Part shown: piece after piece, positions 1 to 64,000 of the stretch | How the letters are laid out: the number at the start of each line of letters is the position of its first letter | How positions within the stretch are numbered: position 1 is the first letter of the stretch | Assembly (NCBI RefSeq): GCF_023343835.1 | Contig: NC_064437.1 | Location: forward strand, 51,038,972 to 51,102,971 | DNA: 64,000 bases | Direction of reading: 5' to 3' | Source: Lagopus muta | Lineage: Eukaryota > Chordata > Aves > Galliformes > Phasianidae | Program-made: the position numbers and the translations under genes | Notes under the pieces: model-generated | What the model saw: the letters and a program-made list of their open reading frames with translations, nothing else | What the model was told of the DNA's origin: nothing | The model's database searches: none

Positions 1-3000
1 GTCAGAAGGACAACACAAAACTCATCTTTAGACTAATAACGCTTTCTTCAAATGACACAAAAGACATTCTACTTTACAAAAGGTAGAGTGAAGCCCCCAC
101 TTTCAAATGAGCACCCCAACTCCTGTGTTGGAATCCTGCCTCATGGTCAGATCAGTATATCCTTATGATCTTGTTCCGGAATTAATGGATCAAGTAAAAT
201 CAGCTTTCTCCCCTGGAATTGTGCATTCTACCACTCTTCCATAGTCCACTGTATACTATGTATATCATACACAACAGTTATCTGATCATCTTTTTGGTAA
301 CTCAGTTAGTACTTGAATAAACTAGAAACTAGTGTTCATTCCATTTGTTTTGCCAACATTTCCATATAGGTAGTTCGGGTAAAGTATACTGTGATTTTAA
401 GTTGTTGCATATTAGATGACACAAACACAGTATTTGTCATTGCCTTCACCTGAAAGGTTATTTTTGAAGCGATGTAGTTACCTCCTCTGCTTCAACTTAT
501 TCTGTCAAAGTCTTCAGCATGGTGGAGACATTGTTTAACACGCCATTTACCCAATTTCTGTGCCTGATGGAATGAAAAAAATGCATGAATCCACCTAGAC
601 TATATTAGATGAAAATCTAGGACAGAACACAAATGGGCCTTGGACTAAGGCAGCCACCATGAAAGAGCTGTTGGTAAAGGTTTGTTCTCAACAGCATTTT
701 GGGAAGTTCCTTGGCCTTTATCACCAATGCAGCAGGCAAATTCTTCTTCCTAAAGCCACAACATTCTAACAACAACCATGAGCAGAGAAGGCTTAACAGT
801 AAAGGGAATCTGAACAATAATATTTAAGACTTTGTTTTAGTTCCATTGCTGTGCTGTATACCAATTGCAATAATGCGCACCATCCAGTTACATGTTTCCA
901 CAGCTGTCACACTTTTAAAGGAGATAAAGGCTTTCTGAACAGGGAGAGAGGTGAAGAGACATCCTGAAAGGGACAAGTAAGGAATCAGAAATCCCAGGAA
1001 GGGAACTCAAACCGCAGCTGAGTAGTCTGAGATCTACTCATAATATGTGGAAAACACTTTCCCTGTGGCAAGGAATGGTGAAAAGGGCACACATAATTGT
1101 CAATAGCTACTGCTGCACTCCATGTCAAAGTGGTGCTATAATTGGCATCCAGCAGCCTCTGCATAAGGCCACATGGTTGGAAGAAATTGCTAAATTATTT
1201 GACTTGTAAACCCAGTTTGAAATGCTAACTGCAGAATATTTGTCTGAGTGATAAACTCTTTAAGGAGAAACCTTTGATCTCCAGTCAAGTAAAGACCCTT
1301 AAAAGTCCTGAAGTCTGGGATAGCCAGCCCTAAAGACCTTTGTTTGCAGCCATCGCTGAAAGGGGGGGAGGGAGAAAGCATTTTGCACAGTGATTGCCCA
1401 GAAGTTTGGCTTTGCTTGTAAAGCTGGAGGGTGAAAAGCTGTGTAGCTCCCTTCCCCCAGCAAAATAGGGTTATCCAGCTTTATGGTACAAGACAATTCC
1501 TAACTAATAGTTGGGGCTTACCAAAGAAGATTTTAATCTGTAAAAATAAATAAATTAATTAATAAAATATTTATAGACAGTGAATTTTCTTGTTCATGAA
1601 AAAACACTTTTTATATAAAATCAGAAGTGGGTTGTCATATCCCTTCAGTGCAGCATATTGCGTTACCTTTTCGATTCCTTGCAGTGAAATGGAAAATAGT
1701 TCAATCTGCATGCCAGTCCCAGTAGAAGCATTTATTTACTTTATCACCGAGTTTGGATCAGCAGGGCCAAAGCCTGCACATGTGCTGTCATTTTTCACCA
1801 TCACTTGAACTAAAAGCAGCAATGCTGTGCTGCCAGTAGAGTCCTCTGGGCAGAGGACAGTTGAACCACAGGTGACCTCTCTCCTGACACCACACAAGCA
1901 GCTTCCAGAGAGACAGCAGGGTTAGTAATGTTTTCTGCCTCCTGAGATTATCCGTTAATAATATTATTAATTTCCAAAATATCCTGTGACAGAAAGAAGT
2001 TGAGTTAAAAAAAAAAAAATCTACCAGAAATTGGGCAGACCCAAATTTCACTCCTTCTTCCTTCTGTGTCCTTTCACCACTATCACCCCGGACAAAAGTT
2101 CACAGCTGACTAGCAATGTCTGTAAATTGCAGATCTTTAACTGCTAGTTTTAGCCTCTGTTGAGCTCCCAAATGGGATGGTGTTGCTTGATGGGGTCATC
2201 TATTTACTTAAAACAGGACTGGGATCAAAAGTTCATTTTCATTGACCATTAAAGGGCAATGATATATTAACAACTTCAGCCACTGCTGGGCTGGATGTGA
2301 CTTGTAGGTGACTGACACCATATGCCAGCCACCCTATTTCTTACAAGATTTATTTCAAGCCCCTTCCCTACACCTCTCAGGGAATATGGAAACAGCCATC
2401 TTCCATATCAGTCGAGAAGATGTACCTGTAGGCAATCTTAGACACATTATCTTCCCCTTAGAGGTCACTGGTGATTTATTACAGCATATTTACTTCCCAC
2501 CAGCCACATGGATTTGCTTCAATGAATCAGTAACACTCAATTTCTGACTAACAAAGTCTTACTCATATTCCAAATTGCTGGCCACAACAAAAACACTGTT
2601 AGCCTCTCAGGTAGGCTTACTGCTTATGAAGAATTAAATACTGAAGCCAGCATTTGTGAGATAGACAGAGATGGAATGAGAGAAAAAAAAAATGGGAAAG
2701 GATGAAAATGTAAGCTATTTCCAAGTCTTCAGACAGCAGAACTGAAGATGTGAGCTACAGCAATTCAGATTGCTACCAAGAGATAGCCCCCTGGAAAGTG
2801 GAAGAAATGCAACAGTGAATGATTTTTGGTGTAAAAGCCCGAGTTAAGTTATAATTTACTCTTTCAAATTATTTGACTGTGTTCAACACAGAATTAAAGC
2901 AAATTTGTACAGAAGCACAGAGACTGAATCAAATAAGCACACTTGGGAGTACACGGTTGACACACACCTGCTGAAAGCTCAGTGTCTACCTATGAAAAAT

Positions 3001-6000
3001 GCAACGTGGTATTTTTTTTTCATGGCATATTTAAACACTCGAGAAAGTGAGGGCCCAAGCCCCCTCTCCACACAGCCAACAAGTGCTCAGCTTACTCCAA
3101 GAAGACATGTTGAGCCCTGTCTGCTCTGTCCTTCCCAAGCAGAGTAGCTCCTGCCCAGTCCAAAGCCAGGCCCTTTGGTCACTGATGGCACACTGTAAGG
3201 CCTTTGCTCAGGGTGTGGTGTGTTGTAACTACCCCATCCAATCCATTAAGAAATGCCAAGGACTTGTGTAAACTGGTACCAGATCCCTCCTCAGCTGGGA
3301 AAAACAGAACAAAACAAAACAAAACAAAAACTATCAGAAATCTGGGAGGGGAGAAGTGCCCTGGGCAGCATAGGCACGGCTTAAGGGACTTCTGTCACGG
3401 TCTGTAGATCACACAAGTGTATGGTGGCACCCATTAACTGCTTTCCGCCTAACAATGGCTCTTTCTCATCTCTGCCCATCTTCCCTGTCCCAGTTAAATG
3501 AGCTGTTTCCCAGACAAATAAAGGCTGAAGAGGCTGCCTTCAGCAGGGGTAGAAGGCTGGGGATTCGGATGGGAGCCTCGGGGCACTGCTGGGCCACCCA
3601 TGGGTGACTAGGGGACAGGAAAGAGAAGCGGGAAAATGCTACAGGAAATAGAGAAGCAGGGAGCATGAGACAGTGTGAAACCCACATTCACCCTCTGCCC
3701 AGGGGTCTGTGGGAGCAGGGGGAAACCACTGGCAGCACAGCGCAGAGCCAGCCCTGGGGACAAGAGGACAGCAAAAGAGGCCCAGAAGCCAACACGAGGT
3801 GGGCCCTCACACCATCCCAAATCTGCATCAGGAGCCACAAAGTGCCATGTTTCTGCTGTCCTCACTTGCTATTTCCTCAGTTTACCTGTGTAAAGGCACT
3901 GAGCAGGCAAGAGGGCAGCCTGACCCCACTCCTGCACCTTCCTTGCTCTGGCTGCAAGGGCAACACATCTGAGCTGGAAGATTCTTCTGAAATCTTGGTG
4001 TCTTCTCCAGTCTTTGGGGAAAACAAGTCTCCCTCTCAGCCAGAGGGCTCACGGGGATCATAGCATGAACCCCACAACAATGGCACTATTCCTTCACCTC
4101 AGGGTAGAGTTGTAGGACATATGGTAGCAGTCTGACTTTTTGAGGATAGTGAGGCAAACTGCCCAGCTCTGTGGAAATGAGATGCAATTATATATCCTGC
4201 CCAGAGCCATGGTACAAATCCTTTCCTTCCTTTCCTATGCTCACAACTTCTCCAATGCAGAGCCCAGCTACACAGTGGGATCTTTTGGAGTGAAAGATAG
4301 CATCACACTAACAGTGTGGCCTCACACAACACTGCAAGGAAAATTCTGTTTTAACAGGAATAGCTCATATACTGGAACTAGAAAATAGATGTACTGATGT
4401 ATTGTTGCAACCTACAGAGGGCAGAGAGCTTCAAGAAAATATATTTTGAAACATCTCAAGCGTAGACCTCCTCAGACTTAATTCTCTGCTGAAAGGATGA
4501 AGCTAAGAACATTACCGGCAGGCACCAAATCAGCCTTGCTCAGCTATCTCCTCTCCTGGTGCAGCTGCCAGTTATCTCACCACTACATATACACTGATGC
4601 TGCTGTGCACTGAGATGAGACCAGCTTGCTCATAGACTTAGCTCTGCTGGCAGGCTGTGGTAACACAGAAGCTAGCTGGAACAGGGCATGCTCAAGATAA
4701 CCCTTGCGGGAGAGTTTGCAGCATGGTTTCACCATTTCTCTTCAAAGTGCACTCTCTTCTATATGTCCCTTCCCTATGACTTTTGCTTTCATAATGAATT
4801 TTGATGAGAGAAAAACAGGTGCAGCCCATGCCATTTATTTATTTAGAAGCAAATGCAACTTTCTAGGAGAACCAGGTAGATGCTTTAGAGTTATTGTAGG
4901 TCAGCTGCTTCCAGAATGAGTACATATACATTTATGCAGTCAATTAAAGGAAGGACTTGCCTTGAATGCACAACTGCATTTTGTCTTTTAGATATTCCAG
5001 ACACTTTTGGTCTTATGCTGAAGTTAACATTATTTCCTTATATAATTCATACAGTAGACACAGGCAGAGAAAAAAAAAAGTTAATTTCTTAACTGTAGCT
5101 TTCCTCTTTTTATGTTTGCAATTTCAATTAACTGTTCTAAATAACTGACAACATGGAATATAAAACATTCCTGCAACAATGTAGGTCTAACAGCAATTAC
5201 GTTGATTTACTCTGGACCATGTTAAGTTCAGGGAGTAAGATAAAGAGACAAGAGTTTAAAACTTCTTTCACACTGATGTAATAAATTCAGTACATTGCTT
5301 TAAAGTTAGGGCAAAATAGCTGGTAACTGAGAGTCAAAAAAACCCCTTGTTTTGTTTTCCACTGTGATGGAAAACAATAGATTATGGGAAAGTTCTTCAG
5401 AAGGTGATCAGAGGAAAAGTTCACCAGCATCTATCATGGGCTGTGTCTCTGTGGCCTGCTGGGATAGGAGGGAGGGACATAAAGGTGTCAGCAGTTGAGC
5501 TGATACGGTAAATCACACTCGTGCTAGTAAAGTGCAATGGCAGTCTAGTGTAAATGCCTTTAGACTTCTATTTCTTTTTCCGAGGTTGTGCCCAGGACAC
5601 GTCCCCGCTTTGTGACCTTATCCGTGGGGCAGTGGGTTGTGCAGTAGTTTCTCCTCTTTAGTTTACAAGGACTAATCCATTTGCAGGTTAATAAAAGGTG
5701 AAAAGAACAATCACCATGGAGCCACCAAAATAAACACATAATACCTCTGACTGAGTAAGGATTCTCATTTTTCCTCACCCAGCATGCTCTGCCCATGTTC
5801 TCTCTCTACTTCTGAATGCTCTGATAGTAAGTGCATACAAAAAACTATTTAAAAAAAGAAAAAAAATTGCCACTGTGAAAAACAGGAGAACGATCATTCC
5901 ATAAAATGTGGATAGTTCCACTTTGTGGGCATGTAACTTGCCTCTGTGAAATGTACTTCTTTCTGTCCAGTCCTGTGGTTAGAATTTGTAATTATTTCTT

Positions 6001-6827
6001 GAGATGCTGGCTAATAATTAGTGTCCTTAAGTGATCAGCACTCTCCCACTTCCAGCTACAGGAAAGATTCCCTCAGAAATGACACAAACCAGAGCTGTTC
6101 CACTTCATAAATGAGCAAAAAGGTCACAACTTGATGTTACAATCTGTTGATAAGACTAATGAACTTTTTAACTGTGAGATTTATAATGCATGCAGCAGCT
6201 TGCTACAGCGCTGTACATGGCATCAGTACCATTAATAATATGTATTTACTGTAACAACAACCAAGAATGCAAGAAGTCAGGACAAGAAGGATGACACCAG
6301 AGTAGAAATCACCTGTGCACTTGCAGCCCAGGCAATGGAGCGGGGCTGTACACTGGGGTCACTTGCATCCCTGTGTGCAGAGTGCCTTTCCCTTTGTTTC
6401 CATCCTGTCTCTTTCCATTCCTCTGGAAGTTCAGACTAATTCACAAAGAGGAGGCTATTGCCAGAGTCTGAGGCTGATTTCCAATTACTCTGCAATCCCC
6501 AGACTTCCAAGGGAAGCATATGAGAGAAGTGTGGTAGTTTACAAACAGGTGGACGAAGCAGACTTGTAAGCAATAGGAAACAAAACAATTCCATTCAGTA
6601 GGCTGGCTCTGACATAGTAGCAGGGCATGCTCATCCCCTCCTTCCTCTCTCTTGAGATACGAGATACAGACAGGTTAATACAGGGAGGTCTTGTTACGAG
6701 ATAAATGCTATTAGAGCAAAGCATGCCACAGCCTTTTGCTTCTTTCAGTCAATTAAGTCAGTCAGCCAAGATCTGCCATCATCTCTCTGCGAATTCAAAT
6801 CTGATCCTGAAAAGATGCTTTTCCTGC

Positions 6828-6856
6828 TAAAATGTAAAAGATGCTTTTACATTTTA
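6828..6856. repeat. Perfect 13-bp inverted repeat with 3-nt spacer
   Basis: The arms TAAAATGTAAAAG (6828-6840) and CTTTTACATTTTA (6844-6856) are exact reverse complements around the triplet ATG. The motif AAAAGATGCTTTT inside it also occurs just to the left, at 6810-6822. Function is unknown; it could be a transcribed hairpin or chance in AT-rich DNA. Confidence 0.8.
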
Positions 6857-9800
6857 CTGTAAAAGCAGCGTATTTCTGAGATCCCAGACACATTAACCTA
6901 ATGTTGACCTTATACATCAAATTAAAAAGCAGAAAATAAAGCCACGTTTCTGCTTTTCCCTCAAAATAATGTTTCCTGGAGAAAGCTATTTTATTTAAAG
7001 CAGCATTAACGAAGAGCTTTTTTTGTGTGTGTGTCACATCTCCACACATCTTCCTGAACTGTCTCAGCTCTTCACTGTGGGCAGAACCCAACCATTGCAA
7101 ACAGGGCCTGCCCTGCCTCCCGCCCCGATGTGTGCAAAGTGACTGCCTTTTGGTTACTTTTATCTCTTCAGAGATCCCGTGAGGGGCCCTCAGCTCTGGA
7201 ATTTATTCCCCACTTTGCTCAAAAACAACCTCTCATAATCTTTGACCTTCTGCGTAAGCTGTGAGGCCCAAATCCAAGGACTTGTTTTGGGAAAGGCATA
7301 CAAAAGGTTGGCATTTGTGGGTGTGGTAGGGAAAGCATGTTGTCAACAGCTGATTTAGCCCTTGGTTTATAATTTCCTCACATTGCGGCAGTTGTGCAGT
7401 ATGGCAGTGTAAACTTAACCAGTAGAGACTTGAGCTTTCTTAAATGGTCATAAATTGAAAAACAAAAATGCATTGAAACCAACCGGTGTGTGAATGATTG
7501 TGCGTTTGTGAACAAAGTGACCTTGCAAACAAGTACATCATAAGTCACTTTTGCTAAATGGATCCTTCTAGCCTTGCAAATCATGTAAGTTGTGCATGTA
7601 TTCTCGGAGTACCATCAACATACGCAAGCTAAATGGAATTGTTGGGACTGCTGATAAAGGAGTGAATAGCACTCTAATTAGCTGAAAATATGTAAAATAC
7701 AGCCTTGGCAATGACGCAACTGAAAGGCTGGCAGCAAAAATCTATTAAAACAGCACTACTATGCCATACTACTAAAGTTCTCATCTATCACCTTTAAATA
7801 TTTTAATTTGAGATTCATTAAAAGCTGTCTCTGCTGCTCTTACTCTTTGGATATAAACAGATTTGTTAATATTTTATTTCGAACCCACCCACGAAGTTAC
7901 GTTCATTTACATAACTTAATGAAAGCTGCATTATTCATTGAACTTCTCATATAACATTTTTCATAAGACATTATTAAACAAGTGAAGCAAGCTGGTCTAG
8001 TAATGAGCCTTCTCTAAACTTGCTGCCAGTTATGTTTCCTTTCTCCTAATCTATCACTCTAATGGTTGCAACTAATAAACTTTTCGAATCTTTGCTGCTA
8101 ATCTGTATATGTTTTGCATTGCATGCTGGATGTATAACTTGACAGAGAATTTACAATACAAACCACCTGGCAAACAAAACTATCTGCATTAACAACGGCT
8201 ATCCAAACCTAGCCACTCTTTTTTGTTACAATAGAGAAGACAACTACATGTGACTTAGTACATTTAAGCCATAAATAACATAACCCATTTGGGACTGGAG
8301 TGTATCCTACAAAGTAGTATGTCCCAAACACAGCATTTGTGACTACCCTTTATATTGCAGAAGCGTTACCAGAAATCAATAGAAGCATTACGAAGAATGA
8401 ATAGATTGAACTTTAACTTATGCGAACGTACAGCAGAGACATAGTATTGCATAGAAGAGACTGTTCCAACAAAGATCTGTGTAACAATTACAAGGTAAAA
8501 ACATTAGAAATGGGTGGCTTGCTTAATTTGGGACCAATCCAAAAGTAGCTGGATTTTCAAGAATCCTCAGCAGTGCAGCTCTTTGAGATACACAGCATTA
8601 TTTGAGTGTTTGTAATTCACAAAAAAAAGGAACATTAAAGCGCAGACTTAGGGGTCCATTTTCATGCACATTAATTTTTAACTATACTGGGCCATACTCT
8701 TTCATCAGCACCCACATTGAAAACTAATGCCAACATGCAGAATTAACACAGCACAGCAGCATTCTGTTTTCTAAGCTAATTAGATACAGATCTATAAAAC
8801 CAGTTTAATAAACTTCCCATGCCCTTTAGGTAGGCAAGTGCTTCTTGAAAGCCAAGGTTGGAATATTTTACATATTAGGAAGCATTTTTCTTGGTACCCT
8901 TCTAAAACTCATTCTAAATCACTAACCAGATGAAAACATGAAAACACACAAACAATTAAATGGGGTAGAAAGAAAGGCAACTGTCTGTCAGTCTCATTTT
9001 GCAAGATCCAGGAAAAGACTCCTGTAGAAAAGACAAAACAAAGAAAAAATAAAAAACATTAGAAAAGCGCAAAACCTTAATGTCCCTTCAATGGGTGTTT
9101 TAATGAACCAGAACAGAAAGAAATCCTTTCTTGTCTTGTCTGCTGAAAGTAATATGACTGTTTTTAAATTCTACTAGGACAAAATGAAATAAATTTGATT
9201 AAACAATTTAAAAAATCAAGCAACACTGTTTTATTTCCACTGAAACTATAGTGTTTGTTTGCAATTTTTTTCCTTGCTCATATAACCATTTTCAAGTCAG
9301 CATTACCTGTCCTAGCCTGATCTGGAAATACTAATGCCTTTCAACCAGGAACTGATTTACCCAGTAGCATTCCTCAATGTCAGTTCACACCAAAGTCATT
9401 CTTTGATGTCATTTTATCCGAGGATAGCTATAGCTACATGCTGTTAACAAGAACCACGCATCAAGCACTGCATGGAGGCTTCAGAAACTCTTAAGTGCTT
9501 GGCTGCTGCAACCTTAGCCCATAGCTGCCCGGCACTGCTGGGTGGGTAGAGCCATGTAACCACGGTAGAGCTCACCTGGGGCTGGGCTGCACACCCACCC
9601 TGCCACATACAGCTGCTCCGAGAGATTAGCAGGGCTGTAAAACCTGCTCAAGAAGTAGGGCAAATATTTTAGCAATTAGCCCACACTGAGCCCTGCATTA
9701 CTGCAGCTACACTGCTACCAGTTTTGGGAGTTGCTTGTTGAAAGCTAGCTCCTGGATGCCTAAATTACACAGCAGTGACAGACCATTGAACTCCAAGGAT

Positions 9801-10811
9801 GAATTATATGGGGGCAGTGCCTAACATGGGTTATGCTGTCATGATTTACAACAGTTGAGGATGTGCCCCCAGATGTTCAGACAAAATCAAATTAATTATA
9901 TGATCCTTTTTTTCTCCAAACATAGAATCCTTGCGACTCTGAATGAAAAATATAAAAGGAAACAGGGAAATGTATGGAAGATAATAGTCTTATACCATAA
10001 ATAGGTATGTATTCTCCAGAGACCACTAGATTCTCATTCTTTATAAAAACAAAGTGTAAACTAAAATAATGAAAGACCATTCAAGACATTCCCACATATG
10101 AAGAACTTTAGTTGAGAATAATAAAGCATTTCTAAAATATTAGCTCCTATCAGGATCTGCAGGATGTTGTCACATTAACAAGGACGATGTTAAAGAATAC
10201 CAAAGCAAGAGATTTACTGTTCTCTAGACTTCTGGATCATCTCCAAATTGGGATCAGGGTTTGCAACTTTCTACTACTACATTGGTGATAAATGGGTCTT
10301 AAGCTGAGATCATTGATCAAATGCCTGAAGAGCATTATTGTACAGGACACTGGCACAGTGAAAATTATTTAACATTCTAACCTAAATACTGCCAAGAAGA
10401 CCTAGGCACAATCTAAAATGAATGTCTCTTTCATTTTAAGACTACAGCAGCTATGCTCATCTTTAAATGGAAGTCATAAATAAGGTCTTGTATGAGAAGT
10501 TTGTGTTTGAAGCTAGCATTTTAAAAACATATCAAATATATCATAGAAACATCTCCTAAAATAAACCCAAACCTCATAGGGGCAATCAAAAAGCTGCAGT
10601 GATTTTGATCAGCTTAACACCATCCATAATTTTGACCTTGGGAGACCATAATGAAAAAGTGAGCTACAGAAGCAAAAGAAAAAAAAAATTACATGTTTCT
10701 AGAAGTGATCATGACACCAAATTACATGAGTTTACTTTGTAGATGTTTATAGAGCTACCCAATGTTGTTTGACTTTTGAAGGAAGACTAATCGATGTAGT
10801 AATGGGGCAGT

Positions 10812-10833
10812 GGGGGGGGGGGGGGGGGGGGGG
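10812..10833 (+). repeat. Poly-G homopolymer, 22 nt
   Basis: An uninterrupted run of 22 G residues in otherwise AT-rich intergenic DNA. Such a run can fold into a G-quadruplex and is prone to polymerase slippage, so its exact length in the assembly is unreliable. Confidence 0.9.
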
Positions 10834-11562
10834 CAGGAAGGCAGAAAAAACCTTATGGTTAAGTCAAAACAGGGGTCATGCCCAGGGCATTTTATCTGCC
10901 CTGCTTACACAGCCCTAGGGAATTGCATCTCAACAGTTGATTCCCTGTTAATCAATTCACATTAGTGCCTGCCTTTTAGTTTTCACTTTGCTGAATTCCA
11001 GGAAAGAAGTTCTTAAACCAAATGCACGCTCTATCTCTGACCTACGCAGAACTGTTGCATTTTAACAAGAAATCATAGCAGATTTTATTTGCTCTAACAG
11101 CTGATAAGAGACACCTTTGTAAGTAAAGGCTCATGGACTGCAGACTCAACACAGAACAAGAGCCAGTGCTCTGTTTATACAGGTCAGCAGTAACACAGGA
11201 GGAGAGAACCTTCATGGAGTTTTTTTCTCCCTACCTGTTTTCTCCAGTTCCAGATAAACACTCGTGTTACGTGCTGTTCTTCTGCTTCCCTTTACTTCCT
11301 TATTTACTATGTCTCAACATTATGATAAAGAGACGCATTGCACTTACTGTCATATCACAGTGCTGAAACAGTTTACTGTGCACAAGTGAGAAGCACATGC
11401 GGGGCAAGAGGGTAGGGGAGAGGTGTGAGCATAAAAACAGCAAACAGCATATCCACAAAAGCAAGCCTGATTGATATTCAAACCCTTTAGACTCATTTAT
11501 CTGGCTAAGCTACCCTCTAGTACGTAGGCAGATCTTCATACAGAGGATCTTCAAAAATAAAC

Positions 11563-11568
11563 TTTATT
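11563..11568 (-). terminator. Candidate CYP26A1 polyadenylation signal
   Basis: TTTATT on the plus strand reads AATAAA on the minus strand, about 430 nt past the CYP26A1 stop codon. It is the first canonical signal I see downstream of the gene, implying a 3' UTR of roughly 450 nt. Confidence 0.6.
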
Positions 11569-11999
11569 ATCAAACTTAAAATTCACACATTAGACATGAG
11601 GTCTAGACACAAATAATACTGAAAACCTCAAACCATAATGATTTAGATAATTCGGATGATAGCTACTTGCCGTTGTTCCAAATGCCTTTGAGAATATTTC
11701 TGAATGCATACACCATGGTGAAATGTCTTGTCAAACATGTATCTGGCCAGCTTGCAGTAAGATTTTTAAATAGGGGAAAACTTATTTCTATAGAAATAAA
11801 ATTATCTAATTATGAATCAGCGACCCATAATTGTAGTGCTTGGGGAAAAAAAAAATCACAGCCTTTTGAAATACTTAGACATAAATAACTACTGTACATT
11901 TACAAGTTTAAATATTTAAAGGCCTTCGTTACAATAAAAAGTTACTATGTACATATGAGATGTTACACAGAAATCCAGCCGCAGGGAAGTGTTGAGCAC

Positions 12000-12341
12000 T
12001 CAGATTTGGCCGCTGAAACCTATGAATTTGGCAGGCAGATTGTCCACAGGGTACACTATGGGGCCCGTTTTCATTGTAGGAGGTCCATTTAGCAGCTGCC
12101 AGTCACAGCTTCGCGCCAGCTCCACCGTAAATATTTTTAGAAGGACTTTTGCAAACTCTTTGCCTACGCAGCTCCTCAAGCCCCCACCAAAAGGAATGAA
12201 ACTGAACCTAGAGGAGTCCTCCGGAGACGGAGACATGAAGCGGTCTGGGTTGAACTCGTCCTTGTCAGTAAAGAGATCGGCCACATCGTGGGTATCACAG
12301 ATACTGTAAATAACATTCCAGCCTTTGGGGATCTGGTATCC
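12000..12341 (-). CDS. CYP26A1: CYP26A1 exon 7 (haem loop, C-terminus)
   Basis: 113 codons plus TGA stop, beginning [19 protein letters not shown]. It contains NPDRF, the haem-binding loop FGGGLRSCVG and the family C-terminus PVDNLPAKFIGFSGQI. Confidence 0.97.
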   Translation of the reverse strand, partial: GYQIPKGWNVIYSICDTHDVADLFTDKDEFNPDRFMSPSPEDSSRFSFIPFGGGLRSCVGKEFAKVLLKIFTVELARSCDWQLLNGPPTMKTGPIVYPVDNLPAKFIGFSGQI

Positions 12342-14323
12342 CTACCAAAAGAAGAGAGAGGAGACATGAAGCACATTGTTTTGTTAAGGAAGCTGAAGAT
12401 TCAGCATGGGACATGCAGGTACACCTTCTGATTCCCCCCACTCACTAAGGCAGGTACCTACAGAAGCACATTCATACTTGGCAGTGCTATGAGGAGCTGA
12501 GCCCCAGCCCTACTTACATTCAGCTCAAGGGTCTTGAGTGCTATTCGGAATCCTCCAGGAACGGGAGGGCTCAGCCTGAGGGTCTCCTTGATAACACAGC
12601 CTGTGTACTTCAGCTGCTCCAAGACCTCCATGTCCAATTGCTTCTCTTGGTTGGGACCAGACAGTAAGCCCTAGGTAGGAAGATGCTGCCATGACATTTA
12701 TAGAACAGGCTCCATGCACTGCAAGACAGGCTGTCCCTCAGCTAATGATATTTCCCTACCCTCCTATAAGTAGGGAACCTCCTATGTCAAGGGGAACCCA
12801 TCCTGGGACACCTCTCTGAGGCACCTTCCTACTGCCTGCTCATGGGAAGTGGCTGTGGAAAAGACACTCACCTTTACTTGCAGCTCCTTCCTCACTTTCT
12901 GCAGAACATCATGGTGGAGCCCCAGGAAGGCAATCAGCGATGTGGCAGCACTGGCAGTGGTTTCATGGCCCCCAAACAGCAGCTCTGTGGCAGACTCCTT
13001 CAGCTCCTTACTCACAGGACAGGAGAGAGAAAATATGCCTTGAGGGTGGTATCCCCATTGGGCCCACTCCACCACCAATGCGGCTTGGTGATCTTAGGCT
13101 GGAGCGGGCACCCTGGAGCCAGAGTGGGAGGTGGTCCCCACAAGCACAACCCTACACCCCTCATCCAGCAGCCTGGCTGCATCCTCTGTCCCCAGGACTC
13201 TCGTGCACTACACAGGCTGCTTTATGACCTGGCAAAGGGACAGCAACTCCTGCTCTCCGTTTTCAGTCCCAAAGATAAACACGCTGCTGACTGAGGGAGA
13301 GAAGCAGGGTGGGAAGAGATGGATCTGGATGGGGGGAACCTCACCTGCATATTGAGCTGCTCTCCGTTACCCTGTGTGTGCTCCATCAGCAGCTGCAGCG
13401 CGTCCTTGTAACCACTCTCAGGCTCCTTGCGGGCCATCTTGGCACGGATGTTCTCCTCAATCTTGGCATGGATGATGTTGCGTGCCCTCAAGCCCTGTGC
13501 AAGCAGGGGGAGAGTGAGCTGGGACTTGTGCCACCCCAGCAACTTACGCCATGCTGCCAACTTACACCACACCGCCATCCCTCCCTGCTGCCTTGGGAGC
13601 ACCCCTAGCTGGCCTGGAGCCTCACCCGGTAGAGCCCACTGAAAGGCACGTCGATGGGGAGGGAGAAGAGGTTGCGGATCATCTCCTCGAAGGCTTCCAC
13701 CAGCTGCTGCTCGCTGTCAGGGCCGGCCTGGCGGGGCTGGAAGCCCAGCAGGATGCGCATGGCGATGCGGAACATGAGGCGCTTCACCTCAGGGTACACC
13801 AGCAGGCAGGGCCCGGCGCCCAGCCACTGTGCCAGGCAGGCACTCACCTCCTCTTGGATGACGGGCACATAGTGCTGCAGGGCGTCCCGGGAGAAGGCCT
13901 GCATGATCACCTGCCCAGGGGACAAGGAGGAGAAGGAGGAGTAGAGGAAGGGGATACAGGCTCAGCCACCACATGCAGGACAGCTGCCCCGTTCCCAGCC
14001 CGCCTTTGGGGCTGTACCTTTTTGCGGTGTTTGTGCTGCCCATTGTGGAGGTTGGAGAGGCAGCCCGAGCCCAGGATGGTGCGCACCGAGGCGGGCCACT
14101 GCACGGAGACCAGGCGGTGCTCACCCAGCAGGATGTGCCGCACGTTCTCGGCGCCCATCACCCGCACCGTGGGCCGCCCGAAGAGATGAGTCTTGTAGAT
14201 GAAGCCGTATTTCCTGCGCTTCATCTGCAGGAATTTCCGCCGCTGGACAGGGAAGGGAAGTAAGTAAATTGAAAAAAAAATAAGTTTTAAATAAATAAAT
14301 GGGGATCGGGGGGAGAGAAGACA

Positions 14324-14354
<31 letters not shown>

Positions 14355-14634
14355 GAATGAGCTCATCCACACCTGAGCTCAGAAGCCCGGCGCAGCCCTG
14401 CTCAGCCGCGTCCCTTGCAGGGAGAGGGGAAGCTGCCCGCCTTACCTGCAGCACCATCTGCAACGTCTCCCCAAAGAAGGGGAGCCCCATGGTACCCGGG
14501 GGCAACGGCAGCGGGCAGCTGGGGTCGCGGCCGCTGGCGCAGTACAGGTCCCAGAGCCGGACGGCGGCCAGGAAGAGCAGCAGGGGCAGCAGGAAGGTGC
14601 ACAGGGCGCTGGCGACCAGGGCGGAGAAGCCCAT
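12000..14634 (-). CDS. CYP26A1: CYP26A1, retinoic acid 4-hydroxylase (cytochrome P450 26A1), 7 exons, complete
   Basis: Spliced coding exons are 14446-14634, 14018-14242, 13626-13910, 13345-13494, 12872-13006, 12518-12670 and 12000-12341, giving 492 aa. All introns are phase 0 with GT-AG ends. The enzyme sits in the endoplasmic reticulum membrane and oxidises all-trans retinoic acid to 4-hydroxy and further polar products, ending retinoid signalling. Visible features are an N-terminal membrane anchor (about residues 5-28), a proline-rich hinge (LPLPPG, 42-47), the I-helix FGGHETTAS with threonines near 299-300, the K-helix KETLR (Glu357, Arg360), a PERF-type NPDRF (410-414), and the haem loop FGGGLRSCVG with ligand Cys437. 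The start follows from the family N-terminus MGFSALVASALCTF. It lies head-to-tail downstream of CYP26C1, as in other vertebrates. A TATA box and two DR5 RAREs upstream predict retinoic acid induction. All key residues are intact. Confidence 0.97.
12518..12670 (-). CDS. CYP26A1: CYP26A1 exon 6 (K-helix)
   Basis: 51 codons beginning GLLSGPNQEKQLDMEVLEQL and ending ALKTLELN. It carries the invariant ExxR in KETLR and the retinoid-pocket strand PPVPGGFR. The acceptor is CTAG|GGC and the donor AAT|GTAAGT. Confidence 0.95.
12872..13006 (-). CDS. CYP26A1: CYP26A1 exon 5 (I-helix)
   Basis: 45 codons from ELKESATELL to KELQVK, carrying the oxygen-activation I-helix FGGHETTAS. The acceptor is taken as AAG|GAG, which keeps ELK, because the family has a matching ALK/ELK after MQ. 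A later AAG|GAG three codons inside would drop it. Confidence 0.93.
13345..13494 (-). CDS. CYP26A1: CYP26A1 exon 4
   Basis: 50 codons beginning GLRARNIIHAKIEENIRAK and ending EQLNMQ. The acceptor is CACAG|GGC and the donor CAG|GTGAGG. Confidence 0.95.
13626..13910 (-). CDS. CYP26A1: CYP26A1 exon 3
   Basis: 95 codons beginning VIMQAFSRDAL and ending DVPFSGLYR. It includes VYPEVKRLMFRIAMRILLG and EQLVEAFEEM-type family segments. The acceptor is GCAG|GTG and the donor CGG|GTGAGG. Confidence 0.96.
14018..14242 (-). CDS. CYP26A1: CYP26A1 exon 2
   Basis: 75 codons beginning RRKFLQMKRRKYG and ending HKHRKK. It includes the family segment KTHLFGRPTVRV and the C-helix region LVSVQWPASVRTILG. The acceptor is CCAG|CGG and the donor AAG|GTAC. 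Confidence 0.96.
14323..14349. repeat. Poly-A/T tract in CYP26A1 intron 1
   Basis: 27 consecutive A on the plus strand, which is poly-T in the transcript, lying 80-107 nt upstream of the exon 2 acceptor. It may extend the pyrimidine-rich region; length is likely polymorphic. Confidence 0.85.
14446..14634 (-). CDS. CYP26A1: CYP26A1 exon 1 (coding part)
   Basis: 63 codons from ATG to ...MVLQ, encoding the membrane anchor, the hinge and the start of the fold (GFPFFGETLQ-like GLPFFGETLQ). The donor is CAG|GTAAG. The upstream 5' UTR is about 55-60 nt if transcription starts 25-30 nt after the TATA box. Confidence 0.96.
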
Positions 14635-14717
14635 GGTGGGGCAGCAGGACAGTGAGCCCGGTCCGGCCCGGCCCCCCGGGAGCTCCGAGTGTGCAGCCCG
14701 GGCTCTCCGCGGGCCGT

Positions 14718-14725
14718 CTTTTATA
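14718..14725 (-). promoter_or_regulatory. CYP26A1 TATA box
   Basis: TATAAAAG on the minus strand, 84-91 nt upstream of the ATG. Transcription would begin near 14690. Confidence 0.85.
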
Positions 14726-14770
14726 CCCTTCCCAGGTTGCTGCCCACCCTACCTTACCATCCGATAAATT

Positions 14771-14787
14771 AGTTCACCCAAAGTTCA
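14771..14787 (+). promoter_or_regulatory. Proximal DR5 retinoic acid response element (R1) of CYP26A1
   Basis: AGTTCA-CCCAA-AGTTCA is an exact 6+5+6 direct repeat about 50 bp upstream of the TATA box. RAR/RXR heterodimers bind such DR5 sites. The position and hexamers match the proximal element described in vertebrate CYP26A1 promoters. Confidence 0.92.
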
Positions 14788-15540
14788 TCTTTAATTGCGG
14801 ATTGCGGCCTGGCTCCTCCCCCCGAAATCTTTAACCGTTTGCTTTGCGCGGCGCATCCCGCCCGCTGCAGACGGCCGCCGGGCAGACGGACGGGGTGCTG
14901 CGGGACCAACCGCCCCTTCGGATTTACCGCCGCGCTCCTTGGGGACCGGCAGCACCGAGGCGGAGACGTGCCCCGTCGCGGCAGCACGGAGCCTGCCGCC
15001 GGGAAGTACCCACCCTCGGGGCCCTCCCAGCCGCCGTGGGTCTCCGTCGCCGGCCCTCTCATCGCCCATCGGGACCCCTTGGTAGCCGGGCTGAGGGCTC
15101 CCCGGGCAGAGCCGCGTCGGCGGAGGTGGCTCCGCCGTCCCCCGGCTCACCTCGGAAGGCCCGGCTCGTGTTTCTGCCCGGTCTCGGAAGAAGGAGCGGC
15201 GGGCAGCGCTCCGTCTCGGCCTCCCGATGCAGGTTCAACCGCGGGTCACCGACGGAAAGGGAGGTGAGCGCGGAAAGGGAACACCCTGCCCGCTGCGCTC
15301 GGCTCCGATCTCCGCTGCCCGCCCTCGCCTGGGGCTCGCCGGGGCTACTGCGGCCGGGGAGAGGCGCTCGGCACGGCCGTACCCGCCGGGCGGGCTGTGC
15401 TCCCCTCCGGCGCAGCCCCGGGGTTCGACGTGCGGGAGTAGCGCGGCCCCGGGGCTGCAGGAGCTGACCCCGATGGGCTCCGCTATGGCCCGTGCAGAAT
15501 AAGCTCCGAAGGACGCGGCCGCCGGGCATTGCGGGGATGC

Positions 15541-16944
15541 GGAGGGAAGGATAAGGCTGCGGACCGCTCCTCAGCTACCAATAAACTATCGTGATCGCTT
15601 CCCTTTTATCCCTCCATTTTCCTATCCTTTTTACTTTTGCTTTCTTACTCCTACCACGACCTCAATAAACGCTGGAAGTTGCGTGTGTGTGTGTTTGTGT
15701 CTACAGGGGTGGTGGCGCTGGCGAGGCGTCATTTTAAATTAGTACTTTTCTGACGCTCGGCACTCCGGACGGGACCTTCCCTCCCCCCATGTGGCCGCCC
15801 GCCCCTCGCAGCCCCTGCCCGGGCGGACCCTCGAGGCAGCCCTGCGGCGCTCGGCCCGGAGCGGCGGCCGCGCCCTGACCCGGCGCTCTCCCCTCGCCGG
15901 GCGCTGACCCGCTCGTGACCTACAACACGGACCGTGACATCTGCGTGAACCCGGCCGGCAACCGCGCCAAGTTCACTGTCTGTCAAAATAACGAGATACG
16001 GTGGCCTGAGCACCGATAATTGCCGCAGGAAGGCTTTATTATCTCCCCAGCTGTGTATTCCGCAGCCATCGGCTCGAAAAGAATCAAATGGTAAAGAGTG
16101 TAAGGGATAATTAAAAACATCTTGGAAGGAGGTCAAGAAATTAACAGCCTAATATGAACAAACTTTGATTACAAGTAACAATTATTACACTTCATTTGTA
16201 AATGCTCATGTTTATCTGAAAACAAAATCAGTTTCGGGTCTTTTTTTTTAAAACTAGATCTACGTTACACGTTTCAGTGGGCGGCTGCGGGGCTCGTTAG
16301 CGCTCGGGGTAATTTTTAAGTGTGCTGATGGAGGAACCCCGGTGCTCCCATGGCTGGAGCCCACACATCCCTCATGTCCCCAGGTCACTGCCACACCGGC
16401 GGCCTCGCAGCAGTCATCCAGTTCCACCTGCAGCCACCAATTTCCTTCCGATAGCCAGGGAGACGCACTTCTCAGGACAAGGTCAGGAGGGGCAGAGGCT
16501 CTGGTTCACAATGGGGTCGAGCTGCCAACAGCACTTAACTTAGTCCCATGGTTCAACCTCTTCCAGATCTGACTCACCACATTTGGGAGCCACATTTTTG
16601 CCCCAGGCAGTACTGCACCCCACTGCATGCCTCAGCATAGATGTGTGATGGGGACCAGCCCAGGCAGGGTGGCTTTTAGCCTGGCACTGACACCAGACAT
16701 TCTGGCACTCAAAATGTGCCACCTGAAAATGTGTCCCCAGCTCCTGGGCTCAGCCCCAGGTACCACTGCAGTGCCCCAGAGCCACCAATCAGAGCTTACA
16801 CATAGGGCAGTGCTAGGGCAGGGCTGAGGCAGGGTCACCGCTGCCCTGTGACAGCCACCATAGCACTATGCAGATGTCCTTCCACCATGTGCCAGCACCA
16901 GCAGGAGCACAGGATGTGCCCTCACTAAGCAGACCTGTTCAGAA
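15541..16944. other. Intergenic segment between CYP26C1 and the CYP26A1 promoter
   Basis: No gene is seen. The first part, about 15.85-16.25 kb, holds the distal RARE, further RAR half-sites (TGAACC near 15945, AGTTCA near 15970, AGGTCA near 16130) and a TCF/LEF-like CTTTGATT at 16163-16170, so it looks like a regulatory module. The remainder to 16.94 kb shows no recognisable feature. Confidence 0.6.
15905..15921 (-). promoter_or_regulatory. Distal DR5 retinoic acid response element (R2-like) of CYP26A1
   Basis: On the minus strand this reads AGGTCA-CGAGC-GGGTCA, a near-perfect DR5. It lies about 1.2 kb upstream of the predicted CYP26A1 start site. A distal co-operating RARE is known upstream of mammalian CYP26A1; assigning this site as its orthologue is an inference. 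Confidence 0.82.
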
Positions 16945-16962
16945 ATGAACATTTCCCAGACA

Positions 16963-16968
16963 TTTATT
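16963..16968 (-). terminator. Candidate CYP26C1 polyadenylation signal
   Basis: AATAAA on the minus strand about 590 nt past the CYP26C1 stop codon. No nearer canonical signal is seen, so a 3' UTR of about 0.6 kb is likely. Confidence 0.55.
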
Positions 16969-17557
16969 CACGACAGGTCTGTGCCCCGTGCCAGGCTGCT
17001 CTCTGCATTCTGCAGGAACTCGGGATAAGGCTACATGTCAGGCCCCAGGCAGCAGTATGGCACTCAGGCACTGCACGCACAGCCACTGGGTCAACAAATG
17101 TCTCATTTGTGGTGGCTCTAATAGGAAGTGAAGGAAAGAGATGAAATATTTACAATACAAACCTCTTGACACAGTTATCCTACCTAGAGCTAATACTGTG
17201 AATTGGGCAGACCTAGCGTGTGTTTTACCCTGCAGAGCCCTCATCTTTCCTCTCTTCCACCTCTAGAAAGCTGTGCTGTGCAGGACAGGGTGTGCAGGAC
17301 GGGGTGTGCAGGATGCTCTTGCCTTTCCTTCACACACCTGTGAGAGAAAGCCCTGCGGCAGGAATGGGGCTTTGCTCCTGGGAATGTGTGTGGGCCTGGG
17401 CTGGTGGGGGTGAGGCTCCCCTTGGTGCTCAGGGCTCTATGGGACCATTCCTAATGTACTGAGCATCAGAAAGGGGAAAAACAACAAGCCTTTGGGGCTT
17501 TGCTCTGTAGTGCCTCAGCCATGACCACCGCCACTGGGCTGAGCTCAGCGTCCTGGC

Positions 17558-17917
17558 TCAGGCCTCACCGCCACGACGGGGCTGCAGGGGGTGGAAGTAG
17601 AGCTGCAGCCCGTCGACGGGGTGCACAATGGGCACGGTCTGCATGGCGGGGAAGGTCGGCGTGGCCAGTTCCCAGCGGGCCGTGGTGACCAGCTCGATGG
17701 CCAGCAGCTTCAGGATGGCCTGCGCCAGCTCCTTGCCAATGCAGCTCCGTGCCCCGCCACCAAAAGGGATGTAGTGGAAGCGGCCGGCAGCCTCCGGCTG
17801 GGTGACACTGAAGCGGTCAGGATCAAAGCCACCTGGGGGGCTCTGGTAGATGGCAGCCGTCTCATGCGTGTCACGGATGCTGTACATCACGCTCCAGCCC
17901 TTGGGGATCTGGTAACC
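17558..17917 (-). CDS. CYP26C1: CYP26C1 exon 6 (haem loop, C-terminus)
   Basis: 119 codons plus TGA. It begins [19 protein letters not shown] and contains [16 protein letters not shown] and [20 protein letters not shown]. The acceptor is CACAG|GGT. Confidence 0.96.
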
Positions 17918-20900
17918 CTGTGAGAGGAATAGAGGGGAGAGTTAGGGCCCAGCGGAAACACCTGGGGGCAGCCCCCCTTCTCCCTTTTCTGCAGGCACTT
18001 ACATCCAGCTCGAAGGTCTGTAGTGCAGTCCTGTACCCCCCAGAGACAGGCGGCAGTACCCGCAGCACCTCCTTGACCACGCAGTCCAGGTAGCGCAGGC
18101 GGCTCAGCTGCTCCAGGCTGATGTCCGAGGGGCAGCGGCAGCCCCGGGGCTGGGGGCTGCTCAAGGGGTGTGTGGGCTCCAGCGGGGCTGGGAGATGGGG
18201 GAAGCAGCCACCCCCCAGCTCTGCCTCCTCAGTGGGGTCAGGGGGCTGGTTCTGGTCCTCATGAGCATCGCTGGCTGTGCTAAGGAGTTGCTGCTTGCTG
18301 TCCCTGTCTGCTGCTGGGCAGGGTGCCATGGGGCAGTTCTGCTGGTGTGGGTACAGCTCATGGGATGCCAGCTCCTGACGGATTTTTTCGATTGCTGAGG
18401 GGTGCTTTAGCAGCAGGAGGATGAGGGAGGTGCTGGCACTGGCCGTGGTGAAAAAAGCAGCAAATATGAGCTCAATGGCTGACTCCTGGCAGGGAAGGAA
18501 AGTGACAAGTTTGAATGCCACTTTGAGCTTGTTGTGATAGGATTTTCAGACTGTTCTCAGCTTTCACAGGTTTTGTCCCTGTGCAGAGAGCCCTACCTCT
18601 GCCTCCATTCTCTACAGCCTGCACCCCCCAGTGCTGGCAGGGATCTCTATGTGACATATCCATGCTCGTCCACCTCCACACAGAGCAGACATCCACCTGC
18701 CTAGGAACTGATGCCAAAACAGCTAAGCACACATCTCTTCCATTCTGGCTCTTCTCAGCTTCCTGCCCAAAATTTACAAACCTTAACAAGAATTTCAACA
18801 TGCATTTTATCATAAAGGCTGAAGTTCACTTTAAGCATTATGTTTTTTACCTTCATCAGCACTTTCCCCTGCCTCCCCTGCAGCTTTTACCTCTCTGGCC
18901 AGCCAGGAGCAATGAGGTTGCAAGTTTATGTACAGATCACACTGGCAGCTAAAATGGGCTCCATTCAATCCATCTTGTTGTAATTGACCATTTGCTTGTG
19001 TGGGAGGGGACTCAGAACAATGCTCAGAAGCAGAAAGTTAAGAGTTACTGGAGCTAGATCTGGAGGGTGAGGCCAGAAGCACAGGGAAGGACACCTGATG
19101 TCTTAAGTCTCCTGGAGCCAATTCTGGTAAGGTCAAGAGTAACGCAGCAAAGATTTGCAACCATCACCAGCAACATAAGTTGTCTGGACTGCAGGCTTTT
19201 GCCAAAATGCAGCTCTCAAGGGCATCTTTCAGGTGAAATAACAGGTCCCTGCTGACCCCTGCACACCTCCTGCAGGCGGCAGCAGGAATCTTTACACCCA
19301 CAAGACAGCAGACACAGATGAAAATAAATCTGTGAGTTCCACAGCTTGCAATTAAAAGCCGGGATATTACAATATAGCACAAGAAAATTAGAGCAGGCTC
19401 TGTATTTTGAAATAATAGCCCTTATGACTGCCTGCATCAGCCTCTGATGGTGCTGCCATGTAAATTGTGACACTGAGAAGCTTACTTTCTCTCCCTGCTT
19501 TTACAGTGCCAACACAACCGGTGACAGTGAGGCTGCGTTCTCCCACAGCTGCCTCGGTGTGTTCCAGTGCTGCAGCTCAACTGGGAGCCAGACCACTGAG
19601 CCAGGGACAGCCAGCCCCAGGTCACTGCCATGTCACCCCATACTGTCTTCAATATCTGTGTATTCCTGCTGTTGTCATCTCACCTGTCATCAGAGCCAGG
19701 GACACGATGAGAGGTCATGTAGTTATTCTTGTGCAATACACACATGAATACTCACAAAGTTCAATCCAGACTAACTGATCACATTTTGAGTCTGGGAATT
19801 AGTTTTAGTTATCTTGAAATAAACCAGTTCTAATTGCATCTAAGAACCTCTGTAATGTCTCCCAAACACTTCAGAATTTGGAGATTACACTTCTACAAAA
19901 TATGTACGAAACATTTAGCATTGGATCACTATCCTTGAATATCTAAATAAACAGTAAAGCCATGTGTCCTGTATGTTTAAACTGCACCCATGCAAAACTG
20001 CTTCAAAACTTGCCACATGGATGCAGTGTCATGTCCCTGCCTCACCTGGAATGACCTGGAGGTGTGAATGATGCAGCACTAACGACAATTTTTTTCCCAA
20101 GACCTTTGGCAAAGTGCTCTTCACCGCATTTTGTCCCAGTGAGGACTGCTGGGTTCATCCCTAAGTCACAGCAATGAATCATATTGCATCACACAGTCCT
20201 CAAGCTCCTCAGTGTAATTAATAAGGAGATGATAGGGTATGTCCCAGAACCCATCATTCCAGCCCAGAGCCCATTTTGATGAGTTCTCTGGGCTCCCAGT
20301 CCTGAGGAATGGAGCGACATGATCTACAAGCACACTGCCCTGGGTGCAGCTCTATGTATTTCCAGGACAGCATCCTGGAGGTTATCGAGTGCACACTGAT
20401 GTACAGAATCTGAGCACAGCCATGTAAGTCTAAATGCATCCTAAGCCAGGTTGAGGCCAGATGCCTGTGAAGAGGACAGGCAGAGAGGCATTTGTTTCCA
20501 TTTTAGGCTCCAGCTCTGTTGTAAGGCAGAGCCCTACCAGCAGTCCTGCACAGCCCTCTCCTGCCACCCCTCCGTCCCACGCTCACAGCCACCGGCTCAG
20601 GAGGGAACTGCGCGGGGCTGCGATTACCTTCAGCTCCTGCATAGTGAACTCTTTGCCGTGCTCCTTGGCACTGTTTATTATGAAATCCAGAGCATCGCTG
20701 TGTTCTTCTGACATGGCTCGCTGCAGTTTCTCCTGTATGGCCCTCTCCATGAACTCATGCAGCATGTCCCGTGCTTTGATGCCCTGTGGGAGGCAGACAC
20801 GGGTCAGGAGAGCCTTGGGCACATCCCCCTCTCTGGAGAGGCTGGGGACTCCCACTCTGGTCATCTTTAATTCCAGAATCTGCAACAGCAAAGCGGAGTT

Positions 20901-22974
20901 AGCCCACTGCCAGGCCCCGGGGCCTTGCAGCAGGCAGCAGGTTGTGAGAACTGCTGAGGATTCATTGGCTTCCTGCTGTGAGTCAGTATAAGCCCTAGGA
21001 AAGGCTTTGGGATGAGTTGACAGCAGCAAACTTGTGGGACTGAATCCAGAGAGGTCTGCACCAGACAACTCCTGTCCTGGCCAGGTCCAATAGGAGCCTG
21101 TCCCATGGAGAGGGTGAGGTCACTTAATATAAGACGAGCCCTGGAAGCAAGGCACTGACAGTGACAAATGAGGGGATTTTCCAGATTGGGAACATGTTAA
21201 TCACGCCTGGCTAATCTCTGGCTGTGCAGCAAAACCAACTGAGGAGCAATGTCCTTGCAGAGCAGGAATGGATGGAGGCAGGAGGCCTCCAGCAAAGCTA
21301 GAAGGAACAGGTGGTTGGGGGCAGAAATGGCCACAGCCAGCAGCTTGGAAGTAGTTACAAAGGAGAACCCAGACAGGAAGGACTTGAGTAAAGGAAAAGG
21401 GGCAGTGAGCAGGAGGAGGTGAAGAGATTGGTCTAGGGTCAGACTGGCCATGGCTGAGCTGAGGAGGCAGGAGGGGACAGGTGGGTGGTAGAAGCTCACA
21501 ATGGTGACAGTGGGGGGTGGTGGGGAAGGTGATGGCAAGCAGAGTTCATAGAGGAAATGAGGTTGGGCAATGCCTTGATGGAAAAGGCAGGCAGTTTGGG
21601 CTGTGGAACCTAAAGCCAGATGAGAAAGAGCAGATTGAAAAGGGACAGGTGGCAAGAATGGGCAGGGCAGCAGAGAATGAACGGAGACTATGAGAGGCAT
21701 AACGGGCTGTCCCACTGCCATGTTCCCCTCCAGCACTGCACCAGGCACCAAAAAGGGGTCTCCAATGCTCAGCCTGCCCAAAGTGCACAGGGAGGTTCCT
21801 CTGTGCCTGCTGCTCTCTGCTCACACACAGACCTCTGCCACAAGTGGGCTTGAACCCAGGAGGAATGCAGTGGCACAGCAGCAGGCATTGGGTAACCATA
21901 GTTGAGGAAAAGGCTCCAGCCACGCGTGTGGCAACTCCATGCTGTACCAGAGTCTATGCAGGCAGGTGCTGGAGGCACCCAGCAGCGGGGTGGGCAGTGC
22001 CCTGGACTCATTGGGGTGCCCCTTGTCAGGCCTGAGGAAGGGGTCTGTGCAGCCACAGCCTGGCCCAGCCACGGGCAGGAGTGGGGCAGGCAGCAGTACC
22101 TTGCGCAGCCCACTGAAGGGCACATTGAGGGGCAGGGAGAAGAGGTTCTCCACCAGCTGTTCAAAGGTTTTGGCCAGGTCCTTGAACTGCTTTTCCTCCA
22201 GACGGAGTCCCAGCAGAATCTGAGCTGCAATGCGGAAAGTTAAGGTTTTAGCAGAGGAATAAACGGCGATGGAGCCCGGCTGCATGCACCAGCCCCGCAG
22301 CTCCCAGCTCACAACCTTCTGAATCCGTGGCAGGTAGCTTTCCAGGGCAGCGCGGCAGAACACTCTGGCCAGGATCTAGAAGCAGAAGGGGGGAAACAGA
22401 GGCAGGCGGTTAAAGCACGGGTCTGAGAGCTGAGCATGGGCAGGAGTTGCCCAGCCACGCACCCATGGGGCTCACCTTGCGGCGCTGGCGGTGCAGGTCG
22501 CCTGTAGAGCTGAGCAGGGTATGGGAGCCTAGGAGGATCTGGGTGCTCTGGGGCCACTGTGCGCTGACCAGTGTGTGCTCGCCCAGCAGGATCTTGCGGA
22601 CGTTCTCAGCACCCGTCACCCGCACCACCGGGCGGCCCAGCAGGTGGGTCTTGAACACGTTGCCGTAGCGCTCCCGCCGGGAGCTGTGGAAGCGGGAGCC
22701 CTAGGGACGCGCCGTGAGTCAGCTCGGGGCTCCCGCCGGCCCCCGTCCCGTCCCGTCCCGTCCCCGTCACCCCGCACCTCACCTGCAGCAGCCAATGCAG
22801 GGTCTCCCCGAAGAAAGGCCAGCCCATGGAGCCCTTGGGCAGCGGCAGGGCGTTGGTACGATCTCGGCTGAGGCTCCAGCGCAGCGCCCACAGGTGCCGA
22901 CACAGGGCGAGCAGCAGCGCCAGGAACAGCAGCGCCAGGGCGGCCGCCGCGGTCCAGCAGAGCCCGGCCGGCAT
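17558..22974 (-). CDS. CYP26C1: CYP26C1, retinoic acid-metabolising cytochrome P450 26C1, 6 exons, complete
   Basis: Spliced exons are 22783-22974, 22476-22700, 22100-22375, 20628-20783, 18003-18485 and 17558-17917, giving 563 aa, all phase 0. Members of this family hydroxylate all-trans and 9-cis retinoic acid in the endoplasmic reticulum. Visible features are the N-terminal anchor (about 6-30), LPLPKG hinge, I-helix AAFFTTAS (292-299; the family variant, where CYP26A1 has GGHETTAS), KEVLR (Glu422, Arg425), FDPDRF (475-480) and haem loop [10 protein letters not shown] with Cys503. The family form I remember is about 522 aa. The excess is mainly an expanded, proline-rich linker inside exon 5 (about residues 326-399). 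Compared with CYP26A1, exon 5 here carries both I-helix and K-helix, and the exon 4/5 joint is shifted by three codons, the expected CYP26C1 architecture. The first Met of the TATA-driven transcript is uncertain by a few codons, since the N-terminus is poorly conserved. Confidence 0.96.
18003..18485 (-). CDS. CYP26C1: CYP26C1 exon 5 (I-helix, expanded linker, K-helix)
   Basis: 161 codons from [16 protein letters not shown] to ALQTFELD. The stretch between [11 protein letters not shown] and [12 protein letters not shown] (about 18138-18359) is a Pro/Gln/Ser/Glu-rich low-complexity linker about 50 residues longer than I remember in human CYP26C1. It stays in frame without a stop. Confidence 0.94.
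18486..20627 (-). other. CYP26C1 intron 4
   Basis: A 2.1-kb intron, the longest in the gene. I see no exon, repeat family or other feature within it. Confidence 0.85.
20628..20783 (-). CDS. CYP26C1: CYP26C1 exon 4
   Basis: 52 codons beginning [16 protein letters not shown] and ending FTMQELK. The acceptor is CACAG|GGC and the donor AAG|GTAATC. Confidence 0.95.
20784..22099 (-). other. CYP26C1 intron 3
   Basis: A 1.3-kb intron. The longest open frame in it (194 codons, minus strand, 21197-21781) has repetitive Leu/Pro/Ser composition, no family similarity I recognise and no splice support. Nothing else is seen. Confidence 0.8.
22100..22375 (-). CDS. CYP26C1: CYP26C1 exon 3
   Basis: 92 codons beginning [19 protein letters not shown] and ending VPFSGLRK, including [15 protein letters not shown]. 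The acceptor is CTAG|ATC and the donor AAG|GTAC. Confidence 0.95.
22476..22700 (-). CDS. CYP26C1: CYP26C1 exon 2
   Basis: 75 codons beginning [20 protein letters not shown] and ending HRQRRK. The acceptor is CTAG|GGC and the donor AAG|GTGAG. Confidence 0.95.
22741..22768. repeat. (CCCGT)n pentanucleotide repeat in CYP26C1 intron 1
   Basis: About five tandem CCCGT units adjacent to the exon 1 donor, inside the short first intron; likely length-variable. Confidence 0.8.
22783..22974 (-). CDS. CYP26C1: CYP26C1 exon 1 (coding part)
   Basis: 64 codons from [10 protein letters not shown] to [10 protein letters not shown] leucine-rich anchor is followed by [20 protein letters not shown]. The donor is CAG|GTGAGG. 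The frame is open upstream, but the chosen Met gives the usual family length before the anchor. Confidence 0.93.
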
Positions 22975-23170
22975 CCTCCCTCCTGCGGCGCACCGCGGGT
23001 CCCGCTCCCTGCCCCGCGCCGGGAGGGCGGGGAGCGGCGGCGGTGCCCGCCCCGGCGGCTGCCACGCGCGGGGCCGGGAAGGAGACGGCGAGCGGAAAGG
23101 CCCTCCCGGCTGCAGCTGCGGCCCGCCCGGCCCCGCTCGCCTCCTGCACCCGCTTCTCCCTTCGGCCACA

Positions 23171-23178
23171 TTTATATA
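23171..23178 (-). promoter_or_regulatory. Candidate CYP26C1 TATA box
   Basis: TATATAAA on the minus strand about 200 nt upstream of the ATG, with a CCAAT box on the same strand immediately upstream (23182-23186) and a CRE-like TGACGTC at 23216-23222. Transcription would begin near 23140. Confidence 0.65.
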
Positions 23179-23540
23179 GATATTGGCCACTTAACGCCCG
23201 ATCCACCTTCGCAGATGACGTCTGCCCTGCATATTTAAGCAGCGCAGCTAAGTGCGGTGATTGGAGCCGGAGAGCCGGGATTGATGGAAGGGGCGCGGGG
23301 CGATCGGGGGCGGCAGTGGCTGCTCCCTGCGGGATGGCCCCTCGGGGGTCTCCCCCCACAGCCCGACCCGACCCGGCCCTGCCCGGCCCAGCCCAGCTTT
23401 CCCGTCTCAACCAGAACCGGGACGGTTCCCCGCTGCGCCCCGCCGCCGCACGGCATCGCGGCCCGACCCCATAACGCCCCGGTCCCACTCCGCAGGCGCG
23501 GTCCCGCAGGCGCGCTCCGAGGTAAATGACCGGGAGCCGC

Positions 23541-24380
23541 GCGGCTCCCACCGAAGTGCAGGGCCGAGTGCGTGTAAACACATTAAATCAAAGGCAAACA
23601 CGGGTAAGGTTTATATTACTGTATTTAGACGGTCAATAACTTAAAAATACAGCGAAATGTACATTATTTTTACATTTGGTTTGTATCTGTTAGACATTTT
23701 CCTCCTGTCTAAAATTGCCAGGAGGTGACTGCACAGCGCGTGGCCTGGGGCACTCCATGCTGGGATGGGGCGTTGGGACCAACAGAGGCAGCACAGAACC
23801 AACAGTGGCAAATCTATTCCCTACCCGCGCCCTGGGGAGAGCCCAGGATCTTAAAAAGTACGGTTAGAAATGGTCACCCTGAGGAACAGAACCCAGAAAG
23901 TCACATTATAAAGAACTCAAATGGTTATTTACAATCAGAAACTCAAGATTAAACTCTTTCAGAGAACAAAGCCTAGAAGTCCTAACACTAAATAAATACC
24001 AAGCCTAGCACTTGGGGAGTTCTTAAAGGTACCAAAAATGAGAAGATTTTCTCATACCTCCAGACTACACAATTCGGTAGATAAAATGATGTCCAATCAC
24101 CTTAAGGCTACTATACATTTAATGCAGGAAAGTGACAGGCAGTACCTGAATGCGGGGATCTCAGCACTTAAAAAAAAAAAAAAGAAAGAAAAAAAAAAAG
24201 AAAAAAGAAAGCAAAACAAAAAAACCAACACATTAAATTAGGATTCATCCTGAAACCAGCCATAAGGGATCACTTCTCAGATAATTCCTGCCCAGAGCAA
24301 CCCTGCAAACATCTTGTCTGCAGACACTTATAAATAATGTATTTACAGTTCAGCTGCCCCATGTTCAATGTGATAGAGCT
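23541..24380. other. Short intergenic gap between EXOC6 and CYP26C1
   Basis: AT-rich DNA with an A-rich simple repeat at about 24170-24225 and no coding signal. The EXOC6 polyadenylation site and the CYP26C1 start site are only about 1.2 kb apart in the same orientation. Confidence 0.7.
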
Positions 24381-24383
24381 GGT

Positions 24384-24389
24384 TTTATT
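24384..24389 (-). terminator. Candidate EXOC6 polyadenylation signal
   Basis: AATAAA on the minus strand about 225 nt past the EXOC6 stop codon. It is the first canonical signal downstream. Confidence 0.6.
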
Positions 24390-24612
24390 GTACAGTCTCA
24401 TTTTTCACCATTTGTTTACAATATACAAAATAGTTTTCGATCCGTTAAAAATTCGTACAAAGAACATTTGCTGAGGGCCCCACATCTCTGCTGTGGGCTG
24501 CGCTTTTCCTTTACCAGTCAAACAAATGTCCCAACTGAGAGCACTGCTGGGCAGAACGGGTGGCTCTGAAATACCTCTTGGTGTGGTAAGGATCAGTTCT
24601 GCAGCAGCAGGC

Positions 24613-24745
24613 CTATGTGTGCTGGGACATGCCATTCACCAGGCTCCTGAGCTGCTTCACCACAGTCTCAATCAGCTTCTGCTTGTCACGATCGTTCTTC
24701 CTGAACTGAGCAAAAATGTTGTTCTTTTTGCTAGAGTCTCTCATT
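24613..24745 (-). CDS. EXOC6: EXOC6 last coding exon
   Basis: One base completing the preceding Lys codon, then 43 codons beginning MRDSSKKNNIFAQFRKND and ending SLVNGMSQHT, then a TAG stop. The acceptor follows a T-rich tract ending CCTCCAG. Confidence 0.95.
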
Positions 24746-27700
24746 CTGGAGGAAAAAAAAAGGGAGTGAGGGGAGGAAATGGTACTGACATGTTAGAAAC
24801 ACCATTTGAAAAGGGAAAACCTGACTACTAAAATAGGTTTCCTTTCTACTTCAATAGGTTTACTCTCGTTCCTTTTCTGTTCTCTGCACTATAACAAACT
24901 GAAAGGTTACAAAGTCCATTATCTGTATGTTCTTAAATTAAACCTCCGGCACTCAGAGCTCGCAGTAACAAATATTACTTCCCAAATCACATTAGGCAAA
25001 TCCCACTTCAGCGGTGCTGCCCCTACAGCTGCGTAAAGAGGGAGGAAAACAAAGATCCGAGTGGAACAGTGGCTCTGGGCCGAGCTCAGGCTGCACGAAC
25101 CGCCCCCGGGCTCTACTACTGAGCTTCGTTATCGATGGATTTTAAAACGAAGTTCGGAAAACGTAATAAACTGAAGAAAAAATATTCGATAAGAGCTAAG
25201 CGGTACATACCCTCTGTGCACTCTGCAAAGCGCAGATCGTCACAGGGAGGAGAGAAAAGAGAACACCGTTAGAAAAGCCCTTCAAGCCCGCGCACGCTCC
25301 CATCCCACCGCCGCTTCCCCGCGTCTCCCGGCGCGGCGGCAGCTCCGGCTCCACAGCGGCTCCGCGGCTCCCGGCCCCGGGCAGCGCCGCAGCCGCCGGG
25401 AGGGCGGCCCCGTTCCCGGCTCCGCAGCCGCCCCGTCGGGGCCGGGCTGAGCCCCGCGGCCGGCACAGCGCATGCACTTACTTCTCCAGGAGCGTGAGGG
25501 CCGTGCTGGGGTTGACCCGCAGGTACTTGGAGGTGGCCTGCCCGTAGTCGGCCAGGTAGGTGGACCAGTCCCACACCATGAAGAGGTCCAAGAGCTGCGG
25601 GAGAAGAAGCGGTGAGCGGGCGGCAGCTGCCGGCCGCTCTCTCCCCGGGGCCCCCTCCTCGCCCTCCGCACGGCGGGAGGCGGCGGCTCGGGGCCAGGCC
25701 CAGCGGGGGATGCCAGCGGCCCCAGCCCCGGGTGATTCGCCGCGGGGAGGGAGAAAGGGATCGCTGCTCCCGGCCACCTAAAGGAGAAGCTCAGGTAGTC
25801 TCAATTAAGTGAATTAAAGAACCCCCGCGCGGGACTCTCTATGGTGACCGATCCCTACACCTCTGTCCCGAGTGCACTTTTGGATAGAAAAACTCAACTG
25901 CTTCAACGGTGAAAGAAGAAAAACCCTCCAAGTAGAGATAAGCACGCAGGCCCGGCCTTTCGCTCGCAGCCCCGGTGCCGCCGCTCGGCACCGCCGCCCG
26001 ATGCCGGCCCGCAGCAGCAGCCGATGCCAACGGGGCACCGCCGCGTTCTCCCGCAGCCGGCGCCCGGCCTCCTCGTCCCGCGGCTGGAGGCTGCTCCGGG
26101 CTGCCCTGCGCCACAGCAGCACCGGTTTGCTGTTGGAAGGAACACCCCTCCCGTTCAGCATTTGCTTCTTCTGCCTGTAAGCCAGAGCAGGGCCGCTGCA
26201 GTAAGGACCCAAGCGCCAAGCACTGCACCTTCAAACTTGCATGCTTCTGTTCTCCTCTCCTTTCTGAACCCTTAAGTTATTTTCAAATAAAGTGTCTAAT
26301 TTAATTATTTTCTAATTAATATATGTAATAAAATGCTTTCTGAACACAGAGTAACACTTCCTGTGGCACAGGTACTGCAAAGTCCTTTCAAAGTCCTACA
26401 AAAACATTACAGACTTCAGCGACGTCCAGATTTTACATCTGAACACCTCAGTTGGGTGAAAGGCAGGGAGGCTGTTCCATTCTCTGCTGACTACACATCC
26501 ACCATAGCTGTCAAGGTCGAATGCAATCAGTTCTTTCTCATAACTGCTTTCTCAGTATGGTCACCATTAATTTTCCTATTGATCTGTGGAGAATATGCTG
26601 TCAGTCACTAAGCAAACAGAGCTGGTGTGAGCTATCAGGCTCTGATAACCCAGGAATTAGCGGTATTTGTGAAGCCCCTGCCCTCACCACTGTGCGTTAC
26701 CTATCCCTTACTACCTGTGCTGAGACAGCCAGCAGTGCCCAGTCCTCACAGAGGCTGTGCAGTAAACACCAAACCATGATCAAAAGAGCAGAAAGTGGGA
26801 CAGTTGGACAGACAACATGAGGGGAAGATAAAGCTGACAGCCACAGGCACACAGGCTACATAAACTGGAGACTTCATGTTTCCTCTCTCTCACAAAGAAG
26901 CAAACAGAACGCATGAATCAATTACCACCAACTACAGAGCCACTTGCCACTTGGGATCCACATGGAGAAGGTCTTTATAAAAGGACCACACTGATGTTCT
27001 TGCAGCAGCTGTGTTCAGTAAACCAAATTTGTAGGGGTAGGAAATATCCCCATTGCAGCACTGACACTGTGGTCTTCGTACCATCGGTGTTTGAGTCACT
27101 CAGTGACAGTGAGGGTGGAAGGTCAGACCTACCAACCAAACACAGTCTGGCACGTAGGGCTCCAAAGGGGCTGCAGACACTGCAGAAGGTCGCAGGCTGC
27201 TGCTGTGCACAATTAGGTACGGTGGTTCAGTCCCCCTGACAGCTGCAGTGCTGTACTGTGGCACACTGCTGCACTAACGGGCTCTGACAGCGGTACTATA
27301 CTGCAGGTGGGCAGGAACTGCTTGCTTCTCTCACGTCTGTGTTCCCCTGCATCTGATGTGATGCTCGGCAGCATACAGCTCATGTGGGCAGAAAGGCCTC
27401 TTTAAGGTGGGATTGTCTTGAGCACACACACACGAGCTGGAAGACAGCCCATCCATCCAAAGATGCTGACAAGTGTTTGGACTACTTCATATAATTCCAG
27501 CTGGCCTACCTAATCCTGTGGTAGTTAGTAGAGGGTAAAGATACCTTGATCTTTATGTACAAGACTCTTGAAAGATAACAGAAGAGCATGAAGATGCAAT
27601 AAATAAATTTTTTTACCACATGCAAACTGAAAGCTGTGTGGAATTTATCATGAAAATTAACACTTGGCCATCTTCCTCAACAGAAGGAAAAAAACACCAA

Positions 27701-30700
27701 ATTCTTCCCTGTATTTATGCTGTAATTTCACTTACAATAGATTTACACTGAAATGATCTTACGATGTGACAGGGACTGGGCATGGGCAAAACCACAGGGA
27801 GAGGGAACTGCCTTTGGTGGTATTACAGCATTCAAGGTGAAGGTATAATGGAAAGATTTTGTGGATTTGGCTCAATGTGCTGACATACTCTTATTGCAGA
27901 GATGTAACATTGGGCAGACGTTAAATTCCACTGAAATAAAAGAAGGCTGTAAATCTATAATGTTTTAAAAACTGTGATTATTACTAATGCGAAAAAAAAA
28001 GTATTGAGGGCAAGTCTAACTGTAAAGGTATTAATTTTGCCAACATGTATCAGCTACAGTAACACAAAACAATTTGGGGATAAAAGGTGAGGTGAGCTTG
28101 TCTCAAGGGCCTCTCCATTGGTCCTGCGATAGTTCTTGTTGTGGCAACCAAAATCAAGCTGTTAGAGGCCAAATGAAAGCAATCACTCCCTATTGCTATT
28201 TTATCCACTAAAACTGCTATTACTGCGACAATAACTGAAAACAGGATGTGCTGTCCATCAAGCAGTATCCCATAATGGCATGCTCTGTAGTAAGAGCATC
28301 GGCAATAAATACATTTCTGCCTTAAAATAAATCAAAATCCATGCTATAGCACAGCACACTCACACTGCTGGCTGCTACTTCCTTGAGGTTAGAATGTGCA
28401 CTGTTTGCACTTAAATTACAGTAAAAAATAACATTTTATTTTGTACATGCATCTCTTCATACTTAACATGTACAAGAAATCCTTCAAACAGGACAGAACC
28501 AAACCTTTCCCTCTGCTCTCAGGGGCAGGGCAGACCATGGGCTGTTAGCCAACCACCTGCTCACACCCAAGGATCCACCCATGTCAGAACCAACTTACAC
28601 AGCTAAGACACGGTGAAGCACCTATTAAGGCAGATATAGGTGCTCTGCTACACAAGAACAAAGGTGCTCTTGTACTCTCTTTATCCCATAACAACCATGG
28701 AAAATAAGAATAAGCTAAGGCAGGCAATGCTATACCTGAGAATTTTATAATGAAGCAGAATATGTTTCCCTAGGAGCATGGGAATAGTTCTTAAAGCCTT
28801 TCTGACTGCAAGCAACTAACTAGAATTTGCAGATAAGCATGTGCATTGGTGAATCATTACCAAGAAAGAAACACAGGAAAAGCTCTACCCACACTCAAAT
28901 GCAGTGTCAATCGACTGTCCCCTGCTAACATTTACAAGTAGGCAGGCTGTACGCCTATTCTAAAAGTGAGACAGAAGGGGAAATTTCACCCGGCATCTTG
29001 GGAACATCAGAGCTGATGATCCCAAGGACAACATCTTCTTTTCACTGCATATTTAAGTGCTGCCCTCTCCACTACATTATTAGCCATGTATACACAGATC
29101 AATACACCTCAACTTGAGGCCTTTTGTTGCCATGCTACACTTGAGTGATGCCCTACAAGCCTTGGATTTTCTAACTTTCTGTACTTGCCTAAGTGCTTCC
29201 TAAATACCTTTTTACAAGTCTAACATAAGCTTTCTCTGTTGGAAATAAATACCACCTCAAAAAAAAGGTGCTTATTCATACTTTTGCTTACATAAAAGTA
29301 ATACTACATAATTTCTTATAATTCTATATAATCATATACTTTGTTTTACAACAGACAATGTTGCCTTTTTCTATAAAAAATTGTTTTAAACACAATGATA
29401 TTGTTGTAAAGGACACTAAATTACTTTTCAGTCAAAAGAGGTCTTACTTCAAGACTTTGATAGCTACTGGCTTTGGTTAACACAAAACAACACAACACAA
29501 TATTGATGCCACATGGGAAAAAATGTCTTAAGATTTAAGGGGCAGTATTCAGGTTTCAAATGGGTTGCATCTATAATTCAAGTTCAGAACTCTTCCTTCC
29601 CCCAAGGTTTCTCCAGGGTGATATGACCATCTTAGGGTAGAAATTAATGATAATCATTAGTCAGTAAAGTTTTGTTCTGTATCACCCGTACCCAAAGCCC
29701 TCAGTAGCTCACTCTTATTCCTGTATTTAGGCCATCTTGTAATTACATGAGAATTTTAGGCACTTGGTAACGGTCAGACTCACCCATCCGGCCCTTTCAG
29801 TCCTGTTTGAGCCTCTGTCACATCCTCAGATATCATACAGATGCCCTTTCCTTTTTACTTTGGGGCAACTGTCAGGAATAATCTTGGGAGATAATGCGAC
29901 TTTGGGAGCCAGCTGTCCGCAGAGCCAACACCGCGGCAGAGATGGGAGATGACGATGAGGGCTTTGCAGGAGGAAATGGGGTCAGTGTCCATTCAAATTT
30001 TTCTAGACAACACACAATGTTGTCTAATTTAAAGTTCTCAAGATAGCTTAGTATGAGATGGAGTGGTGCTGTTATCTCTTCTGAAGTGTCACGAGTGTCA
30101 GCAAGTAGCTCTGGCTGGGCAGCAAAGCACCCACGGATCAGGAGGTGGAGATAAAAATGAGAAGTTGTGCATCTAACATCCAGCTCATCTTCCTGTAAAT
30201 TCCAATATTCCACCAAAAAAAGAGTAATTTTGAATTCAAAAAAATAATTCTGAAACACGTCACTGTTGGTTATGTCCTTCAGACCTCCTTTCCACACTCA
30301 CAAGCGGAATATTTTGCATGCTGAGCAGCTTATTAACCCCTAATCACCCAGTTACTTCTGGACTCCACTGCATGTGTAATTACCTTCTCTCAGGTACAAT
30401 TTGCCTGACAAAATGTCAGAACACTTGCAGCTTAGTTTGCTGAAATTGATAAATGCTGTCTTTCCACAGCCAAGGGGCATAATGAACAGGAAAAAAAGGC
30501 ACTTATGGAAACACACAGAAGTGGATTCATGCCAGCAGAGCTCCAGGCCTGGGCCACATCGCGGCCCTCTAAGTGAGAGTGTGCATTCGGCCTGCTGGGA
30601 TGGGGCAGCCACAAACCTGCCACCCACAGCAAGATTGCATGTGAATTTCAAATTAAGGGTGGGATTAGATCCGTCTGGGAAAAAAGTATCCCCCCCAAAA

Positions 30701-33700
30701 CGACCCACAAATGAAAAAAGCAAGGGTGAAGCAATGCAGTGGAAGTTGATATTGTAAAAGGCCATCATATGTGCTAAAGTAGAAGCAATACTACTGAGAC
30801 TCTCTGGGAAAGGGGGGAAAAATCAAAAGCAGATCCGGACAAAATTCAGGAAAAGCAAAAAGGGCAGGATTGTTTTTTTTAACAGCTTTGCGGTATCCGT
30901 GGGCTCAGTTGCTCCTGATTTCTGCTCTATGGTGTTTTCAGGTTATGCACCCGCACACTATGGGGAGTGCAAAAAAAGAAATCCTTACCTGACCTCTGGA
31001 TAACCCAAACAGGAGATTAGCCCATTTCCAAGCAAAGCAGGTTGTCACACTGTTAGGCCAATTGCTTCTATTGACACTTTGCATAAACATCTTACACAGG
31101 GTGATCAGAAAGGACTGTTATGCCATTAACGCTCTTTTTATTTTTTTATACCTAAGCCTTACAGAATAAAGGCCTTTCTGAGTAAGGGATAACAAAAGGG
31201 TCAAAAGGTCACAAACATTCTTTTAAGTAGGTAAAAATCTGGGAAGTTTGGATTCGTTGAAAAGTGCAAATTAGAACTTTTCTGCATCCTGCGGCATTCC
31301 AGCACCGTCAGCTTTTTCTGGTTTTACTTCTATCAAATTCGTTAATCTTCTTAATTGCGCATTTCTACTTTTACTTTTAAATACGCAAATGCTAAAAACT
31401 TAACTTCAGGAAATAGCAAGCTGTCTAATCTTCTCAGCTAATCGGTGATCTGAACAGATTTAGACAGTGCTGTTAAAATCCACACGGGGATCGGTGTGAA
31501 AATATAGAGAGCTTTTGCTGAAGTGGTACAACTGAGCAGTCTCCTAATGTACGGTTTGCACCTATAATCTACACTGCCTGAGGTTCGCACTGTCTATAGC
31601 AAAATATTCTATATTTTCCTTTGTTTTGTTTTTGCTTTGATCAGAGATGGAAACAATCTCCCTTTAATAGCATAAAAGCCACCTGCTGGGCATTGCAGAC
31701 TACAACTAATTGGTAAATTCTTTGAAATTTAGATATAATGGATTTTGACCTCTTTAATTAAAAAAATCCCAAAGGTTCGAACACTGGTGAGCTCTGCTGG
31801 GAAAGCAGTGGTGCCAAGCATACGCAGCTGCAGGCTATGGCAAACCTCTGTAAGAGAGAATACTGAAATAACATCACACATTTTTCCTAGAGGATGCACA
31901 GCTTTTGACCTAGAAAAAAAAAAGCCTCGTGACCATTGGCTAAGTAAGTCAGTGAGATAAAATAATAGCAAGTATATTAATAATACTGTTAGTAGTGCTG
32001 GAATTGGGAGGGGACTTTTTCATTTTAGAGACAGTAAACTCGCAGAAGCCATTCACAACCATCCCACTCCTCAAAATCCCTGCCCAGGAGCTCACAATGT
32101 ACCTACAGACACCTTCTATTCAGAAGAGCAAATGAGTTTGCTGACCGAAGAGAAAGCATGCCAATCAGAGTCCTTGTTTCATAATTTCTGACATAATGCT
32201 AACCTTTCAGTGGAGCTATAATCTCATCAACTCGTGAACTCTGAGGCAACACTGTCTTCCTTTTGTTAAAACCCTTATTTATACTCTGCCCAGCAAAACG
32301 GGGCCATGGGCTACGGCTGGGACTCACTGCAGTAACATCACTATGAAACAAAGTCGCTTTCTTTTTAGAAAGACAAGCACACGTGAACATACATTCCACA
32401 GGTACACACTTATTTGCAACGAATTAACAAAACCCCTGCAGGAACAGTAAGATAACATGCCCACTAGTTCACAACATGCCATCTCCATTTATTAAAGCAT
32501 GCGGCCCATGAAAACACTAGATTGGAACTAAAACGCGAAGGACCGAAGTCAGAGCGGCACAAAGACAAGCCTTGTTCGTGCTAAACATTCCCCGTTCGCA
32601 AAGGAACAACGGAAGTATTTAAGATACAGGTATCTAAGTCTGGCTAACAAGGAGAAAAGGCAGCGCCTGCGAACCGTGGGCTACCAGCGCACCAACCGAA
32701 CGCAATTAGCACTCCGTCAGTCGGTGCTCCTCACTGCTGACAAATACCTTGTTAGTCTGGTTAGCAAGTCTGCCTGCCACTTGCCAAAATATTTGGTTTT
32801 ATTTACTCCTGGTGACTTATTTTGTGAACGTGGTGATTTTTAAAATCCCCCCTACCGATCACATAACTGGAATAACACACTCGGGTCTTGTATTTCAAAG
32901 TGTAAATTGATCTCTTGATCTGCGAATGTCTCCCTATAGTTCATGCTGCCCTTTTTCTGGATTGGTAGAACAAATGCATTTTCAAAGCGATGGTATGGGG
33001 ACTTAACTATGCAATTCCCATTAGTGTCAATGGGGGTCGCAGGCTAAATTCCTACGCGATGCTTTGAAAACTGAGCCCTGGATTTTCAAAGGAAGGATAG
33101 TTTGTGTTAGAAAGGCGGTGTCTTTCAGTTTTTAAGCCCACCGCGTTTCAACGCGCTTGCTTTCTCTGTCTTTCTTTTTCTAAGCACTCGGAAATTGTGC
33201 CTAAACTGGATACACTTAAACATTCACAAGAATGAGGCAGTTTTATATCTAAACACTTACATCTGTTTCAAATTTATACGTGAAAATTGTATCTGTTGGG
33301 GTACAATCTTTGACACATTTGTAAGTGTGTAACAAGTAAACGCCGGGGCTATGACAGCTGGACCTCTGGGAATTGTTGTTATGCTAAGAAAAAAGAGAAG
33401 TTTCCTGTTTTTGAATATATCCTTTATAGCCTAAATTCTCCCCAAGGGCTTCCCTAAAACCTGGACCTTCAGGCACACTCTGAGATGCCTGGTCTTGTCA
33501 TGTATGTAAGCCAAATGCATTCTGGATTTTTTGGCGCTGAAATGAATGTCGGCTTGCCTGCATACACTGCTGAGGCCACATAAGCAAGCTTGTTGCTGTT
33601 AATAACAAAAAAACCACTCCTGTCGTATAGCTTTAACAAATCTCATTAAGACATCAAGGAGCCAAAGCTGTAACTTGCAAAGAAAGTCATTGAAGTAGTC

Positions 33701-36700
33701 ATTGAGGCAAATAGCCAAGCCCTATGCAACATACAATATCACAAAAAGTAATAGATACTCGAAGAACCTTTGCTTGATTACAGTGCAAATGTTTACTGTA
33801 AAGCTTGTTTCTCCTCATCATTAATGAGTAAGCTGGCCAGTAGCAAAAGAGCAAAACAGGCCAGAGTTTGAAAAGCAGAAGCCTGGCAGGCAGTCAGGCT
33901 CCAGAGGGCACAGCTCTGGCCAAATTGCTCCTGTCCATCCCATCAGCCTGTACACGCAGTCCCTTCAGACAAAGCATAATCTATGTCAGTGGCAGAATGT
34001 GCGTGGATTAAACACTGTGCATTATGCAGTGTTTGGGTTTGTCAACAGTTTTTTATTTTTGAGCTGCTGACGCAGAGGCACGCTGGCAAATGGCATGCAG
34101 GGAGTCACAAGTGCAGCCCCAAAAACAGAGCTTCTGCCTCTGATCTGAACAGGTATGGAAAATATCATTTTAGCTGTAAGAATCAAGAAGTCCTTAATAT
34201 ATCACAGTTGCTTTTACAGCTGTCATTTTCATTTTGCTCCTGTTTTTTTCTTCCTTTTTTAAAATACGGGTGTGTTAGTAACACTTAAACACTGAAACTT
34301 ACCGGGAACGCAATGAACTTGAGGTAATTTTTACATCACAGTTTAAAAAACACAAATCCTTTATTAGCAGTTTTTTCCCAATAGCATGAGACTTATAACA
34401 GTCTTGTTTTCAACCACGTGCTCATCTAGAATCACAAAACTTTGTGTAACTGCAATAAAATTTAAATATAGAACACCTGCCATGGTGTGTTCTGGAATTG
34501 AACTCTCTTGTCCCATCTGCCATATTTCCAATGCAGCAGTATCCACATGAGTAACTATTCACCAAAGCTCAGTACATATACTATGCTACGAAAAGTCATT
34601 ACTTGACAAATGCTGTTTAGAACTATTTTAAACTGCCCTTGTGTACATGCACATTTAATCTATACCATCAAGCTGCTGTACTCTGGGACTAAACATCTGC
34701 AGCGTTCTGCTCAAGCATAATTGCAGCTGCAAGTTTAAATGTCAATCTGATTACTTTTAGGTTTGAAGGAAGGAGTTTCTACAGCCTGTGAATGCAAACG
34801 GATATCTACAGGAAGACAAGGAAGTATGGCACAGCTCCATGGCATCAGACCTGCAAAGATGAGCATCTTCAGATCTTTGTATAAAACTGCAGTTCACAAA
34901 ACAGACCCAGGAAGCATCCAGTCTAGCTCCTCAGAGCCAGCTATTGACTGGTAGGACTGAATGTTTCCTTTTCCCAGTTTTCAAGTCATCCCTTGTCATG
35001 GACAAAAACACCAGATCCAAATAGCATCTCAGGAAAATACTGAAATTACACTGTTGAGAATATTGAGGCTTTCAACCTGACAGGAGGCTATACATAGTTT
35101 ATAGTATCTCTTGACTGCACAGCACTTGGTTTCAACAGAGTTCAGTCATCTCTAGTGGGCACTGACAGAGGACACCTCTGCTATCCTCCGTTAGGCAGTC
35201 ATCAAAGACTCCAGTATTTTACATCAGAGTTGATGTAATGTTCTAGTGTGGCTGTATTTGCTCTACCCTTGGTCCCCCTTCAAAGGCTGTGCCTCAGAAC
35301 ATGATCATAACATCCATGTTACATAGGGTCTACATCTCAATATTAAAGAGCATCTAGCACAGCAGTGATAGTTGCAATTGTAAAAACACATACAGCAGTA
35401 ACACAAGTAGAAGTTTTAACCACATCTGAAATCTAAGATACCAGAGGCCAGAAAACAGCAACTTTTTTTCTTTGTTTGTTTGCATCAAAAAGAAAAAAAA
35501 ATAAAAATCCAATGCAATCTGTAAGGCACAGACACTTATAGATGTCCTCACCATGAGTTTACTGTAAACAGATCATTATTTCTTCCAAAGTAGTGCATTC
35601 AGGGTATGCCTGCACACCCACCCTTCATAGCAGATGAAGTTACATCCCTGAGGGAAAGCTATACTAGACCTGGGAACCACTGGACAAGGAATTTCACAAT
35701 CAGTAGCTCAGGAATGTAAATATAGACAAGTTAAGAGCAAAGCCCAAACCACTGAAGTTTCCTATTCTTTCACAGACAACCTTCACTTTCTTTTCCAGCT
35801 ACTACAAGTTTACCTCCACATTTATATCAGTCAAATGGCTCTAAATGCATTTTAACAAACACTGCAGTCCATATAAAATCATAGTATTTGTTGGGTTCTT
35901 TGTTTGTTTCGTTTTGCTTTTCTTGCCTAGATAATTTGGTTTAGCAAAGGTCTCTAAGCCTAGTAAGCTGCAGTAACAAGAAACCCGGATAACCCAGACT
36001 TTGTTTTTGTAGGCTACTTGTGAAAGATCTTGCTTTTCCTGATGCTATGTTTGCAAATGTTTTAGGAAAAATCCTTCCTGCTCAATGTCAATATTCCAAT
36101 ACTACTACTTTTCTAAGAAACATGCCTTCAAGAAATTATTCTTCCTAGAAATCAATCTTTTTCCTTAGAATATGTTGTTTCTCATCACTTTTCAGGTGAC
36201 AGTATTTCCTTAAAATGTCTCATCTGAAAAATTATTTTTACAATTGCTCTGGAAGATAGAAAAAAAAAATCCAAGCTATGTAATACACAATTCTTAGCAA
36301 TTACTCTTCATTCCTTAGCTCCAATAGATCTTAATATACACAGAACCTTGTTAGGTAGGTATGGCACAATTCAGCCTCAAATGTCTCCTGCAATTTGAAA
36401 AGCTCTTCCCCCGATTTTATTTGCCACTTTGAAATGTTATCCCTTTCTGGTGAGTAATCCTGTGCTAGATTCTTTTCCTTCTTAAATGAACATTATTCTC
36501 ACCCTTTATTGACTGACCACATCTATTATCACATGTAAGCAGTGTTAATCCTCCAGTAATTAACACCCTTATTAAAGTAATTTTAACTCAAAGAAGTTTA
36601 AATCACATTATTGGTTTTATTTAATTAAGTTACAGAGACTGTTTTACATTGTCATTCAAGGTTTCAACCTGTGTCTTTTCAATCTACTAGATAGGCAGCC

Positions 36701-39700
36701 TTCCCCCATTACCTACATATTTCCATCTAGGAACTAGTCAAGGTTACTCTTTTCACAATTCACTTTTTAAGCCATACTCTGTGTCAACAGATGCAAGACT
36801 TCGCATTACACTGAACTCATGACCATTCTCTAAACTACCATTTGGATACGTATTTCAGTGACATTATCAAATTTAGGATGAAATCTATACTTCCACAAGA
36901 CTCAATATCCTTTAGTGCTTAAAATGAATGAGCAGCTTTTACTGTCTTCAGAGACACTAAACAAGAGCAAAGCTTTTTTGTTTAAAATTTAGGCTGGCAA
37001 AAAGAAAGGAGAATCTGAATGCACAGAATTGTTCAGCACATGCTATTTGCCTTGCAAACGTTTGGCACTTTTCCTGTGGTCTAGAAAATGCGTCAGTTTT
37101 TAAACCGGCATTTTTTTGTGTGTCTACTGCGTGTTCCTCTCTATGGGAAAGTATCTGGTAGCCTATGTGCTCTTACAGAGCTCAGGTAAACTGCTCAATT
37201 GACATGTTTGACACAAGGTCAAAAGATGAAAACTGTCTTCTGGTTTAACTGCATCATGTTACACTGTGCCCTCTGGAGGAGTGTGGGCTAATTGTGTGCG
37301 CTCCTGGAACAATTCCTGGAGTCACGTTGTTGAAACCAGGAAAGCTTGCATTCTCCAGGTAATAAGGCAAGCTCATGTCTATGTGGACTCTATACATCAT
37401 TAACTGTGCACTGCAAGTCATTTCTTTCCTCGAGTGAAAACACCTCTTCGAACTTCCATTGTTTAAAAAAATGTCTGTTCTTAATGGGTGTCAGCATAAA
37501 GCACAAAAATGATAAACACAGAAAGAAAAAAGGATAAGAACAATAAAGTGCCTTTATAGAGGCACAGTGTTTTTTCTCTCTCTTTATTATATCCTTCATG
37601 CTATATCTTCATTTTTTTCATCTTTTCATCTTCCAAAATCCATTCTTTCCTTTTTCCCATTTCTTTGCATTTCTGTTCTTATTCATTCTTCCCCTTCCCC
37701 TCCCCCCTCATCTTCACTCTATTATTGTAGAGTTCTCTAATTGTGCTGTTCTTTCACCAATAATATGTGGGGGGTAAATCCTCTCCGAGAGTTTTTACAG
37801 TTATTATTGAGGTGAAATACATATTATATTGCATAGTGTATTATGTTGTATGATATATTATATTGTAAAGGCACTTTTGAAGATACAGTTATTTTCTAAG
37901 ACACTATGGTCCAAATGAATATATAGTCATTTCTGAATGTATGGAAATGTATATTCCAAATGAACACTCCATCTATGTAAAGGTTTGTAAGCCTTGAATT
38001 GTGAAGGCATATAAAACAAAGAAACAGAAAAAAAACCCTCCCTGCCTCCTTTCATTCATTGCTGTTGTTCTGAAGCAGAGAATTCCTTGGCTTCCTGGAT
38101 TCCTTGTTGTATAAATTCTTGATTTTACAGAATTTTCAATTGTCCCTATAGTGACTCTCAAAGAATAGATGGATTATCTCTCTCATTTTACAGAAGAATC
38201 TGTTGCAAAATGAGAAACAAAAAAAAAACGGGGGGGTGGGGAAGGGCAGGATATTGTATTCTGCCTTTTGTCTGTGCTGGACAGGGAATTTACAGAAGGG
38301 TTGGAATCTAAACATATTGATTGAAGCAACTACAAACTGAGGGTAAAGCTGTAGGTTTGGGGGCTATTAGTGCAGCCCAGTATGTACTACTAATAATGAG
38401 GATATTACCTGCTTAGCTAAGGCTGGAGCATGTAAACAATTTTGAGGCAGAAATTACTGATTACACTGAAGCAGCTAGCAGCTCCATGGCTCCTTGATGG
38501 GTGACTAGGGCTCATAGATGCTAAGAACACAAATAACAAGTAACCTGAAAAGCAACAATTTTCTTGTGTTGTTCATTTAACAATGCTCATTCATTAGTCA
38601 TAGGAACCACATACCACCCACAGGATTCACAGGAAGTCCTGTGGAGCTGGAGGCTCCCACACTGAACTCCATCCATCAGATCAGAGCCATAGAAGGGCCC
38701 AGACACAATGGCAGAGATCCTGCAGCAACTGGCTGTCAGCAGAAAGACAACAGCTTGATATAATGTATTCCCAGACTCTAGGAAAGTCAGGCATTCAAAT
38801 CTTGCTACAAGTAAAGCCTTCAGTTTGCATTTATAGCATTTCTGGTAGGACAAAGATAAAGGCAAGCTTGAGCTGGCGAGCAAAGCTGCCAGGAAAAAAT
38901 GCCAGAGAAATGCTTCATTCCACTAAATAGCTTCCACTGCATGGAATCTACATCAGTGACTCAAATAAAGGATAAGCAGGGGTTAATAAATTCAATAGAC
39001 AAATGGATCATTTTTTTATATTTCAAGTAAAAGATTGAGAAATTATCTGAAAGTGAGCCCAGTGACAACTTTCTACTAACAGGTATTTGTGCAAAAGAAC
39101 AGAAAAGACTTCTAATGGAAATCTTTTTTTTACCTTTTTCCCAATGGAAAACCTTTTCCATATAAGGTTCATTTTTTTTGCTTTCTCTCATAACATCCTT
39201 GGAGATGCTGCAGACTAAAACTTGACTACTCCATAAGTAGTTTCCCAGAGACATAGCATGAAAGTTATTGAAGAAATCTAATATTTCATTTGAGAAAACA
39301 GAGGCTTTTTGGTTCTGGTATTACAGACAAGGCATAACTGGTATATGCACTTCAACTTCTGAGGATACAGCTATAGTGCCATTTATATCATAATCTCAGA
39401 GAGAATTCATCTGCAACTAAGGGATGAACTTTCTTGAACCAAAAGTTCTCCAGAGATATGGAGTATCATCATAATAACAGCTCTGTAGGTTTTGAATGGA
39501 TTGATTCCTTCTAAACATTGTCTTGTGAAAGTATTATTGATTCTGAAAGATGATTAATTCTGACAGCTGGTACTTATCAGACAGGGACTCAGATATATCC
39601 ATCTAAAGAGTCTTGACAAGGAACTTTTGATATCTGCCTTGATTAACTGCTCCAGTGAAGCTTTTATTAATTTATGTGATGGCAGTATTTACAAGCTGGA

Positions 39701-42700
39701 ACTCCGCTGCACTGCTTATGAAAAATCAAGTGTTCCACCTGCACGTGGCAAAAAGATCAACAAAACCCTTTGCTATCTCAGCTCTAAAAACTGTACATTC
39801 GACTAACAACAGCAACCTTGCTTAACATACTATCTGCTGCAAACATAGTATCTCCTGGTCTCAACATCAAGCTTCATGAATTCTAACATTTTCTAAATGA
39901 TTTCTTGGCAGCTCATCTAACCTGTGCATATATCTGGTTTTGTAAGTGAACAACTTAGAGAACTGTGTCCCTTAAATGAACTAGGCCAAAGGAACAAGAA
40001 GGAATATTTTTTATTTTTGATAACTTACACAGTTACAGATACCTAGAGCATTCTTCACTGTCAGTTAGGAGATGCCATTTATTTTATGCTTTGCAGACTT
40101 CAGTACATAGTCTTCAGTGCATATTCTTTTGCACTTTTTTTTCTGGAGAAATTCTCTGCTTTTTGACAGAGATGGAATAGTGTATCTTGTAGCTAAACAG
40201 CCACTTGTACATTGTTTTAAGGTATTTCAATAAGGTAAGCTATTGATAGGTCTCCTGAAGGGAAGTAGTAGAATTCATACATTGAGATTTTAAAATCTAT
40301 TTTTCAGGTATGCTCCTCATGCCAGTAAGCCAGGATCTAGCATGAAAACCTGGTGCAGTATCAGTGTGTTATTTGCACTCCTCTGATTAAACAGGGGCAT
40401 TCAGAAGCTGGATACAGACCATTTTGCAATGGATTTGATGAACGATTTAGTGTCCCAAAGAACACAGATGTAATAACTGGCACGTGTGCCTTTAGCTCCT
40501 GACAGCAATGGGGCAGGAATACCTACTGCCAGGAAATGACTGACTTGCCATCGCGCTTTGGTTATCCAAATTCTTATCAAGATAGTGTATCTAAAGCTGT
40601 GCTTGGTGTTGACCCTCCCCACTGCTAATTTCTGTGCATTTGTTTCCAAAGCTTCCTAATTCTTACCAGCTGGCAAGTATAAATCCCATCCCAGTAATGA
40701 GCTGCCTTTTGTGTACAGAGCACTGATTGAGATCTTCCTCAAAGATATCTACACAAACAATTTGCCCTACTGTGATTACCTACAGGCTTTGCAGAGCCTA
40801 GGCAAAAAGTCAAAAGCAGGAGTTTCCTTTGGGAAATATAAATGCGTACAAATTCTTATGTTTGTCAGAATAATTCTCATTTAATTGTAAGACTCAGAAA
40901 GTCTCAGAAATTTAATTGTAAGTACTCAGAAAATGCACTGTGTATTCTCTTGCAAGCTGGATAACATATTTATCACACAGTCATATTCATAACTGTGTTA
41001 TTTGGAACACAAGTATGTATACGCACGTTAACAAAGTATGACACAAATAGATGAAAAATTGAGCCTTGCAGTGTCTCTGCACTGTTCAATGTGTGGACTA
41101 AAGTCCTCTTTCTTGCTTTAGTAGGGATCCAATTAATGGAGAAGAAGGCCAAGAAGACTTGCTTCCTTCTCCAGTGAAGTGAGGGTCTGAAATCCGGAGA
41201 GGTGCAGCTCCTGTTTTGTTGCTGTCTGAAACTTGAGCTCCTTTCTTTAGCTGAATAAGCAGCATTGCACTGAAAACTAGAGAAGTGCAAATCCCATTAC
41301 ATAGCACCCTGAGGCTGGGCTTCATGTTACAGATGTAACATGCTCCTCTGCTTGTTCAGAGAAGCTGGGGAGTGAAGGTGGGGGGAGAAAGGGATCAGTA
41401 CGTATTGTGAAAGAGCCTCTGTGAAGATGAAAGTCTCAACAACAATTTCCCTCAGGAAGGGGAAGATGAAATATTCAATACTACCTGATAATTAAAAATT
41501 CAAACCACTGTCTTATGAAAGAGAGGCTTACTTTTATCTTTAAACCATGAGGATTTTAAAGTCTTATTCCTGCACATATAGCTAGTGACTTCTCCCTCCT
41601 GGAAAAACCTAATGGTTTCTCTGGTTAAGACTTGTGGAGCAGGGCCCAGGGGTAGCTAACTCATTTCAAAGCCAAGGCAATCTGCAGGAACAGGATGCCT
41701 GTAGAACCCATGCCCTAAAAGAATAATGGTAGACTCTTCTGGCAACAGCCTGCAACTTATTCTTTGACATCTACTGAAGGGCAGACAACCCAGTGGCTGA
41801 GATTGAAGTCCAGCGATCTGTTCCACATTTTCATGAGTCACTACTGAGTTTATCAGGACAGCTCTCACCAATAAATGAGAAGCAAATTTCGGTAACAAAA
41901 GAAAAGAAAGGTTATTAATAAGAATTTTCAGTTTGAAATAAACTTACATCTGTTGCATGCAGCTCTACTGTTCAGAAGTTTAGCAGTATTTCTTGCACAC
42001 CAGAAAATGCATTACAAAGTAACTGGACAAACAGCCCAAGAAACTATTAATCCAGTTTCCATTATGCTTTGCAAACAAAAGAAAATGCACTATGCTGTCA
42101 AATATGATATAAATTTTTAGAAGAAAAAGTGTATTGTGCATTGAAAATTACTTATGCCTATGGAAATGCATGCTTATTCACACACATATATAGAAGTCTG
42201 AGAAATGTATCTGCTAATGTTTCCACGGCACATTATTCTGTATATTAACTGCATTGATCACAATAGTATCAGAATGTTAACATATACAGCTGAAAAATAC
42301 TTCCCTCATCACCTCTGAGGAATTTAGGGACTGTAAACTACATTACCGCATGGGTGGTGACTCCTGTGGTGGTTCCTTAACTTGGAACTTCCTAACCTGG
42401 TGGTTACCTACAACACCTGATTCTGCTTCATTTCAGATGGCTATTCTTGTTGCAGGAACAGCACTGACAGCAACTAGAGAATACTAATGTCACCTCCTAA
42501 ATTGCCAAGAAAAAACACAGTTATCTTCACACCCCTGCTGAAACAAGAAAATTTCACAGTCATCAAACTAGCCCAGTACTTGTCTGACATGAATCAGTAG
42601 AGGAAGACCTGTCTGAAACTGAAGTAATGGTCACGTTGGAGAGAAGCACGAGAAATCACTTGTGAAGTCTATGGGAAAAAAAAATAAAATGAAATCAGCA

Positions 42701-45700
42701 GCTTAGGCTGTAACTGTGCAGGCAATGATTTTATTTCAAGAAGAGGCATTTATTTCCTCTCAGTTAGTTAAGAAGCATGAAATTTGCCCTGGGAAATTAC
42801 AGCTACTGATACAACATACAACCGGATCTGTAAGGTTACTACTAGGTTATCATTACTGTCCACTGCACACTGCATGGGCTCTCCAAAGAGGAGCACACAC
42901 ATTCTAATATTGAGGCCTTCTCCCCACAGTGTTTAAATGTGCAGGACATCCAAGAAGCAGCTGCCTCACATTCCAGAACAGTAACACTAATTTTTGGACA
43001 CTAAAGAACAGAGCATAACTAGGACAAAACTAATTCATGGAGAAGGCAGAGACTAATTCAGGTAGGATGAACTAAGACTTTTTTACTTTCAAAGGTTAAT
43101 TCCAATTGACCTAGGATCTGAAATGGTAGTAAAATCCCCGAAGTTCATTCCACTTCATTTTGGGCCAGTGCACTATTTACCCAGGCTCCCTATATAGTCA
43201 GTAGCAAGAGATTATCTTCAGAGAGCAATGCAGGTCACAGGTGAGCTGGGTCATCTTCATGAGATGCCAAAGAGCATTCTCTTTAAAGAGTCACATGCCA
43301 CTTTGATAATCGCCTTGATGAGCTGGCTTGCTCCTCAACGCTTTAAGTAAGGGAGATGAAATGGTGCACCCAGGTATGACCTCAAGTCAAACCTCAAAAC
43401 AAAAAGCATATGACACAATTACAGCCGTACAGAGATGTGTAAATGTGGACAGAAATGTTTATGTATATAAATTTTCTTAACAGCTGCTTGCTGCTTTAGT
43501 AGCTGCTAAATTAGCTGGAGCTTCAAGTTTTTGTATAATGGTCATTGGATTCTTAATTAGTAGAGGGGATTGTATATTAGTATTCTCTCTGCAGTAAACT
43601 TTAGGTAGCTCTCTAAGAAGTTTCTGTATGTTATTCTATGGTTCTATAGCCACTGCCTGTGTTAACAAGTCTGAAGTACAATACCTTCTTATCAGCGCAG
43701 GGATGATAATAGTTACATATATCCTTTGGAGGATAATTCATAGGCTGTCATGCAATGACTTACAGTGATGCAAAAGCCAAGCAGGTTTTTGGCTACACTT
43801 GTGACATATCCATCCACACAAAGCAAATATAATGGACTATTCTATCTTACGTCAATCACTTGCACAAAGCGGATTGTCTGAATGTGAAACTATCCTGGAT
43901 TAATTTTTCTAGATTACATCATGTGACATATAAGTTCTTAAATTCCTCAGAAACTGTGCCCTGCTCCAAAATGTTTCTGTTTTGTCTGCCAAAAATAAAT
44001 AGCAGAATACAACCAAAACATTTAAATTAGAAAGAAGTCTATGCACGCAAAAGCCTTCCTCCAGGCAGAAGAAAATAGAATGGCGAACAAATGCACCTTT
44101 TGTGATTAGCCAACTGCATGGGATAAGTCATCTCTGTAAGATGCCGGGATACTGAAGTTATGGGAAGAGAACAAAAATCTTTATTGACCAGGATTTCTCC
44201 AGATTACTAAGCTTCTTTAAGGAATACGGAAGTGTAAGAGGAGACAGTATAAGAAGAAATAGCTGCTCAGAGAGGACGCTGGGAAGTGCCTGCCCCATTG
44301 CTATTCTCAGCTTCTTGCAACTTTCTGCAAATACTGTGTTTTTTGTTTTTTCAGAAGCAACTCTCTCATGTCAACTTTCTGTTTGCTCTTTTGCATTTGT
44401 GGGAAGAAGGAAGGAAGCCTTGCAGGGAACAACGTACTGTTCATACACTGCCTTCAGGAACTGTTAGGATGAAAATTCTAATGGCAATTCTTTTCAAATC
44501 TGCTTCTCTCCCTGCAGTAATCATTCAAATGTAGCTCTTCCCTCTCTTTCTTCCAAGCTTGTTCCTCGTAAGTCGCTTTACCTCTTTAGGAAAATGTGCT
44601 ACAATATCCTACTGCCCAATCCTCATTAATCTTACACATTGTCTTAGTACAACACAGAGAGAGTAAGCTGTTGTTGAGATAACTGGCTTCCATTAGCAAG
44701 CATGTGATTGGCAGGACGATAAAGTCTTTTCCCTTGCAGGTCAGCTGCTTTTTAAGAAGAGGGCAATCCTGCTGATCCATCTTTTAGTTACAGTCTCTCA
44801 CTGAGTCCCAAATCTCTTGCCTTTTAGCTTTGATACGGTTCAAGCTTTCCCCCTTGTATCAGCCCCTACCTGTCATCAGCTCCTCTGTACCAAACAGCCA
44901 ATATCAGGAGTTTGACCTCAGGGCACAGTCCGGGTGGGCAGGTAAAACCTGACCACTGGACCTACTTCCTTATCTTTCATATCCTGCAATTCATGAAGAA
45001 GTATCAAATTCAAACTAAAAAACAGAAGCATGACCTTTTATAAGAACTTTCTGAAAAAGGCTCTGTTGCTTTTCTAAGTATTCTTGAAAAGAACTGTCAT
45101 CCACTCTATTAAGATAGAAATGGATCACAAATAAGAAAGAGATGGAAAACACTGCAAATGCTTATGAAATGCTAAGTGTTATTTTTAATGTGGTCTTAGA
45201 GTATCTAACCACTTTTGGTAAAACATGCAATGATATGGTAAAAACAAAACAAAACAAATATACCAGACCTGTTTATACGTACATGCTTAGATTACAACCT
45301 ACACTTTTGCTGTTTATAAAGCTTTCAAAATCAATACGATTTCCATGGGATATAGAGTGTTCTCTACAAAATGTTATTTGCATCAAGAGAATTCTAAACG
45401 TAAATTGCTAACATAAACTGACTGCTATCACAGGCAATATAATCCTTATTTACATGATATGCTCAACAGCTGGTACTTAATACATACAGAATATTATTTA
45501 TTTCCTATAGCAAGTACGTGCATACCCTGCATAGCTGCATATGCTTCTGCATAGCTGGAAATCACATTTTCCCTTGGAACAAACATAGGCTCCACAAAGA
45601 TTTATAATGCTCTGGCAGATGAAAGAAATGATGCCAAAAATCTCTCAACATTCTTTCCCTTTAAGTAAATTGTCTTTGTACAAATTGGAATATGTTTAGT

Positions 45701-48700
45701 CAGTTCTAACACTGATAATAAAAGGAGAATAAAAGAGAAACCAAAAGAGGAAGGTCGTTAGTCAAGGCAAGATTTGTACTTTGCCAGACTTAAACTATCA
45801 AATATGTTGAAGTCTGGTGCTCCTAATATTTAGGTATCTCATTAATGAATCTTATGGCCATGATCCTACATTCTTCTCAGACAGGCTAGGCTTATCCCGT
45901 TGTAGATATTGTTCATTATGTTATGTTCCGCTAAGAATATAATGGGTAAATCGAGCTTTAAACTTTCTCATTTAAAAATATACTTAGTCCTTTCCAATTA
46001 TCAGGAGAAATCAGAACACTGTTGCCAAGGGAACTTTCCCTTCTGAAATGCCTTTCTATTATCTTACTGTGAAAAAGAAACTACCAAACTATTAAAAGCA
46101 AACATGTTCTTACTACATAGATAATTTTGCATTTCTACTCTTTTCTGATGACTATGACAGACACATAATGGTGCTGAAAAATCTTATCAGCATCTGCAGA
46201 AAGCTAAAGAGCCTCCTTGTGCAGCTAATGTTCCATTTCGCTATTTAAATAACACTTTGTACTTGAAATTTTGTGAAACAAATTCTTTAAAATTTACTTC
46301 AAGTGTGAAAGGTTTATGAAAATGAATTACTATGGTTGGATATATTATCAGAATTCAGAGAGCAGGGAATAGAAATGACTACATGAAATTAAGATAAGTT
46401 AACTTTAGTCTGGAAAACATCCTTCCTTTAGACAACAACTGAGAAAAAGTGATTTCAATAGCAAGGCACTTTAACTTAATTTTGGTACAGAATAAAGATC
46501 AGCTGGCTGGAATAAAGTGACTTTCTAACTGTTTAAAAGAATATGTACTAAGTAAAGGAAACATTAATACTATGCTTGATTCTACTCTCCAGGGAGTCAT
46601 TCCCTAGAAAGGAGCAATTGCTCAGAATGAAACAACAGTAACAGCACACCAGGGTAACGTGTACTCTTTCAAAAAAAATTAAAAAAGCATTGCAGGATCT
46701 TCACAAAACAGTCAGGACGAAAATTCAATGTTACATCCATGTAATAATACCACCAGTACAACGGTGCCCCCCAACACCACCTTGAAAAAATAGTTTTATA
46801 CTAAGTAACAGGGAGTAGTGCCACTAGTAACTGCTTTTCAAAACCAATTACATGGGAATGCTAAAACATGAAAGGTTCTCAAATTTAATAACTCCAGCAT
46901 TGGTCAAAAGGGGAAATTAGTAGGATAAAAAACAACAACTAGTGTCTTACTTGTCTGAGGTCGATGAAAGCTAACTGCAGGGTGTCTCCCTGGAATCCTG
47001 GCACAGGCTCAGAACTAGCAAACACTGCAAGAAAAAGATCAAAATTATGGATGTATATTTTTTATAATCTAACATAAAAATTAGCACTATGCATTATAAA
47101 TGATAGCTAGCATTAAAATGAAATCAGTTTGATGCAAACACATTACAACTATTTAACCCACCCTAATTAAAAACAAAAGAACCAACAAACAAAGCGTTCC
47201 AAGAACAATATCTTTAGGAAGACATTTAGGTTACAATTCTAAACCAGCAATAATCTTACAAACATTAAAGCCAACAACTTCACATTTTCAGCCTGAGGTG
47301 AGTGATTACTGAGATATTTTGAAATAACACCAATTCCATGGCTGTCAGCATATTTTCAAACATCTGCTTTTGTTACAGCATCTGCTCTATAAAACACCAC
47401 CTCTATCCAAACAGCAATAAAAGACAATAAGGTGAGAGCTTGTTAAATGTGTGGACAACAGGTGGAAAACTCTAAGTGCCACAGTCAGAACAGAACTGAA
47501 ATGTCTGTTCATGATAATGAACTTCTGCTCTTCTTGAACCCAAAAACAGACTGACAAAATTGGAAGGTAAAGCTATCAGCTAAGCACAAAAAATAACACA
47601 TATGTATGAAACAAACCAGCTATTTATTTAAGTTAGGAAACCTCAAAGATTTTCAAACCTAAAAATTAATGATTTTATTATTTATTTTATTGTCATATGC
47701 AATTTGAAGGCAATTAAAGAAAAGTCAATAATCTATAAAAGAAGGGAAACATCACAGATTTCTGTTATTATTAAGTGAAAATAGTAAAATTAGAAATTCA
47801 TTAAAACTACAAATCCCCAAAGTAGTACATCATAGCTAAACTAATAATCAAGAAATATCAGAAAGCATTGATGTACTGTAAAGAAGTTCAATGCTTTCAG
47901 GAAAGAGAAAACAACAAAGCTTTCCATCATGCCCCCTCCTTTGTTCATGTCACAGAGAGCTATCAAATTAAGACTTCAGCAGTTTCCCACTTCCTTCTAT
48001 GAAAATCACATGAACACAAGCTCAGCAAAATGTCCTGACATTTCAGGTGGCTTCAGGATGTACTCAAAAGAAGCACTGATGGGATGGAATTTTATAGCAG
48101 ACATATTGAAAAGTATCCATGTGCAGGCACTGCCTTCTCTTAAATGTAAAGAAATAAAAAGCTGTATGATGATAACACTTAAAAAGTTGGAGATCAGGCA
48201 CAATATGGCACATGCTATGTAATCAGTAGTCTTATATATGATCAGAAGGCCTGCTCATGAACTCCATCCAGCCCTTCAGACAGCAGTACTTCAGTAGACT
48301 AATAACCAAAGTCAAGGAAGTCATTAACTGTGTGCAAAAAGATGAAAAGGAAACTATCACTGACTTACTGCTTCTCTTAACACAAGAAATAATGGACAAT
48401 GAAATAAATGGAGAGAATGTTACAAATCAAAATACTTTTTCATAGAACACAGTACATTATGGGACTCATTCTCAAGACAGGTTGCGCGTAACAGAAATAC
48501 AAATGAGAAACAAGTATAAATGTAAAAAATGTATATTTGTAATACAGGCCGTTCCACAACAATTATACAGAATAGTCTGAATACACTGTTCATTAAATCC
48601 CTATGTACTGCTGGAAGATGGATCTGCAAAGGGAGGGGCCACTCAATAAACAGCTGGTGTTTTATGATCTTCTCTAAATACTGTCACTGATCATTGCTAG

Positions 48701-50004
48701 GGACAGGATGCTTGGTTAAAGGGAGCCTTAGCCTCACTCAGTTGGTAGTTCTCATGTTCTTATCCCAGTCACACATTCATAAGGGACATTTACAGAAACA
48801 CCCACTGCCTTATACATCCACTTACGTAAGACATTCTGCTTCAAAACAGTTGAAGAGAATTTTTCTTATGCTTATTGTCCTAAGCAATCAACAAACTAGA
48901 TACTGCTCATGCAGCTAACATAGTTGGGAATTTACCCTAATATATTTAATAATGCAATATTTTTTCACTAGAAAGCACCTACTACTCAGGTAGCTACAGA
49001 GCAAGCATGAAAGGCCTCAAACTAAACTACTGTCTATGCTCTATTCTCTTTAATTACAATTTTCTGTTATAAACTTATTTATGACACTGAGGGCATTCAT
49101 GATAACAACAATATTTATTCTTATATTTGGGTCATTTTTGACAGGTGACTACAGCAGAATTTTCTTCATTATTAAAATTTCATGAGTTCAAAGGGCAAAA
49201 AGATAATCTACTTATGGTAACAGTCAGACAGTCCCACTCCTTCAGCTCAGGGCTTTTAAGTTTTGCTAACAATTTTACAAAGCTAATTAAATATTTTCTA
49301 CTGCACAGCATTTTAGGAAGATATTATAAGAACAGGATTAACATTCTTAATGTCTTTGTCCTAAGGGTCCTTTTCCAGATAGTAATGAAACATTGTCATA
49401 TATAGATCTTTAAAAATATTTACCCCCTACATTCATGTTAATCTTAAAGAGGATTTGGAGGGGTAGGGGGCTACTTGTTTGTTTACCTTAGCATGCATAA
49501 AGACATTCAGGAATTTTACAATATCTGAGAGTGAAAATGCAAAGATCACCATCAAGACTATTGAATACAATGGCAAACAACTAACTGCTTGGCAGTTTGA
49601 ATTAGAAACTTCAATGCTTTCAGAAAAATAAGCTGAATATATGCATTAGATGAATCTGCTCTTCACAAAGATATTGCTATAACCATTTTCCTTGCGCTTT
49701 GTTAACACCACGTTGCCCTTTTCTGAGTATATAAGGCTGGATATTTGGTAAAATGTGTGGTCACAGCACACCCAAGCTCCTCACTGTTAAGCACAGAAAT
49801 ACAGTCCTTGTAACAGCCAGTTTGGAATTTACAGGAGGCAGAATCCAATGGAAAAAAAAAAAGATTTAACAATACAAGATGGGCTATGAGTTAACAGGTA
49901 CCCAAGTATGGTAAACTTAAATGTTGCAAATATGGCTTTACTCTATTTTAAGCATTTCATCTGCTCTTCTCATTACATTTTGTATACAGGCTATATGTGA
50001 ACTG

Positions 50005-50036
<32 letters not shown>

Positions 50037-53000
50037 ATATATATATATATGATGATATATATATATATATATATGATGGATATTTTATGAGAAAGCTTGT
50101 GTCTGCTAAAATAGAATTGAAGACATCTGTGAGTAGTAATGAATTTCTATGCACTTCTGGATTTATTAACAGGTCCCTTCATTGTATTCTCTCAAAACAC
50201 AGTCCTTTGGCTATCATTCATGTATGCTCTGCTGGTCTGGGAATTCAGTACTTATCTTACTTTCTGACAGTTTGCAGCTCAATTACAGAAATTAAAATCA
50301 GGGCCAGACTTTGGATCAAAAGCTGAATTAGGGCTTTCCTCGTGTCATAGTATCAATTTTCAAGTAAAAGGCAGAGCTGCAACTATACTTTTAAATGAAG
50401 AGCAGAGAATGGGCAAATATTGGAGCAGTCTTTGGCCACTTTGCAGCCCTGCTGGATGCTCCAGCTGTTCAAACAGGCTGAGGAGAGCCACACTGAGAGG
50501 GCCACCAGCTGCCAAGCCCCAGCCCTCCCCCAGCACTACCAGGCATCACTGCTTCTCCTGCTCCTCTGCTGCCATATGTGGCCAGCAGATGAAGGATGGT
50601 CTCAAGTGAGCCTAGTTGACCTGGCCTTGTAGATGGAAGACAGGCAGGTAAAGTGAGGGGCCTCTGGAGGAGAGAACTATGTTTTTTCAAGAGAAAACAG
50701 GATTTGAGTTCCTCAGCTTCTGGCATACTCACCTGGGAGATCACCTCTATGTATGGTCAACAGAGAGCGCATGGGTCAAGAATCCCACTTGCTCTTGGAC
50801 ACCGCAACTCTCAATACAGTGCACTGGTTGGAAGGTATATTGCAACCTGCCTTGCACTAATTGTCTGCTAATTGATGCTGTCCCAGAATTTCTTTCACCC
50901 TCACTGTCAGTCAAAGTTAAAAACCTTCCCATCATTGCATAGACTCATGGCTGGATGAAAAAGGAAGCCTACTCAATTGTCCCTCCTGCTAATTGATCCT
51001 TTCTCTTCAACTATAGACTTCAACTATATTAAAACACACACAAGTATTACAAAAGCTACTAATAAATTTTCCAACCATTAGAATTTCTGAACAGTCCTAC
51101 TTAAGGTATCTAGATCTGGTAAATTAAAGCAAATTATGTTCACTTAAATTGCAGTGTGAACTTTAAAGCAAAAGGAAGTTATCTACACTTGTATTTATAG
51201 AATCACAGAATCAGAATTGTTCAGGTTGGAAAAGACCTTAAAGATCATTAAGTCCAACCCCAACTTAACCATACTACCCCGACAACCCCCCACTAAATCA
51301 TATCCCTGAGCATGTACCAACTGGATCAAAAAACATGTCTTTATTTCTGTGAAAGCAGAAAACACAGTGTAAAAACTATCTGTGTGGAGAAGAAGCCAAC
51401 ATATTTTTGTATGTTTGGATCTCTTCAGCAAAATGACTGGGTAATAATACAGCTGTGAAGCATATTGTCTGAGTCAGAGAAATATATACAATCACTTTGT
51501 AATACAACATTCTACATAAAATTTTCATATTTTAAAATCTATATTAAATTGCATACAGTATTTTACCAACATATGTCTTTGACAATCAGAAATATACTTC
51601 TATATCCCTGCATTTCATAAATATCACTGTTCAAAGGCTTTTGGATTGTTGTAGATTTTTGATTCCTTAACACAAACAGCACACATTCCCAAAGTCATCT
51701 CTGTGTCTAGAAAGCTCTTGTGCTATTATTTACACCTTGCTTCTCATGAAGTGAGATACACCAACACATATCTGAATTCCAAAGAAATGGCAAATGCCTC
51801 TCCTTCCCAACCCATTTTCTTCCTTTGCACACTGAAGTGCAATGTACAGGCAAAGGCATGTTCACTGGGTTATCTTCAATGGAAACTAATACATACACAT
51901 ATTTTTCTGAACACTGTTGTAAGAAATCAATTATCCTAATGGAAGATCATTATTAAGAAAGAATGACATGAAAAACAAAAGTAAAACACTGTTCCAGTTC
52001 ATAAATATGTAGAGAGCGTGGAAAATACTTCAATTAGAACAAGATATTCTGAAATCAAACTTCTAGCTTTTGTAATGTTTGGAAGGAATATGCAAAACTG
52101 AAGAACAGCGCAAGACGATCAATACTATTTTTAAAGCAACCAAGAAGACCATCTGATACTATTGTTATGCAAAAGCATCATGAAGATAGTTTCAGATTTT
52201 CTGCTCTGCCTCTTAAATTCAGGTACTTTTCATAGAAATGAAGTGCAGAATAATGAAATCCCAGTGATCACCACAAGATAAACTCCTTCTCTTCCACCTT
52301 AATTTCCTGGAAGTCCAATTATCATTTTACCTGGTTACTACGATTCTTATGAATTTTAAGATTTACTGACTTAAGAGCTTATTAACAGATCGTTGTGTTG
52401 GTTATCAGACTGCCGATTGCCTTTTCTGACTAGTAATCACATTTTCCTGCATTTATCTAGATCTCCCCCATTTCATACTAGAAATAATAAAAATGCAATC
52501 TTAAAGATCAAAACAAATATCTAGAACATTGTCAAGAATGTATTAAAAATGCATCTTCAAATATTCAGAACTTTCTATATTCACATGAATTTTTAATTCA
52601 GAATGCATCTCAGTATACTCTGCCTTGCCTATAACTAAAATGTCAAATCCATGTATACAATACAGTAGAAAACTACCTGATATTTGTGAATTATTCGCAC
52701 ACACTAAGCACTACTTGAAATGTCTCTGTTGTACCCATTAATCTCAAAGTGTCAAAGAATAAAGCTGGGAGAGAGTGATGAACAAGAACATAAATCACAG
52801 GCATCACAGCGAGGCCTGGAATGTGCCTGTGATGGACCTTATGAATGAAACTGCAACAGCAAAGCAGTCTCTGAACAACACCCAGTGCCAATCCCTTATT
52901 CCACAGAATCACAGAATCAGGAGGTAAGACATCATTTACTGCAGAGTATTATTTGGCCAAGCTGCCACAGTTATCTTTAAGCATCCCAAAGGGTTTCTGT

Positions 53001-56000
53001 GTGAAAACATTTTCTTTTTCTACTATGCTTTAAAAGCATTGTAAAAAGAAATAATTACAGTCTAATCTATTTGCAGTTGTACATATTTCAGACATTAGAA
53101 ACAGAATAACAAGGCAGAGGGCAAGCACTCTCTGCTTTTATGCTGTTTGTTCAGAAGGCAAATGACTGTGTAGTGGATGCACCAGTTCAGCTTGTCTAGG
53201 TGAACTATTCAGTGTCAGCACTATGAATATTATGCAATTTGCTTTCACAGCCACAATCTTTTTTTAAAATTGGGAATGCAGATGAATGCACATGCACATA
53301 GCCCTACCCATCTACTAGAAAAGAACACTTACATTCGCATTATCAAATGCACTAAGAATCAAACATCAAAACATCATCTGTGGCCAACTTGTGCAATCAC
53401 ATCCTAGGACAAACCTTAACGTCATGATCGCAAATATTATCGGTTGTTCCGAAAGTAATGCCTCTTATTTAGAAACTACAACAGATACAAAGAGTACAAA
53501 ATGGGTAAATACTCTGCTACAAAACACTGTTTTTTAACATAGTTACTATCATTAGTTATGCATTTTCACCAGCTGTGAACAAGAGCCTGCATGCCATGCT
53601 TGTAAACATCTGCATGGCCATCCAGAGCATGGCTTGCATTTCACACTGCTATTGCCACTGTCACATGGCAACAACACTTAAAGGAATACTAGTGGGAAAG
53701 TTTAATCTCTATTGCCATACCACCAATATTCACCTCTGATGTCGTGGGCCAACAGAATAAAATCTGAGGCATTACTTTCGGAGCAGCCCTTGTATATTTT
53801 TTTCCAAACAGATCCTGATAATCCTGTCAGTTCACCTCATGCACTGAAAAGCTCTAAGTCTGCAATATGAAGGGCCTGTCAGAAAGGTGCCTTCATTTCT
53901 TGCTGCAGAGTTTTAAATGGAATGTAACAAATAGAGTAGGAAGTGGAAAGATGTGCATGTGGTCATCAAAAATTTCTATTACCTTTGCCCCTGGAATCCC
54001 ACAAGAATCCTTCGTGATGCTAACTAAATTGCTTGAAAACAAATTTCCAATTACCCATAGCTGGCTGCTAATTGAGCAGACATCAGGTTTCTTTTTCATG
54101 TGCCCAAGCTAAACACAAGAGATACACAGAACTGCCACATTCTAGAGAGGTTGCTAAAATCACTGAGATCTGTGCCTCAAACATATAAGAGGAAAGATAA
54201 TTTGGGGAAAAAATACAAAACAACAACAAACAGAGCATGAGAGACTAAAGATATGCATTAAAGAAGTCCTAGCGAGCCTTCTTAGTGAACCTCAGCCATC
54301 AGCGAAAATAGGCATAAAATCTACTCACATCACAACGTTATGAAATTACTTCCTTAATACAGAGTAAAAGCTCATCTTACAGTTGTGAATTCCATGTAGA
54401 ACATGGGGAAATTAATCCCGTCATCGGTGCTAGATTCAACCAGTTTTATTAAATAATTCTGATACTATATTTTGAATAGTGAGTTGATGTTTACTAAATG
54501 AGCACTACCACTCTGCACAGTGAGCAAGCATTGGTTCTAGGAAGGAGAAAACTCTTTGTAACAGCACAATTAAAATTTGTACTGTAATAAATACTTTAAT
54601 AAATCATCTCAAGTGGGAAAATTAAAATTTCACAGACATTTGACTTTGTTGTGCTTAACTTTACAATCATAATATTTATGTAGTATTTCTGGTCAATTCT
54701 GTGCTAGACCATAGTCATCTTTTTACTGGATGTAGCGACCATGATTCCATTAGAAGTAGCAACAGTTGTATACTTCAATCAGATACTAAAGTTTAAAAAA
54801 AAAAAAAATCTTAATTTTTTCCCCAAAATTGTTAGCCTACTTACTTGTAAGTACTTTTAAAGGAAACTGTAACTAAATCATATTAAAAACAGCAACAACA
54901 AAATGGCAAAACTTTAGTAGATTATAGAAAAAGATGACTATATGGTTAACATTAAATACTTTCTTTTGTAATTTTAAGACAGACATAGGTAAGAATACCA
55001 GAACATCTACTTACATTCACACTGTATCACATCTAAATTAAACTGCTGAATTGCTCCCATGCTTATTTGTTTTAATTCAGTGTCCAGTAGCATCTGCATT
55101 AGAGATGTTGAAAGATGCTGGCAGGCTGACATGCAAGCTGTCTGGGCCACTTTTCCCTAATAGAAAGAGCAACACATTTTTAGATAGAAACAAATGATAT
55201 ATTACTAAGGAACAGCTTATCTGATTTGATTTTATTATATGCTCAATGTCTTAATGATGCAGGACTTAGATTAGAAGAAGAATGATCACACTTTTGGCTG
55301 TTTCTCTGGCCTGTTAGCTTTGTTTCTATGAAATCAATTAGGAAACTAAATTAAATGGATGTCAAACAATTATTGATACGTCTTCCAGAAATCCAACAGC
55401 CTTCAAGGATACAAGGACATTTCCAAATAAAGAAGAGCATAATAACAATATAAGCTGTGGATGCATGAGTATTATTATTTTTTTCACTCAGAATGAAAGT
55501 AAAAAAGTATATCAACCTGCTACATATTTTTAACAACAGCCATTTAAAGAAAAAAAAGAGATATTAACGAAAACCATTGATTTCAATTGGGGCATTTCTC
55601 ATAGCAGCTTACTCTAATCATGGACACTTTAGTTGCCTGAACTTCATCTCAAAGATTGTTGATAAATTATTGAAAATGTTCATGATATCTATCATCTTTT
55701 TGGGTGCTTAATAAATCAGTGCTGTCAGTAATCAACCATGTACAGAATGAAACACAGCCCTCTGCTGTACAGAATAGAAATAATTTTTCAATCATAGGCT
55801 AGTTAGTAACATTTCTCTTCACAACATATGAGTAATTGAGACAAATCATTTCCAGACCAGAGAACAATAAAACAAATCACAAAAATCAGAAGTTAATTTT
55901 ACAAATTATTAACATTTTAGTACATAAAATTATAAAAAATATGGAAATTCTGCTATAGAAGAAAAACCAATTAAGAGCAGATACTCAATCAGATGCCAAC

Positions 56001-59000
56001 ATTCTATTCATAGCACTGCAAACTTCAAAAGCACAGAGATCTTGGCTTGCAAATGGAATTATAATAAACTATGGTTTTATGTGCTTACACCATGCTTTTC
56101 AATTAATGCAAATGTTTACAATGTGCACTGAAACAAAGGTAACTATTTACATGCTTACATGAAAGAAATCATAAATATGTACTCCACCTACGGGGACATA
56201 AACCACTGCCATTTTACTACTACCCAACAGTAAAGTGATGGCAACTATTCTCTAAAGCAATGGTTCCCCAACTGCTTTGTGCAAGATCAGGATGGTCAAT
56301 TCACTGTTGCCTCACAGAAACACACATAAGCCATGAGAAGTGCTAAGGACTGACAGCAGTTCACTGTTCAAAAAGTTTGTGAAGTTCTACTCTAGCATCT
56401 GAAGATTTCGTCCTTAACAGGAAGAATTGTACATATTATTGAATTTTCATGCACACATTAAATGGCTTTTGCTAATACCTCTTTAAAATAAAAAGCTTTA
56501 AAATACCTCGAACTGCTAGGAGCTTTATATCTAAAACGAGATGTCAGTTTCTTAATTGAACACCTCAGAAAAGCAAATAACATTTTTGACCAAAACAGAT
56601 GAACTGACAACAAGGAATGTAAGAAACAATGCAAGAACAGCATGCTTAAAAGTCTCCCAAATCCAATGGTAATTACACTGGGAGACATGCAGCTCTATTC
56701 GCCAAGCAGAACAATATCAATATGAATGGGGGGGGAAAAAAAAGACAGAAAAAAAAACAGAAAATGAAGAAAAAAAAGAGGTGAGGAGGGCAATCCAATG
56801 GGCCACAGTTCATTTAATTATTGTGTAGTAGGTTTCAAATACTTAATGGAAATGCCATTTTGATTTAATGGAACATCTAGTGCATCTCTGTTTAATGTAC
56901 TGCTCCATCAAATCAGCTCCATGTCCTATTTATGCTGCCTCTATACTGTAATAAAAGTTCAATCAGATTAATAGGTTGTCAGAAAAAAAATTAACATTTA
57001 CTTTATTTTATATGCAAACAATGTGTATTCCTCCTATTATTATTAGTCAAAAACAGAATTTTATCTTTCTGATAAGCATCTGTAGTTAATTGTTGCAATC
57101 TGGCAAATATCAATAGTACTGGAGCACAAGACAATGGTTACAATACAAAAATGACATGATAAAGTCTCTTAGACTTTAAATAAATATCAATGCATGTACA
57201 TTTAATGTTTCTTGTAAGACTTTTTAAGATGGAAACATCCTAACATTTCAACTACTTCCAACTATGCAACTCGAACTACAGGCTTATTGTTCACATGGCA
57301 GGTAATGGAAGATTACCACACATAGTTTATACTTAACACAATCACTCAATTTTTTGTAATCTGGAGAAAGCTAGACACATCAACCTAAATGCTGAATTTT
57401 ACCTCAGATAAATATGAGCTTTATTGTTACCCTCCTCAAAATTCAGTACAACATTTCTGAATGTACAACATTCAGAAAAGAATGAATTCCAAATTTGTGT
57501 TCAACAGACAAGTTCCAGTTAAAATCCCTCTGCAAATTTCCATCATCCACCAATTGATCAATTACTTTTTTTTCATAATGCATTTTGAAGAGAAAATTTG
57601 AGGATTTGTGAACATAAAAAGAACACATATTTCTTTTCCACAGTGAAATAAATTTCATTTAGTTTTAAAACACTTTTTTTTCTCTCTTTTTTTTGAGAGT
57701 GGGTGGCTGTGCCAACTTTTTGTATCAAAGAAATATCAATATTCAATAGCATGCAGAGATTCAGCAGCCTTCTCACATTTGCTCCAGTATTGCCTCCTAT
57801 TATTTCCACTATGCCTATGTTAATTGCTGCTATCTACAAAACCTATTCTTCCACTCAACCAATGCAAAGTGTAGGAAACAAGGACCCTATTCTATAAGCA
57901 AAAACACCTGCTAACAGTGTTAAGGGCAACCGTTTTTTTTCTTTTTTTTTTTTTTTGACCCAGCCTTCACATTTTGCTGAAATACAATTTTCAAAAAAAG
58001 AAAACCCTTAGACAAACTTCTTATATTTCAAAGGAGCTTATAAAGAGAATCTGCTGACATATTAAATCCTTTTTATGGGACCCAAAAGCTTTTCTCTTAA
58101 GAACAATTGCAGTGAAGAGACATTTGGCTCCTAGGAAATTCCCAAAGGGTCAGCCATATGCATCCTTGCATGGCACCTCCGCAGCACTGCTTTCTAAGAC
58201 CCACGCTAGTGTCTCAAAAGCACCTTTCATCATTCACTATGGTGTCAGTCAATATGATTTATGGACTGCATTCAACAAAGTCAAAGCATACAGAAAGAGA
58301 AATATGACTACAATCTTCTAATTTGTTTTGCATTGAGCCACTTAAGAGTCAAAGACCTGATGTCAGGCTGAGACCAGCAACACAATTAACTGACCAGTGA
58401 CAGATTCATCCATCCTCCCTGCCAGGCTGTGCCAATCAAAGACAGCATGAAGCAGCATTTGGAGAAATCTGTAAGAAAACCCATTCTCTAAGTAGCCTAT
58501 GGAGGCTTTTGATTGACAGTTTTTGAATATAGCTGCAGAAAACCACCACCCCTTTACCCTTACTGCAAGCTGTGAAATTAGGCTTCTGCTGTCAATCACA
58601 GAAACAATAAAAAAAACACAAACCACCATCCTCAGCACAAAAGGAAATAGCAAAACTTATCTGTTAAACCTAAGAAGTTAAGATTAAGAATTAATTTCAC
58701 AGTATGACATGTCCAGAAAAAAAAAAAAAATTAAAAAAAAAAAACAACCAAAAGCAGCAACAACCCAACCCATAAACACATGGATTTCATCAGTTATAAA
58801 AACTAAAGCAGGACTAACATCCAACTTTTGAATTATCAATAAAGAAACAAGCATATAAAAAACCTAATAGAACTTTAGGACTCAATTTTACTTCAAGTAT
58901 CCGTATCAAATTCTACTGAAAATAGCATCTAATTGAAAATAATTTGTATTTGTAACTTTTTACTAGCTATTCTTTCCTAAAGGGATGTCCAATACTTAGT

Positions 59001-61957
59001 ACTTACAAAGCACATAAACTGTAAAAACCTTTATACACATCCTCTATGTTTTCAAACAAACTAATCTAAAAATAAAAGGCTTGATTACTCTTAAGCTGTT
59101 CAAAATACGAACTTAAAAAATGCAGGTCCTCAACAAGTTTTATCATTCAATTGTCTTTATGAAGTTAACAGCTGTATGATGAAAATTGGATTTTCTTTCT
59201 GATTAGAAGTATCTAATGACACCATACATTGCAGCATGAATCTAAAACAGGCTGTTTATATAAAAGAGACTGAAAACAACAATAATCACAAAAAAATAAA
59301 TTCTTGTGACTTCAGAAATCAGAATCCTTAAAAGCTACATGACTCAGAAGTTATAAGCTTTCAAAAGCAATGTATCCTCTGTGCCATTCACCCCTGGAAT
59401 GTTAGCAGTGCTCAGTCATGATACAACCAGCATACTGACGCCTACCCAACAGTAACAGGAAATATTTCTAAATAAAACAGTCAATGTTCCCAGTGCTCAT
59501 GTCACCTCGACAGTTCATCATAAGTATTCAATTAACAGAAATTTTCACTGGAATACACAACTAGCATTATTCAGTCCAAACTCCTACTTTATGGACTACT
59601 TCCTACTCTACTAGTTCAGGTTCATTGGCTTTTTACTTGGTTGATCTAGAAAAAGTTTTGAAGTAGCAAGCTGTGTCTTATTTATTCCTCTTCTCAAAAG
59701 GCCTCTGCCTACAGATTGGAACTATATGTGATCTAACACAGTGCAGTGTAACACTGTAGTGATGGGGAGGCAATTGGAAATTTCCATAATCTGCTAAAGC
59801 AGCTGGGTAAAGTTAGGAAAAAAATCATTCTGTTCATCTCTCTTTTCATTAGTGAAGCACATGTGTAGAGGAACATCTTTCAATGAAACAGACAAACTTT
59901 TCCCACTTGGAAAGGTGGCGTGGGAACTATTTTTAAAGGAGTTCTTGTATGGAACCCTTATCCTCTCAGTTATCTGGAGAGAGAAGGAGAGAAGCTCTCC
60001 AGACTGTGAAAGGAAGAGATGAAGATGTAAGTACATGAACACCATCGGATTCTAGAATAAAACCACAGCTGGAAGTCACTGTTACAGGGAGAACACTGAC
60101 ATTTCAAAAACAAAGCTCTTCCAGGTGACTCCCAGCTGCAGAACATCAGCTTCCCTGCCCTGCCCTCGCTATGACACGGCATGCCCATCTTGAAGCTGAT
60201 GGCATTTCTTAACAAGATCACCAATCTCAAGTCCAATGGAAGTAGAGAACTGAGAACATCAATGAGGATTTTACATGTTGGAAACATATCCCTTATTTGC
60301 AGTACCTTTCTTTAAAGTACACTCTTCTGCTGAGTTTTTAGATGAGGTGTTTTATTTAGATGTGTCCATGTAGGTTAAGTCACAAATCAAGCTTTAGTTT
60401 TATCTTTTGTCAAATTTCGGGGTAAATTTAGGTAGCAAACTAAAAATCCTAAAAAAAAAAACCGAAAAACAAAAACCAACACCAAAAAAAAAAAAAAAAA
60501 AATTGAACATTTAAACCATCTCATATTAAAACAAAATAGAACAAACCTAACAATTTAATATATGTCCAATGTATTTTCTTGGCAGTCAGGAGTAAAATTA
60601 ATTATTTAATGGATGCTACTCAGCTTTGCAGACACTCTCTGCACATTTAAACACAAACTACTTCAGATCCACTTCCAGCTTCCCTGATAATCAAGACATT
60701 GAGATTCCCCCAGTTATTTTTGGCACCTAATCCTAAGAGTATTGTTCTGTAACAAAATTGTCTAGATGTCTGGCTGCTCTTCATACAAAATCTAATCTAC
60801 ACTACAAATACAACAACTGAAGTTTTCTGACATTACTATTGAAAATTGAAAAATAGAGCAAAGAATCTTAAATAACAACATTGATTCTACAACTTTTTCC
60901 CCCTTTAACAGATATATTTTAATTCCAAATTGTTATGGTTATTACTGACAGTTGTTTCAACACAAACTGAAGGCTTTAACTAATAGAATAAAATGCCTCT
61001 TTCATATTTGTCCACCTCTTGCACATGTATTTGAAGCTTATGCTCTATTGAGTACAAGAACACATCTGTGGACCAGTTAGATACTGAGTATTAAAACTTT
61101 TACTCTGGTCACTAACATTAAATTATATATAATTATCATTATTAAACTCTAATTATTCTTTTCCCTGAGAAGATCATTTTAACTGTAAATTTTACATCTT
61201 TCATAGCATTAATTCCCACACTGTGTACAGTAAGTGCATTATATGCTTGTTCACTTAGTGAATGGCACAGTGTACATTTGTTCAATTAAGCAGCATACAG
61301 TAATAAGATTCAATTAACTGGAGATGATAAACCAAAATTATATGTTCACAGAAAATCAGTGAAGTAATAATAATAATTTCAACATTTTCGTTATAATAGA
61401 AATGTTACGCTAAATCAAAATAAAGTGCTTGTACAAAAATTCATGACCTGAAAGTAATCAGAGCTTGGAAGAATTGCAATCCATCATCTTCTAAAAAATA
61501 TATGTATTTGGGCAAACACACTCCCTAGATGCCAGACAGACGTAGCAGAGAAAAGAAGGACCTTTCATTAATACTTTATTCTGTTATATCACTCCACCTC
61601 AATTCTGGATGCCTCACCGCTGCATTTTGATACCTGACCTCACTCTTGAAAGGCTTCAGAGCCTCCTCTAAATGATCTCATTTGGGATGCAATGCACACC
61701 CACCTGCTTTCTGCAAGGCTTTTAGGGCTCCTGCCATTCCAGTGTACGAAAGCCCTGTGTTAGTCATTAACCTGATTCCTGCATGCAATCACACAAGGTA
61801 CACAGCGAAACATCAGCAAAACAAAAATATCTTTTTATTAAATGATTAAAAATTGAAGCAATAAGCCTGCAGGCAGTTCATAGTTTTTTCAGTTCACATG
61901 CTTTTTCTTCATCTTGCATCTACTTACCGACATAGCTGCATGGTCATTGTTGTTATT
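24613..61957 (-). CDS. EXOC6: EXOC6 (Sec15 subunit of the exocyst), 3' part only
   Basis: Five coding segments of a gene that continues beyond the right edge: 61928-61957 (probable microexon), 55015-55156, 46951-47024, 25482-25594 and 24613-24745. Joined phases agree (0, 1, 0, 2) and give the family C-terminus GKVAQTACMSACQHLS, VIQCELFASSEPVPGFQGD, LRQLLDLFMVWDWSTYLADY and KLIETVVKQLRSLVNGMSQ. Sec15 is the exocyst subunit that binds Rab GTPases such as Rab11 on vesicles and links them to the tethering complex at the plasma membrane; this part is the C-terminal helical bundle. I chose EXOC6 over EXOC6B from wording such as CELFASSEPVPGFQGD and from synteny with CYP26C1/CYP26A1. The introns here are very long (up to 21 kb). 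Confidence 0.93.
25270..26150. other. CpG island over the penultimate EXOC6 exon
   Basis: GC-rich, CpG-dense DNA with abrupt borders against AT-rich flanks, centred on the exon at 25482-25594 and extending about 0.55 kb into the 21-kb intron. No gene start is known to me here. It may be an orphan CpG island, an alternative promoter or an enhancer. Confidence 0.7.
25482..25594 (-). CDS. EXOC6: EXOC6 penultimate exon
   Basis: 37 codons plus 2 nt: LLDLFMVWDWSTYLADYGQA and SKYLRVNPSTALTLLE. The acceptor is CGCAG|CTC and the donor GAGAA|GTAAGT. Third codon positions are almost all G or C, unlike the other EXOC6 exons here, because the exon lies in a CpG island. Confidence 0.96.
25595..46950 (-). 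other. 21.4-kb EXOC6 intron
   Basis: No coding exon is recognisable. Visible structure is limited to the CpG island at its left end, a CpG-containing segment with a 92-bp palindrome at about 32.5-33.4 kb, and scattered A-rich or T-rich tracts. Open frames are short and show no family resemblance. Confidence 0.75.
32979..33070. repeat. 92-bp imperfect palindrome, MITE-like
   Basis: Outer arms TTTTCAAAGC (32979-32988) and GCTTTGAAAA (33061-33070) are exact inverse copies. Inner arms CCCATT (33017-33022) and AATGGG (33029-33034) flank a 6-nt centre, and the intervening parts pair partially. The layout resembles old palindromic DNA-transposon remnants known from reptile genomes; the family assignment is inference. 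Confidence 0.65.
46951..47024 (-). CDS. EXOC6: EXOC6 internal exon
   Basis: Two bases completing a Leu codon, then 24 codons: FASSEPVPGFQGDTLQLAF and IDLRQ. The acceptor is CTTGCAG|TG and the donor CAA|GTAAGA. Confidence 0.96.
50005..50074. repeat. (TA)n-(TG)n-(TA)n microsatellite
   Basis: Alternating TA runs flank a TG run, then a GATGA interruption and another TA run. It is likely hypervariable and cruciform-prone. Confidence 0.95.
51199..51325 (-). mobile_element. CR1 non-LTR retroposon, 3' end fragment
   Basis: It begins with the CR1 terminal octamer-type repeat (AATCACAGAATCA) and continues with the family signatures GGTTGGAAAAGACCTTAAAG and AAGTCCAACCC. The terminal repeat is on the left, so the element lies on the minus strand. 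It is a typical 5'-truncated copy; the right boundary is approximate. Confidence 0.85.
52903..52919. repeat. Two tandem ACAGAATC units (possible CR1 tail)
   Basis: Two copies of the 8-bp unit found at CR1 3' ends occur without adjoining CR1 body sequence. It may be an extremely truncated CR1 insertion or chance. Confidence 0.35.
53440..53793. mobile_element. Non-autonomous mariner-family element (Galluhop-like)
   Basis: Terminal inverted repeats share the 17-bp core TCCGAAAGTAATGCCTC at the left and its exact inverse at the right (GAGGCATTACTTTCGGA). TA dinucleotides flank the ends, the mariner target-site signature. The element is about 354 bp and has no transposase frame, so it is an internally deleted copy. 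The two ends differ by about 2 nt in the outermost bases. Confidence 0.82.
55015..55156 (-). CDS. EXOC6: EXOC6 internal exon
   Basis: 47 codons plus 1 nt: GKVAQTACMSACQHLSTSLM, QMLLDTELKQISMGAIQQFN, LDVIQCE. The acceptor is ATTAG|GGA and the donor GAAT|GTAAGT. Confidence 0.96.
55157..61927 (-). other. 6.8-kb EXOC6 intron
   Basis: AT-rich, with homopolymer A or T tracts (for example 58719-58744 and 60451-60502). No exon or recognisable element is seen. Confidence 0.8.
60451..60502. repeat. A-rich simple repeat
   Basis: Runs of A separated by CC, CG and AACC interruptions, ending in 19 consecutive A. Confidence 0.85.
61928..61957 (-). CDS. EXOC6: Probable 30-nt EXOC6 microexon
   Basis: The ten codons NNNNDHAAMS are bounded by a pyrimidine-rich acceptor (TTTCCTTCTCAG) and a strong donor (TCG|GTAAGT). 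Both ends are phase 0, so inclusion or skipping keeps the frame. It sits directly upstream of GKVAQTACM; in the canonical EXOC6 protein as I remember it, that segment directly follows HLP from the preceding exon, so this would be an optional insertion. There is no transcript evidence in the sequence itself. Confidence 0.62.
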
Positions 61958-64000
61958 CTGAGAAGGAAACCAGTAAGGCAATCAAATCAAAACAAAAAAT
62001 TAAGATGTACTGTCAACATCAAAAAAAAAAAAAAAAGAATAAAAAATTGGTAGCAATAAAAGATAAGGAAACGTTTCCAAAAAATAACATTTATATAATT
62101 GCTTAAAAAAAAAAAAAAAACAGCACACCTTTGAAATTATACAGTATTTTGCCATTGTACAACAAAGAGATTATAATTGAAATAATACTGGTTCAGCAAT
62201 AAAATGTTTTTCTATAATAAAGAACCATATGCCAAAATATTAAAACAGCAAACTTCAGATTGGGAAACATCTGTTCTTATGCCTTTCCAAAAAGTTTTCT
62301 ATATAACAAATAATACATTCCAAAATACTTGTGCCATGTTTACTGTCTTGGCCTATGAAGGCTATCTGTATGGTATAAACATACTTAGGCAAAATTTAGA
62401 ATGGCTTAGGACAGTAATAATTGAAATGTTACACAGTCCTTAAATAACTGTTAATGCAAAGGTAATGGTGCTATAACTGGAAGATGGAATGAGTATATTT
62501 TCTTTTCCAAAACTGATGCTAAAGCACAGTACATATATACAGAGGAGAAAACTAAGATGTAAAACTTAACTGAAAAAAAAACATTCAAAGACATGTTTGC
62601 AGTGATTCCATGGGTCTAGCAGACTCCAGCAAACTTGTGCCATGAAATGTGCAAGTTCAAAAACATTGAGATCATGGTCTGATTTAGATCTCTTATGTTC
62701 CAATTATAATAATACACAAATTTCACAAAACATTTAACAGAGAAAGTATGTTTTTAAAACTTATGTCTACACCGTTACAGAAATAATTCAGTATAGCCTC
62801 AGGTGAGAGCATAAAAGGAGACCTGCAGGTGTGTTTCCACAGCTTACACATATACCTGAGACAAGACAGGGCTCTAATGACAGGAATCCAACATCCACCA
62901 AAAAGTAAACAGATTGTAACACCCCTACTGGAAAACTGAGTTTGAAACAATATTAGATAGAATGTCAACGACCCTTTAACCAGACTATGGAAGATGAACA
63001 TAGCAAACTGATGCTCAAGCTCCAGCAAAAACCCCTTCAATACCACAGGATATACCATGATAGGAAATAATTCCTCCATTTGTCCTGCTTTTTTTTTTTT
63101 TTTTTTTCCTAAAATTACAACCACTGCTCAGGATTTTTTTTGATTTCCAGTTACAGACATGGTTCTGACAAACCATTTTGTGCAGTAGGATTGTTTCTGC
63201 CAGCAATACAAACTGTTACAGAAATGACACAGCGACAGTCTTATTCTGCTAATGGAAATACATACTAAAACTCTTCCAGTTTTAACTGTGGCATAAGCTA
63301 ATCCAGTTTTGGTTAGGACTCCATAGCACTAGTATTTTACTGAGCTATGGAATCTAGTTCTGAGCTTGCCATTGAAAATCTTTATTATACATTTTCTCTT
63401 GATAAAATAACTTACTACTACATATCTAACAAGAACCACCACAATTACACTGTTCACGCATTTTCATACAGTCTCCACAGCACATACACAACATTTACAG
63501 GACTGCACGTTTCCACAATCTGCCAAGCCAGAGTGATACAGAGGGAAATCCAAAAGCAACAAAAAACCTCCTGCCAGACCAGACTGCTCAGCCATACAGC
63601 TCCAGCTTGTTAACTGGTCAAAGTTTAAATTACAAAATAAACAGTTCATAGGAACAACCTTTCTCCAAAGGTTGGCTTGCATCCTCAGGCACTTATTTCT
63701 ATGCCTTTAATGTTTTTCAAGTCTCTTAATGCCATAGATGCTACTTTCCAACCCTTCTAACAAATTATCTCATTCAAGAAACCTACAACTTTCTTTCAGC
63801 AGATAGTAGGACATTTAAATTTCTGTCTGTACTCTATTTTAGAAGACCTATATCACAAGCTGTACATCATTGTTCACAGCTGCTATACACAAATAGCCAT
63901 TGAGGAGCAGCGCCATTTGTTTGATGAGTAACAAAAAGGTTACAGTGAATTTAACCAACAAGCATGTTATCCTTTAAAAAAAGTGCTCAGTTGACTTGGC
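61958..64000 (-). other. EXOC6 intron running off the right edge
   Basis: I looked for the preceding exon, expected to end in FTHLP, and did not find it. The stretch has several poly-A and poly-T tracts, including 19 T at 63089-63107, and no other feature. Confidence 0.7.

Follow-up and report, generated by a model that had tools for sequence, protein, structure and literature searches.

The EXOC6 locus and its probable microexon

The window, a stretch of 64,000 nucleotides of Lagopus muta DNA, carries coding exons of EXOC6 (Sec15A) on its minus strand. The feature under study is a 30-nt putative microexon of this gene at positions 61928..61957 (minus strand), which is in phase 0, encodes the peptide NNNNDHAAMS and was recognized by its splice sites, its open frame and its match in the paralogue EXOC6B. 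On the minus strand, a detail left unstated in the sequence-only reading, positions 61957-61928 read ...CTTCTCAG/30 nt/GTAAGT. Translation of this segment yielded the ten residues with no stop codon, in agreement with the coordinates, length and phase that had been claimed for it. The 3' splice site region, ATTTGATTGCCTTACTGGTTTCCTTCTCAG, occupies positions 61958..61987 (minus strand), with the acceptor TTACTGGTTTCCTTCTCAG/, and the 5' splice site, TCG/GTAAGT, is at positions 61922..61930 (minus strand), the donor extending as TCG/GTAAGTAG.

The intron that hosts the microexon is 9,784 nt long. The coding exon on its 5' side, which was read from the same genome outside the window, ends in ...ACT CAT TTA CCT/GTAAGT on a codon boundary, and the next coding exon, at positions 55015..55156 (minus strand), begins with GKVAQTACMSACQHLS... 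in phase 0. Since both flanking exons end on codon boundaries (…THLP/GKVAQ…), the cassette is frame-preserving. With a length within the 51-nt limit for microexons, a multiple of three bases and a sequence open in the frame of the gene, it has the size and frame of this class. The assertion that it lies precisely upstream of the GKVAQTACM exon was correct as to the next coding exon and its codon-boundary start, but the two are 6.77 kb apart. In what we take to be the canonical vertebrate EXOC6, ...THLP is joined directly to GKVAQ and the microexon peptide is absent.

Further EXOC6 coding exons, all on the minus strand, were located at positions 46951..47024 (ending in ...FASSEPVPGFQGDTLQLAFIDLRQ), 25482..25594 (beginning with LLDLFMVWDWSTYLADYGQATSKYLRVNP...) and 24613..24745, the last of which runs to the stop codon (...RSLVNGMSQHT). 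The exons 3' of the microexon matched the Pfam family Sec15_C (PF04091, E 2.8e-29) and PDB entry 2a2f (E 1.4e-17). These matches agree with an insertion in the Sec15 C-terminal domain, as had been suggested, while the accompanying idea that the insertion tunes partner binding would be a conjectural step beyond them.

Splice-site strength and chance expectation

Splice sites were scored with hand-entered position matrices. The acceptor and donor of the microexon scored 9.5 and 9.1, respectively, which is within the ranges of the other exons of the gene in the window (four acceptors, 8.8-16.0; three donors, 7.9-9.2), so that by sequence both sites are of normal strength relative to the neighboring exons and the description of a good acceptor and a consensus donor holds. 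In the host intron the microexon was the top-scoring in-frame cassette, with a summed score of 18.6 versus 13.0 for the next one using another acceptor. It was also the sole sense-strand in-frame cassette of 9-51 nt to reach at least 18.5 in 91.5 kb. The antisense strands of the EXOC6 and EXOC6B regions each contained one higher-scoring cassette (20.6, 21 nt; 19.3, 12 nt). As a chance control, the 38.4 kb of the window that belong to EXOC6 were simulated 200 times under a Markov-1 model; an in-frame cassette with both sites as good as these arose in 10 of the 200 simulated stretches, and one with as good a summed score in 49. Taken by itself, without the paralogue, the EXOC6 sequence is thus suggestive of a microexon, not decisive. 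An exonised repeat was considered as a source of the exon and appears unlikely, as the 100 bases around it matched only themselves in the genome in a search that skips very common words.

A matching cassette in EXOC6B

The matching intron of EXOC6B in the same genome (18,647 nt) was scanned for in-frame cassettes of 6-60 nt. The best of these is again 30 nt long and in phase 0; it encodes GDVDAHSTMS, scored 18.7 and is located at C7:69998896-69998925 (L008:7197-7226). The runner-up in this intron, a 15-nt cassette, was close at 17.8, and the 30-nt candidate was the sole sense-strand in-frame cassette of 9-51 nt scoring at least 18.5 in 60 kb. The two microexons are identical at 15 of 30 bases and at 3 of 10 residues, and have the sequence ATGTCG at the donor end in common. 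When 20,000 pairs of random open AG-30-GT cassettes were compared, 0.32% reached the BLOSUM sum of the EXOC6/EXOC6B pair and 2.4% reached its residue identity, which is low. The EXOC6B exon was recovered by the splice-cassette scan only: patterns covering every codon choice for the N-run or DHAAM matched nothing in the 60 kb of EXOC6B, and a tblastn search with the ten-residue EXOC6 peptide did not have this exon among the matches listed. An exact-pattern scan of viral and prokaryotic contig collections for the codon-degenerate sequence of the exon gave 0 matches, from which, given the nature of these collections, nothing follows.

The two exons share their intron, length, phase, last six bases and core QKI and RBFOX motifs downstream. 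They differ in that the EXOC6B candidate encodes GDVDAHSTMS, uses the donor GTGAGT, has an upstream side rich in UGC and CUCUC and, unlike EXOC6, lacks a full UGCAUG within 200 nt downstream. Conservation of the exon and its splice sites was thus found in a comparison between paralogues. On this evidence the EXOC6 microexon is very probably a real exon, and the matching 30-base exon in the same intron of EXOC6B makes it probable that it already existed when the two genes diverged. That it is both real and older than this divergence is very probably correct.

Motifs flanking the microexons

The search for QKI sites came after a report of an oligodendrocyte-selective Exoc6b exon (PMC6952364, the accessible part). 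In the intron downstream of the EXOC6 microexon, three candidate enhancer elements were noted on the minus strand, each with a putative function: an RBFOX-type GCATG at positions 61897..61901, 27 nt into the intron; a full RBFOX-type TGCATG at positions 61782..61787, 141 nt into the intron; and TAATGACTAAC, comprising a QKI-type core ACTAAC and a TAAT half-site, at positions 61759..61769, 159-169 nt into the intron. These elements had been recorded by the time the EXOC6B exon came to light. In both genes, the 200 nt downstream of the microexon contain ACUAAC (QKI) and GCAUG (RBFOX), and the 300 nt upstream contain no QKI or RBFOX motif; both exons carry the sequence layout expected of QKI/RBFOX-enhanced exons, in which ACUAAY and GCAUG are proximal downstream and absent upstream. 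This combination of presence downstream and absence upstream occurred at 19 of 916 positions in the intron of EXOC6 and at 37 of 1802 in that of EXOC6B (~2% each), figures that apply to overlapping sampled positions and to a rule that was set once the flanks of both exons and the Snap23 paper discussed below were known. By itself, GCATG is nothing unusual in the EXOC6B intron, where 30% of 200-nt windows contain it.

SRRM4-dependent neuronal microexons form a class with UGC near the acceptor. The EXOC6 exon resembles them in its length, its phase and one UGC near the acceptor, and the sequence-only reading had pointed to such a TGC about 20 nt upstream, which is indeed present at -23 (positions 61980-61978). 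The exon differs from the class in having no UGC enrichment: 47% of windows in the intron have at least as many TGC as the two in the 100 nt upstream, where CTCTC and TCTCT are absent. The suggestion of neuronal inclusion under SRRM4 thus finds no support in EXOC6 itself, and SRRM4 control of the EXOC6 microexon is, as judged from these motifs, weakly supported. The EXOC6B exon is preceded by six TGC between -67 and -37, further upstream than the near TGC of EXOC6, and by four CTCTC/TCTCT matches; counts this high occur in 5.3% and 1.9% of windows, respectively. The TGC count leaves SRRM4 as a possible regulator. With modest confidence, the motifs favor QKI/RBFOX rather than SRRM4 as the regulator, with inclusion in glia or muscle.

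Comparison with reported exons

According to the accessible part of a report on Snap23 (PMC12064062), the 300 nt downstream of a striated-muscle microexon of this gene carry QKI and RBFOX2 motifs, which its upstream side lacks. The Snap23 and EXOC6 microexons are alike in being short and frame-keeping, in belonging to vesicle-docking genes and in the layout of their downstream QKI/RBFOX motifs. They differ in the donor, which is weak in Snap23 and strong in EXOC6, and in that the regulation of Snap23 was tested by knockdown whereas that of EXOC6 is predicted from motifs; in Snap23, deletion of the QKI motif disagreed with QKI knockdown (PMC12064062). The oligodendrocyte-selective exon of mouse Exoc6b is also an alternative exon and belongs to the paralogous gene; the accessible part of that report does not state which exon it is (PMC6952364).

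The open-access literature on EXOC6, EXOC6B, Sec15 and exocyst microexons yielded no report of the EXOC6 exon, which gene or transcript databases may well list. No title or abstract opening among the matches listed for exocyst and microexon described such an exon, and no paper with EXOC6 was among those listed for EXOC6 with QKI, RBFOX or MBNL splicing. Of the papers listed for neuronal cassette-exon splicing, PMC6952364 was the one to contain EXOC6, and no paper turned up that joined exocyst microexons to SRRM4 or Sec15 to exon inclusion. Open-access papers combining EXOC6 or Exoc6b with microexon or quaking were circular-RNA papers only; one of these, on circ-EXOC6B, does not mention a microexon in its accessible part (PMC7017197).

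Alternative explanations and proposed role

It could be argued that the EXOC6 cassette is a decoy and the EXOC6B cassette an unrelated one. The 49 simulated stretches that reached the summed score and the higher-scoring cassette on each antisense strand would fit this view. Yet both cassettes lie in the same intron, which makes up 9.8 of the 91.5 kb and 18.6 of the 60 kb searched; they agree in length, with 15 lengths tried, and encode similar peptides. If these coincidences are treated as independent, their product lies between about 7 in a million and 5 in 100,000. The EXOC6B match makes a chance origin of the EXOC6 cassette very unlikely, and we consider this account highly improbable. A real exon included in most bird tissues, and hence no switch, would accord with splice sites that roughly equal the neighboring exons in strength. 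Exons as short as 30 nt usually need help for recognition, which, with the direct joining of ...THLP to GKVAQ in what we take to be the canonical vertebrate EXOC6, makes constitutive inclusion improbable.

An ancient microexon might instead be neuronal, activated by SRRM3/SRRM4 through upstream UGC and released from PTBP1. Its size, its phase and the TGC at -23 fit, as do the TGC and CTCTC/TCTCT matches upstream of the EXOC6B exon; against this stand the ordinary TGC count and the missing CTCTC/TCTCT in EXOC6, as well as the lack of an exocyst microexon paper, by title or abstract opening, among the matches listed. Neuronal control is in our view unlikely, if less so than constitutive inclusion. 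To the reading that we prefer as a whole, an optional ancient EXOC6 microexon whose inclusion is raised by QKI/RBFOX in glia or muscle, we would give about an even chance.

In the QKI/RBFOX model, the EXOC6 microexon would be real, optional and frame-keeping, and present before EXOC6 and EXOC6B separated. Inclusion would insert the ten residues NNNNDHAAMS after ...FTHLP and before GKVAQ..., at a site of the Sec15 C-terminal domain that most likely forms a loop joining two helices. Binding of QKI and RBFOX within 200 nt downstream of the exon would raise inclusion in certain cell types, with glia or muscle as the first candidates. The data themselves show the sequence, the strength of the splice sites, the phase, the paralogous exon and the motifs; from these we infer the actual inclusion, the tissue, the regulator, the position in the fold and the effect on the exocyst. 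More tentatively, and with considerable doubt, both vertebrate Sec15 genes may retain an ancestral ten-residue switch, mainly under QKI/RBFOX in glia or muscle, whose insert alters a contact of the C-terminal domain with Rab11 or another partner and so provides those cells with a different exocyst.

Exocyst subunits are usually regarded as housekeeping parts. Retention of a ten-residue insert at one position of both Sec15 genes ever since they duplicated would imply that the vesicle tether is adjusted by cell type. The EXOC6 finding singles out one exon with defined junctions, together with possible regulators, and the paralogue comparison offers cheap support for a microexon from one genome without transcript data.

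A frame-preserving cassette in EXOC6

The minus strand of positions 61928–61957 reads AATAACAACAATGACCATGCAGCTATGTCG and translates to NNNNDHAAMS, with TTACTGGTTTCCTTCTCAG immediately upstream and GTAAGTAG immediately downstream; the plus strand translates to RHSCMVIVVI. The coordinates in the sequence-only reading, which had left the strand unstated, are right for the minus strand. The exon before the cassette lies beyond the window and was read from the upstream stretch of the same genome (1.03 Gb; the window is C8:51038972–51102971), where it ends ...ACT CAT TTA CCT/GTAAGT at L002:3441, or 64941 on the window scale. On the other side, the exon encoding GKVAQ starts at a codon boundary (...CTATTAG/GGA AAA GTG). 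Since both neighbouring exons meet the cassette on codon boundaries, the 30-nt open cassette preserves the frame, bearing out the earlier phase-0 assignment, and the product with the cassette included is ...FTHLP-NNNNDHAAMS-GKVAQ....

The downstream coding exons, beginning with the GKVAQ exon, were placed on the minus strand at 55015–55156, 46951–47024, 25482–25594 and 24613–24745 by tblastn with a human EXOC6 fragment, their ends being set from splice sites. The joined protein matched Pfam Sec15_C (E 2.8e-29) and Drosophila Sec15 in PDB entry 2a2f (E 1.4e-17); we take this gene and its paralogue to be EXOC6 and EXOC6B. The surroundings of exon 25482–25594, some 0.7 kb upstream of the final coding exon, are very GC-rich, in contrast to the AT-rich intron holding the microexon. 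Beside EXOC6, open frames on the minus strand of 13600–23600 resemble two cytochrome P450 genes, presumably the usual neighbours CYP26A1 and CYP26C1; one of three tested frames gave a Pfam p450 match and the other two gave no match.

With hand-entered position matrices for the splice sites, the cassette scored 9.5 (acceptor) and 9.1 (donor), the other EXOC6 exons in the window ranging from 8.8 to 16.0 (acceptors, n = 4) and from 7.9 to 9.2 (donors, n = 3). It ranks first in its own 9,784-nt intron at 18.6, the next cassette with a different acceptor reaching 13.0. The 38.4-kb EXOC6 portion of the window was simulated 200 times under a Markov-1 model; 10 of the simulated stretches contained an in-frame cassette of 9–51 nt with both sites as good, and 49 contained one equalling the summed score. 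The EXOC6 intron scores are thus suggestive of a real exon, though insufficient by themselves.

A matching candidate exon in the paralogue

A genome search with the GKVAQ exon returned two places, EXOC6 itself and C7:70011355–70011495 (74% identity). The exon that comes before GKVAQ is present at the latter place too, again at 74% identity and with a product ending FAVFTHLP, which identifies the C7 gene as the second Sec15 gene, EXOC6B. The corresponding intron, CACCTCCCG/GTAAGG ... TTGCAG/GGGAAGGTG, spans 18,647 nt and is phase 0 at both ends. When its in-frame open cassettes of 6–60 nt with each site scoring at least 4 were ranked, the top candidate (18.7) was exactly 30 nt long, GGGGATGTAGATGCCCACTCTACCATGTCG, at C7:69998896–69998925 (L008:7197–7226 in the fetched EXOC6B stretch), encoding GDVDAHSTMS with donor GTGAGT; the runner-up was 15 nt long and scored 17.8. 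On the sense strands each microexon is the sole cassette scoring at least 18.5, in 91.5 kb (EXOC6) and 60 kb (EXOC6B); each antisense strand holds one such cassette, both outscoring the microexons (21 nt, 20.6; 12 nt, 19.3).

The two exons share 15 of 30 bases, including ATGTCG before the donor. Their peptides agree at three of ten residues, namely the sixth, H, and the last two, MS. The BLOSUM sum of this pair was reached against NNNNDHAAMS by 3 of 563 open AG-30-GT cassettes from both regions and strands, a pool that includes the two microexon peptides by construction, so that only one of the three is unrelated. Among 20,000 random cassette pairs, 0.32% reached the same sum and 2.4% reached three identities. 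If intron, length and peptide similarity are treated as independent, the probability of their coinciding lies between roughly 7 in a million, judged by BLOSUM sum, and 5 in 100,000, judged by identity. The sole in-register match between the 400-nt flanks was a 17-base block with 15 identities spanning the donor (E 0.084; EXOC6 61917–61933, ATGTCGGTAAGTAGATG; EXOC6B L008:7221–7237, ATGTCGGTGAGTACATG); six further short matches were all out of register. The microexon likely predates the EXOC6/EXOC6B split, and that split belongs to the early vertebrate genome duplications. Searches of open-access papers on EXOC6, EXOC6B and the exocyst turned up no report of the exon, which by that literature may be new; transcript databases may already list it.

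Predicted effect on the protein

When included, the ten residues would extend the Sec15 C-terminal domain at the junction of ...FLRSTFQVFTHLP with GKVAQTACMSACQHLS..., where a proline and the helical character of either side suggest a loop between helices. The 2a2f match starts just past the insert, and the query itself started at the insert, so the comparison covers the downstream side alone. In Drosophila Sec15 the corresponding domain binds Rab11, which makes plausible the earlier suggestion that the insert could tune partner binding.

Candidate regulators

The sequence-only reading had proposed SRRM4 control from a TGC about 20 nt upstream of the EXOC6 cassette. That TGC is present, at −23, but its 100-nt upstream stretch holds two TGC in all, an ordinary count that 47% of EXOC6-intron windows reach. 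Upstream of the EXOC6B exon, six TGC lie between −67 and −37, a count reached by 5.3% of windows, and CTCTC/TCTCT matches number four, reached by 1.9%; all of these fall within 75 nt of the exon, which may thus be a candidate for response to SRRM4 or PTBP1 as well. Inclusion driven by SRRM3/4 is the main rival to the reading preferred below.

Oligodendrocytes are rich in QKI. The search for QKI and RBFOX sites was prompted by a report that one of the mouse Exoc6b exons is oligodendrocyte-selective (PMC6952364); the EXOC6 motifs had already been recorded when the EXOC6B exon came to light. On the downstream side of the EXOC6 exon lie GCATG at +27, TGCATG at +141 and TAATGACTAAC at +159, and downstream of the EXOC6B exon ACTAAC at +112 and GCATG at +158, with TGCATG absent from its 200 nt downstream. 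Neither type of motif occurs within 300 nt upstream of either microexon. ACTAAC is found in 4.0% (EXOC6 intron) and 2.2% (EXOC6B intron) of 200-nt windows, and a single GCATG in 30% of EXOC6B-intron windows; as ACTAAC is just one of six 6-mers common to both 200-nt downstream flanks, its sharing alone is unremarkable. A combined rule, set after seeing both flanks (both ACTAAY and GCATG in the first 300 nt downstream, and no copy of either upstream), was satisfied at 19 of 916 EXOC6-intron and 37 of 1802 EXOC6B-intron positions, the sampled positions overlapping. The arrangement, here of motifs alone, is the one published for the Snap23 muscle microexon, whose skipping rose upon depletion of MBNL, QKI or RBFOX2, and for which the authors found a QKI-motif deletion at odds with the knockdown (PMC12064062). 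Given this downstream-only layout, we prefer, with modest confidence, QKI/RBFOX control in glia or muscle over SRRM3/4 as the candidate basis of inclusion.
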